The position numbers and the translations under genes were made by a program. Source: Litoreibacter meonggei (GTDB lineage Bacteria; Pseudomonadota; Alphaproteobacteria; Rhodobacterales; Rhodobacteraceae). From it: a stretch of DNA of 64,000 bases. The DNA lies in the NCBI RefSeq assembly GCF_003663885.1, contig NZ_RCCE01000002.1:620001-684000 (forward strand), read 5' to 3'. Under the pieces are notes generated by a model, which was not told the DNA's origin, searched no databases, and saw only the letters and a program-made list of their open reading frames with translations. Of this stretch, positions 1 to 64,000 are shown in pieces (the first letter of the stretch is position 1; the number at the start of each line of letters is the position of its first letter).

Positions 1-272
1 GCGACGGTGAGATATTCACGCCCGTTCCTAACGGCACTTTCCTCGCGGGGATTACCCGCGCGCGTCATATCTCGAACTTGGCCAAGGACGGCACCAAGGT
101 GCACGAAACGGTGCTCAGCTTCCAAGACTTCCGCGAGGCGGATGAAGTTTTCCTGTCCGGCAACATGATGAAAGTCACGCCCGTCAAGGAATTCGACGGC
201 ACGCATTACCAGTCCGGCCCTGTCACCAAGAAGGTCCGCGAGATGTATTGGGACTGGGCGCTGTCCGAATGA
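1..272 (+). CDS. ilvE: branched-chain-amino-acid aminotransferase, C-terminal part
   Basis: Only the last ~90 residues are present; the gene enters from the left edge in the frame starting at base 3. The fragment has the fold-type IV PLP aminotransferase pattern: a GITR segment that contacts cofactor phosphate, then DEVFLSGNMMKVTPV, which corresponds to the EVFxxGTAxxxxPV region of branched-chain aminotransferases. The family moves the amino group between Leu/Ile/Val and 2-oxoglutarate in the cytosol. The usual T-A of that region is N-M here, so a D-amino-acid or lyase relative cannot be fully excluded from the fragment. The next gene starts 66 bases after the stop. Confidence 0.82.
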   Translation, partial: DGEIFTPVPNGTFLAGITRARHISNLAKDGTKVHETVLSFQDFREADEVFLSGNMMKVTPVKEFDGTHYQSGPVTKKVREMYWDWALSE

Positions 273-338
273 CGCTAAAGCATGTATTGCGCGACGCCTG
301 CGCTTGCAGCATGATCTGCACCGTGGAGGGCCTTGGCC

Positions 339-794
339 ATGCGTAAGTTTCTTGTTGTGCTCGATGACAGTCGCGAATGTCTGAACGCTATGCGTTTCGC
401 AGCTATGCGCGCCGCCCGAACTGGCGGTGGGGTCGAAATCTTAGCGGTGATTCCACCGGACGAATTCAACCACTGGGTTGGCGTCGGCGAGATCATGCGC
501 CAAGAGGCCCGCGACCGGATCATTGCCCATTTCGAAGTCTTCGCCAAATGGATGCGCGACAAGCAAGGGGTCGACCCCGAACTGGTCATCCGTGAGGGCG
601 AGGCAGTGCCAGAGATTTTAGCGCAGGTAACCGATGATCCCGATGTGGGCGTTTTGGTGTTAGGTGCTGGGACGGGCAACAAAGGTCCGGGCCCGCTTGT
701 CACCGAGCTGACACGAAGGTCGGGCACGTTGCCGATGCCTGTTACTATTGTTCCGGGCGAGATGACAAAAGAGCAATTGGAAGCGGTCAGCTAG
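339..794 (+). CDS. universal stress protein, UspA family
   Basis: 151 residues, a single Usp domain. The N-terminus has the hydrophobic first strand followed by D-D-S, and the C-terminal part carries LVLGAGTGNKGPGP, a nucleotide-binding loop of the G-x2-G-x9-G(S/T) type, so ATP binding is likely. The ATG at 339 is preferred over an in-frame TTG at 333 because GGAGGG (325-330) lies 8 bases before the ATG but only 2 before the TTG. A stress or growth-arrest role is inferred from the family. A 25-codon open frame (269-346) overlaps its start. Confidence 0.88.
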   Translation: MRKFLVVLDDSRECLNAMRFAAMRAARTGGGVEILAVIPPDEFNHWVGVGEIMRQEARDRIIAHFEVFAKWMRDKQGVDPELVIREGEAVPEILAQVTDDPDVGVLVLGAGTGNKGPGPLVTELTRRSGTLPMPVTIVPGEMTKEQLEAVS

Positions 795-886
795 GCCTAC
801 CCTTGGCTACTTTAGAATAATTCCAATCTATTGACTTCGCGCTAATGGAGTCTCATATCTACAGTCTACATCAAAGAGGCCCAGCC

Positions 887-1450
887 ATGTTCATCCAGAC
901 AGAATCCACTCCGAACCCAGCTACTTTGAAGTTTCTTCCGGGTCAGACCGTGTTGGAAATGGGAACTGCTGATTTTCCGTCTGCCGACACTGCTGGAAAA
1001 TCACCTCTCGCCAACCGCATTTTCGCGGTCGAAGGGGTTACCGGCGTTTTCCTTGGCAATGACTTCGTAACTGTGACCAAATCCGACGCGACGGAATGGG
1101 ACCACGTCAAACCCGCCATTCTTGGCGCGGTGATGGAGCATTTCCAATCCGGCCAACCTGCCCTTGAGGGCGACAGCGACGCCTCCGGCGGCCACGCGGA
1201 ACATACCGGTGAAGACGGCGCGATTGTGGACCAGATCAAAGAGCTGCTCGACACCCGCGTGCGCCCTGCCGTGGCGCAAGATGGCGGCGACATCACCTTC
1301 CACGGGTTCGAGCGCGGCGTGGTCTACCTGCACATGCAAGGTGCCTGCGCCGGCTGCCCCTCGTCCACGTTGACCCTGAAAATGGGTATCGAAAACCTGC
1401 TGCGCCACTACATCCCCGAAGTGGTTGAGGTTCGCCCCGTCGCGGCCTAA
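887..1450 (+). CDS. NifU family Fe-S carrier protein (Nfu type)
   Basis: 187 residues. The N-terminal ~85 residues are the Nfu N domain (MFIQTESTPNPATLKFLPG start typical of the family); the C-terminal ~75 residues are the NifU-like domain with the cluster-binding CxxC in GACAGCPSST. Nfu proteins carry 4Fe-4S clusters from the assembly machinery to target enzymes in the cytosol. The ATG at 887 gives the canonical family N-terminus; longer in-frame extensions lack it. tsaB follows after 9 bases, so the two are probably co-transcribed. Assignment to the family is firm; the target enzymes are unknown. Confidence 0.93.
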   Translation: MFIQTESTPNPATLKFLPGQTVLEMGTADFPSADTAGKSPLANRIFAVEGVTGVFLGNDFVTVTKSDATEWDHVKPAILGAVMEHFQSGQPALEGDSDASGGHAEHTGEDGAIVDQIKELLDTRVRPAVAQDGGDITFHGFERGVVYLHMQGACAGCPSSTLTLKMGIENLLRHYIPEVVEVRPVAA

Positions 1451-1459
1451 AGCAGGCTC

Positions 1460-2122
1460 ATGGCTGACCAACTGACATTGGCATTCGACACATCGGCCGC
1501 GCATTGCGCGGCCGCTTTGCTATCGGGCGATACCGTTCTGGTGTCGCGCGTCGAGGAGATGCAAAAAGGCCAAGCCGAGCGCCTCATGCCGCTACTGGAA
1601 GAGGTCCTGTCAGAGGCGGGCAAAAAATGGTCCGACCTTGATCGCATTGGCGTGGGCATTGGCCCCGGCAACTTCACTGGCATCCGTATTTCGGTTAGTG
1701 CTGCACGCGGGCTGGCTCTGTCCCTAGGCATCCCTGCAATTGGCGTCAGCGCGCTGGAGGCGATGGCGTTCACGCCTGCCCAAAACCGTCAGACGCTTGC
1801 CGTTCTGGATGCACGTCAAGGCAATGTCTATACACAGCTTTTCGCCGAAGGCGGGCAAGCGCTCGACACCCCGATGCTGCGTACCGAGGATGAAATCCGC
1901 TTAGGTTCCCCGCAGGGAACTTCTTATATTGTGGGTCATAACAGCACCTCACTGGCCGCGCGGCTTGGGGCCGACGCGGTCGAGGCCCGCGCCAAAGACC
2001 TCATCACCGCCATCGCCCGCATCGGTGCCGCGCGCGCGCCGGACGACACCCGCCCCGCCCCGCTTTATTTGAGGCCCGCCGATGCGGCTCCGCCCAAAGA
2101 TCCCGCGCCGGTCATTTTATGA
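1460..2122 (+). CDS. tsaB: tRNA threonylcarbamoyladenosine biosynthesis protein TsaB
   Basis: 220 residues of the YeaZ/TsaB family (ASKHA fold). It starts with LAFDTSAAHCAAALL and contains GVGIGPGNFTGIRISVSAARGLA, the signature segment of TsaB. It lacks the metal-binding histidines of TsaD, as expected. TsaB is the non-catalytic partner of TsaD in transferring threonylcarbamoyl to A37 of ANN-decoding tRNAs. The stop overlaps the start of rimI (ATGA), a pairing common in alphaproteobacteria. Confidence 0.94.
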   Translation: MADQLTLAFDTSAAHCAAALLSGDTVLVSRVEEMQKGQAERLMPLLEEVLSEAGKKWSDLDRIGVGIGPGNFTGIRISVSAARGLALSLGIPAIGVSALEAMAFTPAQNRQTLAVLDARQGNVYTQLFAEGGQALDTPMLRTEDEIRLGSPQGTSYIVGHNSTSLAARLGADAVEARAKDLITAIARIGAARAPDDTRPAPLYLRPADAAPPKDPAPVIL

Positions 2123-2532
2123 CCCCGGAAGAACTGGCCACTCTGCATGCCAAATGCTTCACCACCCCGCGGCCGTGGTCAGCGTCAGAATTCGCCGGCT
2201 TGCAAAACAGCACGTTCGTGCTGACCGCCTCGCACGGCTTCCTGATGGGCCGCGTCATTGCGGATGAGGCGGAGTTACTCACACTCGCCGTTGACCCGAC
2301 CGCGCGGCGGCAAGGCGTGGGGCGCTATTTGGTCGAGGCGTTCAAGTCTCGCGCAGGGCAAGACGGCGCAGTGACTGCTTTTCTCGAAGTTGCCGCCGAC
2401 AATGCCGCCGCTATAAGTCTATACCAGGCCACAGGCTTCAACGGCGCGGGCGTCAGAAGAGGCTATTATCGACGCGCCGATAGCACGACGCTGGACGCTT
2501 TGGTAATGCGTTGCGAGTTAGGTGACCGCTAA
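2119..2532 (+). CDS. rimI: GNAT N-acetyltransferase, RimI-type
   Basis: 137 residues with the GNAT core: acetyl-CoA loop VDPTARRQGVGRYLV (Q/R-x-x-G-x-G/A) around residues 55-70, and the following AAISLYQATGF strand-helix typical of RimI. RimI acetylates the N-terminal alanine of ribosomal protein S18. The identification rests on the fold and on the direct overlap with tsaB, the usual tsaB-rimI context. Substrate specificity is inferred. Confidence 0.85.
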   Translation: MTPEELATLHAKCFTTPRPWSASEFAGLQNSTFVLTASHGFLMGRVIADEAELLTLAVDPTARRQGVGRYLVEAFKSRAGQDGAVTAFLEVAADNAAAISLYQATGFNGAGVRRGYYRRADSTTLDALVMRCELGDR

Positions 2533-2587
2533 CCTAGCGTAAGCGCCTGAAATCACGCCATTTGCCGGTAATAATGTTAAGAATCGG

Positions 2588-2618
2588 TTGACCCCTAGCC
2601 AAGGCATGGGCGTTAATA
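2588..2618 (+). promoter_or_regulatory. candidate sigma-70 promoter for the BMP transporter operon
   Basis: TTGACC (2588-2593) is followed 18-19 bases later by an AT-rich TTAATA-like block (2613-2618). It sits about 95 bases before the ATG at 2712. The match is by eye and the -10 is weak. Confidence 0.3.
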
Positions 2619-2630
2619 TGCGATGATCTG

Positions 2631-2682
2631 CGGGCGACACTCGCCCGATCACTGCTTTACGCAACCGGGGGGACGGCCCCGG
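2631..2682 (+). other. two stable hairpins in the leader of the BMP transporter operon
   Basis: CGGGCGA (2631-2637) and TCGCCCG (2641-2647) form a perfect 7-bp stem with a CAC loop. CCGGGG (2665-2670) and CCCCGG (2677-2682) form a second, 6-bp stem with a GGACGG loop. Both lie downstream of the candidate promoter and upstream of the ATG at 2712, so they would be in the transcript leader. No T-tract follows either stem, so they do not look like simple terminators. Confidence 0.5.
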
Positions 2683-2711
2683 ACGAACCAAAAAACATCT
2701 GGGAGACCACC

Positions 2712-3707
2712 ATGACAATTATGCAAAAATTCCTCGGGGCGGCCGCGACTATGGCGCTAAGCGCTGGCGCAGCTTTGGCTGATCCGGCGATCATTTTCGA
2801 TCTGGGCGGCAAGTTCGACAAATCGTTCAACGAGGCGGCCTTCAACGGCGCGACACGTTGGGCAGAAGAAACCGGCAACAAATTCGCCGAAGTTGAACTG
2901 CAATCCGACGCCCAACGCGAGCAGGCCCTGCGCCGCTTTGCGGAAGCAGGCTCCAACCCGATCGTGATGGCAGGCTTTGCCTTCGGTAACGCTCTGGGCG
3001 AAGTCGCTGGCGACTATCCTGACACATCCTTCGTGATCATCGACATGGTCGTCGACGCGCCGAACGTCCGCTCGGTCGTATTCAACGAGCATGAGGGCTC
3101 GTATCTGGTCGGTTACATGGCGGCGCAAACCTCCAAGACCAACACCGTTGGCTTCATCGGCGGCATGGACATTCCGTTGATCCGCAAATTCGCCTGCGGG
3201 TATGCCCAAGGCGCGAAAGCTGCGAACCCTGACACCAAGGTGATTTCTAACATGACCGGCACCACTGGTGCTGCTTGGAACGATCCGGTCAAAGGCGGCG
3301 AGCTGACGCGTGCCCAAATCTCCCAAGGCGCTGACGTTGTATACGCTGCCGCTGGTGGTACTGGTCTGGGTGTTCTGCAAACTGCGGCTGACGAGGGCAT
3401 CTTGTCCATCGGCGTCGACAGCAACCAGAACTTCCTGCACCCCGGCAAGGTTCTGACATCCATGATGAAGCGTGTCGACAACGCCGTGTACAACGCAATG
3501 AAAGACGGCCCGGGTCTGGAAACTGGCTTCAATGTCATGGGCTTGGCCAATGACGGCGTGGGCTACGCCATGGACGAGCACAATGCCGATCTGGTGTCCG
3601 ACGAGATGAAAGCGACCGTTGACGCGGTGGCAGCCAAGATCATCTCCGGCGACATCACGGTCCACGACTACATGTCCGACGAGTCCTGCCCGTCCCTGAC
3701 ATTCTAA
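2712..3707 (+). CDS. BMP family ABC transporter substrate-binding protein
   Basis: 331 residues. A signal peptide (residues 1 to about 23, cleavage near ALA-DP) is followed by the BMP/PnrA fold: FDLGGKFDKSFNEAAFNG at the start of the mature chain, then IIDMVVDAPNV, GGMDIPLI and VYAAAGGTGLGVLQ. No lipobox cysteine is evident, as usual for Gram-negative members. It should bind a nucleoside or similar base-containing ligand in the periplasm and deliver it to the permeases encoded at 5609 and 6707. An NTF2-like gene separates it from the ATPase gene. Confidence 0.92.
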   Translation: MTIMQKFLGAAATMALSAGAALADPAIIFDLGGKFDKSFNEAAFNGATRWAEETGNKFAEVELQSDAQREQALRRFAEAGSNPIVMAGFAFGNALGEVAGDYPDTSFVIIDMVVDAPNVRSVVFNEHEGSYLVGYMAAQTSKTNTVGFIGGMDIPLIRKFACGYAQGAKAANPDTKVISNMTGTTGAAWNDPVKGGELTRAQISQGADVVYAAAGGTGLGVLQTAADEGILSIGVDSNQNFLHPGKVLTSMMKRVDNAVYNAMKDGPGLETGFNVMGLANDGVGYAMDEHNADLVSDEMKATVDAVAAKIISGDITVHDYMSDESCPSLTF

Positions 3708-3724
3708 GTTAGGAGCCCCAAGCC

Positions 3725-4078
3725 ATGGCTGATTGCATCCATACTTTCTTCTCGGCTTGGGGCGACCCATCGGCCGAGAGCCGCGCGGCGAAAACCGACG
3801 CGGCTCTTGCCACCAAATTCTACTACGCAGACCCGAACGCACCCGAGCCGATCACGGATCGTGAAGCCTATCTGGCCTATGTGAAGATTTACGGCGACAT
3901 GATGCCTAACGGCTCGGCCAAGGTAGTCCATATCTCGGAACACAATGGTCACGCCCGCGCGACAGTCGCCTTTTGCAAGGATGGCATCGCGATGCAGCAT
4001 GGTCAGTATTTCGCAGATATCACAGGCGGAAAGATCGCCCGCCTCGTTGGATTTGCCGGCATGGGAGAACCCGAGTGA
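3725..4078 (+). CDS. NTF2-like (SnoaL-type) small protein
   Basis: 117 residues, no signal peptide. The pattern of an N-terminal helical pair (HTFFSAWG..SRAAKTDAALA), then FYYADPNAPEPITDREAYLAYV and a beta-rich C-terminal half, is that of the NTF2/SnoaL cone fold. It lies 17 bases after the binding-protein gene and its stop overlaps the GTG of the ATPase gene (GTGA), so it is part of the transporter operon. No catalytic residues can be assigned. A ligand-processing or ligand-binding role tied to the imported compound is only inference. Confidence 0.72.
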   Translation: MADCIHTFFSAWGDPSAESRAAKTDAALATKFYYADPNAPEPITDREAYLAYVKIYGDMMPNGSAKVVHISEHNGHARATVAFCKDGIAMQHGQYFADITGGKIARLVGFAGMGEPE

Positions 4079-5607
4079 GCACTGCCCCAGCAATCGAACT
4101 TAAGGGCATCTCGAAAGCCTTCGGGCCTGTCCAGGCCAACAAAGATATCTCGATCCGCGTTATGCCGGGAACGATCCACGGCATCATCGGCGAAAACGGC
4201 GCGGGGAAATCCACGCTCATGTCGATCCTCTATGGCTTCTACAAAGCCGATAAGGGCGACATCTACATTTCCGGGGAAAAAGTATCGATCCCCGACAGCC
4301 AAGCGGCCATTGCCGCGGGCATCGGCATGGTGTTCCAGCACTTCAAACTGGTCGAAAACTTCACCGTTTTGGAGAATGTCATTCTGGGTGCGGAAGACGG
4401 CGCCCTTCTGGCCCCATCGCTGCGCAAGGCGCGCAAAGATTTGGCCGCCTTGGCCGCCGAGTACGAGTTAAACGTCAACCCAGACGCCTTGATCCAAGAC
4501 ATCGGCGTGGGCATGCAACAGCGGGTCGAAATTCTGAAAGCGCTGTACCGGCACGCCGACATTCTGATTCTAGATGAGCCGACTGGCGTGCTGACGCCCG
4601 CCGAGGCCGATCAGTTGTTCCGCATCCTTCACCGCCTCAAAGATGAGGGCAAAACTATCATCCTGATTACGCACAAGCTGCGCGAGATCATGGAAGCGAC
4701 AGACACCGTCTCCGTCATGCGGCGTGGCGAGATGACCGCGACGGTCAAGACATCCGAGACCTCGCCCGAGCATCTGGCAGAGCTGATGGTGGGCCGTAAG
4801 GTCTTGCTACGTGTCGATAAAGAACCGGCCAAGCCGGGGGCGTTGGTGCTGGAAGTCGAGAACTTGCGCGTCGTGGATGCGGCAGGGGTGGAGCGCGTCA
4901 AAGGCATCTCGCTGGAAGTACGTGCCGGGGAAATTCTGGGCATCGCAGGTGTGGCTGGCAACGGTCAATCCGAATTGCTGGAAGTCCTTGGCGGGATGGA
5001 AAACGGCACCGGCAGCATTCGGGTTAACGGGGAAGAGCTGGACTTGACCGGCAAACACTCCGACGCGCGGTCCCGCCGGAAACGTGGCATTGCACATGTG
5101 CCTGAGGACCGCCAGCGCGAAGGGCTGATCATGGACTTCAAGGCGTGGGAAAACACCGCCTTCGGGTATGATGACGACGACGCCTACCAATCCGGTTTAT
5201 TGATGAACAACGTGGCGATCCGCGAGGATGCCGAGGGCAAGATCGAACGCTTTGACGTACGCCCTGCCAATTGTGACTTGGAGGCCAAAAGCTTCTCTGG
5301 CGGCAACCAACAAAAGATCGTTTTGGCCCGCGAAATCGAGCGTGACCCTGATTTGCTGCTGGTCGGGCAACCAACCCGTGGGGTTGACATCGGGGCTATC
5401 GAGTTCATTCACCAGCAAATCGTCGCGTTGCGCGACAAGGGCAAAGCGATCCTGCTGGTGTCGGTCGAGCTGGAGGAAATCCTGTCGCTGTCGGACCGTA
5501 TCGCTGTGATCTTCGACGGTCACCTTATGGGTGAACGGCTACCCGCTGAAACTGACGAAAAAGAGCTGGGCTTGATGATGGCTGGCATGACCGGGGAGGA
5601 CACCTGA
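4075..5607 (+). CDS. ABC transporter ATP-binding protein, dual ATPase (nucleoside/sugar type)
   Basis: 510 residues with two ABC domains (about 5-240 and 260-505), as in RbsA/NupA proteins. Domain 1 has Walker A GENGAGKST and Walker B ILILDEPTGVLTP, with a diverged signature (IGVGMQQRVEIL). Domain 2 has a degenerate Walker A (GVAGNGQSE) and an intact signature SFSGGNQQKIVLARE, the asymmetry normal for this family. The GTG at 4075 overlaps the previous stop; frames extending further upstream would run through the NTF2-like gene. It powers the importer with the two permeases that follow. Confidence 0.94.
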   Translation: MSTAPAIELKGISKAFGPVQANKDISIRVMPGTIHGIIGENGAGKSTLMSILYGFYKADKGDIYISGEKVSIPDSQAAIAAGIGMVFQHFKLVENFTVLENVILGAEDGALLAPSLRKARKDLAALAAEYELNVNPDALIQDIGVGMQQRVEILKALYRHADILILDEPTGVLTPAEADQLFRILHRLKDEGKTIILITHKLREIMEATDTVSVMRRGEMTATVKTSETSPEHLAELMVGRKVLLRVDKEPAKPGALVLEVENLRVVDAAGVERVKGISLEVRAGEILGIAGVAGNGQSELLEVLGGMENGTGSIRVNGEELDLTGKHSDARSRRKRGIAHVPEDRQREGLIMDFKAWENTAFGYDDDDAYQSGLLMNNVAIREDAEGKIERFDVRPANCDLEAKSFSGGNQQKIVLAREIERDPDLLLVGQPTRGVDIGAIEFIHQQIVALRDKGKAILLVSVELEEILSLSDRIAVIFDGHLMGERLPAETDEKELGLMMAGMTGEDT

Positions 5608-5608
5608 G

Positions 5609-6703
5609 ATGGAGCAATTGCCAAAGTGGGCTGACCTCGTTGTCGTGCCATTGGTCGGGCTGATCCTTGCCTTCATCTTATCCATGTTAATGGTTTTTGC
5701 GACTGGCCATGATCCCATGGAAGCGCTGAAGCTGATGGTGTCCGGCGCGCTTGGGTCCACCTATGGCTGGGGCTACACGCTGTATTATGCCACAAACTTT
5801 ATCTTCACCGGACTGGCCGTGGCCGTGGCGTTTCACGCGTCCTTGTTCAACATCGGCGGTGAGGGTCAAGCGGCGATTGGCGGGCTTGGCGTTGCACTTG
5901 TATGCTTGTTCATTCCCTGGCCGCACTGGACCATTGCCTTGCTGGCTGCAACTGCTGCTGCGGGCCTGTTCGGCGCGCTTTGGGCCTTGATCCCAGCCTA
6001 TCTGCAAGCCAAGCGCGGCAGCCACATCGTGATCACCACGATCATGTTCAACTTCATCGCGGCATCCTTGCTGAACTATGTGCTGGTCAACCAGTTGCGC
6101 CCGAAAGGGGCGATGGACCCCGCAACCGCGAAGTTCCCCGAGCCATCGCATTTGCCCTCACTGGGTGAAATCCTGAACAGCGTCGGGATACCATTCGCGA
6201 AAGGCACGCCGGCCAATGTCACGCTGCTTGTCGCCCTTGCGGCTTGTGTCTTCGTCTATTTCCTAATCTGGCGCACGCGCCTTGGCTACCAGCTACGCGC
6301 CTTCGGTAAATCGCAACCCGCGGCAGTTTATGCGGGAATAAACCCCGTCAAAATTACGATTATCACCATGATGATCTCGGGCGCGTTGGCGGGCCTAATG
6401 GCGATCAACAACGTCATGGGCGAGGCTGAACGCCTGATCCTTGGCTCTGTCGAGGGCGCGGGCTTTATCGGTATTGCCGTGGCGTTGATGGGGCGGTCCC
6501 ACCCCATCGGCATCCTGTTCTCGGCGTTGCTTTTCGGTGCGCTCTACCAAGGCGGAGCAGAGCTTGGCCTCTGGACCTCGATCCCACGTGAGCTGGTGAT
6601 CGTCATCCAGGCGCTGGTCATCCTGTTCACCGGCGCGTTGGACAATATGGTGCGCCTGATGGTGGCCAAGGTCTTGATACGACCCAAGCGGGCGGAGGCA
6701 TAA
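5609..6703 (+). CDS. ABC transporter permease (nucleoside-type, subunit 1)
   Basis: 364 residues, strongly hydrophobic with roughly eight or more membrane segments. It belongs to the BPD_transp_2 group used with BMP binding proteins; FNIGGEGQAAIGGLG near residue 80 is the characteristic conserved loop, and RAFGKSQPAAVYAGI matches the cytoplasmic coupling region. It starts 1 base after the ATPase stop. It would form the channel with the permease encoded next. Confidence 0.92.
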   Translation: MEQLPKWADLVVVPLVGLILAFILSMLMVFATGHDPMEALKLMVSGALGSTYGWGYTLYYATNFIFTGLAVAVAFHASLFNIGGEGQAAIGGLGVALVCLFIPWPHWTIALLAATAAAGLFGALWALIPAYLQAKRGSHIVITTIMFNFIAASLLNYVLVNQLRPKGAMDPATAKFPEPSHLPSLGEILNSVGIPFAKGTPANVTLLVALAACVFVYFLIWRTRLGYQLRAFGKSQPAAVYAGINPVKITIITMMISGALAGLMAINNVMGEAERLILGSVEGAGFIGIAVALMGRSHPIGILFSALLFGALYQGGAELGLWTSIPRELVIVIQALVILFTGALDNMVRLMVAKVLIRPKRAEA

Positions 6704-6706
6704 GCG

Positions 6707-7672
6707 ATGGATTATCTGACAATCCTGCAAATCCTCGACAGCGCCCTGCGGCTTGCCACACCGCTGCTGTTCGCCTGCCTAGCGGGCCTGTTCTCGGAAC
6801 GCGCGGGCATCTTCGACATCGGCCTAGAGGGCAAAATGCTGATGGCGGCCTTCTTCTCGGCGGCCACGGCCTATTCAACCGGCTCCGTCTGGTTGGGGCT
6901 GTTGGCAGGTATCGCGGGATCACTGGTGCTGTCGGGCATCCACGGGCTGGCGTCGATCACCTTTCGTGGCAATCAGCTTATTTCCGGCGTTGCGATTAAC
7001 TTCCTCGCGTCCGGCCTCACGGTTCTTATCGGACTAAGCTGGTTCAAACTGGGCGGGCAGACGCCGGCCTTGCAGGGGGACGCCCGCTTTCAGGGTCTCG
7101 ATCTTCCCTTTGCCGAAGCCTTGTCCGGGGTACCAGTATTCGGCCCTTTGTATTCCGAGGTCCTGTCCGGCCACACGATCCTTGTATACGTGGCGCTGCT
7201 TTGTGTTCCGCTAACCTGGTATGTGCTGTTCCGCACCCGCTTCGGGCTTCGCCTGCGCGCTGTTGGGGAAAACCCCGCAGCCGTTGATACCGCCGGTATC
7301 TCCGTCGTTGGCCTACGTTACGCTGCGGTCGCAATCTGTGGCGTGTTGTGCGGGTTAGCAGGGGCTTATCTAGCAACGGGTTTGGGGGCCAGTTTTGTCA
7401 AAGAGATGACTGCCGGGCGGGGTTATATCGCGCTGGCAGCACTGATCTTTGCGAAGTGGCGGCCATGGTATGCGCTTTATGCGACGTTCCTATTCGGGCT
7501 ACTGGAGGCGATTTCCAACCGCTACCCAAGCCTTGATCTGGGCTTTGTCACCTTGCCCTCGCAATTCATGCAAGCATTGCCCTATATTCTGACCGTAGTG
7601 ATCTTGGCGGGATTTGTCGGCAAAGCGACACCCCCGCGCGCAGGTGGGGAGCCTTACGTCAAAGAGCGATGA
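6707..7672 (+). CDS. ABC transporter permease (nucleoside-type, subunit 2)
   Basis: 321 residues, hydrophobic throughout. It has the subunit-2 signature FSERAGIFDIGLEGKMLMAA near the N-terminus and RAVGENPAAVDTAGI in the coupling region. It begins 3 bases after the previous stop and is the last gene of the five-gene importer operon (binding protein, NTF2-like, ATPase, two permeases). Substrate is probably a purine nucleoside or related compound; this is from the family, not shown by the sequence. Confidence 0.92.
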   Translation: MDYLTILQILDSALRLATPLLFACLAGLFSERAGIFDIGLEGKMLMAAFFSAATAYSTGSVWLGLLAGIAGSLVLSGIHGLASITFRGNQLISGVAINFLASGLTVLIGLSWFKLGGQTPALQGDARFQGLDLPFAEALSGVPVFGPLYSEVLSGHTILVYVALLCVPLTWYVLFRTRFGLRLRAVGENPAAVDTAGISVVGLRYAAVAICGVLCGLAGAYLATGLGASFVKEMTAGRGYIALAALIFAKWRPWYALYATFLFGLLEAISNRYPSLDLGFVTLPSQFMQALPYILTVVILAGFVGKATPPRAGGEPYVKER

Positions 7673-7716
7673 CGAACGGGGCGAGTCCCAATAAGGCGTA
7701 TACGGGCGTGTCTTAG

Positions 7717-7763
7717 CCAGTTTTCTTAACTGGACTTATCATTTTGGATTGCTCAGTCCAGTT
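7717..7763 (+). promoter_or_regulatory. CCAGTT inverted repeat plus third copy before the TauE/SafE gene
   Basis: CCAGTT (7717-7722) and AACTGG (7728-7733) form an inverted repeat around TTCTT; a further CCAGTT is at 7758-7763. They lie 22-68 bases before the ATG at 7785. They could be an operator or a hairpin ending the importer operon, although no T-tract follows directly. Confidence 0.35.
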
Positions 7764-7784
7764 GACGGGGTCTAAGGAACGTCC

Positions 7785-8702
7785 ATGCAAATCTATCTTC
7801 CCATCGCCGAGGTTTCGGTCAACGCCTTCCTTCTTCTGGGATTGGGTGGGATCGTGGGTATACTATCGGGCATGTTCGGCGTCGGGGGTGGTTTCCTAAT
7901 GACGCCACTCTTGTTCTTCATCGGCATCCCACCAGCCGTTGCCGTGGCAACCGAGGCCAACCAAATCGTTGCGTCGTCGTTTTCCGGCGTGCTGGCGCAC
8001 TTCAAACGGCGAACCGTCGACCTAAAGATGGGCCTTGTCCTGCTGATAGGCGGCCTTATCGGGGCGGCGATCGGCGTTCAGGTCTTCGCGATCTTGCGTG
8101 AAATGGGCCAAGTCGATCTGCTGGTCAAACTTTGCTACGTTGTTTTCCTTGGTATCATCGGCGGCTTGATGTTTTTCGAAAGCCTAAGGGCTATTCGCCG
8201 TTCCAAGCGTCCGTCGGCGGTTCCAGAACGCAAAAAACACGGGCTTGTCCATGCACTGCCCTTCAAGATGAAATTCCGCACATCGGGCCTGTATATCTCT
8301 GTCATTCCACCGATTGTCGTTGGTCTGTTTGTTGGTGTCCTTGCGGCAATCATGGGCGTGGGCGGTGGCTTTATCATGGTTCCTGCCATGATCTACGTTT
8401 TGGGAATGCCGACGAAAGTTGTGATCGGGACGTCGCTGTTCCAGATCATTTTTGTTACCGCATTTACCACCCTTCTGCATGCAACCACCAACTACACCGT
8501 TGACATGGCGCTGGCTGTTTTGTTGCTGGTGGGTGGCGTGATTGGCGCGCAGATCGGCACGCGGATTGGCGTCAAGCTGAAAGCCGAGCAACTGCGTATT
8601 CTGCTCTCAATCATGGTTATCGCCGTGTGCGCCAAACTGGCCTTGGACTTGCTGATCGAACCGTCCGAGCTGTTCTCTTTGGGTAGCGGAGGTCACTCGT
8701 GA
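7785..8702 (+). CDS. TauE/SafE family sulfite/organosulfonate exporter
   Basis: 305 residues with about eight membrane helices in two homologous halves. Each half holds the glycine-rich TauE/SafE motif: GIVGILSGMFGVGGGFLMTP near residue 25 and VGVLAAIMGVGGGFIMVPA near residue 190. Family members export sulfite, sulfoacetate or similar anions. The stop overlaps the GTG of the TIGR02186 gene (GTGA), a pairing often seen in alphaproteobacteria. The substrate is not determined here. Confidence 0.9.
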   Translation: MQIYLPIAEVSVNAFLLLGLGGIVGILSGMFGVGGGFLMTPLLFFIGIPPAVAVATEANQIVASSFSGVLAHFKRRTVDLKMGLVLLIGGLIGAAIGVQVFAILREMGQVDLLVKLCYVVFLGIIGGLMFFESLRAIRRSKRPSAVPERKKHGLVHALPFKMKFRTSGLYISVIPPIVVGLFVGVLAAIMGVGGGFIMVPAMIYVLGMPTKVVIGTSLFQIIFVTAFTTLLHATTNYTVDMALAVLLLVGGVIGAQIGTRIGVKLKAEQLRILLSIMVIAVCAKLALDLLIEPSELFSLGSGGHS

Positions 8703-9454
8703 TCCGGGCCCTTGCATTCCTCTTTTGCCTTGTCACCATGCCCTTGGCTGCCGAAGAAGTGGTTGCTGGCCTGTCGCGCGACGAGGTCCAGATCACGGCA
8801 AATTTCGACGGCTCCGACATCCTGATCTACGGCGCTGTCAAGCGCGAGTCTCCTGCTGCTTCCGAGCCAATGGAGGTGATCATCACCGTGTCCGGCCCAG
8901 AGCAGGCAGTCAATGTCCGCAAGAAAGCCTGGCGTTTTGGGATTTGGGTGAACGCAAGTGCGGTGGAAGTTGACGAAGCGCCAAGTTTTTACGCCGTCGC
9001 ATCTAGCGGTGCGCTTAGGCAGGTGCTGACCCGAACCGAGGATCTACGCCACAGCATCTCCATCCCACGTGCAATCCGATCAGTCGGTGCGCCGTCTACT
9101 GTTGCCAACGCGGCAGAATTCACCGAGGCGCTCATCCGAATTCGGACAGCGAACAACCTATATCAACAGCTCGATCACTCTGTGAAACTCTACGATCAGA
9201 CATTGTTCTCTACGACAATCGACCTGCCTGCGAACCTCGTCGAAGGTCCTTACGACACCCGCATCTTTCTTGTGCGAGGCGGCATCGTCGTTGACGACTA
9301 CGAGACTGTCATCAACGTGAACAAAGTCGGGTTAGAGCGCTGGATCTACGACCTCGCGCACCAGCAACCACTGGTTTACGGGCTCTTGTCGCTGTTTATC
9401 GCGATTGCCGCTGGCTGGATGGCCTCTGCGGTTTTCCGCTACATTCGTTTTTAG
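8699..9454 (+). CDS. TIGR02186 family membrane-anchored protein
   Basis: 251 residues. N-terminal signal segment, then EEVVAGLSRDEVQITANFDGSDILIYGAVKR, the hallmark start of the TIGR02186 family, a mainly beta periplasmic domain, and one C-terminal membrane helix (about 225-245) ending in a short cytoplasmic tail. The GTG start overlaps the TauE/SafE stop, so the two products probably act together in the envelope. Function is unknown. The gene converges on the helicase gene with 6 bases between the stops. Confidence 0.85.
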   Translation: MIRALAFLFCLVTMPLAAEEVVAGLSRDEVQITANFDGSDILIYGAVKRESPAASEPMEVIITVSGPEQAVNVRKKAWRFGIWVNASAVEVDEAPSFYAVASSGALRQVLTRTEDLRHSISIPRAIRSVGAPSTVANAAEFTEALIRIRTANNLYQQLDHSVKLYDQTLFSTTIDLPANLVEGPYDTRIFLVRGGIVVDDYETVINVNKVGLERWIYDLAHQQPLVYGLLSLFIAIAAGWMASAVFRYIRF

Positions 9455-9460
9455 TCTGAC

Positions 9461-10999
9461 CTAGTCTTCCGCGTCAGGCGATTTCAGTTCCAAACGCGCT
9501 GGCCCGTTCGGCAAATCATCCGTTCGCAGCACACCCGTCGGGCGCGCCAGCATGCTACGCGTAATCCACATCAGACGGTTTTCAGCCCGCGTAATGGCGA
9601 CGTAAGCTAGGCGTTTCCACAAGGGTTGCCCCGCCTCCTCACGCCCTGCTCGTGCGGCTGCGTAAAGGTCAGGCGCAAACACCTGTACTGTGTCCCATTG
9701 TGATCCTTGCGCCTTGTGGATTGTCACCGCCGCCCCGTGCAGGAAAGCTGCGCCCATGCGTGCCGCGAACGGGATAAACGGTTCTTCCTCACCGGGGGCT
9801 TCGATCTTGATGATCGACGCGGCAGAAACCTGTGGATCCTCCGCCCCGATTACATGCAGCCGCGAGAACCCCGGCTTGTTCCCCGGCCCCATGTACACTA
9901 CCTGCGCCCCTTTGATCAGGCCGCGTGCTTCCAGATCAATGCGTTTTTTTCGGTGTTTCATGGGCAATTCAATGCCATCGCAAATCAGCGGTTCACCCGG
10001 AAGCAGTGTATCCACAGTCGCGCCATAGGCCCCACGGAACGCTTGGATCAGCCGGATACGCGTCGCATTGCGCCAGACCAAAACTGGCGATCTGGCCATC
10101 AGATCCGCTTCCACACGCTCGGCATAAACGACGCGATCATCTTTCGCCGCTGCGTCGCGCACCAATTGCTCAAAATCGCCGAAGTTAACGGTCGGATCGG
10201 CCAATGCATGTGCCAAATCCAAAATCGGGTTGTCTTGGGTTTGCCGGTGCACACGGGAAAGTTCCAGCTTGCGCCCGTCCTTCAACTTATCAAAAACCAT
10301 CGCGCCGGATTGTCCAACTGGGGCCAGTTGCGCGGGGTCACCAAACAGGATCAGCGTCGGGAAAATCTCGCGCAAGTCTTCATATTGCTTCTCATCCAGC
10401 ATGGAGGATTCATCAATAAACCCGATATCAAGCGGGTCTTCGCGACGTTTCCAGCCTTGTATGAAGTCAGAGCCTTTCAACCCAGCGGCAGCCAACGCAC
10501 CCGGGATGGATTTGTTCGCCTCATAGAACAGACGCGCGCGCTCAAGGTTGGTCTCGGTCAGGCCCTCGACCTCCGGCTTGTCGCCTTGTCCGGCCAGCCA
10601 TTCAGCGATCCGCTCGTATTCGGGGTCATACATTGGGGTGTAGAGAATACGGTGAATAGTTGTCGCGGGTACGCCCCTATTGCGCAAGACACTCGCCGCC
10701 TTGTTGGTCGGAGCCAGCACCGCGATGGTTCGGCGGTCTTTGCGCGGTTTTCCGTCATAGTCGCCCGAGATCAGATCGACGCCCGCTTCCTGTACCGCTT
10801 CCACCATCTTGGCGAGCAATAGTGTTTTGCCGGAACCCGCCTTACCAACGATCGCCATAACTTGGCTTTTCGCCTCGTTTAGCGGTGTCGTATGGCCTTC
10901 CAACATGTCCACGCCCGCGTTCGCCATCACTTCCGCAATGGCGTCATAGGCTTCGGCCTGATCTTCGGAAAACGTGACGGTGATGGGGGCTCTCGACAT
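9461..10999 (-). CDS. RecD-like ATP-dependent helicase (SF1B type)
   Basis: 512 residues. Walker A GKAGSGKT is near residue 53, motif Ia follows in AVLAPTNKAASVLR, motif II is IGFIDESSMLD, motif III LILFGDPAQLAPVG, and the C-terminal UvrD_C_2-type part has TIHKAQGSQWDTV and YVAITRAENRL (motif VI). This set is that of RecD2/TraA-like 5'-3' DNA helicases. It lacks the long RecD2 N-terminal part (full RecD2 is ~700+ residues). It starts 42 bases after the luxI stop and may be read from the same transcript. Confidence 0.88.
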   Translation of the reverse strand: MSRAPITVTFSEDQAEAYDAIAEVMANAGVDMLEGHTTPLNEAKSQVMAIVGKAGSGKTLLLAKMVEAVQEAGVDLISGDYDGKPRKDRRTIAVLAPTNKAASVLRNRGVPATTIHRILYTPMYDPEYERIAEWLAGQGDKPEVEGLTETNLERARLFYEANKSIPGALAAAGLKGSDFIQGWKRREDPLDIGFIDESSMLDEKQYEDLREIFPTLILFGDPAQLAPVGQSGAMVFDKLKDGRKLELSRVHRQTQDNPILDLAHALADPTVNFGDFEQLVRDAAAKDDRVVYAERVEADLMARSPVLVWRNATRIRLIQAFRGAYGATVDTLLPGEPLICDGIELPMKHRKKRIDLEARGLIKGAQVVYMGPGNKPGFSRLHVIGAEDPQVSAASIIKIEAPGEEEPFIPFAARMGAAFLHGAAVTIHKAQGSQWDTVQVFAPDLYAAARAGREEAGQPLWKRLAYVAITRAENRLMWITRSMLARPTGVLRTDDLPNGPARLELKSPDAED

Positions 11000-11041
11000 G
11001 CGGCGAACCCTACCCCGCGCCCCTCGGGTTTGCCAGAGAGA

Positions 11042-11674
11042 TCAAGCCGCAAAAGCTACCTTGTCTTGTCCGAAAGCGCGCGCGAACCAATGCTCTGAAA
11101 CGTCCGTGCTAACCCCTGCTTTTGAGGCAAGCCCACTCAGCAAATCAGGACGAAACTCCCAAAGCCCAGCACTGATGGCCTCACGACCATGCCCGTCCGT
11201 GCCTAGAACTTCCGGCAACCATCCAAGCTTGCGGTAAATTCGGATCATCCGCGCATCAAACACCCCGATTGCGTGGCTTAGCCCAAAGCCAACACCAAGC
11301 TGCGCCCCTGCCAACATCAACAGAGCGGCGATACGCCCCCCGTCTTGTGCTGAGGGTGACACGCAAAATCGGGTAGTTTCCCAAACCCGCTGGTCAGCAA
11401 TTACCTTGCCTGTCAAATGGGAAAAGAAGTCGTTCACCATCGTCGCACCGGTTGACGGCAAAAACCGCATTGAGCCGCCGTGCAGACCTTCGGGAGTCTC
11501 CCAAATGACATATAGAGGATTCAGCGAGTCATATTGGTCCCTTTCAAACCCGTTTGCATCGACCGACACCTCCCATTTCAGCCTTTTGTGAAATTGGAGC
11601 GCCCGGTCTTTCAACATACTTGCTTGTAGTTTCGGGTGGACGCTTAGTTGGTCTGCGTAAACGTATCTGATCAT
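11042..11674 (-). CDS. luxI: acyl-homoserine-lactone synthase, LuxI family
   Basis: 210 residues. All invariant LuxI-type residues can be placed: R-x3-F-x5-W in RALQFHKRLKW, D-x2-D in RDQYDS, R in GSMRFLPST, F in NDFFSHL, and E-x2-R in WETTRFCV. It makes an acyl-homoserine lactone from S-adenosylmethionine and an acyl-ACP/CoA. The second of two ATGs (11674) is chosen because GGAG lies 6 bases before it. It lies 97 bases downstream of luxR on the same strand, with a dyad between them at 11741-11758. Confidence 0.93.
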   Translation of the reverse strand: MIRYVYADQLSVHPKLQASMLKDRALQFHKRLKWEVSVDANGFERDQYDSLNPLYVIWETPEGLHGGSMRFLPSTGATMVNDFFSHLTGKVIADQRVWETTRFCVSPSAQDGGRIAALLMLAGAQLGVGFGLSHAIGVFDARMIRIYRKLGWLPEVLGTDGHGREAISAGLWEFRPDLLSGLASKAGVSTDVSEHWFARAFGQDKVAFAA

Positions 11675-11740
11675 GTGGAACTCCATCCGCTTCGGGATGG
11701 TGGAGTTCGCACAATCGGATTAAGATCACGTCAGTGGTGC

Positions 11741-11758
11741 GCTCGCATATCAGCGAGC
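11741..11758 (-). promoter_or_regulatory. lux-box-like dyad between luxR and luxI
   Basis: GCTCGC (11741-11746) ATATCA GCGAGC (11753-11758): an 18-bp perfect dyad, the length expected for a LuxR/TraR-type operator. It is 67 bases upstream of the luxI start. Flanking CAGTGG / CACTG could extend it to a longer bulged hairpin, so a transcript-structure role is also possible. Confidence 0.45.
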
Positions 11759-11771
11759 CACTGCAACGCTG

Positions 11772-12488
11772 TCAGACGACGATAAGCCCGTGTGTCAATG
11801 CCATAGCAACCGCGTGGGTTGTGTTCGTAGCGCCAAGTTTAAATCGCGCGCTTTCGATATAAACTCTAAGGGTACTTTCGGAAATCTTCAGGGTCTCCGC
11901 AATGTTGGCGCGGTTGGAGCCTGCCGCCAGCAATGTCAGCGTGTCCTTCTCCCGGGGGGAAAGTGACCGTATTGGCCCCCGATTAGGATTGCCCTCGATT
12001 TGCAAAGCTTTTTCGTTTAGGTAGTGAGAAATTAACAGCAGGTCAGCGACCCGCTCCGATGTAAAGCTTGACCAAGAGTCGTCATTGCATTTCTGGTTGA
12101 CGGAAACCAAAGCGAATTGGCCACTGGGTCCGCGAATGGGAACGCTAAAGCCCTGATTTCCCAAGCCGGCATCGCCCGCTTCACCCAGAAACGCTCGCGA
12201 GGGTTTGGCGGACCAATCTAGGGCTTTCCAATCAATCGGCTGAAACTGGCGGTAGCAGCCCTGAACAACAGGATCGATGCGGGCATAGTCTTGTTCAATA
12301 TAGCGCTCCACCCACCCCGGATCATAAGTCAGCGCCGCATACTGGGCACCGGTGCTGTTGACGGAATGATAGACAAGATGTTCGAGATCGTAGACAGCTC
12401 TCAGATCTTGGACAAAGGTTTGAACCTCTTCAAGCGTTGTCGCCTGTGAAAGCGCGTCCTGCATATTGACCAGTCTGTTCATACTCAC
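11772..12488 (-). CDS. luxR: LuxR family quorum-sensing transcriptional regulator
   Basis: 238 residues: autoinducer-binding domain (about 20-165) and a C-terminal GerE-type HTH (about 172-235). The ligand-pocket residues of TraR can be matched: W and Y in GWVERYIEQDY, D-P in IDPVV, W in PIDW and G in NQGFSVPI. The HTH carries the conserved E, L and G in LSPREKDTLTLLAAGSNRANIA. It is therefore a complete receptor. Its start overlaps the end of a small upstream gene by 59 bases. It should sense the signal made by the LuxI encoded downstream. Confidence 0.93.
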   Translation of the reverse strand: MSMNRLVNMQDALSQATTLEEVQTFVQDLRAVYDLEHLVYHSVNSTGAQYAALTYDPGWVERYIEQDYARIDPVVQGCYRQFQPIDWKALDWSAKPSRAFLGEAGDAGLGNQGFSVPIRGPSGQFALVSVNQKCNDDSWSSFTSERVADLLLISHYLNEKALQIEGNPNRGPIRSLSPREKDTLTLLAAGSNRANIAETLKISESTLRVYIESARFKLGATNTTHAVAMALTHGLIVV

Positions 12489-12645
12489 CTATCAAACGGC
12501 GTTTTGTCTCGACCGGTAACGCGAGTTCGGTTGTGGCAACCAAAATCGTGTCGTCTAGGTGTTCTGCCAGATGGTTAAGTTTGTTTCTGGCGGAGAACTT
12601 CTTGAGGTCCATCAATACGTCGATAATCCAGTCGTTCTTCATCAT
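12430..12645 (-). CDS. small protein of unknown function upstream of and overlapping luxR
   Basis: 71 residues, mostly helical: MKNDWIIDVLMDLKKFSA, then KLNHLAEHLDDTILVATTEL. There is no signal peptide or membrane helix. AGAGGA lies 6 bases before the ATG at 12645; the adjacent ATG at 12642 is an alternative. The last 59 bases overlap the luxR start, implying coupled expression. The pattern resembles small ORFs I recall beside Rhodobacterales quorum-sensing genes, but that is memory, not a search. Function is unknown; a role in modulating LuxR is speculation. Confidence 0.65.
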   Translation of the reverse strand: MMKNDWIIDVLMDLKKFSARNKLNHLAEHLDDTILVATTELALPVETKRRLIGEYEQTGQYAGRAFTGDNA

Positions 12646-12662
12646 CACTATCCTCTCGAAAG

Positions 12663-12681
12663 TGTTAATCATCCGTTAACA
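12663..12681 (-). promoter_or_regulatory. CtrA-type box upstream of the small ORF-luxR-luxI cluster
   Basis: TTAA (12665-12668), 7 bases, TTAAC (12676-12680) matches the CtrA half-site pair TTAA-N7-TTAAC, and the whole TGTTAA...TTAACA is a 19-bp dyad. It lies 18-36 bases before the start codon at 12645, so binding could either repress or activate depending on the transcription start. Confidence 0.55.
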
Positions 12682-12793
12682 AGAGCCTAACAGCGGAAAA
12701 TTGCCGACCATATTCACCAATTGGCCCTCCCCCAAAATAGCGAGAGAGCTTTTTATAAGTGCTTGTTTTTCATGGGGCTGATCATTGTTCCGT

Positions 12794-12826
12794 AAAAAAG
12801 CCCGCGAACCGAAGTGATTCGCGGGC
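12794..12826 (-). terminator. rho-independent terminator of ccr
   Basis: On the minus strand GCCCGCGAA (12826-12818) pairs with TTCGCGGGC (12808-12800), a 9-bp stem followed by TTTTTT (12799-12794). It lies 26 bases past the ccr stop and insulates the lux cluster from ccr. Confidence 0.88.
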
Positions 12827-12851
12827 ATTCCTAAGTGCTATTTCGTGTCGG

Positions 12852-14144
12852 TCAAGCTTGACGGCTTGCTTCTACTGTATCTTCAAAAGTAGTCAGCCCC
12901 GTTCGCGGTGCGCACACCAGAACGGCCATGTTCCCGGGCTTGTGCTCGTTGCGAAGCATTTTGGTGTGTGCCTGAGGGATCTCATTCCAAGGGAACACTT
13001 CGGACATACATGGGTCCAGACGACGCTCGCACATCAGCTTGTTAGCCGCGGAGGCTTGCTTCAGATGCGCAAAGTGGGATCCTTGAACGCGCTTTTGATG
13101 CATCCACAGGTAGCGGGCGTCCATCGTCAGGTTGTACCCTGTCGTGCCAGCGCAGATGACGACCATACCACCCTTTTTCACGACAAACACAGAGACCGGC
13201 ATAGTGGCTTCGCCCGGATGCTCGAACACCATGTCGACATTGTTGCCCTTGCCGGTGATGTCCCAAATCGCCTTGCCGAATTTACGAACTTCGCCGAACC
13301 ACTCTTTGTATTCCGGGGTATTCACGGTGGGCATTTGTCCCCAGCAGTTAAAATCTTTTCGGTTCAACACGCCTTTGGCGCCCAACCCCATCACGAAGTC
13401 ACGCTTGTCCTCATCCGAGATCACGCCGATGGCGTTTGCGCCAGCCGTGTTGGCCAATTGCACCGCGAAAGAGCCAAGGCCGCCAGATGCGCCCCAGATC
13501 AATACGTTTTGGCCGGGCTTCAGCTCATGCGGGTGGTGGCCGAACAGCATACGGTATGCAGTAGCCAGCGTCAGCGTGTAGCACGCGCTTTCTTCCCAGC
13601 TCAGGTGTGCGGGACGTGGCATAAGCTGTTGCGCTTGGACACGGGTAAACTGTGCGAAAGAGCCGTCCGGCGTCTCGTAGCCCCAAATCCTTTGACTTGA
13701 GGAGAACATCGGATCGCCGCCGTTACATTCTTCGTCGTCACCATCGTCTTGGTTGCAATGCACGACAACTTCGTCGCCCACTTTCCAGCGCTTAACCTTG
13801 TCACCGACGGCCCAGATAATACCCGCAGCATCAGACCCTGCGATGTGGTAGTCGGCTTTGTGCACGTCGAACGGGCTGATCGGAACACCTAACCCCGCCC
13901 AAACGCCGTTGTAGTTCACGCCTGCGGCCATGACCAAGACCAGGACTTCGCGGTCGCCAATGGTTGGCGTCTCGACTACTTCGTTCTGAAAGCTGTCTTC
14001 GGGTTCACCATGACGCTCGCGACGAATGGCCCACGCATACATCTGAGACGGGACGTGGCCCATCGGGGGAATCTCACCCAGCTCGTAAAGATCTTTTTTC
14101 TCGGCGCTGTAGTCCATCATATCGTCCTGCGTATCTAGAGCCAT
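12852..14144 (-). CDS. ccrA: crotonyl-CoA carboxylase/reductase
   Basis: 430 residues, the normal length. It is a medium-chain dehydrogenase/reductase with GroES-like N-terminal half (GVNYNGVWAGLG, HIAGSDAAGIIWAVG) and a Rossmann segment VLIWGASGGLGSFAVQLA near residue 225. The WGYETPDGSFAQF segment corresponds to the conserved region of Ccr that distinguishes it from plain crotonyl-CoA reductases. It reductively carboxylates crotonyl-CoA to (2S)-ethylmalonyl-CoA with NADPH and CO2, the committed step of the ethylmalonyl-CoA pathway. GGAG precedes the ATG. ecm is encoded about 2.5 kb away on the other strand. Confidence 0.95.
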   Translation of the reverse strand: MALDTQDDMMDYSAEKKDLYELGEIPPMGHVPSQMYAWAIRRERHGEPEDSFQNEVVETPTIGDREVLVLVMAAGVNYNGVWAGLGVPISPFDVHKADYHIAGSDAAGIIWAVGDKVKRWKVGDEVVVHCNQDDGDDEECNGGDPMFSSSQRIWGYETPDGSFAQFTRVQAQQLMPRPAHLSWEESACYTLTLATAYRMLFGHHPHELKPGQNVLIWGASGGLGSFAVQLANTAGANAIGVISDEDKRDFVMGLGAKGVLNRKDFNCWGQMPTVNTPEYKEWFGEVRKFGKAIWDITGKGNNVDMVFEHPGEATMPVSVFVVKKGGMVVICAGTTGYNLTMDARYLWMHQKRVQGSHFAHLKQASAANKLMCERRLDPCMSEVFPWNEIPQAHTKMLRNEHKPGNMAVLVCAPRTGLTTFEDTVEASRQA

Positions 14145-14264
14145 AACCGGCGCTCCTCATCTTAGTCAGTGCCGCGACGCAGAATCAAATGCTGCGCCGC
14201 CAATAAGGCAGAGATACAAACACGAAAGTAACAATACAACCCGAAAGTTGTCTTTTTTGTAATT

Positions 14265-15647
14265 TTATGTCGCGACTAAATGCTGAAGGGAGGCGGCATA
14301 GTAGGCAATGACCTCGGGGGCCTTGTCGCTTACTTCAACAAATCCTCCTGACAGATGAATCAGTCCACGAACTTCCAACATCCGCAAAGCCTCCTTTACC
14401 GCACGTGTGCAGGTCGCCTCGCCAGTTTCACTCGGCATGCAGACCTCCCTACGCGCCGCGCGGAACCGCTCGAGATCTTCCTCGAAAAGCAGTTCAAGTT
14501 TCGCGCGTTCAATTTTGCCACCAGCCGCTTGAATATGGCGACACACCAGTGGCACAGGCAAAATTGGAACCACGGCGCTGACACGCTTCATTAGCTCGAC
14601 CCCTAACAACTCCGTAGTTTGCTTGGGGTTACTGGCTATAAACTCCCTCAGCGAAACTGGGCTGCCAAACGCAACTGCAGCAAAACCCAAGCGATGGAAT
14701 TTTCCCGTGAGCCGTTGCCACAAATGCCGTCCAATGTATCGCGCCACATGGCTGATCCGGAACCTGAACTTCGCCGTTTTGTCACCAGCCGCAGCCACCA
14801 ATACTCGGTCTTCGAGCACACGGTCGTAGTTCATCCCGACCGGCACAAACACGACGTCCCGAGTGCTGTCGGGCTTAAATCCATCGACGATATAGCTGAT
14901 CAACCCAAGCTTGGGCTTCCCCAACGCACCCGTCCTAGACAGGCCACCCTCGGGGAACACCGCCTGCGCGACGCCTTCTTTGGTCGAGAGCTGGACATAA
15001 CGCGCCAAGACACGCCGGTAGAGTGGGTTCAGTGATTTGCGCCGGATAAAGTAGCCACCCATCATCTTGATCAAAGGGCGCAGCGGCCAAGCCCGCGCCC
15101 ATTCGCCAACGGCATAGGATAAGGCGCTGTCGCGGGCGGCCAGATAGGTCACCAGTATATAGTCCATGTTGGAGCGATGGTTCATGATATAGACAACCGT
15201 CGCCTCCGGATCGATTGCGGCCATCGCACCACTGCGCGGGTTGACCACCCTAACGCGGTAGAGCGTCCGCGACATCCATTTGGCGACCCGTGTGCCCAGC
15301 CCAAAATACACCGTGGCACTGAAGGACGGCACAATCTCGCGGGCATATCGCTCCGCAGTCTCGAACGCCACGTTGTCTGGTACGCCCATCTCGTCGGCAT
15401 AATCATTGACCGCCCGAATGACGTCTGGATCATACAACACGTTCTGGATCATGTCGTGACGCCGCGCCAGTTTGAACGGCTGGATTGGCCGCGCCAATTT
15501 GGAGTTCAGCCGTGCAACAACCCGTTCGGCCCGACGCCGGAAGAACCAGCGAACAGAGGGAAACAAGAGATGCGAGGCTGCGGTTACTGCAGCCAGCAAA
15601 CCGATCAAGACCAAAGCCCAGACGGGCAACTCCACAGTGGTGAACAT
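14265..15647 (-). CDS. PlsB-like glycerol-3-phosphate/lysophospholipid acyltransferase
   Basis: 460 residues: an N-terminal membrane helix (about 8-28), then an acyltransferase domain with NHRSNMDYI (H-x4-D catalytic motif) near residue 155 and FPEGGLSRTG (acyl-acceptor motif) near 235. It is longer than PlsC and shorter than E. coli PlsB. It would acylate glycerol-3-phosphate or a lysophospholipid at the inner membrane. It ends 120 bases before the ccr start on the same strand; whether it feeds into ccr transcription is unclear as no terminator was seen between them. Confidence 0.82.
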   Translation of the reverse strand: MFTTVELPVWALVLIGLLAAVTAASHLLFPSVRWFFRRRAERVVARLNSKLARPIQPFKLARRHDMIQNVLYDPDVIRAVNDYADEMGVPDNVAFETAERYAREIVPSFSATVYFGLGTRVAKWMSRTLYRVRVVNPRSGAMAAIDPEATVVYIMNHRSNMDYILVTYLAARDSALSYAVGEWARAWPLRPLIKMMGGYFIRRKSLNPLYRRVLARYVQLSTKEGVAQAVFPEGGLSRTGALGKPKLGLISYIVDGFKPDSTRDVVFVPVGMNYDRVLEDRVLVAAAGDKTAKFRFRISHVARYIGRHLWQRLTGKFHRLGFAAVAFGSPVSLREFIASNPKQTTELLGVELMKRVSAVVPILPVPLVCRHIQAAGGKIERAKLELLFEEDLERFRAARREVCMPSETGEATCTRAVKEALRMLEVRGLIHLSGGFVEVSDKAPEVIAYYAASLQHLVAT

Positions 15648-15657
15648 TATGATAGCC

Positions 15658-16455
15658 TCAATTCACCGCCTCGGACATGCTTTCGGACACCATGCGCAGT
15701 GGATCCTGATTGACGGCTATTATACCCCGACGCGGCCTGTCGAGGTCGATGATCACGAAAACCAGCGCTACAATCAAAAACATCATTGCATATATGGGGA
15801 AGCCCGCCTTCACCAATGTCAGCCCCGAACTGTAGCCCAGAATACTTCCCAGCAAAACAAAAGTGGCAAACATCAAGAACAAAACGGGCTCCGGCACATG
15901 GCGCTCGATTGCGGCGTCACGAGAGCCAAGAGAGTCGATCATATCGTTCAACGAACCGGCGAAGCTGACAGCCGCAGGGCCACCCACTTCTTGAACTTCA
16001 ATGCCGGCGATGGTCCAAAGCTTGGCAAATATCTCTTCTGCGGCACTTACTAACCCATCACGGCGCTCCAAGTCGCTCGCTGGCACCCGCCCTGCCTCGA
16101 AGCGGGTTAGGCCATAGCGACTCAACAGGGCTTTGGCTTCGTTTTGCCGTGACTCACTTAAAAAATCTGCACGCAGCCAAGCCGTGCCGATGGCATTGGC
16201 CTCGTCCACGACAGCCCGAGACCGATCATCATAGCGCTTCAACGCCAGAGAAAATGTGAAACCAAGCAACAAGGCCAAAAGACCCAGAAGTGACCCCTGC
16301 ACCGCCCCGACTTGAGACTTGCTTTCATCATTGTGGTGCAAGCTACCGCTCTTGCCGATGATGCGCCCAACACGCATCGCGACACCCATCGCCACCAAAA
16401 GCACCACAGCAATAACAAACGAATTAACGTCATACATGATTTCACTCGACCCCAT
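15658..16455 (-). CDS. DUF4239 (bestrophin-like) membrane protein
   Basis: 265 residues with two N-terminal membrane helices (about 8-28 and 52-75) and two C-terminal ones (about 190-240). The segment GSLLGLLALLLGFTFSLALKR followed by DDRSRAVVDEANAIGTAWLRA is the DUF4239 signature. AAGGAG about 9 bases before the ATG at 16455 fixes the start; longer frames lack a ribosome site. It ends 10 bases before the acyltransferase start and is probably co-transcribed with it. Function unknown. Confidence 0.8.
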   Translation of the reverse strand: MGSSEIMYDVNSFVIAVVLLVAMGVAMRVGRIIGKSGSLHHNDESKSQVGAVQGSLLGLLALLLGFTFSLALKRYDDRSRAVVDEANAIGTAWLRADFLSESRQNEAKALLSRYGLTRFEAGRVPASDLERRDGLVSAAEEIFAKLWTIAGIEVQEVGGPAAVSFAGSLNDMIDSLGSRDAAIERHVPEPVLFLMFATFVLLGSILGYSSGLTLVKAGFPIYAMMFLIVALVFVIIDLDRPRRGIIAVNQDPLRMVSESMSEAVN

Positions 16456-16560
16456 TATGCGTGGCTCCTTGCTCTCGTCAGAGCTGCGTCCAGCCCTTAT
16501 GTCACAGATCACGACACCGATAGATGAAAAGCGTGGTAAGGCAACAGATTTGGCTATAAA

Positions 16561-16607
16561 TTCTGCATTGCAGCGAATTGACATTGGTATAAAGTTCCAA
16601 GTATCAA
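16561..16607 (+). promoter_or_regulatory. candidate operator and promoter of ecm
   Basis: TTCTGCATTGCAGCGAAT (16561-16578) includes the palindrome CTGCATTGCAG and resembles sites before mdh and the mcl2 operon. It abuts TTGACA (16578-16583), with TATCAA (16602-16607) 18 bases on, a plausible -35/-10 pair. The start codon is at 16655. Confidence 0.45.
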
Positions 16608-16654
16608 TCCTTCAACGCAAGAATATTACCGCACGCGATTCACACGAGGCCCCT

Positions 16655-18634
16655 ATGTCCGACCTGCCCAACACGCCGCAAAAAGACCGCCCATGGTTGT
16701 TCCGCACCTATGCGGGCCACTCGACCGCCAAGGCGTCCAACGCGCTTTATCGCGGCAATTTGGCGAAGGGTCAGACCGGGCTTTCGGTGGCCTTCGATCT
16801 GCCCACGCAGACCGGCTACGATAGCGACCACATTCTGGCGAAAGGTGAAGTCGGCAAGGTTGGCGTGCCGGTGGCCCATTTGGGCGATATGCGCACCTTG
16901 TTCAACGACATCCCGCTGGACCAGATGAACACCTCCATGACGATCAACGCGACGGCCCCTTGGTTGCTGGCGCTTTATATCGCAGCGGCCGAGGAGCAAG
17001 GCGCGGATATATCCGCCCTGCAAGGCACGGTGCAAAACGACATCATCAAGGAATACCTGTCGCGCGGCACTTACATTTGCCCGCCGAAACCCTCGTTGCG
17101 GATGATCACCGACGTCGCCGCCTACACCCGCCAGCACCTGCCCAAGTGGAACCCGATGAACGTCTGTTCCTATCACTTGCAAGAAGCCGGCGCGACGCCG
17201 GAGCAGGAGTTGGCCTTCGCTTTGGCCACCGCCACGGCCGTGTTGGACGACCTGCAAGGCAAAGTCCCTGCCGAGCATTTCCCCGCTATGGTCGGCCGCA
17301 TCTCCTTCTTCGTGAACGCAGGCATCCGCTTCGTCACCGAGATGTGCAAAATGCGCGCTTTCGTGGACCTCTGGGACGAAATCACCCGTGATCGCTACGG
17401 CGTCGAAGACCCCAAGTTTCGCCGCTTCCGCTACGGCGTGCAGGTGAACTCGCTGGGTTTGACGGAGCAGCAGCCTGAAAACAACGTCTACCGCATCCTG
17501 ATCGAGATGCTGGCCGTCACACTGTCGAAAAACGCCCGCGCCCGCGCCGTTCAGCTTCCCGCTTGGAACGAAGCCCTTGGCCTGCCCCGCCCTTGGGACC
17601 AGCAATGGTCCTTGCGGATGCAGCAGATCATGGCGTTCGAGACCGACCTGCTGGAATACGATGACCTGTTCGACGGCAACCCAGCCGTGGACCGCAAAGT
17701 CGAAGCCCTGAAAGAAGGCGCGCGCGCGGAGTTGGCGACCATCGACAGCATGGGCGGGGCCAACGAGACGATTGAATACATGAAGTCCCGATTGGTCGAG
17801 GCCAATGCCGAGCGCTTGGGCGGCATCGAATCCGGCGAGACCACAGTTGTTGGCGTGAACAAGTTTCAACAGCACGAGGAAAGCCCGCTGACCGCAGGTG
17901 ACGAAGCCATAATGGTCGCCGATAAAGACGCCGAAGCCGACCAGATCGCACGTCTGGACGCTTGGCGCTCCACTCGGGACAACACTGACGTTGAGACCGC
18001 CTTGGCGAAGGTGCGAACTGCGGCACAGGACGGCACCAACATTATGATCCCGACCATCGAGGCTGCCAAGGCTGGTGCCACGACGGGCGAATGGGGCGAC
18101 GTGATCCGTCAGGCATTTGGCCAATATCGCGGCCCCACAGGCGTCTCGCGCAACCCATCCAACCGCACCGAAGGGCTGGACGAAATCCGCGAGCAGGTGG
18201 ACGTGGTGTCCACCAAGCTGGGCCGCCGCCTCAAGTTCCTTGTGGGCAAGCCGGGCCTTGACGGTCACTCCAACGGCGCCGAGCAAATCGCCGCCCGCGC
18301 CCGCGATTGCGGCATGGACATCAGCTATGAAGGCATCCGCCTGACGCCTGACGAGATCGTTGAGGCGGCACTAAAGGACGAGGCGCATGTGGTGGGCCTG
18401 TCGATCCTGTCCGGCTCCCACATTCCGCTGATCGAAGACCTCATGGGTAAAATGCACGCCGCTGGCCTTGGGCATATTCCCGTCGTCGTTGGCGGCATTA
18501 TCCCAGAGGATGACGCGCAGCGCCTGCGCGCGATGGGCGTGGCCAAGGTCTACACCCCGAAAGACTTCGAGCTGAATCGCATCATGGTTGATCTGGTCGC
18601 CTTGGTGGATCCGGCGGGCATCGCAGCGGAGTAA
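16655..18634 (+). CDS. ecm: ethylmalonyl-CoA mutase, B12-dependent
   Basis: 659 residues, a single-chain acyl-CoA mutase. The N-terminal TIM-barrel substrate domain starts with RPWLFRTYAGHSTAKASNALYR and contains FDLPTQTGYDSDH; the C-terminal cobalamin domain has GLDGHSNGAEQIA with the D-x-H-x2-G base-off motif and GLSILSGSH. It is shorter than methylmalonyl-CoA mutase large subunits (~715) and has the MeaA/Ecm-type N-terminus. It converts (2R)-ethylmalonyl-CoA to (2S)-methylsuccinyl-CoA. The ATG at 16655 gives the family start; in-frame extensions run into the divergent DUF4239 gene. Confidence 0.93.
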   Translation: MSDLPNTPQKDRPWLFRTYAGHSTAKASNALYRGNLAKGQTGLSVAFDLPTQTGYDSDHILAKGEVGKVGVPVAHLGDMRTLFNDIPLDQMNTSMTINATAPWLLALYIAAAEEQGADISALQGTVQNDIIKEYLSRGTYICPPKPSLRMITDVAAYTRQHLPKWNPMNVCSYHLQEAGATPEQELAFALATATAVLDDLQGKVPAEHFPAMVGRISFFVNAGIRFVTEMCKMRAFVDLWDEITRDRYGVEDPKFRRFRYGVQVNSLGLTEQQPENNVYRILIEMLAVTLSKNARARAVQLPAWNEALGLPRPWDQQWSLRMQQIMAFETDLLEYDDLFDGNPAVDRKVEALKEGARAELATIDSMGGANETIEYMKSRLVEANAERLGGIESGETTVVGVNKFQQHEESPLTAGDEAIMVADKDAEADQIARLDAWRSTRDNTDVETALAKVRTAAQDGTNIMIPTIEAAKAGATTGEWGDVIRQAFGQYRGPTGVSRNPSNRTEGLDEIREQVDVVSTKLGRRLKFLVGKPGLDGHSNGAEQIAARARDCGMDISYEGIRLTPDEIVEAALKDEAHVVGLSILSGSHIPLIEDLMGKMHAAGLGHIPVVVGGIIPEDDAQRLRAMGVAKVYTPKDFELNRIMVDLVALVDPAGIAAE

Positions 18635-18707
18635 TCCCCTACTTGAACATGGCAGCGGGCTAGGCCAAAGTCCGCTTTCGAGAAATTGCGACCAAAGGTA
18701 TTTGGCA

Positions 18708-19754
18708 ATGAGCGATACTGCTGTGAACCCGCGCCGTCCTGCGCGCGAGTGGGTCCCTATTCTTAAAGAGTATCGCGAGCCGTCGCTCGCCCGGTCCATT
18801 TGGGAACTGACAACGACTTTTGTCCCCTATGTCACCTTATGGACCATCGCTTGGTGGTCCTTGGCCGCCGGGCTGTACTGGGTCACCGTCCCTGCGGTCA
18901 TCCTGACCGGCATGTTGATGATGCGCATGTTCGCGATCCAGCATGACACGGGGCATGGCGCGATCTTCAAGTCTTGGGCCGCCAACCGCTGGCTGGGCCG
19001 TTGCCTTGGGGTGATCTGCATCGCCCCCGCCGCCGTCTGGGCCAAGAAACACGATGTCCACCACGCCACCCACGGCAATCTAGACCGCCGCGAGATGGGC
19101 GATCTGCTGACACTGACTGTGGCCGAATACAACGCCAAAGGGCCGTTCGCAAAGTCGCTCTACCGGTTGTATCGCAACCCGTATTTCCTGCTCGCTTTCG
19201 GGCCGTTCTATTCCTTCTTTCTGGAATACCGCCTGCCCGTGCGCCTTATGAAGCACCGCGAGTATTGGATCAGCGCCATGGGCACCAACCTGTCCATCGC
19301 GATCGTGCTTAGCACAATCTACTATTTCGGCGGCTGGGGTCCGATCCTGTATATCTTCGTGCCCTCCACCTTGATCGGGGCGTTCTGCGGCGTCTGGGTG
19401 TTCTACATCCAGCACCAATTTGAAGGCGTCGAATGGGATCACCAAGGCAACTGGTCGGTGCACGATTCCGCGCTCTATGGCTCCAGCTACTACGTGCTGC
19501 CGGGCTGGCTGAACTGGTTCAGCTGCAACGTTGGCATTCACCATGTCCACCACCTCTACTCCCGTATCGCCTTCTATCGCCTGCCCGAGGTCCTGCGCGA
19601 CCACCCGGAACTGGCCGGAACCAACCGCGTGACGTTCCGCGACAGTCTCAAATGCATGAAACTGAAGCTCTGGGACGAGGATACCCGCCGCATGGTTGGT
19701 TTCGCAGAGGCGGATGCGAAAGCCGTGCAAGGGGCGCTCGCGCCGGCGGAATAG
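18708..19754 (+). CDS. fatty acid desaturase family protein
   Basis: 348 residues, integral membrane. Three histidine boxes that would hold the di-iron centre are visible: HDTGH (79-83), HDVHH (115-119) and HHVHH (278-282), with four or more hydrophobic segments between. It inserts a double bond into an acyl chain or hydroxylates a lipid; regiospecificity cannot be read from sequence. Only a weak AAAGG precedes the ATG. It lies 73 bases after ecm, with no terminator seen in between. Confidence 0.9.
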
Positions 19755-19798
19755 GGCTGATATACGGGACGGGAACAAGCCTCAAAGGAGCCCGCCCC

Positions 19799-20503
19799 AT
19801 GACCATCCATATCGGAGCCAAATCTGGCGACATCGCCGAAACCGTTCTGCTTCCGGGTGATCCCTACCGTGCCAAATGGGCGGCGGAGACGTTCCTAGAA
19901 GACGCCAAACTAATCAACGAAGTGCGTGGCATGTTGGGCTTCACCGGCATGTGGAAAGGCAACCGCGTCACCATCCAAGGCTCCGGCATGGGGATGCCGT
20001 CCCTGTCGATTTACGCCAACGAGTTGATCAAGGACTACAATGCGCAAACGCTGATCCGCATCGGATCATGCGGCGGGATGCAGGACAAAGTCGCCGTGCG
20101 TGATGTAATTTTGGCCACGACGTCCTCGACCCTGTCGACCCCATCGCGCGGCATTTTCAAAGAGCTGCAATTCGCCCCAACTTGCGACTGGGGCTTGCTC
20201 CACCGCGCCTTCCATGCTGCCGAAAGTCGCGGCGTGCCGACCCATGTGGGCGGCATCTATTCAGCGGATGTGTTCTATGACGAACGCCCCGATCTGAATG
20301 AACAAATGACCCGCCACGGCATCCTTGCCGTCGAGATGGAAGCCGCCGAGCTTTACACTCTGGCGTCTCGCTACGACCGCCGTGCGTTGGCCGTTCTGAC
20401 CGTATCAGATCACCTAATTACCGGCGAAGCACTGCCAGCAGAAGACCGCGAAAAGAGCTTCGGTGATATGGTGGAAATCGCGTTGGAAGCTGCGTTCGCA
20501 TGA
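19799..20503 (+). CDS. deoD: purine-nucleoside phosphorylase, DeoD type
   Basis: 234 residues, the size of hexameric DeoD. Phosphate and purine sites are seen in [31 protein letters not shown], and [13 protein letters not shown] (ribose-binding M-E), then VSDHLITGE with the catalytic Asp. It splits (deoxy)purine nucleosides into base and sugar-1-phosphate in the cytosol. AAGGAG precedes the ATG. It overlaps the next gene by 4 bases (ATGA). It could work on nucleosides brought in by the BMP-type importer encoded at 2.7-7.7 kb, though the two loci are 12 kb apart. Confidence 0.93.
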
Positions 20504-21486
20504 AGGCCCGCCAACTTGGAAAAGGCGGCCCAATGGTCGGTGCCGTCGGCCTTGGCTGCATGAGCTTTGCCGGATTTTACGGCGAAACGGATCTCGCAAC
20601 GTCCCATGACACACTAGACGCCGCCCGCGATCACGGCGTCGACTTCCTCGACACGGCCCTGCTTTACGGGATGGGCAAGTCGGAGGAGGTCATCGGTAGC
20701 TATCTGAAAGCCAACCCCGAACACGGCTTCAAAATCGCTACAAAAGGCGGGATTGAAACCAAACCAACCCGTCATTTTGATAATTCAGAACCCAGCTTGC
20801 GCCGCGCGTTGGAGAGTTCCCTCAAACGTCTCGGGGTTGACTACGTTGACCTGTATTACATCCATCGCCGCGAAGCGGATCGCCCGATTGAGGACGTCAC
20901 CCAAACACTGGCGAAGTTCATCAAGGAGGGTAAAATTGGTGGTATCGGCTATTCCGAAATTGCACCAAATTCCTTGCGCCGCGCCCATGCGGTGCATCCC
21001 GTCATGGCGGTACAAAGTGAATACTCGCTTTGGACTCGTCAGCCGGAAATGGGTATGATTCAAACCTGCGCAGAGCTTGACGTGGCCTTCGTTCCTTTTT
21101 CCCCGGTCGCGCGTGGCATGTTTGCTGACACCTTCCCAGAACCTGAAACGTTTGCCGACACCGATTTCCGCAAAGCACAACCGCGATTCATGGGCGAAAA
21201 CTTCACCGCCAACTGCGCCAAACTCGACCGTTTCCGCGATTTTTGCACGTCCCGTGGATGGAGCCCAGCTGGTGCCGCAATCGCTTGGACGCTAGATCAA
21301 GGCGACCACCTGATCCCTATTCCCGGCACCCGCAGTCGCGCGCATTTGGAGCAGCTTGTGGATGGCGACGCTATCGAGTTCACCGATGAGGACCGCGCCG
21401 AGATCGACCGCATCCTGCCCATCGGCTGGGCGCATGGGGATCGGTATTCAGACGCGCAAATCGTCGGAGTGGAGCGGTATTGCTGA
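20500..21486 (+). CDS. aldo/keto reductase
   Basis: 328 residues, (beta/alpha)8 AKR fold. Catalytic tetrad: D and Y in [14 protein letters not shown] (about 47-55), K in KIATKGG, H in YYIHR. The C-terminal NADPH-binding stretch is [16 protein letters not shown]. It resembles the pyridoxal/aflatoxin-type AKR subgroup with a GLGCMSF N-terminus. The start overlaps the deoD stop, so they are probably translated together, but no metabolic link is obvious. Confidence 0.9.
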
Positions 21487-21548
21487 ACAATCGCCTAATT
21501 TTTGGCTGATTTGGCTGATTTAACACGCTCCGAAAGGGGCGAAAGACC

Positions 21549-22664
21549 ATGCGGATTACCTATCTCGACCATTTGCGCGCCGTTTGCATGGTGTTCGTCG
21601 TGGTTCTGCATGCCTATTACCTGATCGACTACACCCCCGCTGCGCCCTTTGCCGTGTTCATTTACAACTTCTGCATGGGCACTTTCTTCATCATTTCCGG
21701 TTACGTGATGGCGGCAACGCTGCCCCACGGGCCAATCTGGCCGCATCTCAAGGACCGGTTGCGCCGTCTTGCTTGGCCGCTGGCGACTGGTTTGCTTTTG
21801 GTCAACCCACTGACATTAGCCATAATCCACAAAGGATTTTCCGCGGACTGGGCACAAGACGTCCTAACACGAACCATTTCAGGACGATTATTCGTACACC
21901 TGTGGTTCCTGTTCAGTCTAATGGGTTTCATCATTGCGGTGCCTTTAATCCTGCGTGCCCTGCGCTCCGCCGCGTGGCTGCGCGTTACAAGCGTCCACGT
22001 TCCACCTGCCTATATTGCGACGTCAATCACTCTTGTCGTGGTCGCCGTACAAATGCTTGTCGCGGCGACAGTTGGTCTTGATTTACCCGTACCTTTCGAC
22101 GGCTTCACGAAATACGCGTGGGCTTACGTCGCGGGTCTCGCGCTGTTCCAGCACCCTAAAGCGTGGGCGGCCGTTCACAATCCTGGCCCCCTGCCTTTCG
22201 CAATCGCCGGGCTTTTCTGGCTTGCCATGGTCGACGGATGGTCCACGCCGGGCACGACGCTGCACCATGCGCTTCACGCCGCGCGTATCGCCTCCAGCAC
22301 TGCTGCAATCAGTTTCGCCCTGCTTTGGGCCTTCCGTAGGTTTTTCAATCGCACAACGCCCATTTGGTCATTCATCTCCCAAGGGGCGTTGACGACCTAC
22401 ATCCTGCAATGGCTAACCCTTCATGCACTGTTGTTCCCCCTGACGGCGCTAGGGCTGCAAGGTGGTGCATTGTTTACCGCACTCATCGTGTGCACGTTGG
22501 CGATCAAGCTCCCACTGCATCATTTTCTCGTGATGCGCGTGCCGATTCTCTCGCTGTTATTGAACGGGAATCCGGTTAAATCCGCTAAGAATTGCCGCAT
22601 TGTAGCGAAACCCGCCCGCGGAACGTTTTTTTCACGCCCCGCCTCTTCGCGGCACCAAAGTTGA
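21549..22664 (+). CDS. acyltransferase 3 family membrane protein
   Basis: 371 residues with about ten membrane helices. MRITYLDHLRAVCMVFVVVLHA holds the R-x10-H motif of the acyltransferase-3 (OafA/MdoC) family, followed by FFIISGYVMA. Members transfer acyl groups to sugars, glucans or lipids on the cell surface. Target unknown. It lies 62 bases after the aldo/keto reductase. Confidence 0.88.
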   Translation: MRITYLDHLRAVCMVFVVVLHAYYLIDYTPAAPFAVFIYNFCMGTFFIISGYVMAATLPHGPIWPHLKDRLRRLAWPLATGLLLVNPLTLAIIHKGFSADWAQDVLTRTISGRLFVHLWFLFSLMGFIIAVPLILRALRSAAWLRVTSVHVPPAYIATSITLVVVAVQMLVAATVGLDLPVPFDGFTKYAWAYVAGLALFQHPKAWAAVHNPGPLPFAIAGLFWLAMVDGWSTPGTTLHHALHAARIASSTAAISFALLWAFRRFFNRTTPIWSFISQGALTTYILQWLTLHALLFPLTALGLQGGALFTALIVCTLAIKLPLHHFLVMRVPILSLLLNGNPVKSAKNCRIVAKPARGTFFSRPASSRHQS

Positions 22665-22758
22665 AAAACCCCAACGAGAACAGCGGCTAAGCCACAAAAC
22701 ACGCCAAAAACCCCGCATTTTTACCTGTTGCCCAGATTTTGCCACACATTGCTTTTGA

Positions 22759-22773
22759 TTAACATAACGTTAA
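22759..22773 (+). promoter_or_regulatory. CtrA-type box before the DUF1194/VPLPA-CTERM gene
   Basis: TTAACATAACGTTAA: TTAA-N7-TTAA, also readable as the symmetric TTAAC-N5-GTTAA. It ends 35 bases before the ATG at 22809. Confidence 0.5.
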
Positions 22774-22808
22774 TCTGGCGGGGTTTGGTATGTTTGGAAG
22801 GATTACCT

Positions 22809-23567
22809 ATGTTTAAATACCTATCTACGGCTGCAGTCATTCTAGCGACTTCAACAGCCGCCAACGCTGTTCCCGTTGACCTAGAGCTATCACTTTTGGT
22901 TGATGTATCGGGCAGCGTAAACACCTCCGAGTTCAATCTCCAACGCGATGGTTATGTCAACGCATTCAACAACTCCGCTCTCTTTAATGATGCGATCTCC
23001 AAAGGCGCCATCGGCTCTATTGCCGTGAACTTGGTGTACTGGTCGACTACTGCAGTTGAGAGTGTCGCTTGGACGCTGATCGATAGCGTAGCCTCGTCAC
23101 AGGCCTTTGCTTCGGCCATCAGCGCAGTGTCTCGCCCTAGCTTGGGTGGCAGCACAGGTATCGGCAATGCGATTGCATTTGCGGATCCGCTCTTTGACGG
23201 CAATGGCTTTGAGGCCACACGCAACGTCATGGACGTCTCGGGTGACGGCGGCAACAACACCGGCACTCTGCCAGGGACCGCAAGTGCTGCGTTCTGTGGC
23301 TCCGCAGGTGACAATGCCATCAATGGCATTACCATCGGCACCGACGCAGGTGTTGTAGCTGAATACGCGAATAACGTAGTCTGCGGGACGGGAAGCTTCG
23401 CTATCGCAGCGACCTCGTTTGACACCTTCGGCGCAGCTATTAACAAAAAGCTGATTGCTGAAATCACCAACAATCCACCTACCGTTCCAGTTCCAGCAGC
23501 CGGTTGGCTCCTGATCGCAGGTCTGGGTGGTCTGGGTGCTATGAAGCGCCGTAAAAAATCCGCTTAA
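22809..23567 (+). CDS. secreted DUF1194 (vWA-like) protein with VPLPA-CTERM sorting tail
   Basis: 252 residues. Signal peptide (1 to about 20), a DUF1194 domain with a MIDAS-like LLVDVSGSVN and later NVMDVSGDGGNN, and a C-terminal VPVPAAGWLLIAGLGGLG plus basic RRKK tail, the VPLPA-CTERM sorting architecture. It should be exported and processed by an exosortase-type peptidase encoded elsewhere. GGAAGG (22795-22800) supports the ATG. A homologue without the tail is encoded at 29227. A CtrA-type box precedes it and a strong terminator follows. Confidence 0.85.
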   Translation: MFKYLSTAAVILATSTAANAVPVDLELSLLVDVSGSVNTSEFNLQRDGYVNAFNNSALFNDAISKGAIGSIAVNLVYWSTTAVESVAWTLIDSVASSQAFASAISAVSRPSLGGSTGIGNAIAFADPLFDGNGFEATRNVMDVSGDGGNNTGTLPGTASAAFCGSAGDNAINGITIGTDAGVVAEYANNVVCGTGSFAIAATSFDTFGAAINKKLIAEITNNPPTVPVPAAGWLLIAGLGGLGAMKRRKKSA

Positions 23568-23586
23568 GCTCAGCTTAAGTGCAAAG

Positions 23587-23623
23587 AAGGCCCCATGCTT
23601 ACGCGTGGGGCCTTTTCTTTTTT
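23587..23623 (+). terminator. rho-independent terminator after the DUF1194 gene
   Basis: AAGGCCCCA (23587-23595) pairs with TGGGGCCTT (23606-23614), followed by TTTTCTTTTTT. It also lies just past the sdhB stop on the other strand, where the flank is TTCTTT, so it may work in both directions. Confidence 0.9.
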
Positions 23624-23636
23624 CAAATGCTAAGCA

Positions 23637-24416
23637 TTAAACCCGACGCTCGACCATCATATGCTTGATCTCGGCAATCGCCTTCGCAGGGTTCAATCCC
23701 TTAGGGCAGGTCTTTGCACAGTTCATGATCGTGTGGCAGCGGTATAGCTTGAACGGATCTTCCAACTCGTCCAAACGCTCACCCGTGGCCTCGTCACGGC
23801 TGTCGATGATCCAGCGATACGCATGCAGCAACGCTGCTGGCCCAAGGTAGCGGTCGCCGTTCCACCAGTAAGACGGGCACGACGTCGAGCAACACGCGCA
23901 CATCACACATTCATACAAACCGTCCAACTTGGTGCGGTCTTCGATAGACTGACGCCATTCTTTCTTGGGGCGGTTAGTCTTGGTCTCAAGCCACGGCATA
24001 ATTGACGCGTGCTGCGCGTAGAAATGCGTCAGGTCTGGGATCAAATCCTTCACTACCGGCAGGTGCGGCAGCGGATAGATTTTCACATCACCGGTAATCT
24101 CGTCCATGCCGTAGATACAGGCCAGCGTATTGATCCCGTCAATGTTCATCGCGCAGGAACCGCAGATGCCTTCCCGACAAGAGCGGCGGAAGGTCAGCGT
24201 CGGATCAATCTCGTTCTTGATTTTGATCAGCGCATCCAGAACCATCGGCCCGCATTTGTCCATGTCGACAAAGTAAGTATCGACCGAAGGGTTCTTCCCG
24301 TCATCGGGGTTCCAGCGGTAAATCTGGAACTTGCGCACGTTGTTCGCGCCCTCGGGCTTCGGCCACGTCTTGCCGCCCATAATTTTCGAGTTCTTGGGAA
24401 GGGTCAGTTGAACCAT
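23637..24416 (-). CDS. sdhB: succinate dehydrogenase iron-sulfur subunit
   Basis: 259 residues. [2Fe-2S] ligands CREGICGSC plus a later C in TLAC (about 74-94), [4Fe-4S] [12 protein letters not shown] and [3Fe-4S]/[4Fe-4S] [12 protein letters not shown] are all intact. It passes electrons from SdhA to quinone. The ATG at 24416 gives the canonical start and lies 1 base after the stop of the preceding lipoprotein gene; longer frames would run through that gene. It is the last gene of an sdh operon in which five small genes separate it from sdhA. Confidence 0.96.
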
Positions 24417-24417
24417 G

Positions 24418-24843
24418 TCATGCCTCCTTCGGCGCAGAGAAGTTTTCGAGTGTCCCGCCCGCGACAAAGTGGTCAAGCAGGCGCGCACGCGTTGCTGGTG
24501 AGCTGGAGTTGATCGTAGCCACCTCTTGTTTGGTGAGGACTCGGCGTTGATATCCCAGCCTGCGTAAGCATCGGTCCACCCCCCCTGCCTCACCGCTATA
24601 TCGAATGTTTCGTTCATTTGACGCGACGATGATGGGGCCGACTAGGATTCCACCCAACAAAACACCCGCAACATAGCTGCCCACCACCGCATTCTGCCCA
24701 CCTTGCGGTGCGTTCGGCAAGCAGGTTGCAAACGCATTTCGGGCGGAAGCGAGGTTCTTGCCCGATTGCGCGGGAACAGCCGGGCCCTTGGCACCTGCAC
24801 ACGCGCTAAGCGTCATAACGGCCAAAATTGCTAGTTTTTTCAT
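24418..24843 (-). CDS. small lipoprotein in the sdh operon (141 residues)
   Basis: Signal peptide with lipobox LSAC (Cys about 16), so a membrane-anchored lipoprotein is expected. A glycine/valine-rich hydrophobic stretch [22 protein letters not shown] sits in the middle and could be a glycine-zipper-like membrane segment. Cys pairs occur in FATCLP and DRCLRRLGY. The ATG at 24843 is preferred to one two codons earlier. It sits between two other sdh-operon genes, 19 bases after the previous stop and 1 base before sdhB. No family could be named with confidence. Confidence 0.75.
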
Positions 24844-24862
24844 CCACAATCTCTCTATTCGT

Positions 24863-25186
24863 CTATTTTAATAACGGCGCGAGGCCGTCCTTCAAAAGGC
24901 ATTCTACAGTTTCAGGTCGGGTAGCGATTTCGATCACCAGTTGGGTTTCTTCAGGGCCAAGCCCTGTAACGCCAGCGCGCGCCAGCTTGATAATCTCGCC
25001 TGCTGAGGCGTTGTCAATCACACAGTCCGTTGCGGGCTCCAACGGAACACCAGGAAAACGCTGCGCCAAAACAGGGCGCACGGTGTCCTTGGCTTCCTTG
25101 CGGGCCAACTGATCCGCGAGGCCGTCTTCACCGCATGCGCTTAGGCCGATAAGCGCGGCCAGTGCCGGTATAAGAATTAGTTTCAT
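24863..25186 (-). CDS. small lipoprotein in the sdh operon, paralogue A
   Basis: 107 residues. Lipobox GLSAC (Cys about 18). The C-terminal half has a TDC...EIATRPETVEC pattern matching the protein encoded at 25881 (TNC...EIMTRDGTLAC), so the two are related. The conserved cysteines suggest a disulfide in the periplasm. The ATG overlaps the stop of the FkbM-type gene by 4 bases (ATGA). Function unknown. Confidence 0.75.
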   Translation of the reverse strand: MKLILIPALAALIGLSACGEDGLADQLARKEAKDTVRPVLAQRFPGVPLEPATDCVIDNASAGEIIKLARAGVTGLGPEETQLVIEIATRPETVECLLKDGLAPLLK

Positions 25187-25884
25187 GCGTCCCACCTTGT
25201 GAACAATACATCCATATGGCGCGGCTGGGCCTTCTTGCCCGCATGTGCCGCCATTGCCAGCACATCGCGGAACTCAAGGCCCGCTTTGGCTAGTTCCGCA
25301 ATCACCGCGGATGGAGGCGCCACACCTTTGAAGCGGTGCGTCACCGACATCTCCAGAATAACGAAATCGCAGCGCGTCAAGGTCTCTGTGCCGCCTTTCA
25401 GCACTTCAAACTCGAACCCTTCGGTGTCGATCTTCAAACCCAAACGACCGGGCAAATCCGCCGCCAGCATGTCGAGCGTGATCACCGGCACCTCGCGCTT
25501 GGCCACGTCAGAAAAGCTGCATGCCAGTTTATCCGTGCGTTCTTTCAGGCTGGCCATAGCCCCGCCTTTGCCAGGTTCGGTCTCTGGCACGGACAGCAGG
25601 GCTTTGCCTTGCTCCGCCCCCAACGCAACAGCGCGGAAATCGAAACTTTTGGGCGACACGCCTGCCTTCACCGCCGCCTCGCATTCCGCTTGCGGATCTA
25701 CCAGTACAAAATGCGCATCGGGGAAGCTGCGGTAGAGCCATGGCGTGCCGTCATGCACACCCACGTCGATCACGAAGTCCGGTGTAAACTCGTAGGCCTT
25801 CAGGTAAGGCGGGCGCGTTTTGATCGGGTGAAGGGTAAACCCCTCGTCCCTTGCCGCGCGGCGTATGTCGGCAAAATTGCTCAG
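25183..25884 (-). CDS. FkbM family methyltransferase in the sdh operon, probable CTG start
   Basis: 233 residues. SAM-binding start FVIDVGVHDGTPWLYRSFP, then FVLVDPQ, and the FkbM-type core TLDML and LGLKIDTEGFEFEVLKGG. It would methylate a hydroxyl or similar group; the substrate is unknown. No ATG, GTG or TTG is available near the family start. A CTG at 25884-25882 overlaps the previous TGA (CTGA), exactly where its neighbours have ATGA overlaps, so CTG is the likely initiator. Its end overlaps the next lipoprotein gene by 4 bases. Confidence 0.8.
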   Translation of the reverse strand: MSNFADIRRAARDEGFTLHPIKTRPPYLKAYEFTPDFVIDVGVHDGTPWLYRSFPDAHFVLVDPQAECEAAVKAGVSPKSFDFRAVALGAEQGKALLSVPETEPGKGGAMASLKERTDKLACSFSDVAKREVPVITLDMLAADLPGRLGLKIDTEGFEFEVLKGGTETLTRCDFVILEMSVTHRFKGVAPPSAVIAELAKAGLEFRDVLAMAAHAGKKAQPRHMDVLFTRWDA

Positions 25885-26177
25885 AGCGACACCCCGTTCG
25901 CCGTCATGCAGGCCAACGTGCCATCGCGCGTCATGATCTCGGAGATCAGGCCAGTGCTTGCGGCGTCCAACGCATCCAGTTCGGACAACAGTTGCAGCTC
26001 TTCGGTGGTGGTGTTCAGCGCACCGCAATTTGTAGCCGCCGCTTGGGCCGCTGGCGAAAGCTCCGGTGAAACATCTGCCACAAACCGTGCGATGCTTTGC
26101 TCTTGTGCTTGGGTCGGCGCATCCAAAACAGGCGCACCACAGGCCGCGAGGGCCATCAAAATTGCGAATTTCTTCAT
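25881..26177 (-). CDS. small lipoprotein in the sdh operon, paralogue B
   Basis: 98 residues. Short signal peptide with lipobox LAAC (Cys 13), a helical middle and a C-terminal TNC...EIMTRDGTLAC pattern shared with the protein encoded at 24863. The start overlaps the previous stop by 4 bases and its stop overlaps the FkbM-type CTG, so it is translationally coupled both ways. Function unknown; periplasm-facing membrane attachment is inferred from the lipobox. Confidence 0.75.
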   Translation of the reverse strand: MKKFAILMALAACGAPVLDAPTQAQEQSIARFVADVSPELSPAAQAAATNCGALNTTTEELQLLSELDALDAASTGLISEIMTRDGTLACMTANGVSL

Positions 26178-26467
26178 GTCTTCGCCCCGATTGTGATCCC
26201 GAATGTCGTGGGCTCAGGTTTCCCGTTCACCTTGCGGTCAACACATGCGGCAAACGCAGCATCCGCCGATTGCGGGCGGAACACCTTGTCCGTCACGGTG
26301 ATCGACCCACGGGCCTTGCCGCCACCGGTCCCGACACCCACGCCGATATTGCCCTGAACGCCGTCAGCCAGCCCCACCTCTTTACGGCACATCTCAGCCG
26401 CCCGTTCCGGCGAAACCGGAACAGGGGCACAAGCTGCCAACATCACAAAGGGGACCAGCCAGCGCAT
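26174..26467 (-). CDS. small lipoprotein directly after sdhA
   Basis: 97 residues. Lipobox LAAC (Cys 13), then AEMCRKEVGLADGVQGNIGVGVGTGGGKARGS, a glycine-rich stretch, and AAFAACVDRKVNGKPEP. The TAATG overlap with sdhA puts it in the sdh transcript. The pattern of a Cys near the start of the mature chain and another near the C-terminus recurs in the neighbouring lipoproteins, though direct homology to them is not obvious. Function unknown. Confidence 0.72.
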   Translation of the reverse strand: MRWLVPFVMLAACAPVPVSPERAAEMCRKEVGLADGVQGNIGVGVGTGGGKARGSITVTDKVFRPQSADAAFAACVDRKVNGKPEPTTFGITIGAKT

Positions 26468-28272
26468 TAGTAGACGCGGGCTTTCGGTGCGATTTTTTTC
26501 AGATCGATACCGCCTTCGTCCTTGGTGGTCAGTGGGTCCAGATGCACGCCGCGCGTGCTTAGCTTCACCTTATTGCCGTCGACATGGGCCAGCGAGTGCA
26601 CACGCCATTTCTTGTCGTCACGATCCGGATAATCCTCATGGGCATGCGCCCCGCGGCTTTCCTTACGCGCTTCGGCCGCGACGATGGTGGCCATCGCGTT
26701 TGGCATCAGGTTCGCCAGTTCCAGCGTTTCCATCAAGTCCGAGTTCCAAACCAGCGAGCGGTCGGTGACGTTCAAATCATCCATCTTCGCTGCAACAGCC
26801 GTCATCTTCTTGACGCCTTCTGCCAGCGTTTTGTCAGTGCGGAACACGGCGGCGTCTTCCTGCATGGTCTTTTGCATCTCCAGGCGAAGCTCGGCTGTCG
26901 AGGTTGACCCTTTCGCATTGCGGAAGCTGTCGAACCGGTCAATGGCGGCGTCGATGGACTTCTGCGGCATTTCGGGGTTCGGCGCCCCCGGTGTGACGAT
27001 CTCGGCAGCGCGGATCGCAGCCGCACGGCCAAACACTACAAGGTCGATCAACGAATTCGAGCCAAGACGGTTCGCCCCGTGAACAGACGCACAACCCGCC
27101 TCGCCCACGGCCATCAGGCCCGGTGCAATAGCTTCGGAGTCGCCCTTCGTCGGGTTCAGCACCTCGCCCCAATAGTTCGTCGGGATGCCACCCATGTTGT
27201 AGTGCACGGTCGGCAGAACCGGAATTGGCTCTTTGTGCAGGTCAACGCCCGCAAAGATACGTGCACTTTCCGAGATACCCGGCAGACGCAGCGCCAAAGT
27301 CTCTGGCGGCAAGTGGTTGAGGTGCAGGTGGATGTGGTCTTTGTTCTCGCCTACACCACGGCCTTCGCGGATTTCCATGGTCATGCAACGCGACACCACA
27401 TCGCGCGACGCAAGGTCTTTATAGGTCGGCGCATAGCGCTCCATGAACCGCTCGCCCTCGGAGTTGGTCAGATAGCCACCTTCCCCGCGTGCGCCCTCGG
27501 TGATCAGGCAGCCTGCGCCGTAGATGCCGGTTGGGTGAAATTGTACGAACTCCATGTCCTGCAAAGGCAGGCCCGCGCGGGCCACCATGCCACCACCGTC
27601 ACCCGTACAGGTGTGGGCAGACGTGGCCGAGAAGTATGCGCGGCCATAGCCGCCCGTGGCCAACACAACCATCTTAGCGCTGAACAGGTGCAGCGTGCCG
27701 TCGTCCAGCTTCCAGCACATAACGCCGGTGCAGACACCTTCGTCGTTCATGATCAGGTCGGTGGCGAAGTATTCGATGTAGAATTCCGCGTTATTCTTCA
27801 GCGACTGGCCATAAAGCGTGTGCAAAATGGCGTGGCCGGTCCGGTCAGCCGCCGCGCAGGTGCGCTGCACGGGCGGGCCTTCGCCAAACTCAGTCGTGTG
27901 ACCACCAAACGGCCGCTGGTAAATCTTGCCCTCTTCGGTGCGCGAGAACGGAACGCCGTAATGCTCCAACTCGTAGACCGCTTTGGGGGCCTCACGCGCC
28001 AGATATTCCATCGCATCGGTGTCGCCCAGCCAGTCAGAGCCTTTGACAGTGTCATACATATGCCACTGCCAGTTATCCGGCCCCATATTCGACAGCGACG
28101 CGGCGATGCCGCCCTGTGCTGCGACCGTGTGGGAGCGTGTCGGGAAAACCTTGGTTACACAAGCGGTGCGCAGGCCTTGCTCGGCCATGCCCAAAGTCGC
28201 GCGCAGACCAGCGCCACCGGCACCAACCACAACAACGTCATATTCGTGAGTTTCGTATTCGTAAGCAGCCAT
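26467..28272 (-). CDS. sdhA: succinate dehydrogenase flavoprotein subunit
   Basis: 601 residues, normal length. FAD-binding [15 protein letters not shown] at the N-terminus; SHTVAAQGG contains the His that carries covalent FAD; substrate and active-site segments [25 protein letters not shown] and HPTG are intact, as is the Arg region SRDVVSRCM. It oxidises succinate to fumarate on the cytoplasmic face of the inner membrane. It follows sdhD by 18 bases. Confidence 0.97.
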
Positions 28273-28290
28273 GTCTTTGGGGCCTTCCGA

Positions 28291-28662
28291 TTAAAGAGCG
28301 ATGCGGGCGATGGCAAAAAGGCCAACCCCGGCGAGGGCGTAACAAAGGCAGATCGACAGGATAATCGCGACCTTGCGCGCCGTACCCTGCATGTAGTCCT
28401 CGATCGTTGCCTGCACGCCGTTTTTGAAATGCATCATACCCGCTGCGATAGTCAAAGCTGCCACAATGGCGGGGAATGGGCGGCTGTAATGGGCGATCAC
28501 CTCTTCATAAGGTGCGCCCAGAATGCGACCAAACGTGAAGATGAACAGCGGCACCAAAATCGCCATTGCAACAGCGGATACCATCATCGACCAATGATGC
28601 TCGGTGCCGGATTTGGCGGAGCCTAAGCCTTCGGCGCGTTTACGGTCTGTCAAATAAGCCAT
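28291..28662 (-). CDS. sdhD: succinate dehydrogenase membrane anchor subunit D
   Basis: 123 residues with three membrane helices (about 27-45, 55-75, 95-118). The His in EHHWSMMVSA and HFKNGVQATIEDY after helix 2 match the SdhD heme/quinone region. It anchors the dehydrogenase and helps bind ubiquinone. 10 bases separate it from sdhC. Confidence 0.93.
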   Translation of the reverse strand: MAYLTDRKRAEGLGSAKSGTEHHWSMMVSAVAMAILVPLFIFTFGRILGAPYEEVIAHYSRPFPAIVAALTIAAGMMHFKNGVQATIEDYMQGTARKVAIILSICLCYALAGVGLFAIARIAL

Positions 28663-28672
28663 GTCGCGCCCC

Positions 28673-29056
28673 TCACAAAATCACTGCGGTGATGATCGTC
28701 AGCACGAAGCTGCCAATCACGACGCCGTAAGCCAGCTTCTTTGCGGCCTCCAGCTCGAAGCCGCGGCCACTGTCCCAATACAGGTGACGCAAGCCGGCAA
28801 GGAAATGGTACCAAATCGCCCAGAGCGAGGCGAACATGATCAGATCACCAAACCAGCTGGTTACAAAGCCGTTGGCCGTGTTGAAGTAGTCTTCGCCGTA
28901 GCTGGCGGCGAGGAACCACCAGACAATCAGAACCGACGCGAGCATCAGTGAAATGCCGGTTAGCCGTGTCAGGATTGACGTCATCGACGTCCATTGTGGG
29001 CGGTAGATCGAGATATGGGGGGAAAGTGGTCTGTTTCCCCGATTGACGTCAGCCAT
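28673..29056 (-). CDS. sdhC: succinate dehydrogenase cytochrome b556 subunit
   Basis: 127 residues with three membrane helices. N-terminal RPLSPHISIYRPQWTSMTSILTRLTG and HFLAGLRHLYWDSG (heme-ligating His) are the two SdhC signatures. The ATG at 29056 gives the canonical start. It is the first gene of the operon sdhC-sdhD-sdhA-four lipoproteins/FkbM-sdhB. Two TGTGATCAC palindromes lie 122-152 bases upstream. Confidence 0.95.
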   Translation of the reverse strand: MADVNRGNRPLSPHISIYRPQWTSMTSILTRLTGISLMLASVLIVWWFLAASYGEDYFNTANGFVTSWFGDLIMFASLWAIWYHFLAGLRHLYWDSGRGFELEAAKKLAYGVVIGSFVLTIITAVIL

Positions 29057-29177
29057 GGCGCGTCCTTCGTTTGCTACGATGTTTGGTGTTATCTTTAGAC
29101 TATTAGAAGACCGAGTCACGCCCCAACCGCGCCGAAATGCGCGGTGTTTTGTAGCAAAACTGTGGATTATTTGCCTT

Positions 29178-29208
29178 TGTGATCACGCAAATCGAGCGCG
29201 TGATCACA
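29178..29208 (-). promoter_or_regulatory. paired TGTGATCAC palindromes upstream of sdhC
   Basis: TGTGATCACG (29178-29187) and CGTGATCACA (29199-29208), start-to-start 21 bp, together an extended dyad flanked by TTT/AAA. The same pair with the same 21-bp spacing lies before sucC (42688-42718). About two helical turns apart, so two dimers could bind one DNA face. Confidence 0.72.
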
Positions 29209-29226
29209 AATGGCGACTCGAAATAC

Positions 29227-29907
29227 TCAATTCAGTGATGCCACCTGTTTTGTGATCTCACGCAACAGCTTCTGGCGAATGCGTGTCGGATAGTCTTCGA
29301 AAGTCAACGCTTCCATAGCAAAGCTTCCTGGCCCCACGATCAGGTTGTCGCGATAATACTCCACCAACTCGATTTCGGACGCCGCTATTGCCAAGCCATT
29401 GATCGTCACGCCTCTGTGCAGCGCGGCGGCCTTCATCCGCTCTGGTGGCACGCCTTCGTTGGAAACCCCATCCCCCGAGACGTCAATCACCCGACGCTTG
29501 CACTCGGGCACCGCGTCGAATTGCGTCAAAGCACTGCCGACCGCTTCTCCGATCGCTGTAGAAAAACTTCGCCATTCGCGCGGAGCATCGTGGACACGCG
29601 CGGCCAGCGCATCTGCGGTCTCGAAATCAGTCACATGCGTCCACGGCACCGACACCTTTTGGCGTGAGACACCCGTCCATTGCAGCAACATGACCTTGGC
29701 CTGTGCAACCACCAATGCCTCTGTCACTGCGCTGTCACCCAGCGCCGCGCCTAAGCCTTCCATCTGCAAGCGGTACTCGCTCGGATCAACCGACCCCGAT
29801 ACATCCACTGCCAGCACCAAGGCCAGTTCACACGCCCGCGCCGAGGCGCAGCCGATCCATGTTGCCGCCATGAAGGAACATATCTGCATGCGCACACGAT
29901 GCCCCAT
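29227..29907 (-). CDS. secreted DUF1194 (vWA-like) protein
   Basis: 226 residues: signal peptide (1 to about 25), then ELALVLAVDVSGSVDPSEYRLQ (MIDAS-like D-x-S-x-S), RRVIDVSGDGVSNEG, ITINGLAI-type strand and a C-terminal GPGSFAMEALTFEDYPTRIRQKLLREI. It matches the protein encoded at 22809 across its length but lacks the sorting tail. Likely periplasmic. The sdh operator pair lies just past its stop codon, so its 3' end is close to the sdh regulatory region. Function unknown. Confidence 0.87.
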   Translation of the reverse strand: MGHRVRMQICSFMAATWIGCASARACELALVLAVDVSGSVDPSEYRLQMEGLGAALGDSAVTEALVVAQAKVMLLQWTGVSRQKVSVPWTHVTDFETADALAARVHDAPREWRSFSTAIGEAVGSALTQFDAVPECKRRVIDVSGDGVSNEGVPPERMKAAALHRGVTINGLAIAASEIELVEYYRDNLIVGPGSFAMEALTFEDYPTRIRQKLLREITKQVASLN

Positions 29908-29953
29908 ATCAGGCGCGCATTACATCACGTTTTCCCGTTCAGGTGAGCCGGTT

Positions 29954-30985
29954 CTAGACCGGCATCAACGCCCAGTAGTCCAGATCAAGCAGAACGCCGG
30001 GCAGATATTTACCATCGTCACCTTTCAACGAGAACGGCTCGGCCTCCGCCTTTTGCGCCACCAGACGCAACCGGATTGCACCAATACCAGGCGCGTCGGT
30101 CTCGGCCACGTCCAGCACTTCCGACCATGCCTTAATCGTATCCCCAGCTCCGCAAGGGTTCGCATGAGCACCGGAATTCAGCCCGACGATGATCTGCGCA
30201 TTGGCCAACCCGTTAAACGACAGCGCACGCGCCAGCGAGATGACATGCCCGCCATAGATCAACCGCCCGCCATCTCGCGCCGTCGCGTCGAAATGCACCT
30301 TGGCGGTGTTCTGCCACATGCGGGTGGCCAGCATATGCTCGGCCTCCTCGATCGTGACGCCGTCCACATGGTCGATTTTCTCGCCCACATTGTAGTCACT
30401 CAGGCGATGCGGCTCCCCCGCTTGCGCGAAGTTGTAGCCCTCGAAGCTAAGCCCCTCCGGCACCACCAAGTCACTGGCCGCAACGGACCCCGCCAAATCC
30501 GGCACCACCGTCTCAGGTGCGGGCGCGTCGACATTGCCCTTACGCACCATCACCCAGCGTACATAGCTCAGAACGTCTTCGCCCAAATGGTTGCTTCCCG
30601 TGGTCCGCACCCACACAACGCCAGTCTTGCCGTTCGAATTCTGCTTTACCCCGATCACTTCAGACCGCGAGCTGATCGTGTCGCCCATATGCACAGGCTT
30701 CAAAAACCGCCCTTCCGCATAACCCAGATTGGCCACCGCGTTCAGCGAAATATCAGGAACCGTTTTGCCGAACACCGTGTGAAACGCGATCAGATCGTCC
30801 AGAGGCGCTTCGTGCAAACCGCAATCGCGGGCAAACTCGTCCGACGAATAAAACGCATGCCGCGCCGGATAAAGCGCGTGATACATCGCCCGCTCGCCCC
30901 CCGACAGGGTGCGCGGCACCGCGTGTTCGATCACTTCGCCAACGGAATAATCCTCGAAAAACCGCCCCGCGTTGGTCTTGCTCAT
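29954..30985 (-). CDS. mch: mesaconyl-CoA hydratase (MaoC family)
   Basis: 343 residues, the length of mesaconyl-CoA hydratases. Double hot-dog (MaoC-like) protein: an N-terminal hot-dog with RFFEDYSVGEVIEH and a C-terminal one with GGRLIYGGHVISLARALSFNGL. It hydrates mesaconyl-C1-CoA to beta-methylmalyl-CoA in the ethylmalonyl-CoA pathway. The assignment rests on size and on its operon with mcl2 (31757), nnrU and the DUF1737 gene, the arrangement I recall from Rhodobacter sphaeroides. The ATG overlaps the DUF1737 stop (TAATG). Confidence 0.9.
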   Translation of the reverse strand: MSKTNAGRFFEDYSVGEVIEHAVPRTLSGGERAMYHALYPARHAFYSSDEFARDCGLHEAPLDDLIAFHTVFGKTVPDISLNAVANLGYAEGRFLKPVHMGDTISSRSEVIGVKQNSNGKTGVVWVRTTGSNHLGEDVLSYVRWVMVRKGNVDAPAPETVVPDLAGSVAASDLVVPEGLSFEGYNFAQAGEPHRLSDYNVGEKIDHVDGVTIEEAEHMLATRMWQNTAKVHFDATARDGGRLIYGGHVISLARALSFNGLANAQIIVGLNSGAHANPCGAGDTIKAWSEVLDVAETDAPGIGAIRLRLVAQKAEAEPFSLKGDDGKYLPGVLLDLDYWALMPV

Positions 30986-31188
30986 TATTGCGCCCCTAGT
31001 TTCATGTCGGGGCTGTAGCTGCCCTCTATCTCTTTGGTCACGGCCTGCCCGCAGCGCATCACGCCGTTGGAGGCGTCAAACGCGTAGGTCGGGTCGCCAT
31101 ACAGTTCCCAGCCTTTCGACAGCGCGTCCGACACTTTGTGGCAAAACGCCGAAGTGTCGTCTTCGGTCAGCAAACGATAAATCTTCAT
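30985..31188 (-). CDS. DUF1737 domain protein
   Basis: 67 residues: MKIYRLLTEDDTSAFCHKVSDALSKGWELYG is the DUF1737 start, followed by a short beta segment with MRCGQAVTKEIEG. Usually a stand-alone small protein of unknown function. It starts directly at the end of nnrU and overlaps mch by 1 base, so it belongs to the mcl2-nnrU-DUF1737-mch operon. Confidence 0.82.
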   Translation of the reverse strand: MKIYRLLTEDDTSAFCHKVSDALSKGWELYGDPTYAFDASNGVMRCGQAVTKEIEGSYSPDMKLGAQ

Positions 31189-31760
31189 CACACGCCCCCA
31201 AACGGGTTCACGCCCAGCCACGCATGGAGTCCTGCCGTGATACTGAAGGTCACCAAGGTGATGACTACCAACACGATTTCCTTTTTCATCGGAGCTTGCG
31301 CCGGCGGCGTCCAAGGTCCCTCAGCGCGGTTGATCATGATCATCGAGATCACCGCCCATGCCAACAGGCCCCCAAACAGAATGATCGACGCCAGGTCACC
31401 ATTCGCGAGTAGGTGCGCGAAGGCCCAAACCTTAACTGCGCCCAACATCGGGTGCCGGATTTTCGTCCCAAGCCAGACTTTGGCGGGCTTGGCCGCGGAC
31501 GCGCCAAACAGGTAGAACGCCAGCAACATCAGAAGGTTATTGATATGCCCAAAGAAGCTTGGTGGCGACCAGACGGGGATGAAGTCTGCTCGACCATAGC
31601 CGACCACCATCAACACAATCGACAAGACCAGCAGGACGGCTATGGCACCCTTGGATCCCTCGCCCATTTTGTCGGTCATCGCTTGACGCAGATCAGGGGC
31701 AAGCCGTTTGATCCAGTGGACAAAGGCCCACATCAGAACCCCGAGTATAAGTAACGTCAT
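31188..31760 (-). CDS. NnrU family membrane protein
   Basis: 190 residues with about five to six membrane helices. LLILGVLMWAFVHWIKRLAPDLR at the N-terminus and IRHPMLGAVKVWAFAHLLANGD in the middle are the NnrU signatures; the latter resembles isoprenylcysteine/methanethiol methyltransferase-type proteins. NnrU was named for nitrite/nitric-oxide metabolism, but many copies sit outside denitrification loci as here, in an ethylmalonyl-CoA operon. Its start overlaps the mcl2 stop by 4 bases. Role unknown. Confidence 0.85.
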   Translation of the reverse strand: MTLLILGVLMWAFVHWIKRLAPDLRQAMTDKMGEGSKGAIAVLLVLSIVLMVVGYGRADFIPVWSPPSFFGHINNLLMLLAFYLFGASAAKPAKVWLGTKIRHPMLGAVKVWAFAHLLANGDLASIILFGGLLAWAVISMIMINRAEGPWTPPAQAPMKKEIVLVVITLVTFSITAGLHAWLGVNPFGGV

Positions 31761-32608
31761 GCGCCCTCCAGCAGTTTGATTGCGTCCGCCTTCGCCAAAA
31801 GCCGCGTCGCTGTCTCAACATGCAGGTTTTCCACGATTTTACCATCGACAACCGCAACGCCCTGACCGTCGGCCATCGCCTGCTCGAACGCGGCGATCTG
31901 GCGGCGCGCGAGGTCAAGCTCGTCCGCAGATGGTCCGAACACCGCGTTCGTGACGGCAACCTGCGCCGGATGAATCAAGGTCTTGCCATCGAAACCCATG
32001 TCGCGCCCCTCGACGCATTCCGCGCGCAGCCCGTCTTCATCCTTGAACGCGTTGTAAACCCCGTCCACGCAAACCAGCCCTTCCGCACGCGAGGCCAGCA
32101 GGCACATCTGCAAGCTGGTCGTCATGGCGGCCCGCCCACGAGAGCCGAGATCCTTGGCAAGATCGTTGGTCCCCATCACGAAGCCCTCCATCTTCGGAGC
32201 AGCGGCGATTGCGGCGGCATTCAGAATGCCCCGCGGCGTTTCCATCATCGCCCAGATCGTCGTGTCGCCTTTCAGCAGCCCCGACAAGGCGGCAATCATT
32301 ACCGGGTCTTCTACCTTTGGCAGCAAGATCGCGTCGGGAGCCACGTCGATGAACGTCGCCAAATCGTCTGCGCCCCACTCGGTATCCCCCCCATTCACCC
32401 GCACAATGCGTTTGCGAGGGCCGTAATCCGTTGTCCGCAAGGTCTCGGCCAGCAAATCGCGTGCGGCGACCTTCTCATCCGGCGACACGGCATCTTCGAG
32501 GTCGAAGATGATCGCATCCACAGGAAGGCTCTGCGCTTTCTCCAGCGCGCGGGTCTTGGACCCGGGGATATAGAGCACCGAACGGTAAGGCTGCGCGACG
32601 TTTTGCAT
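31757..32608 (-). CDS. mcl2: CoA ester lyase family, probable (3S)-malyl-CoA thioesterase
   Basis: 283 residues, HpcH/HpaI aldolase fold. PYRSVLYIPGSKTRALEKA, IIFDLEDAV (metal Asp/Glu), RVNG, METPRGILN and GTNDLAKDLG are the CitE/Mcl motifs. The length and N-terminus match the shorter Mcl2-type thioesterase rather than Mcl1 (~318 residues). It would hydrolyse malyl-CoA to malate, finishing glyoxylate plus acetyl-CoA to malate. The third in-frame ATG (32608) is chosen because AGGAG lies 9 bases before it. First gene of the operon running to mch. Confidence 0.85.
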   Translation of the reverse strand: MQNVAQPYRSVLYIPGSKTRALEKAQSLPVDAIIFDLEDAVSPDEKVAARDLLAETLRTTDYGPRKRIVRVNGGDTEWGADDLATFIDVAPDAILLPKVEDPVMIAALSGLLKGDTTIWAMMETPRGILNAAAIAAAPKMEGFVMGTNDLAKDLGSRGRAAMTTSLQMCLLASRAEGLVCVDGVYNAFKDEDGLRAECVEGRDMGFDGKTLIHPAQVAVTNAVFGPSADELDLARRQIAAFEQAMADGQGVAVVDGKIVENLHVETATRLLAKADAIKLLEGA

Positions 32609-32674
32609 CGAATCCATCTCCTGTTTTGTTATTTTATTACTCACCATACAGCCGGACAGGCTGCAACACCTGAT

Positions 32675-32691
32675 TTGCCGCAGTGCGGCAA
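32675..32691 (-). promoter_or_regulatory. perfect palindrome upstream of the mcl2 operon
   Basis: TTGCCGCA-G-TGCGGCAA, 8-bp arms around a single base, 67-83 bases before the mcl2 start. The adjacent GCAGTGCGGC / GCAGTGCGCC forms a direct repeat. Related sequences precede mdh (33541) and ecm (16561). Confidence 0.6.
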
Positions 32692-32705
32692 TAAAGCAGT
32701 GCGCC

Positions 32706-33458
32706 CTAGGTTAGCCCGTCAAACACCAGCTTGGCACCGGCCCCCAGCAGCAACGCATAGGTGAGGAGGAAGAAGTACCTCTCCGGCATCGCCCGATGGG
32801 CGTAAACTCCAAGGGCCACACCAATCAGCACAAACGGTAGCATATACAAGTCCGCCCGCAGCGTATCCCAGCTGAAGACACCCAAAAAGGCGTAAGGCAC
32901 GGCTTTCATCGCGTTGATCACCCAAAAGGTGATTACGGTGGTCGCTTGGTAGGTCGTCTTCCCCATGCCCTGCGCAAGCAGGAAAATCGCGGTAGGCGGT
33001 CCACCCGCATGACTAACAAAGCTGGTAAATCCTGAAACGACGCCTGCAATCAGCCCGTTTCGCTGGTTGAACCCCGTTTGCTCAACCGACAGCCAGCCCC
33101 GGGCGCGTGAAATCTGAAAGGCCACAAACCCCAAGGAAATCGCCCCGATCAGGACGCGCAACACATCCGGATTGGTCGCCTTGTATAACGCTGCACCCAA
33201 TAAAACCCCGGGGACTCCACCAATGATCAACGCCTTAGCGCTTGGCCAATGCCACTTGCCCCAGAACGGTCGCAAAGTCGCAACATCGGCGATCATCAGC
33301 AGCGGTAACATGATGCCCAAGGCCGTCGCCGGCGGCAGGAACAACGCTAGAATCGCCGTTGCCACAAACGCCGCCCCGCCGCCAAAGCCGCCTTTCGCCA
33401 CCCCCGAGATAAAGGCTGCCGGAAGTGCGAGCGCGAAAAAGGTGGGGTCAAAGTCCAT
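32706..33458 (-). CDS. TauE/SafE family membrane exporter (second copy)
   Basis: 250 residues with about eight helices. GVAKGGFGGGAAFVATAILA near residue 20 and GVVSGFTSFVSHAGGPPTAIF near residue 135 are the two TauE/SafE repeats. It is shorter than and diverged from the copy at 7785. It is divergent from mdh and reads towards mcl2, but the palindrome at 32675-32691 lies between it and mcl2. Substrate unknown. Confidence 0.87.
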   Translation of the reverse strand: MDFDPTFFALALPAAFISGVAKGGFGGGAAFVATAILALFLPPATALGIMLPLLMIADVATLRPFWGKWHWPSAKALIIGGVPGVLLGAALYKATNPDVLRVLIGAISLGFVAFQISRARGWLSVEQTGFNQRNGLIAGVVSGFTSFVSHAGGPPTAIFLLAQGMGKTTYQATTVITFWVINAMKAVPYAFLGVFSWDTLRADLYMLPFVLIGVALGVYAHRAMPERYFFLLTYALLLGAGAKLVFDGLT

Positions 33459-33509
33459 ATTACGCAGCTAGAGCAAAAAATCCCGTCAGTTCAACACCTA
33501 ACCGCGTGA

Positions 33510-34586
<1,077 letters not shown>

Positions 34587-34611
34587 GCCACTCGTTCCGA
34601 TTGAATAGAAG

Positions 34612-34638
34612 GCCCGCCCTTAATTGGGCGGGCTTTTT
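34612..34638 (+). terminator. rho-independent terminator of mdh
   Basis: GCCCGCCC (34612-34619) pairs with GGGCGGGC (34626-34633) around TTAATT, followed by TTTTT. Confidence 0.93.
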
Positions 34639-34713
34639 ACTTTTCTGGGTATGCTCCACGACTTAGCATCCCAAAAGGCACCTCAAACCATCTGGTCATC
34701 TGGAATGACTTTC

Positions 34714-35088
34714 TTAGCTCGCTCCGTCAGGGCGAGTTAAGATGTAGCTGGCAGCACACAGCAGGCATATTGCCTGAATAACCAGAACCTTAAAGGCCAC
34801 TCCCAATACCAAGCTTGAACCAAGGGTGAGGACCATCATTCCAACGGCTATTGCTTTGTATTTCGGTGCAATCGCCCCCTTGGCTCTCCACTCTGCGATA
34901 ATCGGCCCGAAGGTGCCGTGGTTTTCAAGCCTCTCAGCCAATCGCGGCGATCCCTTAGCGAAGGCAAACGCTGCTAGAATAATAAACGGAGTCGTAGGAA
35001 GCACAGGAAGCAAGACGCCAATTGCGCCCAGAGCCAGTGCCAACAGGCCCAGTACGGTCCAAAGGGATTTAGCCAAAACGATACTCAC
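34714..35088 (-). CDS. DUF454/YbaN family inner-membrane protein
   Basis: 124 residues with about three to four membrane helices. [42 protein letters not shown] at the N-terminus is the YbaN signature (G-x-G-x2-PLPTTPF type). Small inner-membrane protein of unknown role. It stands alone, convergent with mdh, about 75 bases past the mdh terminator. Confidence 0.85.
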
Positions 35089-35133
35089 AACTGTTGAGGT
35101 CTCTCACGTCCAATATGCCGCGCTCTAACGCAG

Positions 35134-35313
35134 TCAGTTCTTTTTGCCAGCATAGCGATTTAGATCGGTAACATACAAACCGATCAAATCACGAAATGTC
35201 TGCTTTGAGCCCAGAGTTACTGATGCTGCGTCGTGTATGAATGTCAGCTTTGGCCGAAGTGGCGCGACAACTTTTCTGACAGTATCGCGCCACCAAACTC
35301 CCGTGCCTAGTTC
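35134..35313 (-). pseudogene. possible C-terminal gene remnant without a start codon
   Basis: A stop-free frame of 59 codons ends at TGA 35134-35136 and has coding-like character (TFIHDAASVTLGSKQTFRDL, then a basic end AGKKN). It contains no ATG, GTG or TTG that would give a sensible start, and it begins inside the stop region of the SRPBCC gene. It may be what remains of a larger gene after deletion. The rest of the 35089-35306 gap shows nothing else. Origin not recognised. Confidence 0.25.
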
Positions 35314-35882
35314 TCAACGACGGCTTTTAGCTCCGCATTGAACGTTTGATACATGGGCAGCAACTGGGTCACGAAGTTCGCAGCATAGGGGTTGTCGACA
35401 ACTTCGTCTGATTGGACGAAAAGAGTCTGATCACCACAGGCTTCAACGCGATAAACATGGTTGTCGTGACCGCCGCCGTTGTCTTCGGGGAAAGGATCGG
35501 ACCAACCGAAAGAGCGGCCCTCTTCATAGATAAGCGTATGAGGGATCTCCATCAAATTGGGCTCACCGTTCTCATCGGTGCCAAAGATAAAGGTGATGGT
35601 CACGCTGCCGCCATCTTGGATGTCGCCTATCATGCCCTGCAATGTGCCGGTGCTCCAACTTGCCATGTTGTCGAAGTCGGTCAGGGTTGCCCACACGTCG
35701 ATCGCGTTGGCGTTGATAAGCACCGATGTATCAACAGTTGCATGGGTCGGGCTGAGTTGGGCGATGCTGCCGCTCATCAAACGCGCATCGCAGGATGTAT
35801 CTGCCGCCAAAGGTGTACTGAACGCGATTGCAAGCAACGGGGCGGCAAGTGCGGTTGAAGTGAACGGGAAAGAACGGTTCAT
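35307..35882 (-). CDS. secreted SRPBCC (START-like) family protein
   Basis: 191 residues. Signal peptide (1 to about 27, near PLAADTS), then a SRPBCC-fold pattern: DTSVLINANAIDVWATLTDFDNMASWS at the first strand/helix, IHTL-type strands, and a C-terminal long helix (NFVTQLLPMYQTFNAELKAVVEN). Proteins of this fold bind hydrophobic ligands; a secreted form is less common. Transcribed apart from its neighbours, with 56 bases to the aldo/keto reductase gene upstream. Function unknown. Confidence 0.8.
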   Translation of the reverse strand: MNRSFPFTSTALAAPLLAIAFSTPLAADTSCDARLMSGSIAQLSPTHATVDTSVLINANAIDVWATLTDFDNMASWSTGTLQGMIGDIQDGGSVTITFIFGTDENGEPNLMEIPHTLIYEEGRSFGWSDPFPEDNGGGHDNHVYRVEACGDQTLFVQSDEVVDNPYAANFVTQLLPMYQTFNAELKAVVEN

Positions 35883-35938
35883 AGTGACTCCAATAGAGTT
35901 GGTGTTTCGATGTATTGAAAGGTTGGATGAAGGCGCGG

Positions 35939-36847
35939 CTACTTGCTGGGATCGCCGGATGCCCAGGCCACACCATCACCGCGGTCCATGGTCGCCATCT
36001 GCGCCATGTCTGCGTCGTCGATCGTGAAAGAGAACAGATCCAAGTTCTGAGCCAACCGTTCCGGGTTCAGGCTTTTGGGCAGAACGGCATAGCCATTCTG
36101 TACGCCCCATCGCAGCAAGAGCTGGGCCTCAGAGACGCCGTACTTCTGAGCCATGCCTTTGAAGGCCGCGCCGTCCGCCTTCATGTCATCAGTCTTGGCG
36201 CTGTCCTGACCGGGCTCTGTGCGCCACGTGGAGAGTGGGACAAGGCTGCTGTAGGCAATCGGTGCGATGTTGTGCGCGGCCATATGGGCAAGCAGGCCGG
36301 GTTTCTGGGACCAAGGATGCAATTCGATCTGGTTGGCGTCGGGCATCGGCAGGCCAGCGGCGCTGATCTCGTCAAGATGGCTTTCGTTGAAGTTGCTCAC
36401 GCCGATGGAACGGGCCTTGCCACTGGCTTGCAAGTCCAGCAAGGCGCGCCATTGCTCCAGACGCATATCACCGCCGTAAGGCGCGTGGATCAGATAAAGG
36501 TCCACATACTCCAACCCCAGACGCGACAGGCTTGCGTCGCATTCCTCAAGGGTTTGTGCACCGGTTTTGGGCGCGTCGCCCCAAGCGGGGTTTCCGGGCC
36601 AAAGTTTGGCCGTTACGAACAGATCAGCACGGGGTAGCCCTTCGGCCTGCAACCCTTTCCTGATCCCGGCCCCAACCGTTTCCTCGTTGCCATAACCAGA
36701 AGCGGTGTCGATGTGCCTATAGCCTGCGGCGATTGCCGAACTGATTGCGGTTTCAGCATCGTCATTCGAGATAAGATAAGTGCCAAACCCGATTGCGGGG
36801 ATTGAGGTGTCAGAGTTGAGGGCGAAGGTGGTTTGTGGTCCGGACAT
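35939..36847 (-). CDS. aldo/keto reductase (second copy, DkgA-like)
   Basis: 302 residues, AKR fold. D and Y in HIDTASGYGNEETVG, K in VTAKLWPG, H in YLIHAPYGG, and VLPKSLNPERLAQN for NADPH. It resembles 2,5-diketo-gluconate-type reductases. GGAG 6 bases before the ATG at 36847 selects that start over one four codons earlier. It is divergent from an AraC-type regulator gene; the 159-base space between them probably holds both promoters, and the regulator likely controls this enzyme. Confidence 0.9.
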   Translation of the reverse strand: MSGPQTTFALNSDTSIPAIGFGTYLISNDDAETAISSAIAAGYRHIDTASGYGNEETVGAGIRKGLQAEGLPRADLFVTAKLWPGNPAWGDAPKTGAQTLEECDASLSRLGLEYVDLYLIHAPYGGDMRLEQWRALLDLQASGKARSIGVSNFNESHLDEISAAGLPMPDANQIELHPWSQKPGLLAHMAAHNIAPIAYSSLVPLSTWRTEPGQDSAKTDDMKADGAAFKGMAQKYGVSEAQLLLRWGVQNGYAVLPKSLNPERLAQNLDLFSFTIDDADMAQMATMDRGDGVAWASGDPSK

Positions 36848-37006
36848 GCAGTGCTCCATTCATGCGTCTTGTTGATTGGAAGCTATGTGCGTGGCGGCGA
36901 TCCGTCCTGCCAAATTCTCCGGTATGTCTGCCAATTCCTCCGAATGGTTGGGAAATTACGTGATCTTACGGAACACTCCTGATAGAGATCGGCAAAGGAG
37001 ATGCCG

Positions 37007-37879
37007 ATGACGTTTGAGAGAGTACAGCACCTGTCAGCAGAGCTTTCAGTCCGCGAAACAGCACGTTCGGGCAGAATCCTGCCTGCTGCGCATATATTTC
37101 AACGAGAGGATGTCACGGCGTTTGAGGCTGTTGTTTATAACCCTGTGATCTGTCTGATCCTACAGGGGCGAAAAGAAATGAACATCGGTGATCAATTGGT
37201 TTCTCTGGCTGAGGGGGATGCGCTGTTGGTCAGCCACGACTTGCCCGTGACGTCCAAAATAACGCAAGCCAGTTCCGATGCCCCGTACCGCGCACTTATC
37301 CTGTCATTGGATTTAGGTATTTTGCGCAGCCTTTATGAACAGGTCGGCGAAACGGTGTCGGACACGCAGGGCGCGAAATCCCTCTCGGCGAGTGTCGCTG
37401 ATCCCGCATGGGTCGGTCCAATCGTGCGCTATCTGGAATTGATGGATGCCCCCCTTGATATACAGGTCCTCGGTCCGATGATCCTGAAAGAAATCCACTA
37501 CCGTCTCTTGTTGTCGCCGATTGGCGGTATGTTGCGGAACCTGTTGTCGGTCGACAGCCATGCCAGCCGTATCGCCAAATCCATCCAACAGATCAGGACC
37601 AGTTTTCGAGAGCCGTTGGCGGTGGGCGAACTGGCCGAAGTGGCCGGGATGAGCCCGTCGTCGTTTCATGAGCACTTCAAGTCTGTGACTGGCACGACAC
37701 CACTGCAGTATCAAAAAGATCTCCGAATGATCGAGGCGCGCGCGCTTTTGGAGCGCGGTGTCCCTTCTGTATCCGTTGCAGGATTTGAAGTCGGTTATGA
37801 GAGCTCCACGCATTTCAGCCGCGACTACTCCCGCAAATTTGGTTGCTCGCCCAAACACCACCTCGCGCGGGCATCATAG
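37007..37879 (+). CDS. AraC family transcriptional regulator
   Basis: 290 residues. N-terminal AraC_N cupin-like domain (about 20-170, with VICLILQGRKEMNIGDQ) and a C-terminal double HTH: LAEVAGMSPSSFHEHFKSVTGTTPLQYQKDLRM and the second helix pair VAGFEVGYESSTHFSRDYSRKFG. AAGGAG lies 6 bases before the ATG at 37007, which is chosen over the one at 37001. Divergent to the aldo/keto reductase gene; typical arrangement for a local activator. Confidence 0.92.
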   Translation: MTFERVQHLSAELSVRETARSGRILPAAHIFQREDVTAFEAVVYNPVICLILQGRKEMNIGDQLVSLAEGDALLVSHDLPVTSKITQASSDAPYRALILSLDLGILRSLYEQVGETVSDTQGAKSLSASVADPAWVGPIVRYLELMDAPLDIQVLGPMILKEIHYRLLLSPIGGMLRNLLSVDSHASRIAKSIQQIRTSFREPLAVGELAEVAGMSPSSFHEHFKSVTGTTPLQYQKDLRMIEARALLERGVPSVSVAGFEVGYESSTHFSRDYSRKFGCSPKHHLARAS

Positions 37880-38188
37880 TTTGCTTCTGCGGTAAAAAAG
37901 CAAACATTTAGACAGAATAGGAAAACGGAAGCCTTGTCCCGCGGCATGTGAGTTCCTGCACCGTGCGGCGAAAGGTCTGTGTTGAGATCCAGCTCGCTTG
38001 ACCCGCTTGAATGGCTGCATTGGTGAACTACACTGCACTGCCATAAGTTCATCGCCTCGGTTGCGAACAAATGCTGCGTCAGCAAAGGAATAGAAACGAA
38101 TGTCGGGAAGGTCCCGCGTCATACCAGTTCGTGCGCGGTGCCGCGAAGGGCGGCTTGATACCATTGTTTATGCCGGTCGGTAGTCGCT
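37880..38188. other. 309-base stretch without a convincing gene
   Basis: A weak inverted repeat GTTTGC...GCAAAC (37879-37905) follows the AraC stop; its 15-base loop makes a terminator uncertain. The remainder has open frames on the minus strand but their conceptual products are basic, low in hydrophobic periodicity and unlike any family I recognise. It may be a degraded gene or plain spacer. Confidence 0.4.
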
Positions 38189-38542
38189 TCAATATCCTTC
38201 AAATCGGTAGAATGTAAATTCTGGCACCGATATGACGCCTGCGGCGCGCATACCGTTTTTTAGTGCCGGGTCCGCGGCAAATGCCCTTGCGCGATCAAGC
38301 GTATCCCACTCGAAGATGACAGTTACTGAATTGGGGTCTGCCGGGTTCTGTAAGATTTCGAATGCTGTCTCCCCGACGCTTTGTCTGGTTGAAAGTGCTC
38401 CGTCAAAAACGGACTTCCATGCCGCAAAATCGGCGACTTGGTGCTGGACGATCATGACAGCATCTTGGGCAGCGGCGCTCTGACATATTCCTAATGTCAG
38501 AGCGGTCGAGAGTGTTAATGAGCGAAAAGTTGAATGTGACAT
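38189..38542 (-). CDS. small secreted protein, dimeric alpha-beta barrel (ABM-like)
   Basis: 117 residues. Signal peptide (1 to about 26, cleavage near AAAQDA), then AVMIVQHQVADFAAWKSVFDG, VTVIFEWDTLDRARAFAADPALKNGMRAAGV: the ferredoxin-like half-barrel pattern of antibiotic-biosynthesis-monooxygenase-type proteins. A periplasmic version is unusual. It follows the sulfotransferase gene by 59 bases on the same strand and may be read with it. Function unknown. Confidence 0.72.
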   Translation of the reverse strand: MSHSTFRSLTLSTALTLGICQSAAAQDAVMIVQHQVADFAAWKSVFDGALSTRQSVGETAFEILQNPADPNSVTVIFEWDTLDRARAFAADPALKNGMRAAGVISVPEFTFYRFEGY

Positions 38543-38601
38543 CTGCAAAAATACCCAAACTAAATAGACGTTAGATCGTGACGATTGCGCTCAATAGGCG
38601 C

Positions 38602-39495
38602 TCAGGATGCGCCGCTTTTGAGCCAATCTGCGCAGGCCTCACCAAGTTCGGCGATGGCAGTTTTTTCATATCGCTCACTCAACGCTTGCGGCAGCTCATC
38701 ATTCCAACGGCCATTTTTGCCTTTGTGGATGAAGGTCTTTGCGCCGCCTTCCCAGAATGCACCACCCAGCGGCACAGTTTGCGCAGCATTTTCTTTCATG
38801 TAGTCGAATGAGCAATGCTTAAGCACGCGGTCCATGATTGCTTGCTCAGCTGGTACATCGATAAACTCAGCAATGCGGCGAATTTGACCTTCCATGTCTG
38901 ACTTGAGGTCCGCAAAATGCACGAGCATCACGTTTGGAAGATCGCGAATAGCCCACCAAGAACGGACGTTTTCCCAGAAAGGCCAGAACGGCGCGCCATC
39001 ATTGTCGAGCCAATTCTCAAAGTACTCTTGCGTGGTGCCAACAGGCAGCTCGATAGGAGGGCCAACACGTCCAGGCGTGTTGTTCAGCGCGTCATACCAC
39101 GCGTCATTGGCGTTGAGGTGGTGGTTGTGGAGAGACCAAGCAATGTCACGCCCATCGCGTGCGACGTAAACGTATTTTGCCTTATCTGAGAAAACGAGCG
39201 CATCGACCGGAAGATGCGTTTTTAGAAAGCGGCGATGAGTTTGGGCTTCAATCATGGGCAATTTCACCTCTTTGGGTGGAATGCGTAAGTCGACCCAATG
39301 CCCCATCTCCGAGACTGGCAGGTTTTCTTCACCGTCAAAGATAAGTTGGCTGATGATTTGCTGCATCCACGTCGTTCCAGTTTTTCCATATGTTCCGATG
39401 ATAATGTCATCGTCGCGAAACTGAATGTCGTCCCAGATCGTGCTGTCAAAATGATGGCTGTGTATGTCGCGGGTTTTTGTTGGCAAACTAGGCAT
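38602..39495 (-). CDS. sulfotransferase family protein
   Basis: 297 residues. The PAPS-binding 5'-phosphosulfate loop is TYGKTGTTWMQ near residue 35, the 3'-phosphate site includes YVARDGRDIAWS (with the conserved Arg/Ser), and the C-terminal IHKGKNGRWND matches the RKGxxGDW-type motif. It transfers sulfate from PAPS to an alcohol or amine. The ATG at 39495 is supported by AAAGGA 7 bases before it. It is divergent to a LysR-type gene across 126 bases, suggesting local control. Confidence 0.9.
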   Translation of the reverse strand: MPSLPTKTRDIHSHHFDSTIWDDIQFRDDDIIIGTYGKTGTTWMQQIISQLIFDGEENLPVSEMGHWVDLRIPPKEVKLPMIEAQTHRRFLKTHLPVDALVFSDKAKYVYVARDGRDIAWSLHNHHLNANDAWYDALNNTPGRVGPPIELPVGTTQEYFENWLDNDGAPFWPFWENVRSWWAIRDLPNVMLVHFADLKSDMEGQIRRIAEFIDVPAEQAIMDRVLKHCSFDYMKENAAQTVPLGGAFWEGGAKTFIHKGKNGRWNDELPQALSERYEKTAIAELGEACADWLKSGAS

Positions 39496-39621
39496 CGTAA
39501 ATTCCTTTATCATTGAAATATCTTGCCCATAGGCTATCCCCCTCTGCCTTTTGCACAAATACACAATAGTAGCCTGCGGCTCTGCATTCGTGCACAGTGC
39601 GCCTCAGGACGGGAGGCCACT

Positions 39622-40524
39622 ATGTTCAACTGGAATGATATTCGGGTGTTTCTGACGGTCGCTGAAGAGGGGTCGTCGCTCGCTGCTGCTAGTATCATCG
39701 GAATGAACCACACCACAGTTGCGCGCCGCATCGACGCATTAGAACATGCGCTAAATCTAGAACTATTTGAACGTACAAACCGTGGGTACAATTTGACGGC
39801 ACAAGGATTGGTTCTTTTAGACGTCGCGAAAACAATGCGCGCTTCTGCGGCATCTGTCCTTACCACAGCCGAACAGTTGGCCCGCGATGATGATGGCGTG
39901 ATCCGATTTGCAGGAAATGCTGAAGCAATGCAGCGATTTGGTGTCAAACTCACCTCAAAGTTCAAAGAGAAGAACCCTCAAATTTCTTTCGATCTGTTGA
40001 TTGATGTTGCATGGGACAAAAACCAATCACCGCTGGAGTCCGGAAAGGCTGATTTGGTGCTGCGCCCAATTGACGAGATTTCCGGAGATACGCTGATAGC
40101 CAAAAAGTTGGCGCGGTTTCCTCTCGGTGTCTATTGCAGCAAGGCATATCACCAAAAATACGGTGCGCCACGATCACTCGACGAGGCGCAAGGTCGAAAG
40201 TTTGTGATTTATTCAGACGAGGTCGCACGCGTCATGAAAGCGGTGGACTGGCTTAACCATCAACTTGACGCTGCTGATATTCTGTATCAAGTCAACGCTG
40301 TCACCAGCATGGCTGCAGCCCTTCAATCTGGAGCGGGATTGGGATTATTGCCCTGTGTCACCGGCGATGCAACCCCGGACTTAGTGTCCTGCTTCCGCCA
40401 TGAAGAGCTTCAACACACGCTCTGGCTGGTCGCATCAAAGGAAAGCTATACGCGCCCTGCTGTTCGCAAGTTCATGGCCTTTGCAGGAGAGCATTTTAAG
40501 TCAGGTAATCGGGCTGGCGCATAG
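39622..40524 (+). CDS. LysR family transcriptional regulator
   Basis: 300 residues. N-terminal winged HTH NWNDIRVFLTVAEEGSSLAAAS...HTTVARRIDALEHALNLELFERTNRGYNLTAQG, then a periplasmic-binding-like effector domain (about 90-290) with LQSGAGLGLLPC. GGGAGG precedes the ATG at 39622. Divergent to the sulfotransferase gene, which it may regulate; the inducer is unknown. Confidence 0.9.
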   Translation: MFNWNDIRVFLTVAEEGSSLAAASIIGMNHTTVARRIDALEHALNLELFERTNRGYNLTAQGLVLLDVAKTMRASAASVLTTAEQLARDDDGVIRFAGNAEAMQRFGVKLTSKFKEKNPQISFDLLIDVAWDKNQSPLESGKADLVLRPIDEISGDTLIAKKLARFPLGVYCSKAYHQKYGAPRSLDEAQGRKFVIYSDEVARVMKAVDWLNHQLDAADILYQVNAVTSMAAALQSGAGLGLLPCVTGDATPDLVSCFRHEELQHTLWLVASKESYTRPAVRKFMAFAGEHFKSGNRAGA

Positions 40525-40655
40525 CCGAAGTTGTTTCAGAGGTGAGTTGTTCAAACCCTCATTTGAAGTGAGGTCCATCCGAAAGCGGCCATTGAGATAA
40601 AAACGTTGAATGTCCGGAAAGTCCGCAAAGCAGCCACTCTCCGAATTTTCTCTAT

Positions 40656-41672
40656 CTATCCAAGGCCGTCGAAAAACTCCGCCTTCTCCGCCCTTAACCA
40701 CGCGTCAAATCCCGCCGCTGACAAATCCAGCGTCTCGTGCGGTAGCAGTGCCTTCAGCCCGCGGGTCACGTCAAACGGCACTTCCAACAGCAGGTCTTCC
40801 TCTCGAAGAGAGTCGACCATAACCCCCAGCACCTTGACCCGGTCATGCAAGGCATTCGCCGCCGCCATGTCGCCGCCGCCCGCCTCAATGGCATCGATCT
40901 GCGCCTGCATCTGCTCGGTAATCGGCTGGCCCACCTGCGTCTCGCGAAACTGCGCCTTGCGAAGGCGTTTATAAACCCAGTGCAGCCGCGTCATCCCGTC
41001 GAAATGCAAGATCACCGATGACCGAGACCGCTTCACCCCCGGAAAAGTCCAAGGCCGCTCGGTGTCATGGTGGGGCCGATGAATACCCAGCACGTAGTCG
41101 TATCCCGTGGGCGAGCACGCCTTGCCCTCGCTATGTCCCGTCAGCCCGAACCGCGTCAGCCCCTCGCCGTCCAACACCAGCCGCGAGAAATCTCCTTCCA
41201 GCCGCTTGGTGGACGCGCGGAAATTACCGCTGAACATGTCATCTTGCGCCTCCCCCTCCAGCCAGACCCGTTCCAGATTGGGAATGTTCAGGTAGTCGCC
41301 GGGCCGCATCGTTTGCAGCCGCGCCAGCTCTTTCTCCAATGGCTCGACCTGATGGATGAATTCGTCCGCATCCAGATGCACCAGATAGTCCACATCCGTG
41401 CGCCTATATGCCAAAGTCGCGTTCAAGGTCTGCCGCCGCTGGTGCGTTTTCGGCACCTTGATATCAAGCTCCGCACGCCAGTAGGCCTCATCTGCAACCG
41501 TGACATGCACCGCGTCCAGCGGCGCCAGCAACGCTCGCGTGCGCAGGTTGTCGCGGTCCAGATATATGTGCACCGCCGAGGCGCCAGCCCACAGATGATG
41601 CGCGGCATAAGCGGCCACAAGCTCCGGCGGCTCGTCCATGGTGCCCACAACGCCCCAAGTCGGCAGTTTCAC
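40656..41672 (-). CDS. glycosyltransferase family 2-like protein
   Basis: 338 residues from a GTG at 41672. WGVVGTMDEPPELVAAYAAHHLWAGA is the usual start of this GT group (nucleotide-sugar strand and helix), YIYLDRDN-type strand follows, and LVHLDADEFIH supplies the DxD-like metal motif. The frame is open to 41816, but that extension crosses the terminator of the preceding gene (41773-41799) and lacks a ribosome site, so a start after it is preferred; the exact codon is uncertain. Its acceptor is unknown. The 131 bases between it and the LysR gene show nothing notable. Confidence 0.78.
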   Translation of the reverse strand: MKLPTWGVVGTMDEPPELVAAYAAHHLWAGASAVHIYLDRDNLRTRALLAPLDAVHVTVADEAYWRAELDIKVPKTHQRRQTLNATLAYRRTDVDYLVHLDADEFIHQVEPLEKELARLQTMRPGDYLNIPNLERVWLEGEAQDDMFSGNFRASTKRLEGDFSRLVLDGEGLTRFGLTGHSEGKACSPTGYDYVLGIHRPHHDTERPWTFPGVKRSRSSVILHFDGMTRLHWVYKRLRKAQFRETQVGQPITEQMQAQIDAIEAGGGDMAAANALHDRVKVLGVMVDSLREEDLLLEVPFDVTRGLKALLPHETLDLSAAGFDAWLRAEKAEFFDGLG

Positions 41673-41772
41673 AGGTTTGCCCCATTCTTGATTGATCTCA
41701 TTTGAACAGGGAATGCCGGATTTCCGTGCAACGTCAATGTCGAACCCCGATAATGCAGCCAATTCGACATGG

Positions 41773-41799
41773 AAAAAGCGGCCCGCTTTCACGGGCCGC
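41773..41799 (-). terminator. rho-independent terminator of the VPLPA-CTERM gene
   Basis: On the minus strand GCGGCCCG (41799-41792) pairs with CGGGCCGC (41785-41778), followed by TTTTT (41777-41773). Confidence 0.9.
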
Positions 41800-41834
41800 C
41801 TCTCTGATCTTAGCAAATACCTAAATCGTTAGGC

Positions 41835-42482
41835 TTAAGCCTTGCGACGCTTACGACGTGCCGCCCCTACTCCCAGTAGACCAAAGCCGGCAGCCAGCAT
41901 CGGCATAGCGGCCGGAAGCGGTACTGCGGCCACGTATTCCACGGTCGCACCACCAAGGTAGAACTGGTCAGCTGACGTGCCGCCATACGCAAAGGTGATC
42001 GAGGTGAGCGAGCCACTGACGCCGTTGTAGGTCGCGAACGTCCGCTCTGACAGCACCGAACCGTTATACCCTATGTCAAAGGTGCTGGAACTGGTCGACA
42101 ACGAGTTGTGATTTCCATCATAGAAGATGAAGTTGGTCATGGACGTTACATTCTGCCCAAAGGTCAGCGTTACGCTTTCCCCTGTCGTAATGTTGTCGTC
42201 GTTAGACGGATCACACTGGTTGCTGATACCACCGACAACACCAATCGTACCACAAACACCCAAGCCAGCGGGCTTGCCGTTAGACAAGTCATCCAGATAC
42301 GCGTTGTGGGACGAGGTCAGTGTGACATCGAGTCCGCCAAAGGTGAAGGTTTGCCCTTCAACGCCACCACGGTCACCGGGCGTACCCGCTGCAAGTGCGA
42401 CGAAATCCAAGCTGACCGTTGCGGCGGAGGCGCTTCCGCCTATCACCAATAAAGCAGCGGTCGCCGCTAATAGTCTTTTCAT
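41835..42482 (-). CDS. secreted VPLPA-CTERM sorting-domain protein
   Basis: 215 residues. Signal peptide (1 to about 20, GSASAA), a beta-rich domain high in Gly, Thr and Ser with a likely disulfide pair (GVCGTIG...NQCDPS), and the C-terminal tail VPLPAAMPMLAAGFGLLGVG followed by ARRKRRK. Should be exported, processed at the tail and released or anchored on the cell surface, perhaps in exopolysaccharide. A strong terminator follows. Three TTAA elements lie about 100 bases upstream but with spacings unlike a CtrA box. Confidence 0.85.
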   Translation of the reverse strand: MKRLLAATAALLVIGGSASAATVSLDFVALAAGTPGDRGGVEGQTFTFGGLDVTLTSSHNAYLDDLSNGKPAGLGVCGTIGVVGGISNQCDPSNDDNITTGESVTLTFGQNVTSMTNFIFYDGNHNSLSTSSSTFDIGYNGSVLSERTFATYNGVSGSLTSITFAYGGTSADQFYLGGATVEYVAAVPLPAAMPMLAAGFGLLGVGAARRKRRKA

Positions 42483-42814
42483 GAGTTTTCTCCAGACTGG
42501 TTACAAAAAACACCATTTATGAAATTGAGAATTGCATGCACAGATAGATGCCAGAATCATTTCCCCAAATGGCGGCTCTTAATAGTTAACATTATTTAAG
42601 GTTTTGGTCAAAATGACGCATCGTGGTCTGGATTTCTTCGCCGCGATTCCCTGCGAGCACCCCTTTGAATGCACATCCTCGCCATTTTGTGATCACGGCA
42701 TTTAGGCGTGTGATCACAAATGTCGCTTTTATGGCCCTTAGGTCAATTTCAGCGTTTGCGCTGAGGTTATCCCATGTATCAAAGGCAAGAACCCCCTGAC
42801 TCAAGGAGAGAGTT
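42483..42814 (+). other. 332-base intergenic region with the suc operator
   Basis: No gene is credible here. It holds the divergent promoters of the VPLPA-CTERM gene and sucC. The left half is AT-rich (TTAA at 42579, 42586, 42596). The paired palindromes at 42688-42718 are described separately. AAGGAG (42803-42808) is the sucC ribosome site. Confidence 0.6.
42688..42718 (+). promoter_or_regulatory. paired TGTGATCAC palindromes upstream of sucC
   Basis: TGTGATCACG (42688-42697) and TGTGATCACA (42709-42718), start-to-start 21 bp, flanked by TTT and AAA, 97-127 bases before the sucC start. Same motif and spacing as before sdhC. Confidence 0.72.
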
Positions 42815-44008
42815 TTGAACATCCATGAATACCAAGCGAAGGCGCTCCTTCGCTCCTACGGTGCCCCCGTCTCGGACGGTCGCGTCGTCCTCGCCGCCGA
42901 AAACGCAAAATCCGCAGCAGGTGAATTGGACGGCCCGCTCTGGGTTGTCAAAGCTCAAATCCACGCAGGTGGCCGCGGCAAAGGCTCCTTCAAGGAAGCC
43001 GATGCAGGCGAAGCTGGCGGTGTGCGTCTGTGCAAATCCGTTGAAGAAGCCGCCAACGAGGCTAAAAAGATGTTGGGCCGCACATTGGTCACGCACCAGT
43101 CCGGCCCCGCGGGCAAGCAAGTGAACCGCATCTATATCGAAGACGGCTCCGGCATCGAAACCGAACTCTACCTCGCCCTGCTCGTCGACCGCCAAACCAG
43201 CCAAGTCAGCTTCGTCTGCTCGACCGAAGGCGGCATGGACATCGAAGAGGTCGCCGCCTCCACACCAGAGAAAATCCTGTCCTTCTCCGTCGATCCGGCC
43301 ACCGGTTACCAAGCCTTCCACGGCCGCCGCATCGCGTTCGAGCTGGGCCTCAAGGGCGCACAGATCAAACAATGCGTCGCCTTGATGGGCACGCTCTACA
43401 AACTCTTCATTGAGAAAGACATGGAGATGCTGGAAATCAACCCGCTGATCGTGTCCGACAAGGGCGATCTGAAATGCCTCGACGCCAAGATGGGCTTTGA
43501 CGGCAACGCCATGTACCGCCACGCCGACATCGCGGAGTTGCGCGACGAAACCGAAGAAGACCCCAAAGAGCTGGCAGCGTCGAAATACGACCTCAACTAC
43601 ATCGCGCTGGACGGCGAAATCGGCTGCATGGTCAACGGCGCGGGCCTTGCCATGGCGACGATGGACATCATCAAGCTCTACGGCGCGGAGCCTGCCAACT
43701 TCCTCGACGTGGGCGGCGGCGCGACCAAAGAGAAGGTTACCGAGGCGTTCAAGATCATCACATCTGATCCGAACGTCAAAGGCATCCTCGTCAATATCTT
43801 CGGCGGCATCATGCGCTGCGACGTCATCGCCGAAGGCGTTGTCGCCGCGGTGAAAGAAGTGGGCCTGCAGGTGCCGCTGGTTGTCCGCCTCGAAGGGACC
43901 AATGTTGAAGAGGGCAAAGCCATCATCAACGGCTCCGACGTCGACATCATCGCAGCCGACGATCTGAAAGACGGCGCCGAGAAGATCGTGAAAGCGGTTA
44001 AGGGTTAA
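42815..44008 (+). CDS. sucC: succinyl-CoA synthetase (ADP-forming) beta subunit
   Basis: 397 residues, normal length. ATP-grasp domain starts with the canonical [28 protein letters not shown] is the nucleotide-binding loop; the C-terminal CoA-ligase-type domain has [10 protein letters not shown]. The start is TTG, supported by AAGGAG and by the exact family N-terminus. Makes ATP from succinyl-CoA in the TCA cycle. First gene of the suc-lpd cluster. A REP-like inverted repeat separates it from sucD. Confidence 0.96.
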
Positions 44009-44010
44009 CT

Positions 44011-44069
44011 TGTAGGGCGGGGTTTACCCCGCCGTGCTTATCCATCGGCGGGGTGAACCCCGCCCTACA
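44011..44069. repeat. REP-like inverted repeat between sucC and sucD
   Basis: Left arm 44011-44034 and right arm 44046-44069 match at 23 of 24 positions (core TGTAGGGCGGGGTT). Each arm is itself palindromic (GGCGGGGTxxACCCCGCC). A half copy is at 51132-51153. Confidence 0.85.
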
Positions 44070-44093
44070 CTCAAGATTTCAAGAGGAGCCCAC

Positions 44094-44978
44094 ATGGCCA
44101 TTCTCATCGACGAAAACACCAAGGTAATCTGTCAGGGCTTCACCGGCTCGCAAGGCACCTTCCACTCCGAACAGGCCATCGCCTACGGCACCAAAATGGT
44201 CGGCGGCGTAACGCCCGGCAAGGGCGGCATGACCCATCTGGACCTGCCAGTGTTCGACAGCTGCCACGAGGCGGTCGAGCGCACCGGCGCGGATGCAACC
44301 GTGATCTACGTCCCGCCCCCCTTCGCAGCGGACAGCATCCTTGAGGCCATCGACGCCGAAATCCCCTTCATCTGCTGCATAACCGAGGGCATCCCGGTGC
44401 TCGACATGATGAAGGTGAAGCGCGCGCTGGAAGGCTCCAAGTCCCGCCTGATCGGCCCCAACTGCCCCGGTGTCATCACGCCGGATGCGTGCAAGATCGG
44501 CATCATGCCCGGCCACATCCACAAGCGCGGCTCCGTCGGCGTGGTCTCCCGCTCCGGCACGCTGACCTATGAGGCGGTGAAGCAAACCACCGATAGCGGT
44601 CTTGGCCAGTCCACAGCCGTCGGCATCGGCGGCGACCCGATCAAAGGGACCGAGCATATCGACGTGCTGGAAATGTTCCTCGCCGATCCAGAGACCCAAT
44701 CGATCATCATGATCGGCGAAATCGGCGGCTCGGCGGAAGAAGAAGCCGCCCAGTTCTTGGCCGACGAGAAGAAAGCAGGCCGTTGGAAACCAACCGCGGG
44801 CTTCATCGCTGGTCGCACCGCCCCTCCCGGCCGCCGCATGGGCCACGCTGGCGCTATCGTCGCCGGTGGTAAAGGCGACGCGGAGTCGAAGATCGAAGCG
44901 ATGAAAGCCGCAGGCATCGTGGTGGCCGAAAGCCCCGCAGGTCTGGGCGAGGCCGTTCTGGCAGCCATCGCAAAATGA
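44094..44978 (+). CDS. sucD: succinyl-CoA synthetase alpha subunit
   Basis: 294 residues. CoA-binding [19 protein letters not shown] and GGVTPGKGG at the N-terminus, [18 protein letters not shown], and the phosphorylated His in [10 protein letters not shown] near residue 245. Pairs with SucC. AGAGGAG precedes the ATG. The next gene overlaps its stop by 4 bases. Confidence 0.97.
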
Positions 44979-45610
44979 TCAAAGTGGTCGCCATAGCAGC
45001 GTGCGCAAGCACCGCTTTGGCGGCCACTTCCTATATGGCCAGCGCCCTGACGCTCACCGAGATGTCCGCCTCCATCGACGCGTGCCACCAGCCACACGCC
45101 AATGTGGACGACACTATCGGCGCTTTGGCGCAGCAAGGCTGGATTTTGGCCCCCGAAGGCGACCTCTCCCCCGAAATCATCGAGTTGCTGATCTGGCCCC
45201 AAGTGGCCTTCTACGCCACCGGCGACACAGGCGGCGAGCAGATCAAGGCCATCGCGGACCTGCAACGCAAAACCGTCGCAGGCTTCGCCAAGAAAAAAGA
45301 CATCCCCCAAAGCAAAACCCGCATCCTGACCCGCCAGATTGGCGCGGATACCGAGGCCGCTTTGGTGTTCTGGCTGCAACCCGACCCCGCGCAGACCAAC
45401 ATCATCTGCCGCTTCGCGCTGTCGCCCCATTCGCTCATCGGCCACACCGCCAGCGATTTCGCCGCCCCGCAGGTTGTCGAGACCACGCCCACCCAACGCT
45501 TCGCCATCACGCCCATGAACGCCGGTAGTCTTGCGGCAAAGATCGGCGCCCCCGTCACAGTCTCCGGCACGCTAGAGACGCAAACCAGTTTCCCGTCGGG
45601 GGGCAACTGA
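44975..45610 (+). CDS. exported protein of unknown function in the suc operon
   Basis: 211 residues. N-terminal signal peptide (about 1-24, ASALTLTE), two cysteines (DACHQ and IICRFAL) that could pair, and an alternating alpha/beta pattern without a recognised motif. GC content looks like that of the suc genes. ATGA overlap with sucD and 1-base overlap with the DUF805 gene indicate co-translation. No family recognised; periplasmic location is inferred. Confidence 0.7.
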
Positions 45611-46038
45611 TGGGGCCGGTTGAAGCTATCGCTACTTGCTTGCGGAAATTTATAACGTTCTCCGGCAGAGCATCAAACCATGAATTCTGGTGGTTTTATA
45701 TTCCTGCCTCACTCCTAATTTGGCTTGTCTTAGTCATTGAACCTATTCCAGGACTACTTCTCAAAGCACTTCTACTCGTGCCGTTACACGCCGTCGCGGC
45801 TCGAAGGATGCGCGACCAAGACAAACGCATTTGGCCTGTCATGGTGCTAAGCCCAATTGTTGCGATTTTCAGCGGCCTGACTGTCATATCGTTGGAAGTC
45901 ATGGAATTCCCCAAAGACGTAGTTTCCTTTTTGGCTGTCGCATTACTCTGGGCCACCTCTACAATCACCGCATTTTGGCTTTTATCAGGGCCAAGTTCTT
46001 CTAATTTCGCAAATCTTTCTGATCCCACTCGGAGGTGA
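45610..46038 (+). CDS. DUF805 family membrane protein
   Basis: 142 residues with about four membrane helices. FITFSGRASNHEFWWFYI is the DUF805 signature (GRAsRxeFW), followed by RRMRDQDKRIWPV after the second helix. Small membrane protein of unknown role. Base composition is visibly more AT-rich than the flanking suc genes (by eye, not counted), suggesting later insertion into the operon. It ends 4 bases before sucA. Confidence 0.82.
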   Translation: MGPVEAIATCLRKFITFSGRASNHEFWWFYIPASLLIWLVLVIEPIPGLLLKALLLVPLHAVAARRMRDQDKRIWPVMVLSPIVAIFSGLTVISLEVMEFPKDVVSFLAVALLWATSTITAFWLLSGPSSSNFANLSDPTRR

Positions 46039-46042
46039 TCCA

Positions 46043-49000
46043 ATGACCGAACACTCCCCCAACGACCAGTTCCACGCCTCCAGCTTCATGCAAGGCCACA
46101 ACGCCGAGTATCTGGAGCAGCTTTATGCGCGCTATGCCAAAGACCCGAACGCGGTCGATGAAGGCTGGCGGGATTTCTTCAAGGCCTTGGGCGACGCCGA
46201 CACCGATGTGACCGCCGAGGCCGCTGGCCCAAGCTGGGCGCGCGCTGACTGGCCGCCGCAGCCCAATGACGACCTGACGCAGGCGCTGGACGGCCAATGG
46301 GCCGAGCCGGAAAAAGCCGCTGACAAGATCAAGTCCAAGGCCGCCGAGAAAGGCGTTCCTGTCTCCGACGACCAGATCAAACAAGCCGTGCTGGATTCCA
46401 TCCGCGCCATCATGATTATCCGCGCCTACCGCATCCGTGGCCACCTTGCCGCCGATCTGGACCCGTTGGCGATGAAGGAGCCGGAGCCCCACCCCGAGCT
46501 GGACCCAAAGAACTACGGCTTCTCCGAGACGGACTTGGATCGCCCGATCTTCATCGACAACGTGCTGGGGCTGGAAACCGCCTCCATGCGCGAAATCGTG
46601 GCGATCCTGAAGCGCACCTATTGCGGCACCTTCGCGCTGCAATACATGCACATCTCCAACCCCCAAGAAGCGGGCTGGCTGAAAGAACGCATCGAGGGCT
46701 GGGACAAGGAAATCACCTTCACCCGCGAAGGCCGCAAGGCGATCCTCAACAAGCTGGTCGAGGCCGAGGGCTTCGAGAAGTTCCTGCACGTCAAATACAT
46801 GGGCACCAAGCGCTTCGGCCTTGATGGTGGCGAAAGCCTTGTTCCCGCGATGGAGCAGATCATCAAGCGCGGCGGCTCTTTGGGTGTCAAAGACGTCGTC
46901 ATCGGCATGCCCCACCGTGGCCGCCTGTCGGTTTTGGCGAACGTGATGAGCAAGCCTTACAAAGCCATTTTCAACGAATTCCAAGGCGGCTCGTTCAAGC
47001 CAGAAGACGTCGACGGCTCGGGTGACGTGAAGTACCACCTTGGCGCATCGTCCGACCGCGAGTTTGACGGCAATTCCGTCCACCTGTCCCTGACCGCCAA
47101 CCCATCGCATCTGGAGGCGGTGAACCCGGTCGTGCTGGGCAAAGCCCGTGCCAAGCAGGACCAGAACAACGATGACACGCGCATTTCTTGCATGCCGATC
47201 CTGCTGCACGGCGATGCGGCCTTTGCGGGCCAAGGCGTTGTGGCCGAAGGCTTCGGGCTGTCGGGCCTCAAGGGCCATAAGACCGGCGGCACCATGCATA
47301 TCGTGGTGAACAACCAGATCGGCTTCACAACCGCGCCGCACTTCTCGCGTTCCTCACCCTACCCGACTGATATCGCACTGATGGTGGAAGCTCCGATTTT
47401 CCACGTAAACGGCGACGATCCGGAAGCCGTGGTCCATGCCGCCCGCGTCGCCACCGAGTTCCGCCAGAAGTTCCATAAAGACGTGGTGATCGACATCATC
47501 TGCTACCGCCGGTTTGGCCACAACGAGGGCGACGAGCCCATGTTCACCAACCCGTTGATGTACAAGAAGATCAAAAAGCAAAAGACCACGCTAACGCTCT
47601 ACACCGAACGCCTTGTGCGTGACGGGCTGATCCCAGAGGGCGAGATCGAGGATATGAAGGCGTCCTTCCAGTCGTATCTCAACGACGAGTTCGAGGCTGG
47701 CAAAGACTACAAGCCGAACAAGGCCGACTGGCTGGACGGCAAGTGGTCCCATCTGGATCGCCGCGACGAGGAAGATTACCAACGCGGCCAAACATCCATC
47801 TCGAAAGAGACCTTCGACGAGGTTGGCAAGTCCTTGGTCAAAGCCCCGGACGGCTTCCCGCTGCACAAAACCGTGGGCCGCCTGCTGGAAACCAAGGCCG
47901 AAATGTTCAAGTCCGGCGAGGGCTTCGACTGGGCAACGGGCGAGGCGCTGGCCTTTGGCTCGCTGCTGACCGAGGGCTATCCCGTGCGCTTGTCCGGTCA
48001 GGATTGCACACGCGGCACATTCAGCCACCGCCACTCCGGCCTGATCAATCAGGACACTGAGGAGCGGTACTACCCCCTCAACAATATCCGCGAGGGCCAG
48101 TCCCAGTACGAGGTTATCGACAGCATGTTGTCGGAATACGCGGTGCTGGGTTTCGAATACGGCTACAGCCTCGCCGAACCCAACGCGCTAACCCTCTGGG
48201 AAGCCCAGTTCGGCGACTTCGCCAATGGCGCGCAGATCATGTTTGACCAGTTTATCTCGTCGGGTGAGTCCAAATGGCTGCGCATGTCCGGCCTCGTCTG
48301 CCTGCTGCCCCACGGCTATGAAGGTCAAGGGCCGGAACACTCCTCCGCACGCCTTGAACGCTTCCTGACCATGTGCGGCGGCGACAACTGGATCGTGGCG
48401 AACTGCACCACGCCGGCCAACTACTTCCACATCCTGCGCCGCCAGATCCACCGCGACTTCCGCAAGCCGCTGATCCTGATGACGCCGAAATCCCTGCTGC
48501 GCCACAAGCTGGCCGTATCCAAGGCCGAGGAATTCCAGACCGGCTCCTCTTTCCACCGCGTGTTGTGGGACGACGCCCAGCACGGCAACTCCGACACCAA
48601 GCTGGTGGCGGATGACAAAATCAAGCGGGTGGTGATGTGTTCCGGCAAGGTCTACTTTGACCTGTTGGAGGAACGCGACGCCCGTGGCATCGACGACGTC
48701 TACATCATGCGGTTCGAGCAGTTTTACCCCTTCCCCGCCATCTCCGCGGTGGGCGAGCTGGAGCGCTTCAAGAATGCCGAAATGGTCTGGTGTCAGGAAG
48801 AGCCGAAGAACCAAGGCGCGTGGTCCTTTATGGAGCCCAACATCGAATGGGTGCTGACTCGCATCAAAGCCAAACATTCGCGTCCGGCCTATGCCGGTCG
48901 CGCCGCCGCTGCCTCGCCCGCCACGGGTCTGGCCAGCCAGCACAAAGCACAACAAGCAGCACTCGTAGACGATGCGCTTACTGTTAAAGGAACGAAATAA
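46043..49000 (+). CDS. sucA: 2-oxoglutarate dehydrogenase E1 component
   Basis: 985 residues, normal length. N-terminal E2-binding peptide ([22 protein letters not shown]), thiamine-diphosphate domain with [15 protein letters not shown] and [16 protein letters not shown], and the transketolase-like C-terminal half ([35 protein letters not shown]). Decarboxylates 2-oxoglutarate and succinylates the E2 lipoyl group. The stop overlaps the sucB start (TAATG). Confidence 0.97.
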
Positions 49001-50517
49001 TGTCTGAGATCCGCGTCCCAACCCTTGGCGAAAGCGTCACCGAGGCCACCGTGGCCACTTGGTTCAAAAAACCCGGCGATACCGTCGCCGTCGACGAAAT
49101 GCTGTGCGAGCTGGAAACCGACAAGGTCACCGTCGAGGTTCCGTCCCCTGTTGCAGGCACCCTGTCCGAGATCGTCGCCCAAGAGGGCGAAACCGTGGGC
49201 GTTGACGCCCTGCTGGCGCAGGTCAGCGAAGGTGATGCGGCCAAGCCAAAACAGGACGATCCGACTGCCGAGCCGGACAAGGCCATCAATGCAGGCCCGA
49301 CAGACGTGAAACCGCGCGAAGGCGGCGACAGCATCGACGTGATGGTCCCCACCTTGGGCGAGTCGGTCAGCGAGGCCACCGTCTCCACATGGTTCAAGAA
49401 GGTCGGCGACACCGTCGCGCAGGACGAAATGCTGTGCGAATTGGAAACTGACAAGGTCTCCGTCGAGGTTCCCGCCCCTGCTGCTGGCACGATCACCGAA
49501 ATTCTGGCCGCTGAAGGCACAACCGTGGATGCTTCTGCCAAACTGGCCGTCCTGTCCTCTAGTGGTGGTGCGGCTGCGGCCGCTGCGCCTTCGGAGTCGG
49601 AGGCCAGCGCCCCTGCGCCCGCATCCAGCGGCAGCAAGGACGTCGAGAACGCCCCCTCCGCCAACAAGATCATGGCCGAAAAAGGCATCGACCCCGCCAC
49701 CGTGCAAGGCTCCGGCCGCGACGGGCGGATCATGAAGGAAGACGTGCAGAACGCCGCGGCCTCCGCTCCTGTCCCTGCCGCGCAGGCCCCCCGCGCACCG
49801 GTTTCCGCCGATGACGACAGCCGCGAAGAACGGGTCAAGATGACCCGCCTGCGCCAGACCATCGCGCGCCGCCTGAAGGAAAGCCAGAACACCGCCGCCA
49901 TGCTGACCACCTATAACGAGGTGGACATGGGCGCGGTCATGGACCTGCGCAACGAATACAAGGATCTGTTCGCGAAGAAACACGGCGTGAAGCTCGGCTT
50001 CATGTCCTTCTTCACAAAGGCCTGCGTCCACGCGCTGAAGGAAGTCCCTGAGGTCAACGCCGAGATCGACGGCACCGATGTGGTCTACAAAAACTACGTC
50101 CATATGGGCATCGCCGCTGGCACCCCCACCGGCCTCGTCGTCCCCGTGATCCGCGACGCGGACTCCATGAGCTTCGCCGAGATCGAGAAAGCCATCGCCG
50201 AAAAAGGCGCCAAAGCCCGCGACGGCAAGCTGTCGATGGCGGAAATGCAGGGCGGCAGCTTCACCATCTCCAACGGTGGTGTCTACGGCTCGCTCATGTC
50301 CTCCCCGATCCTCAATCCGCCCCAATCCGGCATCCTCGGCATGCACAAAATCCAGGACCGGCCCATGGCCATCAACGGAGAGGTCGTCATCCGCCCGATG
50401 ATGTATCTGGCCCTGTCCTATGACCACCGCATCGTCGACGGCAAAGGTGCCGTGACGTTCTTGGTGCGCGTGAAAGAGGCGCTTGAGGATCCACGGCGGT
50501 TGCTGATGGACCTCTAA
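49000..50517 (+). CDS. sucB: 2-oxoglutarate dehydrogenase E2 (dihydrolipoyl succinyltransferase), two lipoyl domains
   Basis: 505 residues. Two lipoyl domains (about 1-75 and 105-185), each with the lipoylated Lys in [11 protein letters not shown] and [11 protein letters not shown]; an E3-binding domain (about 220-258, [30 protein letters not shown]); and the catalytic core (about 280-505) ending with [13 protein letters not shown] that holds the catalytic His and Asp. E. coli SucB has one lipoyl domain and about 405 residues. A linker rich in Ala/Ser/Pro joins the parts. Confidence 0.96.
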
Positions 50518-50534
50518 TGTCTCGCATTAACATA

Positions 50535-50596
50535 GGGCAGCGCCCGACCCTGGGGGGCGTGAAGAGCCCTCCCGAGGGGAGGGTCGGGCGCTGCCC
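50535..50596. repeat. long-stem inverted repeat after sucB
   Basis: GGGCAGCGCCCGACCCT (50535-50551) and its exact complement (50580-50596), 17-bp arms, with a smaller CCCTCCCGAGGGG hairpin in the loop. Stem-loop of REP/terminator type; no T-tract. It lies 17 bases past sucB and may attenuate read-through to the two small genes and lpd. Confidence 0.85.
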
Positions 50597-50620
50597 GTGC
50601 AAGCAGGGGCCAAATAAGAA

Positions 50621-51061
50621 ATGAGCCACTATGACGAAACTGTCTTCGAGATTTGGCGAATGGCCGAAAAGCGTTGCTATTACCTGATGAGTGCGGCGGG
50701 GGCAGGCATAGGATATTCAATAGCGACGATCGATGCCGATATCGACGTGTTCCAGTCTCGGATTCTGCTGGCTTCTCTACTTTGCTGGGCAATAAGCTTC
50801 TTTTCGGGCTTGGCAACAATCGCCAACCTTAAGATTGTGATAGGCGGTTTCGCCGTCACACCTAACAACCTTGCTGAAGCTAAATCAAAGGGTAGCGAAG
50901 AAGTCGAAAAACTGATTCAGGGTATCAACCAGTTTTCGAGCCACCTCGGAGCGAGAAGCAAACTTCATCACTCAACTCAGATCGCGTTTTTATCATTCGG
51001 GGCTTTGCTACTAGTAATGACAAAAATCGATATCTCAAAGGCTTTGGGATTAGCATCATGA
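50621..51061 (+). CDS. membrane protein of unknown function between sucB and lpd
   Basis: 146 residues. Helices at about 20-35, 48-68 and 118-133, with a charged middle loop (NLAEAKSKGSEEVEKLIQ). No family recognised. The gene looks clearly more AT-rich than the neighbouring suc and lpd genes and has codons such as ATA and TTA that they avoid, which suggests recent acquisition. It is flanked on both sides by REP-like repeats (50535-50596 and 51132-51153). Confidence 0.68.
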   Translation: MSHYDETVFEIWRMAEKRCYYLMSAAGAGIGYSIATIDADIDVFQSRILLASLLCWAISFFSGLATIANLKIVIGGFAVTPNNLAEAKSKGSEEVEKLIQGINQFSSHLGARSKLHHSTQIAFLSFGALLLVMTKIDISKALGLAS

Positions 51062-51131
51062 CCCCCGAACTCACAGTAAACCGTAGGGTGTGTGGTTCTT
51101 CGCCAACGGCGAATGGTTCACCCACCACCCC

Positions 51132-51153
51132 GTAGGGCGGGGTTCCCCCCGCC
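51132..51153. repeat. partial copy of the GTAGGGCGGGGTT repeat
   Basis: GTAGGGCGGGGTT followed by CCCCCCGCC repeats the arm of the inverted repeat at 44011-44069. It lies in the 122-base space before the MAPEG gene, which otherwise shows nothing. Confidence 0.7.
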
Positions 51154-51183
51154 ACACCACCCCCCCACGAAAGCCACACGCCC

Positions 51184-51573
51184 ATGACCACCGAACTCAC
51201 CGTCCTGATCCTCGCAGCCCTGCTGCAAGTCGCCCAATTCGCCCTCATGGCCGTGCCGCTCAACATACAACTCGGCCCCGAAGCCACCTCCGGCCCGCGC
51301 GACGAGCCACTGCAACCCTCCGGCACACCTGCCCGCCTGAAACGCGCCTTCGATAACCATTTCGAAGGCCTGATCCTGTTCACCATCGCCGCCGTCGTGA
51401 TTTCGGTCAGCGGCCAGTCCACCCCCGTCACCGCAGCCTGCGCCTGGCTCTATCTGAGCGCGCGGGTGCTCTACATTCCCGCCTACGCGTTTGGCTTGAC
51501 CCCTTGGCGCTCCGTCATTTGGGCCGTAGGGTTCTTCGCAACAATCACCATGCTTGTCGCGGCGCTGCTCTAA
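51184..51573 (+). CDS. MAPEG family membrane protein
   Basis: 129 residues with four membrane helices. GPRDEPLQPSGTPARLKRAFDNHFEGLILFTIAAVVI is the MAPEG region (R-x2-N-x2-E-type motif: RAFDNHFEGL). MAPEG proteins include glutathione-dependent membrane enzymes; many bacterial ones are uncharacterised. It lies 84 bases before lpd in the suc cluster; placement there recurs in related bacteria as far as I recall. Confidence 0.85.
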   Translation: MTTELTVLILAALLQVAQFALMAVPLNIQLGPEATSGPRDEPLQPSGTPARLKRAFDNHFEGLILFTIAAVVISVSGQSTPVTAACAWLYLSARVLYIPAYAFGLTPWRSVIWAVGFFATITMLVAALL

Positions 51574-51657
51574 AAAGGTGCCCGACAGAAGTCCGACGCT
51601 TTGCCGACGGATCGCAGACACAGAAAACACGCCTATTTAAGGTAAGGAGATACCTCA

Positions 51658-53046
51658 ATGTCCAGCTATGACGTCATCATCATCGGTTCCGGCCCCGGCG
51701 GCTACGTCTGCGCCATCCGCTGCGCGCAACTCGGCCTGAAAGTGGCCTGCGTGGAGGGCCGCGAAACCCTTGGCGGCACCTGCCTGAACGTCGGCTGCAT
51801 CCCGTCCAAGGCCCTGCTGCACGCGTCGCACCAATTGCACGAGGCAGAGCATAATTTCGCCAAGATGGGCCTGAAGGGCAAGGCCCCCTCGGTCGACTGG
51901 AAACAGATGCTGTCCTACAAGGACGAGGTTATTTCCGGCAACACATCCGGTATCGAATTCTTGTTCAAAAAGAACAAGATAGGCTGGATCAAAGGCTGGG
52001 CCTCCATCCCCGAAGCCGGCAAGGTCAAGGTCGGTGACGACGTGCATGAGGCGAAGAATATCGTCATCGCTTCCGGCTCCGAAGTCTCCACTTTGCCGGG
52101 CGTCGAGATCGACGAAAAGGTCGTCGTGTCGTCCACTGGCGCGCTGCAATTGGGCAAGATCCCGAAGAAGCTGGTCGTCATCGGCGCAGGCGTGATCGGG
52201 CTGGAGCTGGGCTCCGTCTACAAGCGTTTGGGCGCAGAAGTGAAGGTGATCGAGTTCCTCGACGCCATCACCCCCGGCATGGACGCGGAAGTGGCCAAAA
52301 CTTTCCAACGAACGCTTAAAAAGCAACGGCTTGGATTCCAACTCGGCGCCGCTGTGCAAGGCGTCGAAGTCAAGAACAACAAGGCCAAAGTCACCTACAA
52401 ACTGCGTAAAGACGACAGCGAACACACCGAAGACGCCGATTGCGTGTTGGTCGCGACAGGCCGCAAACCCTTCACCGACGGGCTGGGCCTAAGCGAGCTG
52501 GGCGTCGAGATGGAAGAGCGCGGCCAGATCAAGACCGACGCCCATTGGGCCACCTCCGTGAAAGGCATCTATGCCATCGGCGACGCGATCACCGGCCCGA
52601 TGCTGGCCCACAAGGCCGAAGACGAAGGCATGGGCGTGGCAGAGGTCCTCGCAGGCAAAAAAGGCCATGTAAATTATGACGTTATCCCCGGCGTGATCTA
52701 CACCCACCCCGAGGTCGCCAGCGTCGGTGCCACCGAAGAACAGCTGAAACAAGCAGGGCGCAACTACAAAGTCGGCAAGTTCTCCTTCATGGGCAACGGC
52801 CGCGCGAAGGCCAATTTCGCAGGCGACGGTTTCGTCAAAATCCTTGCCGATAAGGACACTGACCGCATCCTTGGCGCGCATATCATCGGTCCCATGGCGG
52901 GTGATCTGATCCACGAAATCTGCGTCGCCATGGAGTTCGGTGCGGCCGCGGAGGACCTCGCCCGCACCTGCCACGCACATCCGACCTATTCGGAAGCCGT
53001 GCGCGAGGCAGCACTTGCCTGCGGCGACGGCCCAATCCACAGCTAA
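51658..53046 (+). CDS. lpdA: dihydrolipoyl dehydrogenase (E3)
   Basis: 462 residues. FAD loop [19 protein letters not shown], redox disulfide [20 protein letters not shown] loop [19 protein letters not shown] segment [14 protein letters not shown] and the C-terminal HAHPTYSEA with the catalytic His-Glu pair. Reoxidises the E2 lipoyl groups of the 2-oxoglutarate complex encoded just upstream. AAGGAG precedes the ATG. Last gene of the suc cluster. Confidence 0.97.
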
Positions 53047-53079
53047 CCGCCCATCATTGCTTCATAAATACCTCGGGGT

Positions 53080-53125
53080 GTGGGGCAGCGCCCCACTATA
53101 ATCGGAGGTCCGAAAGGACCTCCGA
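53080..53125. terminator. two hairpins between lpdA and gntR
   Basis: GTGGGGC (53080-53086) pairs with GCCCCAC (53090-53096), and TCGGAGGTCC (53102-53111) pairs perfectly with GGACCTCCGA (53116-53125) around a GAAA tetraloop. They lie between convergent genes and probably end transcription from both sides, although no strong T-tract is present. Confidence 0.55.
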
Positions 53126-53130
53126 AACTC

Positions 53131-53781
53131 CTACTGCGCCAACATCCTAAGCCCTTGCGTCACATCCGCCCGCACAGCCAGCCGTAACCCTGGCTCATCG
53201 CCTGCTTTTAGTGCCGCGACGATCAAGCGATGGTGTTGTGGCAACTCAGAGCGCCTTAGCTTCTCGTACAAGCTGCGCATCGTCGGCCCCATTTGCAGCC
53301 ACACCGTTTCCGCCATGGCCAGCATCGCAGGTGCCTGCGCACGCAGGTACAGCGTGCGGTGAAACTCCAGATTGGTGCGGATGTAGCCCACAGGGTCTTG
53401 TCGTGCGATGGCCTGCCCGATGGTGCCATTGATGGATTGCAGCCGGTCGATCAGCGCCAGATGTGCCCGCGGCAAGGCCCGCGCCGCCAGTTCCGGCTCC
53501 AGCAGCGCGCGTAGGGCTGCCAGCTCCTCGATCCGGTCTCTGGACAATTCCGGCGTGGAGATGCGGCCAGAGGACGACAGCGTAAATGCCCCCTCCGCCA
53601 CCAACCGCCGCATGGCTTCGCGCGCAGGCGTCATAGACACGCCAAATTCCTTGCCAATCCCGCGTAGGGTCTTGGCAGAGCCGGGCAAGATTTCCCCATG
53701 CATGACCTGCGACCGCAAGCGGCGGTACACCAATTCATTGGCGGCACCTGTCGGTTCGGGTTTTGAGGAGCTCAGCAACAT
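53131..53781 (-). CDS. GntR family transcriptional regulator, FCD (FadR) subfamily
   Basis: 216 residues. N-terminal winged HTH with VYRRLRSQVMHGEILPGSAKTLRGIGKEFGVSMTPAREAMRRLVAEG and a helical FCD domain (about 80-215) holding the metal-binding pattern D/H...H in LEFHRTLY and HHRLI. FCD regulators respond to small carboxylates such as citrate, lactate or acyl-CoA. TGTGATCACA lies 10 bases before the ATG at 53781. It is the distal gene of the tct/AtuA operon by orientation. Candidate regulator of the sdh and suc palindromes (inference). Confidence 0.9.
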   Translation of the reverse strand: MLLSSSKPEPTGAANELVYRRLRSQVMHGEILPGSAKTLRGIGKEFGVSMTPAREAMRRLVAEGAFTLSSSGRISTPELSRDRIEELAALRALLEPELAARALPRAHLALIDRLQSINGTIGQAIARQDPVGYIRTNLEFHRTLYLRAQAPAMLAMAETVWLQMGPTMRSLYEKLRRSELPQHHRLIVAALKAGDEPGLRLAVRADVTQGLRMLAQ

Positions 53782-53790
53782 GGGCCCGAC

Positions 53791-53800
53791 TGTGATCACA
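53791..53800 (-). promoter_or_regulatory. TGTGATCACA palindrome at the gntR start
   Basis: A perfect 10-bp palindrome identical to the second sucC site, 10 bases before the gntR ATG and 21 bases after the DUF4387 stop. The position suits autoregulation of an internal gntR promoter. Confidence 0.6.
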
Positions 53801-53821
53801 TCGCCCCATCGGGTCAAGCCG

Positions 53822-54121
53822 TCAGACGTCCAGCTCGGCCACCAAAGCGGCGAAAGACGCGCCGTGCATGTCGCGATCTTCGCGTGTGCCTTGGATCGCA
53901 GGGCGCGGAAGGCTCAGCTTCAACACGTTCAGCGATGCCATCTCATACCGGTCGACAACTGCCGGATCCGCCTTGAGCACCTCCGCTATCCGCGCGGATG
54001 TCACCGACGCGCAAACCTGCGAAAACACTTCGGGTGTGCCGCAGAAAATATCCACGGTCAGCCAGAACGGCCCTGCGTTTTTCGACCGAACTTTGACGGC
54101 AATATCGCTTAACTTGCTCAT
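53822..54121 (-). CDS. DUF4387 protein (AtuA-associated)
   Basis: 99 residues. DIAVKVRSKNAGPFWLTVDIFCG is the DUF4387 start and SLPRPAIQGTREDRDMHGASF the conserved end. This family is almost always encoded beside, or fused to, AtuA-type (DUF1446) proteins, as here with a 4-base overlap. It probably forms a complex with the AtuA-like protein. Chemistry unknown. Confidence 0.87.
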   Translation of the reverse strand: MSKLSDIAVKVRSKNAGPFWLTVDIFCGTPEVFSQVCASVTSARIAEVLKADPAVVDRYEMASLNVLKLSLPRPAIQGTREDRDMHGASFAALVAELDV

Positions 54122-55467
54122 GCGCCCAACTCCTCGACCGTCAGCGCAAACGCGTCCATCGGGTCATCCAATTCCAGCACATGGTTCAGGCAGAACTCGT
54201 AAACAGCCCCTCGGTTCACTTCCGGTGGCGAGAACGGGAAGGCGAAGGTCGGCATTTCCTCTTCTTCCGTCAGCGGGTGGTGCAGCAAATAGGGGTTCAA
54301 CACCTTCGCCACTTCGCGCGACAAGGCTTCCGTCGGGGCCGTGACCATGCCCAGTACGCCGACCTCGGTTCCTGATTTAGCGGCGGTGTCCAGCTCCCCC
54401 AACGTGGCGTCCAAACCGATCAAGCGCAGCTCGATCTCGAAGCCTTCACCGACGCGGGTGCGGGCTTTCTCGGTTGCTTTTTCCACAATATCATCACACC
54501 ACGCGCGAATGTTGGCCACGTAACGCGGGTCGCGCACGGTCACCAGTGACACGGTTTGGAACCCCGCCAATCGCGCGCCTTCCAGTTTCACGGTATAGCG
54601 GTCGGAGACCACCCATTCGCTGCCGACAACACGGACGCGCCTGTCGTCCAGCGCCACATATTTGGCGCCGGTTACGTCCAGATGTCCGCCCGGTTCATAC
54701 AAGATGTCAGGGTTGGAATTTTCGTAAAGCATATGCGCCGACACGGTGTGCGGCGTCGCGCGGGCCTCAGCACCCATGGGAGTGATGGTGAAGCCGTCCG
54801 CGTCAAATTCGATCAGAATCGTGCCGGAGTTCGGGGCCGTGGTCGCCAGCGCGCCGCATTCCCCGATCTTGGCCCCATGCCACACGCCGCCCGCGTGGCA
54901 GCCCCGCGCCAATGGCAGGGCGGAAATAATGGCCGTGTCTGTGGTCCGCCCCGCAATCACAATATCCGCGCCGGTGTCGAGGGCGGCTTGGATTTGCTCT
55001 GCCCCTGCCAAAGCGACGATGTTGGAGCACGACGCCAAAACGTCCTCGGAAATTTCTGGCGCAGGGTTTAGGTGCGTGATCTTTCCCTGCGCCAACGCAT
55101 CAATCAAAGCATCAGGACGTTGCCCGCTTTTTAGCACCGCCAGTTTGACATTCATCCCCAGCTCAGCAGCAATCTCACGCGTGATCTCCACCAGCCAATC
55201 CACCGCGCTATCCGCGCCGCAGGTCCCTGCGGTGCCGATGATCAACGGCACACCGGCCTCGGCACGCGCCTCCATCAACTCGCGCCACTCCGCCTTGGTG
55301 GAGCCGCGCGCGTATTTGGACGTGCCGGTGCCAAGGTAATGGGGCCCACTGTCAGTGGACCCCCCGTCGATAGCGATAATGTCAGGGTTCTCTGATATCC
55401 CCCGCGCTAAAGCCGCGCGATCATAACCGAGCCCTAGGGCTCCTGACGGGATGAGAACTTTGACCAT
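54118..55467 (-). CDS. AtuA-like (DUF1446) acyclic acyl-CoA/terpene utilisation family protein
   Basis: 449 residues. PDIIAIDGGSTDSGPHYLG, IGTAGTCGADSAVD, VIAGRTTDTAI and LYEPGGHLDVTGAKY are the DUF1446 motifs. AtuA is named from acyclic terpene catabolism, but copies with DUF4387 and a TctABC importer are thought to act on carboxylic acids; the substrate is not known. The ATG at 55467 overlaps the tctA stop. It does not carry the extra C-terminal DUF4387 domain, which is a separate gene here. Confidence 0.87.
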   Translation of the reverse strand: MVKVLIPSGALGLGYDRAALARGISENPDIIAIDGGSTDSGPHYLGTGTSKYARGSTKAEWRELMEARAEAGVPLIIGTAGTCGADSAVDWLVEITREIAAELGMNVKLAVLKSGQRPDALIDALAQGKITHLNPAPEISEDVLASCSNIVALAGAEQIQAALDTGADIVIAGRTTDTAIISALPLARGCHAGGVWHGAKIGECGALATTAPNSGTILIEFDADGFTITPMGAEARATPHTVSAHMLYENSNPDILYEPGGHLDVTGAKYVALDDRRVRVVGSEWVVSDRYTVKLEGARLAGFQTVSLVTVRDPRYVANIRAWCDDIVEKATEKARTRVGEGFEIELRLIGLDATLGELDTAAKSGTEVGVLGMVTAPTEALSREVAKVLNPYLLHHPLTEEEEMPTFAFPFSPPEVNRGAVYEFCLNHVLELDDPMDAFALTVEELGA

Positions 55468-56972
55468 TAATCGGTAACCGCCTGTGGTTTCTTCAAGATG
55501 TTGCGCAGGAACATGGGAGCCACGAACCCTGCAATTGCTGCCACCCACAACCCGATCGCGATCGGGCTGGAGAACAGATATGTCACATCGCCATCCGACA
55601 GCGTCATGGCGCGGCGCAATGCGTCTTCCATGTTGCCGCCCAACAAGATGCCAAGGATCACCGGCACCGTCGGGATGTCGAGCTTACGCAGGATATACCC
55701 GAGTGCGCCGAAGCCCACCATCATCAGCAAGTCAAAGTAGCTGCCGGACAGCGAATAGATGCCGACGAAGGAGACCATCGTCACGCCGGGCAACAATATC
55801 CATGCGGGCACCATCAGAATTTTGACGAAGATTTTCACCATCGGCACGTTCATCAACAGCAGCACAATGTTGGCGATCAGTAGCGATGCGATCAGGCCCC
55901 AAACCACTTCGGGGCGGTCGGTGAACAGCGTCGGGCCAGGGGTGATGTTTAGCGTCATCAGCAGGGCCAGAAGCACCGCCGTGGTACCAGAGCCGGGAAC
56001 ACCAAGCGTCAGCATTGGCACCAGCGCCCCACCTGCGGCGGCGTTATTGCCCGCCTCCGGAGCCGCGACACCTTTGGGAACGCCCGTGCCAAATCCGCCC
56101 TTTTCACCGGCAATGGATTTCTCGGTCATATAGGCCATGAACGACCCCAACGACGCGCCCGCACCGGGCAAGATGCCCGCGATGAACCCCACGGCGGAGG
56201 AGCGCAGCATCGTCCATTTGGTTTCCCAAATGTCGGCCCATGGAATGCGGACCTTATCGAGCTTCACGCCGACAGCAGAGCCTTTGCCGTGACTTTCAAT
56301 GAAGAAGAACACTTCGGCGATAGCGAACAGCCCGACGATGGCTACAAGAAAATCAACCCCGTCATAGAGGTGCAGATTGCCGCCTGTCAGGCGCGGCAAG
56401 CCAGAGGACGAGTCCACGCCAATCGTTGCAATGCCAAGACCGATACAGGCCGCCAGTGCCGACTTGGCTTGGTTGTTGGAGGCCATGCCACCAAGGGTGC
56501 AGAACGCCAGAAGGTAGAGTGCAAAGTACTCGGCGGGGCCGAACAGAAATGCCACCCGCGCCAGCGACGGGGCCAGCAGCATCAAGCCGATGGTGGCCAG
56601 AAACGCGCCCACAAACGACGCCACTCCGGACAACACCAGCGCATCGCCTGCGCGGCCTTGTTTGGCCATGGGATAGCCGTCTAGCGTGGTCATCAGCGCG
56701 GGCTCGTCGCCCGGGATGTTCAGCAAGATCGACGATATCCGCCCGCCATACATCGCGCCGTAATAGACGGAGGTCATCAGCACTAAAGCGCTGGTGGCAT
56801 CAAGGCCAAGGGTAAAGGTGATTGGGATCAGGATCGCCACGCCGTTCGACGGGCCTAGGCCCGGAAGCGCACCAATGATAGTGCCAAGGAAGCAGCCACA
56901 GACCGCCAAAAACAGGGTGTAGGGCGACAAGGCTACACCAAAGCCAAGCGCGAGGTTGGATAGAATGTCCAT
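55467..56972 (-). CDS. tctA: tripartite tricarboxylate transporter, large permease TctA
   Basis: 501 residues with about ten to twelve helices. The two inverted TctA motifs are intact: GALPGLGPSNGVAILIP near residue 38 and GILPGAGASLGSFMAYMTEK near 265. With TctB and TctC it forms a secondary, binding-protein-dependent importer of citrate-like or other carboxylates. 1 base separates it from tctB. Confidence 0.95.
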   Translation of the reverse strand: MDILSNLALGFGVALSPYTLFLAVCGCFLGTIIGALPGLGPSNGVAILIPITFTLGLDATSALVLMTSVYYGAMYGGRISSILLNIPGDEPALMTTLDGYPMAKQGRAGDALVLSGVASFVGAFLATIGLMLLAPSLARVAFLFGPAEYFALYLLAFCTLGGMASNNQAKSALAACIGLGIATIGVDSSSGLPRLTGGNLHLYDGVDFLVAIVGLFAIAEVFFFIESHGKGSAVGVKLDKVRIPWADIWETKWTMLRSSAVGFIAGILPGAGASLGSFMAYMTEKSIAGEKGGFGTGVPKGVAAPEAGNNAAAGGALVPMLTLGVPGSGTTAVLLALLMTLNITPGPTLFTDRPEVVWGLIASLLIANIVLLLMNVPMVKIFVKILMVPAWILLPGVTMVSFVGIYSLSGSYFDLLMMVGFGALGYILRKLDIPTVPVILGILLGGNMEDALRRAMTLSDGDVTYLFSSPIAIGLWVAAIAGFVAPMFLRNILKKPQAVTD

Positions 56973-56973
56973 A

Positions 56974-57462
56974 TCAGTGCCCCACGAATGGAATAAGAAT
57001 TGAGATCGCGTCCCACAGTTTCGCGGGCGTTGGGATGCGGTAGGCCACGATGTTGCCCAGTCCCAGCGCGAACTTGAACAGCACGAACAGACCCAGCGAC
57101 AGGCCGATGCCAGCCAACATGGCAGGTTTGGCGCGCGGCGAGATTTGGTAGCTCAGGATGCCCGCGGCGAAGATGGTCGGCAGAATGAACCCCAGCGGTT
57201 TTAGCAACACGGCGTAGATCGACAGCACAATCACGGCGACGCCCATGGATATCCACGACCCTGCGGCGGGCCAGTCAGGCTCCGGGTCCGGCTTGAACAC
57301 CATGAACAGCGAGGATATCGCCGCGACCGCCCCGATCAGCATCGGAAACAGTTTGGGCAAAAATTCACCCGAGAAAAAATTCGTCTGAATCTGAGTGGCG
57401 GCCGCGAGATACGCGACCGCCGTGATCAGAGTGACCAGACCAAATATCCGGTCAGAAGCCAT
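56974..57462 (-). CDS. tctB: tripartite tricarboxylate transporter, small permease TctB
   Basis: 162 residues with four helices, the usual TctB topology. The N-terminal helix (FGLVTLITAVAYLAAATQI) and GEFLPKLFPMLIGAVA are typical. Starts at the last base of the tctC stop (TAATG). Confidence 0.9.
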   Translation of the reverse strand: MASDRIFGLVTLITAVAYLAAATQIQTNFFSGEFLPKLFPMLIGAVAAISSLFMVFKPDPEPDWPAAGSWISMGVAVIVLSIYAVLLKPLGFILPTIFAAGILSYQISPRAKPAMLAGIGLSLGLFVLFKFALGLGNIVAYRIPTPAKLWDAISILIPFVGH

Positions 57463-58430
57463 TACTGGATAACTCCCAGTTCTTTGGACATCGCGTTAAT
57501 GTCGGCAACAAGCCCATCAACATAGCCTTGGAAATCGCCACCAACTTTGGTGAACGGTGCCAAGCCATTGTCCTTCATCGCCTGCGCCCACTCAGGGCTG
57601 TCAGCGACTTGCTGCAGCTTGCCGGCCCATTCGTCGAACTTCGCGTCGGAGATGCCTTTTGGCACGTAGAGACCACGCCAGTTCACTGCGACCACATCGT
57701 AGCCCTGCTCTTTCGCAGTTGGGATGTCGTCAAAGCCCGGCACACGCTCTTCGGTCAGAACCGCGATGACGCGGATGTCGCCATTGGACAGGAACGACAC
57801 GACTTCCGACATATCGCCGGTCATCGCTTGGGTGAAGCCACCAACGGTTTGCGTGATCGCATCTGCGCCGCCGTCAACACCGATGTATTTCACCTTGGTG
57901 ATGTCGGTGAAGCCGCCCTCTTTGAGGATCATCAGTGGTTTCAGGTGGTCAAACCCGCCCACGGCAGAGCCGCCAGCGAACGCCACAGAACCCGGATCGG
58001 CTTTGATTGCTTCGACCAGATCGCCCAGCGATTGGAACGGGCTGTCCGCTGCCACAACGATAACGCCCGGATCGGCACCAATGGCACCGACAAAGCGTAC
58101 TTGATCAGCGGTCATGCCAGCGTAGGCGTTTTGCGCCAGACGTGTGGTTGTGGCGGAAGATGCGGCAACAATCAGGTCGCCATCATCTGCCCGCTCGGAC
58201 ACCACGTGGTTGTAGGCGAGACCGCCGCCAGCACCCGGCATGTTGGTCACCTGAACAGGTGTGTCAACAGCCTTGATGTCATACATGATCTTGCCGATTT
58301 GACGGCAGGTGAAGTCCCAGCCACCGCCCGGATTTGCTGGCGCGATACATTCAGCAGCAGAGATTGCGGTCGTGGCCGTAAGGCCCAGAACGGCGCTCGT
58401 CATGAGCGCCTTAAAAAGACGATTTGTCAT
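57462..58430 (-). CDS. tctC: tripartite tricarboxylate transporter substrate-binding protein TctC
   Basis: 322 residues. Signal peptide (1 to about 26), then IAPANPGGGWDFTCRQIGK, NMPGAGGGLAYNHV and GVDGGADAITQTVGG, which are the TctC/Bug ligand-loop motifs. It captures the carboxylate in the periplasm. GGGAGGA before the ATG at 58430 fixes the start. First gene of the operon tctC-tctB-tctA-AtuA-DUF4387(-gntR). Its promoter region faces the tctD gene and holds a tandem repeat at 58490-58510. Confidence 0.94.
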   Translation of the reverse strand: MTNRLFKALMTSAVLGLTATTAISAAECIAPANPGGGWDFTCRQIGKIMYDIKAVDTPVQVTNMPGAGGGLAYNHVVSERADDGDLIVAASSATTTRLAQNAYAGMTADQVRFVGAIGADPGVIVVAADSPFQSLGDLVEAIKADPGSVAFAGGSAVGGFDHLKPLMILKEGGFTDITKVKYIGVDGGADAITQTVGGFTQAMTGDMSEVVSFLSNGDIRVIAVLTEERVPGFDDIPTAKEQGYDVVAVNWRGLYVPKGISDAKFDEWAGKLQQVADSPEWAQAMKDNGLAPFTKVGGDFQGYVDGLVADINAMSKELGVIQ

Positions 58431-58489
58431 AGATTCCTCCCATTTGACATGGCGGGTTTCCCCGCACATGGTCCCAGACAAACGCTGAA

Positions 58490-58510
58490 ACCTGACACGA
58501 ACCTGTCACG
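58490..58510 (+). promoter_or_regulatory. tandem ACCTGwCACG repeat between tctC and tctD
   Basis: ACCTGACACG (58490-58499) and ACCTGTCACG (58501-58510) repeat with an 11-bp period, the geometry of OmpR/PhoB-type response-regulator sites. It lies 23-43 bases before tctD and 60-80 bases before tctC on the other strand. Confidence 0.5.
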
Positions 58511-58532
58511 CCGCCCAAAAGGCATCAACCCC

Positions 58533-59198
58533 ATGCGCTATCTGCTGATCGAGGATAACCTGAAGCTTGCCGGTGCCGTGGTGGAGCGGTTGCAGCTGGA
58601 CGGCCATGCCGTGGATCACGCTGACCGACTGGACGCTGCGACTGCGTGCATGGATGTCGCTGATTACGACTTGATATTACTGGACATTATGCTGCCTGAC
58701 GGGGATGGGCGTGACTTTTTGCAACGCCAGCGCCGCGCCGAAAAACGCACACCGGTGATCGTGATCACCGCGCGGTCAGCCGTGTCTGATCGCATCTCCT
58801 TGCTGGATTTAGGCGCGGACGATTATATTACCAAGCCTTTCGATTTTGCAGAGCTTGAGGCCCGCTGTCGCGCCGTGTTGCGCCGCCAGGGGGGGGCTGC
58901 CGATAACCAAAAAACGTTTGAGGGGACGATTTTGAACCTGACCACCGGCGAGTTGCAGTTCGGTGATTCTTCCACCAACTTGCGCAACCGGGAGCTGCGC
59001 TTGCTGGAAGTATTTTTCGCGGCCCCCGGTCAGGTCTTTTCCAAATCCCACCTGATTGACCGGATGTTTTCCTTCTCGGATGAGGCATCGGAAAACGCCA
59101 TCGAGGTCTATGTTGCACGGCTGCGCAAACGGCTCGAAGGCTCTGGCGCGCGCATCGAAACTGTACGCGGCCTTGGCTACCGCATGATCGCCGCATGA
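58533..59198 (+). CDS. tctD: response regulator, OmpR/PhoB family (TctD-like)
   Basis: 221 residues. Receiver domain with acidic IEDN, phosphorylated Asp in LILLDIMLPDG (about residue 51), T in VITARS and K in YITKPFD; C-terminal winged helix with FSKSHLIDRMF and NAIEVYVARLRKRLEGSG...TVRGLGYRM. It is divergent from the tct operon and should activate it. The stop overlaps tctE (ATGA). Confidence 0.92.
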   Translation: MRYLLIEDNLKLAGAVVERLQLDGHAVDHADRLDAATACMDVADYDLILLDIMLPDGDGRDFLQRQRRAEKRTPVIVITARSAVSDRISLLDLGADDYITKPFDFAELEARCRAVLRRQGGAADNQKTFEGTILNLTTGELQFGDSSTNLRNRELRLLEVFFAAPGQVFSKSHLIDRMFSFSDEASENAIEVYVARLRKRLEGSGARIETVRGLGYRMIAA

Positions 59199-60568
59199 GG
59201 CAGCCCACCTCCATTCGCAAACGTCTGTTTTACCAGCTCGCCGCCGTGGCCGCGGTGTTATCGCTGGCCTTCGTTCTGGTGGTGCGCGGGGTCGCCTCGC
59301 AGGCCGCAGAGGGAACGCAGGACGATATTCTCGCGGCCTCTGCAACGGCCATCGCGGACAGCCTCAGCTCCGAGCAGGGAGAAGTCACGTTGGAGCTGCC
59401 CTACTCCGCCCTGTCTATGCTGGGTACGATCAACGAAGATCGCGTGTTCTATCGCGTGACGGTCAACAATGAGACCTTGACGGGATACGCGGACCTGCCT
59501 GTCACCAACGCACCGACCCGCCTTGATACCCCCGCCTTTTCGACAGAAATTTATCGCGGCGACGAGGTGCGTCTTACGTCCATTCTGCGCCGCGTCAGCA
59601 ACTCCGCCACGGGATCAAAAGTGGTGGTTACAGTCGCACAAACGCGCTCTGGCCTCGCGGCGATTACGCAACGCATCACGGTCACGGCCACGGGGGTTGG
59701 TTTGCTGTTCTTCCTGCTGGCCACCACGCTATCGCTGCTTGCTGCAACCTCCGCCTTGCGCCCGCTGAGCCGGATGACGGGCGCCGTGACGCGGCGTGGA
59801 CCTTCCGACCTGCGACCGGTGACCGAGGATACCCCTGCAGAATTGGCACCTTTGGTGGGCGCACTCAATTCCTTCATGGCGCGACTACGGTCGTCCCTGA
59901 CACGCACGGAAGATTTAATCACCGAGGCCGCCCACCGCGTACGCACGCCGCTGGCCACCGTGCGCACGCAAGCAGAAGTCACCCACCGCAAGCTCAATAA
60001 GCCGGAGCACAAACAAGCGATCCGTGACATGATCCGCGCGATTGACGAAAGCTCGCGATCTGCGGGGCAAATTCTGGATCACGCGATGGTTACTTTTCGC
60101 GCGGACAGTCTGGCGCTGGATCCGCTAGATTTGGCCGCGTTGATTACCGAAACCTGCGACCGCCTCGCCCCTACAGCGGACCTGAAGGATATCGCCCTGC
60201 TGCGCAAGTTGCCCGACGGTCCCGTGCCCTTCAAAGGTGACGGCATCATGTTACAGGCGGCGCTGCACAACATTCTGGACAATGCGATAAAGTATTCCCC
60301 TGAGGACAGCGACATCACCGTGCGCATCGAAGTCAATTCGGCCCTGCATCTGTCCATCACAGACCAGGGACGCGGCTTTGGGGATATGGATTTTGAAAGC
60401 CTCACCACACGCTACGCGCGCGGGGCAAATGTGGGGGATGTTGTGGGGTCCGGCCTTGGGCTGACCATCGCGGACGAAGTGGCCCGCGCCCATGGCGGGC
60501 GACTGGAATTGTCCCATAACAAGGAAGGACAAGGCGCATGCGTGTCGCTTATTTTGCCCTACGTCTGA
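59195..60568 (+). CDS. tctE: sensor histidine kinase (TctE-like)
   Basis: 457 residues. Two membrane helices (about 15-33 and 165-190) flank a periplasmic domain of about 130 residues; then HAMP-like linker, H-box AHRVRTPLATVRTQ (His about 250), N-box HNILDNAIKYSP, G1 DQGRGFGD and G2 GSGLGLTIADEVARAHGG. A complete membrane kinase partnered with the regulator upstream. Its last 31 bases overlap the solute-binding protein gene, so the three are co-translated. Confidence 0.92.
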   Translation: MRQPTSIRKRLFYQLAAVAAVLSLAFVLVVRGVASQAAEGTQDDILAASATAIADSLSSEQGEVTLELPYSALSMLGTINEDRVFYRVTVNNETLTGYADLPVTNAPTRLDTPAFSTEIYRGDEVRLTSILRRVSNSATGSKVVVTVAQTRSGLAAITQRITVTATGVGLLFFLLATTLSLLAATSALRPLSRMTGAVTRRGPSDLRPVTEDTPAELAPLVGALNSFMARLRSSLTRTEDLITEAAHRVRTPLATVRTQAEVTHRKLNKPEHKQAIRDMIRAIDESSRSAGQILDHAMVTFRADSLALDPLDLAALITETCDRLAPTADLKDIALLRKLPDGPVPFKGDGIMLQAALHNILDNAIKYSPEDSDITVRIEVNSALHLSITDQGRGFGDMDFESLTTRYARGANVGDVVGSGLGLTIADEVARAHGGRLELSHNKEGQGACVSLILPYV

Positions 60569-61584
60569 TCACCGCGCTGTCGATGTGGGCGGGAGCCGCG
60601 TCTGGCTTCGAAATTGAGGATCGCCAAATCTATAATGCGGCATCCGAGAGTTCGGTACTGCGCATCATCTCCACCGCAGACCGCGCGGTGTTCGAACCCA
60701 TCATCTTTGCATTTCAGCAGGCCAATCCGGGCATCTCGGTCGACTACACAATCACCGGCACCACTGACTTGATGAAAGCCATCTACGAAGAAAATGCGGC
60801 GTTTGATCTTGCGATATCCTCGGCGATGGATTTGCAGACCAAACTTGCCAATGACGGGTTCGCGCGGAGCTATTTACCGACAAACGCGGCCAGTTTGCCT
60901 GATTGGGCCATTTGGCGTGACCAACTGTTCGCCTTCACACAGGAACCAGCCGTGATGGTGGTTTCCGACACCTATTTCAGCCAAGGCGCGGCCCCGCAAA
61001 CCCGCGATGCATTGATCGCCTTGCTGCGCGCAAACCCCGAGAAATTCCGCGGGCGCATCGGCACCTACGACGTACGGCGGTCGGGCTTCGGGTATTTGAT
61101 GGCCACCCAAGACAGCCGCACCTCCGAGACCTTCTGGCGCCTGATGGAGGTCATGGGTCGCCTTGATGCACAGCTCTACTGCTGTTCTGGCGAGATGATC
61201 GCAGATGTGGCCTCCGGCAAGCTGGCACTGGCCTATAACGTGCTGGGCAGCTACGCCGCGTCGGAACTGGCGACGACAGACGGTTTCCAGATTGTCGAGC
61301 TGACCGACTTCGTCAACGTCATGCTGCGCACGGTACTGATCCCCTCAAATGCTACGAATGTGGACGACGCGCAGGCGATGGTCGATTTCTTGACCGCATT
61401 GCGAACGCGGCCCGATCTGGTGGCGGCGTCGGGCCTGCCGCCTGTGGATGCCACCGCGCTGCAAGATAACCCCGCGCTGCGTCCGATCCGGTTCGGTCCG
61501 GGATTACTGGTGTTCCTTGATCAGTTGAAAGAAAGCAAATTCCTGCGCAGCTGGGAGAACTCGATCGTGCAGGAAACGCCCTAG
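60538..61584 (+). CDS. periplasmic solute-binding protein co-encoded with the TctDE system
   Basis: 348 residues. Signal peptide (1 to about 22, GAASG-FE), then an ABC-type (Fe3+/polyamine-like) binding fold: LRIISTADRAVFEPIIFAFQQANPGISVDY, AFDLAISSAMDLQTKLANDG, GRIGTYDVRRSGFGYL, GKLALAYNVLGSYAASE. There is no ABC permease nearby, so it more likely presents a ligand to the TctE sensor than feeds a transporter. AAGGAAGG precedes the ATG. It converges with the aspartate dehydrogenase gene with a 4-base overlap. Confidence 0.85.
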   Translation: MRVAYFALRLITALSMWAGAASGFEIEDRQIYNAASESSVLRIISTADRAVFEPIIFAFQQANPGISVDYTITGTTDLMKAIYEENAAFDLAISSAMDLQTKLANDGFARSYLPTNAASLPDWAIWRDQLFAFTQEPAVMVVSDTYFSQGAAPQTRDALIALLRANPEKFRGRIGTYDVRRSGFGYLMATQDSRTSETFWRLMEVMGRLDAQLYCCSGEMIADVASGKLALAYNVLGSYAASELATTDGFQIVELTDFVNVMLRTVLIPSNATNVDDAQAMVDFLTALRTRPDLVAASGLPPVDATALQDNPALRPIRFGPGLLVFLDQLKESKFLRSWENSIVQETP

Positions 61585-62363
61585 GCGAAGCGGATCGTTG
61601 AAGACCGTTCGCGCACCGCCGCCACCACGCTCATTGCTGCAAGCGCCGAGCTGCGCGGGTTCGTGGGCAGGCCCTTACCGGTGATCGTAAAGGTCAACTC
61701 TCCGAATGCGCCTTGGGCGGTAATCTCATGCGTGTTCCCTTTTGCCTCGGGGTCCGCAATCAGCGACACACTGGTGTCGTCCAAACCAACCCCAGCCAAG
61801 GCCACCGCCGCTGCCACGTTGGCGTTTTTGGGATACTGCAACGCCGCCTGCCGCGCGGAACCGGTGAAATGCGCGACGGCCTCGGTCAACGGATTGGACA
61901 GATCCACGACCTCCTCCGCCGGAGAGCCGCGCCAGCCTTCGGGTGGCTTACGGCCGGTGTAGGTCACGCGTTCCAGTTCACCTACGCGCGCGCCGCGCAG
62001 GGCATCGAGCGCCCCGATCGCGCCGTTTGCTAAATGCAGTTTGCTACCGCCCTGTGCAGCCGCATCTGTTAGCTTTTTGGCAATGTCGTCGTCGGCCAAT
62101 GCGCCAATCGACACAGTCAGAACGTCTATACCCCGCGCCAGTGCGGTCGGGCCGTGTTCTGCCAATCCGGCATGCCCCGAACAGTCGATCAGCAAGGTTG
62201 TGCCATCGGGCAAGTCTTGGGCAGAACCGACACAAGCCAACCCCGTCTCGGCCTGTACCTCCGTCAGCCGTGCGGGGCGTGTCAGGATTGTGGTGATCTG
62301 GCCGTCGGTGTGCGCCCTCACGTAGTTGCCGATCGCTCCCGTGCCCAAAATTGCTATGCTCAT
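61581..62363 (-). CDS. aspartate dehydrogenase (NadX-like)
   Basis: 260 residues. Rossmann loop IAILGTGAIGNYV, LIDCSGHAGLAEHGP, LANGAIGALDAL and YPKNANVAAAVALAGVGLDDT with the catalytic His later in GNTHEI are the L-aspartate dehydrogenase signatures. It interconverts aspartate and iminoaspartate/oxaloacetate, feeding NAD synthesis or aspartate breakdown. The second ATG (62363) gives the family start. Overlaps the preceding convergent gene by 4 bases. Confidence 0.88.
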   Translation of the reverse strand: MSIAILGTGAIGNYVRAHTDGQITTILTRPARLTEVQAETGLACVGSAQDLPDGTTLLIDCSGHAGLAEHGPTALARGIDVLTVSIGALADDDIAKKLTDAAAQGGSKLHLANGAIGALDALRGARVGELERVTYTGRKPPEGWRGSPAEEVVDLSNPLTEAVAHFTGSARQAALQYPKNANVAAAVALAGVGLDDTSVSLIADPEAKGNTHEITAQGAFGELTFTITGKGLPTNPRSSALAAMSVVAAVRERSSTIRFA

Positions 62364-62490
62364 GACAGTCCCCATTTGTTTATTTCGCTCACGATAGCGG
62401 GCCAGTCGCCGCGCCGCCAGTTTCTGTTTGGCAGGTCGGGTCAGACATGGTGAAATGCCGTGAGCTAATCATTCAGGACACCCACGTTTC

Positions 62491-64000
62491 ATGCCATCCC
62501 GCCCCACCTATATCGGTCGCCCCCAGCAAGACCGACGCGCTGACAGCGCGCTGAAAGGCAAGCGGACTTATGTGGCGGACGTCGCGTTGCCGGATGGGCT
62601 GGACATAGCGTTCGTTCGCAGTCCGGTGGCGTTCGGGAGCATTACCGAGTTGGACATATCCGAGGCATTGGGCATCGACGGTGTTGTTGCGGCGCATACC
62701 GGCGCGGACGTGGCGGCCTTGGGCAAGTTATCCGTCAATCCGGTGATCGAAATACTCGCCTCCATGCCCTACCCGATCCTTGCCCAAGGGGAGGTGCAGG
62801 CGGTTGGCCAACCGGTTGCCGCAGTTTTGGCGTCCGGCGCGTCTCAAGCGTTAGACGGCTGCGAGTCGATCGTTCTGGATATTGACGACAGCGGCCAGCC
62901 GCCCGTACCCAAGACTGTGGCAAAGCAGGTCTGGAGCACCGGTGACGCTACTGGTGTTTTTGCCGATGCCGACATCATTGTGGAGTGCCAGTTGCAGCAC
63001 CCGCGCCTTGCCCCGTCGCCTATGGAGCCGCGCGGGATTGCAGTACGTTATGAGCCTGAGACAGGCTGCGTGACCATTTGGCACTCCACGCAGACGCCGC
63101 ATCGGACGCGCACTGAGCTGGCGTCGATTTTGAGCATCTCACCAGAACGTATCCGCGTCATTGCGGACTGTGTTGGCGGGGCGTTTGGGATGAAAGCGTC
63201 GCTCTATCCCGAGGAGGTGTTCACCGTATGGGCCGCGTTCGAACACAAACGCAGCACGCGGTGGATTGCATCGAGGTCAGAGGATTTTCTGTCGGCCACG
63301 CACGGGCGAGGTGTGGCCAGTTTTGGGCGATTAGCACTGTCGAAAGATGGCGACTTCTTAGCGTTAGAGGCCAACACGCAAGCCCCTGTCGGGCGGTGGC
63401 TGCCCAATAGCGGATTGATCACGGCGTGGAACGCCGCGCGGGTATTGCCCAGTGGATATTTGGTGCCAACCGTGGAGATCGAGACGCAAGCCATCGCGCA
63501 GAATCTTGGCCCCACGGGCATCTATCGCGGAGCTGGACGACCGGAGGCCAATTGCTTGATGGAGCGGTTGGTGGATAAAGCCGCGCGCGCCTTGGAGGTT
63601 GATCCTTTGGAGCTACGCCAGCGCAATTTGATCCCAACAAGCGCCCTCCCGATGGCAACCGCGACGGGTAATCTTCTGGACTCGGGAGATTATGCCCATG
63701 CGTTGGAGTTACTTCGAGAGCATGGGGACTATGATGCGGCCTTGAGGACGCGCGAGGCCCGCAGAGCGGACGGTGTGTTAGCAGGCGTGGGCGTGGCATT
63801 CTATTTGGAACCGTCCGGCAACGGCTGGGAGACTGCCGATGTGACGATGCACGTGGACGGCAAGGTCGAGGTTGCCAGCGGGAGCTCCAGCCAAGGACAC
63901 GGGCGGGAAACCGCGCTGGCCCAGATCGCGGCGGATGTGCTGGGGATGGAGTTGGCTAATATCGACGTGCGTTGCGGAGATACTGCGACCTGTCCCGCTG
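62491..64000 (+). CDS. xanthine dehydrogenase family molybdopterin-binding subunit, N-terminal part
   Basis: 503 codons are open from the ATG at 62491 to the right edge, so the gene is cut (family length ~750-800). N-terminal GRPQQDRRADSALKGKRTYVADVALPDGL and FVRSP form the a/b hammerhead domain; SPMEPRGIAV, DCVGGAFGMK, GIYRGAGRPEANCLMERLVDKAA and SSSQGHGRETALAQIAADVLG are molybdenum-cofactor-domain motifs. The AYRCSFR loop of form I CO dehydrogenase is absent. No 2Fe-2S or FAD subunit gene lies upstream, so any partners are downstream of the window. Substrate unknown. Confidence 0.9.
   Translation, partial: MPSRPTYIGRPQQDRRADSALKGKRTYVADVALPDGLDIAFVRSPVAFGSITELDISEALGIDGVVAAHTGADVAALGKLSVNPVIEILASMPYPILAQGEVQAVGQPVAAVLASGASQALDGCESIVLDIDDSGQPPVPKTVAKQVWSTGDATGVFADADIIVECQLQHPRLAPSPMEPRGIAVRYEPETGCVTIWHSTQTPHRTRTELASILSISPERIRVIADCVGGAFGMKASLYPEEVFTVWAAFEHKRSTRWIASRSEDFLSATHGRGVASFGRLALSKDGDFLALEANTQAPVGRWLPNSGLITAWNAARVLPSGYLVPTVEIETQAIAQNLGPTGIYRGAGRPEANCLMERLVDKAARALEVDPLELRQRNLIPTSALPMATATGNLLDSGDYAHALELLREHGDYDAALRTREARRADGVLAGVGVAFYLEPSGNGWETADVTMHVDGKVEVASGSSSQGHGRETALAQIAADVLGMELANIDVRCGDTATCPA

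Follow-up and report, generated by a model that had tools for sequence, protein, structure and literature searches.

Tandem operator pairs upstream of sdhC and sucC in Litoreibacter meonggei as probable sites of an AkgR-type GntR regulator

The window analyzed here, a stretch of 64,000 nucleotides of the Litoreibacter meonggei genome, carries short palindromes in front of both sdhC and sucC, which raises the question of what protein occupies them and with what effect. The initial annotation had described paired palindromes spaced 21 bp start to start before the two genes, and these are present exactly as claimed. The sdhC-side pair reads TGTGATCACG at 29178-29187 and CGTGATCACA at 29199-29208, 122 bp upstream of the sdhC ATG at 29056 (minus strand), and the sucC-side pair reads TGTGATCACG at 42688-42697 and TGTGATCACA at 42709-42718, 97 bp upstream of the TTG start of sucC at 42815. 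The pairs and the genes around them are as follows.

29178..29208, no strand, sdhC-side operator pair, starts 21 bp apart
42688..42718, no strand, sucC-side operator pair, starts 21 bp apart
28673..29056, minus strand, sdhC (TIGR02970 above cut-off, PF01127; both matches on 28673-29053)
28291..28662, minus strand, sdhD (PF01127)
26467..28272, minus strand, sdhA (PF00890 and PF02910)
23637..24617, minus strand, sdhB, frame as listed (PF13085)
42815..44008, plus strand, sucC, TTG start (NF001913 above cut-off)
44034..44978, plus strand, sucD (named by recognition; relatives aligned)
46043..49000, plus strand, sucA (PF00676 and PF16870)
49000..50517, plus strand, sucB (named by recognition)
51658..53046, plus strand, lpd (named by recognition)

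Relatives align to the sdhB frame from residue 68 onward, and its true start is probably internal to the listed frame. The stop codon of a DUF1194 gene lies about 18 bp before the sdh pair.

The window holds 8 copies of the 8-bp palindrome GTGATCAC; dinucleotide shuffles give an expectation of 1.15, and none of 100 shuffles reached the observed count. Across the 3.95-Mb genome, the pattern YGTGATCACR-N8..14-YGTGATCACR is found solely at the sdhC-side and sucC-side pairs, and a reversed control pattern of the exact pair gave 0 occurrences. A further TGTGATCACA site, absent from the initial annotation, is located at 53791-53800, before a GntR gene of the window. Single GTGATCAC sites were considered as extra regulon members and rejected: seven of the nine other exact TTGTGATCAC sites in the genome lie inside open frames, and single sites are therefore uninformative.

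The GTGATCAC pair was found in 176 of 198 family genomes, and the reversed control pattern in none of the 198. Inspection covered 83 pairs, 81 from relatives (among the matches listed, hence not a random draw) and the two of L. meonggei. All but five precede sdhC (36), sucC (40), sucA (1) or fumC (1), and these 78 are spaced by 21 bp (69 pairs) or 20 bp (9 pairs); the other five have spacings of 18, 24, 27, 27, and 31. One 18-bp-spaced pair in G044 and a 13-bp pair before the regulator ortholog in G187 were left out of the 83. The expected conservation in related sdh and suc promoters is thus borne out, and the question of whether the motif lies inside genes or upstream of them receives a partial answer, uninformative for single sites and favorable for pairs. 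The sucC distances of relatives, in and outside the family, are 3 nt too long because the SucC query was taken from codon 2 onward, an M being put in place of its initial letter. Among the genomes without a pair, 16 of the 21 searched still have sucC at 73 to 88% identity. Outside the family, any pair was present in 24 of 380 genomes. Their spacings are scattered, 21 to 22 being seen at 5 of the 24 loci, and tblastn of one locus per genome, covering about 1.5 kb on each side where the contig allowed, found neither sdhC nor sucC near them. The paired-operator architecture therefore looks family-specific.

Sites of CRP/FNR proteins have the form TGTGA-N6-TCACA or TTGAT-N4-ATCAA, whereas all four palindromes of the window have abutting halves without a spacer, so that the pairs are not CRP sites. 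The palindromes, by reading, also do not match the CceR motif, given as [A/G/T]GTT-N6-8-AAC[A/C/T] in the available text of PMC4344238; CceR may bind elsewhere in the sdh and suc promoters. The initial annotation knew of no described factor with such a site in Rhodobacterales, which is wrong, as the accessible part of PMC6365646 lists GTGATCAC with the sites bound by AkgR, an activator of the GntR family in Rhodobacter sphaeroides. The same part proposes this palindrome as the site of PS417_07240, a GntR-like protein of Pseudomonas simiae for deoxyribonate genes that is 32% identical to AkgR; it differs in its pathway and in the one site described, at −47 to −40 from its own start codon. The GntR protein RSP_0981 is a predicted regulator of sucCD, sdh and 2-oxoglutarate dehydrogenase (PMC4344238, as far as available), and the likeness of the present system to AkgR thus extends over motif, GntR family and these predicted targets. 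Several dimers on a repeated operator are also found for the GntR-type NanR of Escherichia coli, which differs, in the portion of the account available, in having three dimers on a (GGTATA)3-repeat, in being a repressor and in its motif. The paired 21-bp geometry was not found described in the literature searched; the primary AkgR paper is outside that search, and a first description is therefore not claimed.

AkgR carries an FCD domain and is reportedly the same protein as RSP_0981. A gene for a protein of this type lies in the window, preceded by the additional palindrome.

53131..53781, minus strand, AkgR-like GntR/FCD regulator of 216 aa, proposed binder of the pairs (PF00392 and PF07729, co-occurrence)
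53791..53800, no strand, lone TGTGATCACA operator, some 10 nt ahead of the start codon of the akgR-like gene
53813..53817, minus strand, TTGAC, the akgR-like gene's −35-like box, with its start 18 nt ahead of the GTGATCAC there

The product of 53131-53781 matches PF00392 and PF07729 above cut-off, corresponding to a GntR winged helix and an FCD domain. The genome encodes eight FCD-domain regulators, and co-occurrence was computed for the ortholog group of this one. With an ortholog cut-off of E<1e-80, chosen after the values were seen, 172 of the 198 family genomes have both ortholog and pair, 3 the ortholog only, 4 the pair only and 19 neither (Fisher p 8.8e-20). The genomes with pairs and no strong ortholog are G019 and G033 (one pair each) and G096 and G114 (two each); three of them are 74 to 91% complete, and G114 is rated 100%. 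Of those with the ortholog and no exact pair, G040 retains both pairs, each with a single mismatch, G155 has no sucC match and G147 has a sucC match of 52% only. The ortholog search covered the family genomes and three others, Cereibacter johrii, Luteovulum azotoformans and C. ovatus, each of which has one ortholog at 74 to 76% (other matches ≤34%) and exactly two 21-bp pairs. The regulator gene adjoins sdhB in C. johrii and L. azotoformans, and the closeness of the number RSP_0981 to RSP_0974-6 suggests a matching position. On this likeness, judged through the close relatives in Cereibacter and Luteovulum and not on the R. sphaeroides sequence, 53131-53781 is likely the gene of the known regulator AkgR, in the same window as both pairs.

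Of the 30 ortholog loci with the best scores, 22 have the exact self-site, and in 21 of these TTGAC precedes it by 18 nt; the other 8 lack it, as do the two Cereibacter loci read. Such a single site 18 nt after TTGAC at the akgR promoter predicts self-repression. The fixed position also bears on the possibility that another GntR/FCD paralog or regulator binds the pairs while the 53131-53781 gene merely travels along, for which the eight FCD-domain regulators and the four genomes with pairs and no strong ortholog would leave room. This is quite unlikely in view of the near-exact co-occurrence, of the motif borne by the gene itself at that fixed promoter position, and of the agreement with the published AkgR motif (PMC6365646) and RSP_0981 targets (PMC4344238) in the parts of these sources available.

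The position of the pairs relative to the promoters was read from the following elements.

29114..29119, minus strand, GTGACT, sdh promoter, −35-like box at an offset of 59 nt from the GTGATCAC nearer the gene
29091..29096, minus strand, AAAGAT, tentative −10-like box of the sdh promoter, 17-nt spacer
42755..42760, plus strand, TTTGCG, weak and tentative −35-like box of the suc promoter, offset 37
42777..42782, plus strand, TATCAA, weak and tentative −10-like box of the suc promoter

The suc promoter is hard to delimit: taken locus by locus, the best offset is 48 in just 9 of 40 loci and scattered in the others. At sdh, the offset class of the window (59) is common to most loci of the relatives examined. 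Among 36 unselected sdh loci, the distance from pair to GTGACW is 57 to 60 in 26 and 48, 69, 78, and 80 in one each, and the box is absent in 6; all 30 box-bearing loci thus fall into four classes about 10.5 bp apart (near 48, 59, 69, and 80). When offset-chosen loci are included, the 105 genomes divide into 66 at 57 to 60, 7 at 47 to 50, 19 at 68 to 71 and 7 at 78 to 81, class shares that are not frequencies because only the 36 are unselected and most of the tree loci were fetched by their listed offset. The box is absent in 6 of the 105, and all 99 box-bearing loci keep to the same four classes. Parsimony on the tree of these 105 loci, some branches of which are weak, gives 27 changes of offset class. 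Period tests on all listed rows gave p 1e-5 in both offset windows, one listing having at least 150 rows and the other 43 in full, with 10 rows common to both.

Off-phase rows were inspected individually. Those at 55, 66 (three), 73, 77 (two) and one at 82 are sucC pairs, the row at 44 is the opposite strand of a pair also giving 79, and at 86, 88, and 90 the pair already has a box at 58-59, the row recording a further one beyond it. On the side of the rows at 84, 91, and 93 there is no sdhC, and no sdhC was found for another 82 and two 71s (L284, L271 and L274). An in-phase 80 (G023) is a sucC pair and was left out of the count. No off-phase sdh locus with a box was found among the listed loci.

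The fixed spacing and the phasing also speak to the suggestion that the two palindromes are one long inverted repeat, an RNA hairpin or a terminator. Palindromes in tandem automatically form an inverted repeat, and the sdh pair closely follows the DUF1194 stop codon; nevertheless, this is highly improbable, since in the listed pair loci the sequence between the palindromes varies while their spacing is fixed, the pair lies upstream of the inferred promoter, the minus strand has no T run after it, and phasing to a −35 box would be meaningless for an RNA element.

The operator at sdh lies upstream of the −35 box and in rotational register with it. This is the arrangement of class I activation by E. 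coli CRP, which acts from upstream and requires the correct helical face; the same face dependence is proposed here from the phasing, although the CRP site has spaced halves and the palindromes here abutting ones. Offsets of whole helical turns support activation from one DNA face. Some 110 bp separate the operator center from the inferred start site of sdh downstream, which is far for a textbook class I activator, so that bending or an additional protein may be needed. Helical phasing would fit looping too, and many described GntR regulators are repressors, so the pairs could instead be repressor sites blocking sdh and suc, for example by looping or polymerase exclusion. We consider this unlikely: the sdh pairs stand off from the −35-like box by about 48 nt or more (mostly 57 to 60) on its upstream side, clear of the core site of polymerase, the sole promoter-overlapping site is the single one at the regulator's own gene, and AkgR is termed an activator in the available text of PMC6365646.

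On sequence evidence, the pairs thus very probably serve as tandem operators for the AkgR-type GntR/FCD product of 53131-53781, which would activate sdh and suc. One dimer would bind each 8-bp palindrome, placing two dimers on the same DNA face, two helix turns (21 bp) apart and ahead of both promoters, sdh and suc. Aligned in helical phase with the −35 box, as seen at sdh, they would contact RNA polymerase and activate, and the akgR-like protein probably represses its own gene through the single operator between −35 and −10. The original proposal of a regulator dedicated to the TCA cycle, its two dimers on the same side of the DNA, is supported by co-occurrence, spacing and helical phasing.

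We also find it reasonably probable that this rigid double-dimer operator places its register to the promoter under strong selection and leaves the distance free, that shifts of the sdh promoter by one or two complete turns have happened many times, and that a perhaps leaderless akgR is shut down by its own product from a fixed site. If true, the family would have carried out an evolutionary helical-phasing experiment on a switch of central metabolism. A likely, already named regulator and a geometry can be assigned to TCA control in 176 of 198 sampled family genomes. For Paracoccus denitrificans, the available text of a 2024 study (PMC11323563) places key TCA and respiratory enzymes outside the CceR regulon and points to other means of control; for these enzymes an AkgR-type regulator is a candidate.

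Both palindrome pairs of the initial annotation are present in the window, which also holds an akgR-like gene, named after AkgR, the GntR activator of Rhodobacter sphaeroides, whose product is the proposed binder of the pairs.

29178-29208: palindrome pair before sdhC, 21 bp start to start
42688-42718: palindrome pair before sucC, 21 bp start to start
53131-53781, minus strand: akgR-like GntR/FCD gene (PF00392, PF07729), directly after lpd
53792: GTGATCAC copy preceding the akgR-like gene

GTGATCAC occurs eight times in the window, against a mean of 1.15 in shuffled sequences, and four of these copies make up the two pairs. Three more single copies lie at 6029, 25478, and 58761. A genome-wide check found YGTGATCACR-N8..14-YGTGATCACR only at the sdhC and sucC sites, and the reversed control pattern had 0 occurrences in the whole genome.

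Phylogenetic footprinting showed that pairs before sdhC and sucC recur across the Rhodobacteraceae. At least one GTGATCAC-N2..32-GTGATCAC pair is present in 176 of 198 family genomes (197 genera), and the reversed control pair in none of the 198; by hand count, about 120 genomes have two pairs, 33 have one, and 23 have three or more. The 83 pairs examined (those listed in the family scan and a wider class scan, less two) comprise 36 preceding sdhC, 40 preceding sucC, and 1 preceding sucA, these being spaced by 21 bp in 68 cases and 20 bp in 9 among the pairs listed, as well as five without a TCA gene that are spaced by 18, 24, 27, 27, and 31 bp. The two-helix-turn spacing thus goes with the TCA operons. 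The pair lies 107 to 191 bp from the start codon of sdhC and roughly 95 to 155 bp from that of sucC, the raw sucC distances behind this range being 3 nt too long. The remaining one of the 83 is a further 21-bp pair in genome G042 (locus L166, 1201-1229) before a fumC-like gene, named by recognition only, and the regulon may there have spread to another TCA step. Genome G177 has one pair (locus L049, 1501-1529) that sits between sucA and an mdh-like gene instead of preceding sucC. Outside the family, 24 of 380 genomes of the class carry a pair of any kind; the spacings are scattered, and the pair loci read from those 24 showed neither sdhC nor sucC. The five family genomes included in the class-wide sample have two pairs each.

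The same 198 family genomes were searched for the akgR-like ortholog with a cut of E<1e-80, chosen after the values were seen. Ortholog and pair occur together in 172 genomes, the ortholog only in 3, the pair only in 4 (G019, G033, G096, and G114, the last rated 100% complete), and neither in 19 (Fisher p 8.8e-20, ignoring genome kinship). Among the ortholog-only genomes, G040 carries the two pairs 7.5 kb from each other, each with a single mismatch, G155 gave no match in the SucC search, and the sole SucC match of G147 has 52% identity. A SucC search of 21 pair-less genomes yielded a match of 73 to 88% identity in 16 cases, of only 51 to 52% in 2, and none in 3, so that it is mostly the control that is missing and not the operon.

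Downstream of the pair, the sdh promoters have a −35-like GTGAC[AT] box. In 36 sdh loci taken from the examined pairs and not picked by offset (the distance from pair to box), the box lies 40 to 94 nt past the pair in 30 and is lacking in six; the offsets are 57 to 60 in 26 loci and 48, 69, 78, and 80 in one each. A box 40 to 70 nt past a pair was found in 259 of 394 family genomes, and among 150 listed matches 131 fall at 56 to 61 (mean, 58.7), 7 at 47 to 50, 9 at 69 to 70, and one each at 44, 55, and 66. A search at 64 to 94 nt, sharing 10 matches with the former set, gave 43 matches in 41 genomes (21 at 68 to 71, 12 at 77 to 82, and 10 elsewhere). Phasing was measured as the mean cosine relative to the main peak, with a period of 10.5 bp, and compared with uniform offsets. 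It reaches 0.69 (p 1e-5) in the 19 outliers among the listed matches of the first set and 0.53 (p 1e-5) in all 43 of the second, falling to 0.26 (p 0.007) once the 68 to 71 cluster is removed; these p-values ignore shared ancestry and take in sucC pairs. Periods of 10.25 to 11 fit about equally well. In 105 genomes with sdhC verified downstream, their loci mostly fetched for the listed offset, 66 offsets fall at 57 to 60, 7 at 47 to 50, 19 at 68 to 71, and 7 at 78 to 81, with none outside these four classes and 6 genomes lacking GTGACW. When the off-phase listed matches were checked, no sdh locus proved to have its first box out of phase. Parsimony on a quick maximum-likelihood Sdh protein tree gives 27 changes among the classes, although the true number may differ, as 40 of 102 inner branches are weakly supported; indels thus seem to have displaced the promoter repeatedly, in steps of whole turns.

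The suc promoter is far less well defined than that of sdh. Averaged over 47 suc loci, the best promoter match has an offset of 48, a turn nearer to the pair than at sdh; this offset is the best single-locus value in 9 of 40 loci, the others being scattered, and in the window the best match, a weak one, is at 37, another turn closer.

The akgR-like gene has TGTGATCACA about 10 nt ahead of its ATG. Of its 30 best-scoring ortholog loci, 22 have GTGATCAC in the 130 nt preceding the matched frame. For 21 of these 22 self-sites, the distance from the start of an upstream TTGAC is exactly 18 nt, which would put the site between the −35 and −10 elements, the place of a repressor. The start codon often stands where transcription should begin, and a leaderless akgR message is therefore possible. 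The exact self-site is absent from the two Cereibacter-type loci read. The site before the ortholog in genome G187 (locus L091, 2179-2199) is itself a pair, spaced 13 bp. The FCD part of the same 30 orthologs conserves N-L-x-F-H and a further H, with D at one position. Another histidine is usual at that position, and metal or ligand chemistry may therefore differ. We propose that one dimer would occupy each palindrome, that two dimers would bind a pair cooperatively, and that the bound regulator would activate through polymerase contact and repress its own gene.

On the R. sphaeroides side, three close relatives, Cereibacter johrii, Luteovulum azotoformans, and C. ovatus, have exactly two 21-bp pairs apiece and one ortholog each of 74 to 76% identity, all other matches being at most 34%. 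In C. johrii and L. azotoformans the ortholog adjoins sdhB, and its contig also carries the pairs, which precede sdhC and sucC; in C. ovatus the ortholog lies on a different contig. Three further stretches of the window are listed below.

29954-32647, minus strand: mesaconyl-CoA hydratase-like and HpcH/HpaI aldolase genes, between sdh and suc
34714-42482: about 8 kb between mdh and sucC, with DUF454, polyketide cyclase-like, aldo/keto reductase, AraC, sulfotransferase, LysR, and glycosyltransferase genes, and a PEP-CTERM-like frame below its cut-off
55467-58481, minus strand: TctA (PF01970) and TctC (PF03401) tripartite tricarboxylate transporter genes with a small gene between, near the akgR-like gene, then a frame recognised as response-regulator-like

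In C. johrii and L. azotoformans, the first of these sets is found at the same position; in contrast to the second, mdh of C. johrii precedes the suc pair by about 100 bp. The third makes a tricarboxylate link to the akgR-like regulator possible.

Imam et al. are said to have equated AkgR with RSP_0981 (mBio, 2015). No description of the double-dimer geometry, the whole-turn phasing, or the self-site was found in the literature searched, which consisted of sources other than the primary AkgR paper. PMC6365646 describes AkgR of R. sphaeroides as an activator and gives a matching palindrome among its binding sites. PMC4344238 predicts that the GntR regulator RSP_0981 controls succinyl-CoA synthetase, succinate dehydrogenase, and 2-oxoglutarate dehydrogenase. 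Together with the orthologs in the three relatives, the published statements on AkgR and RSP_0981 point to a regulator of the described kind, and the initial statement that no such factor is known does not hold. The control element is real and strongly conserved, but it probably belongs to a described regulator.
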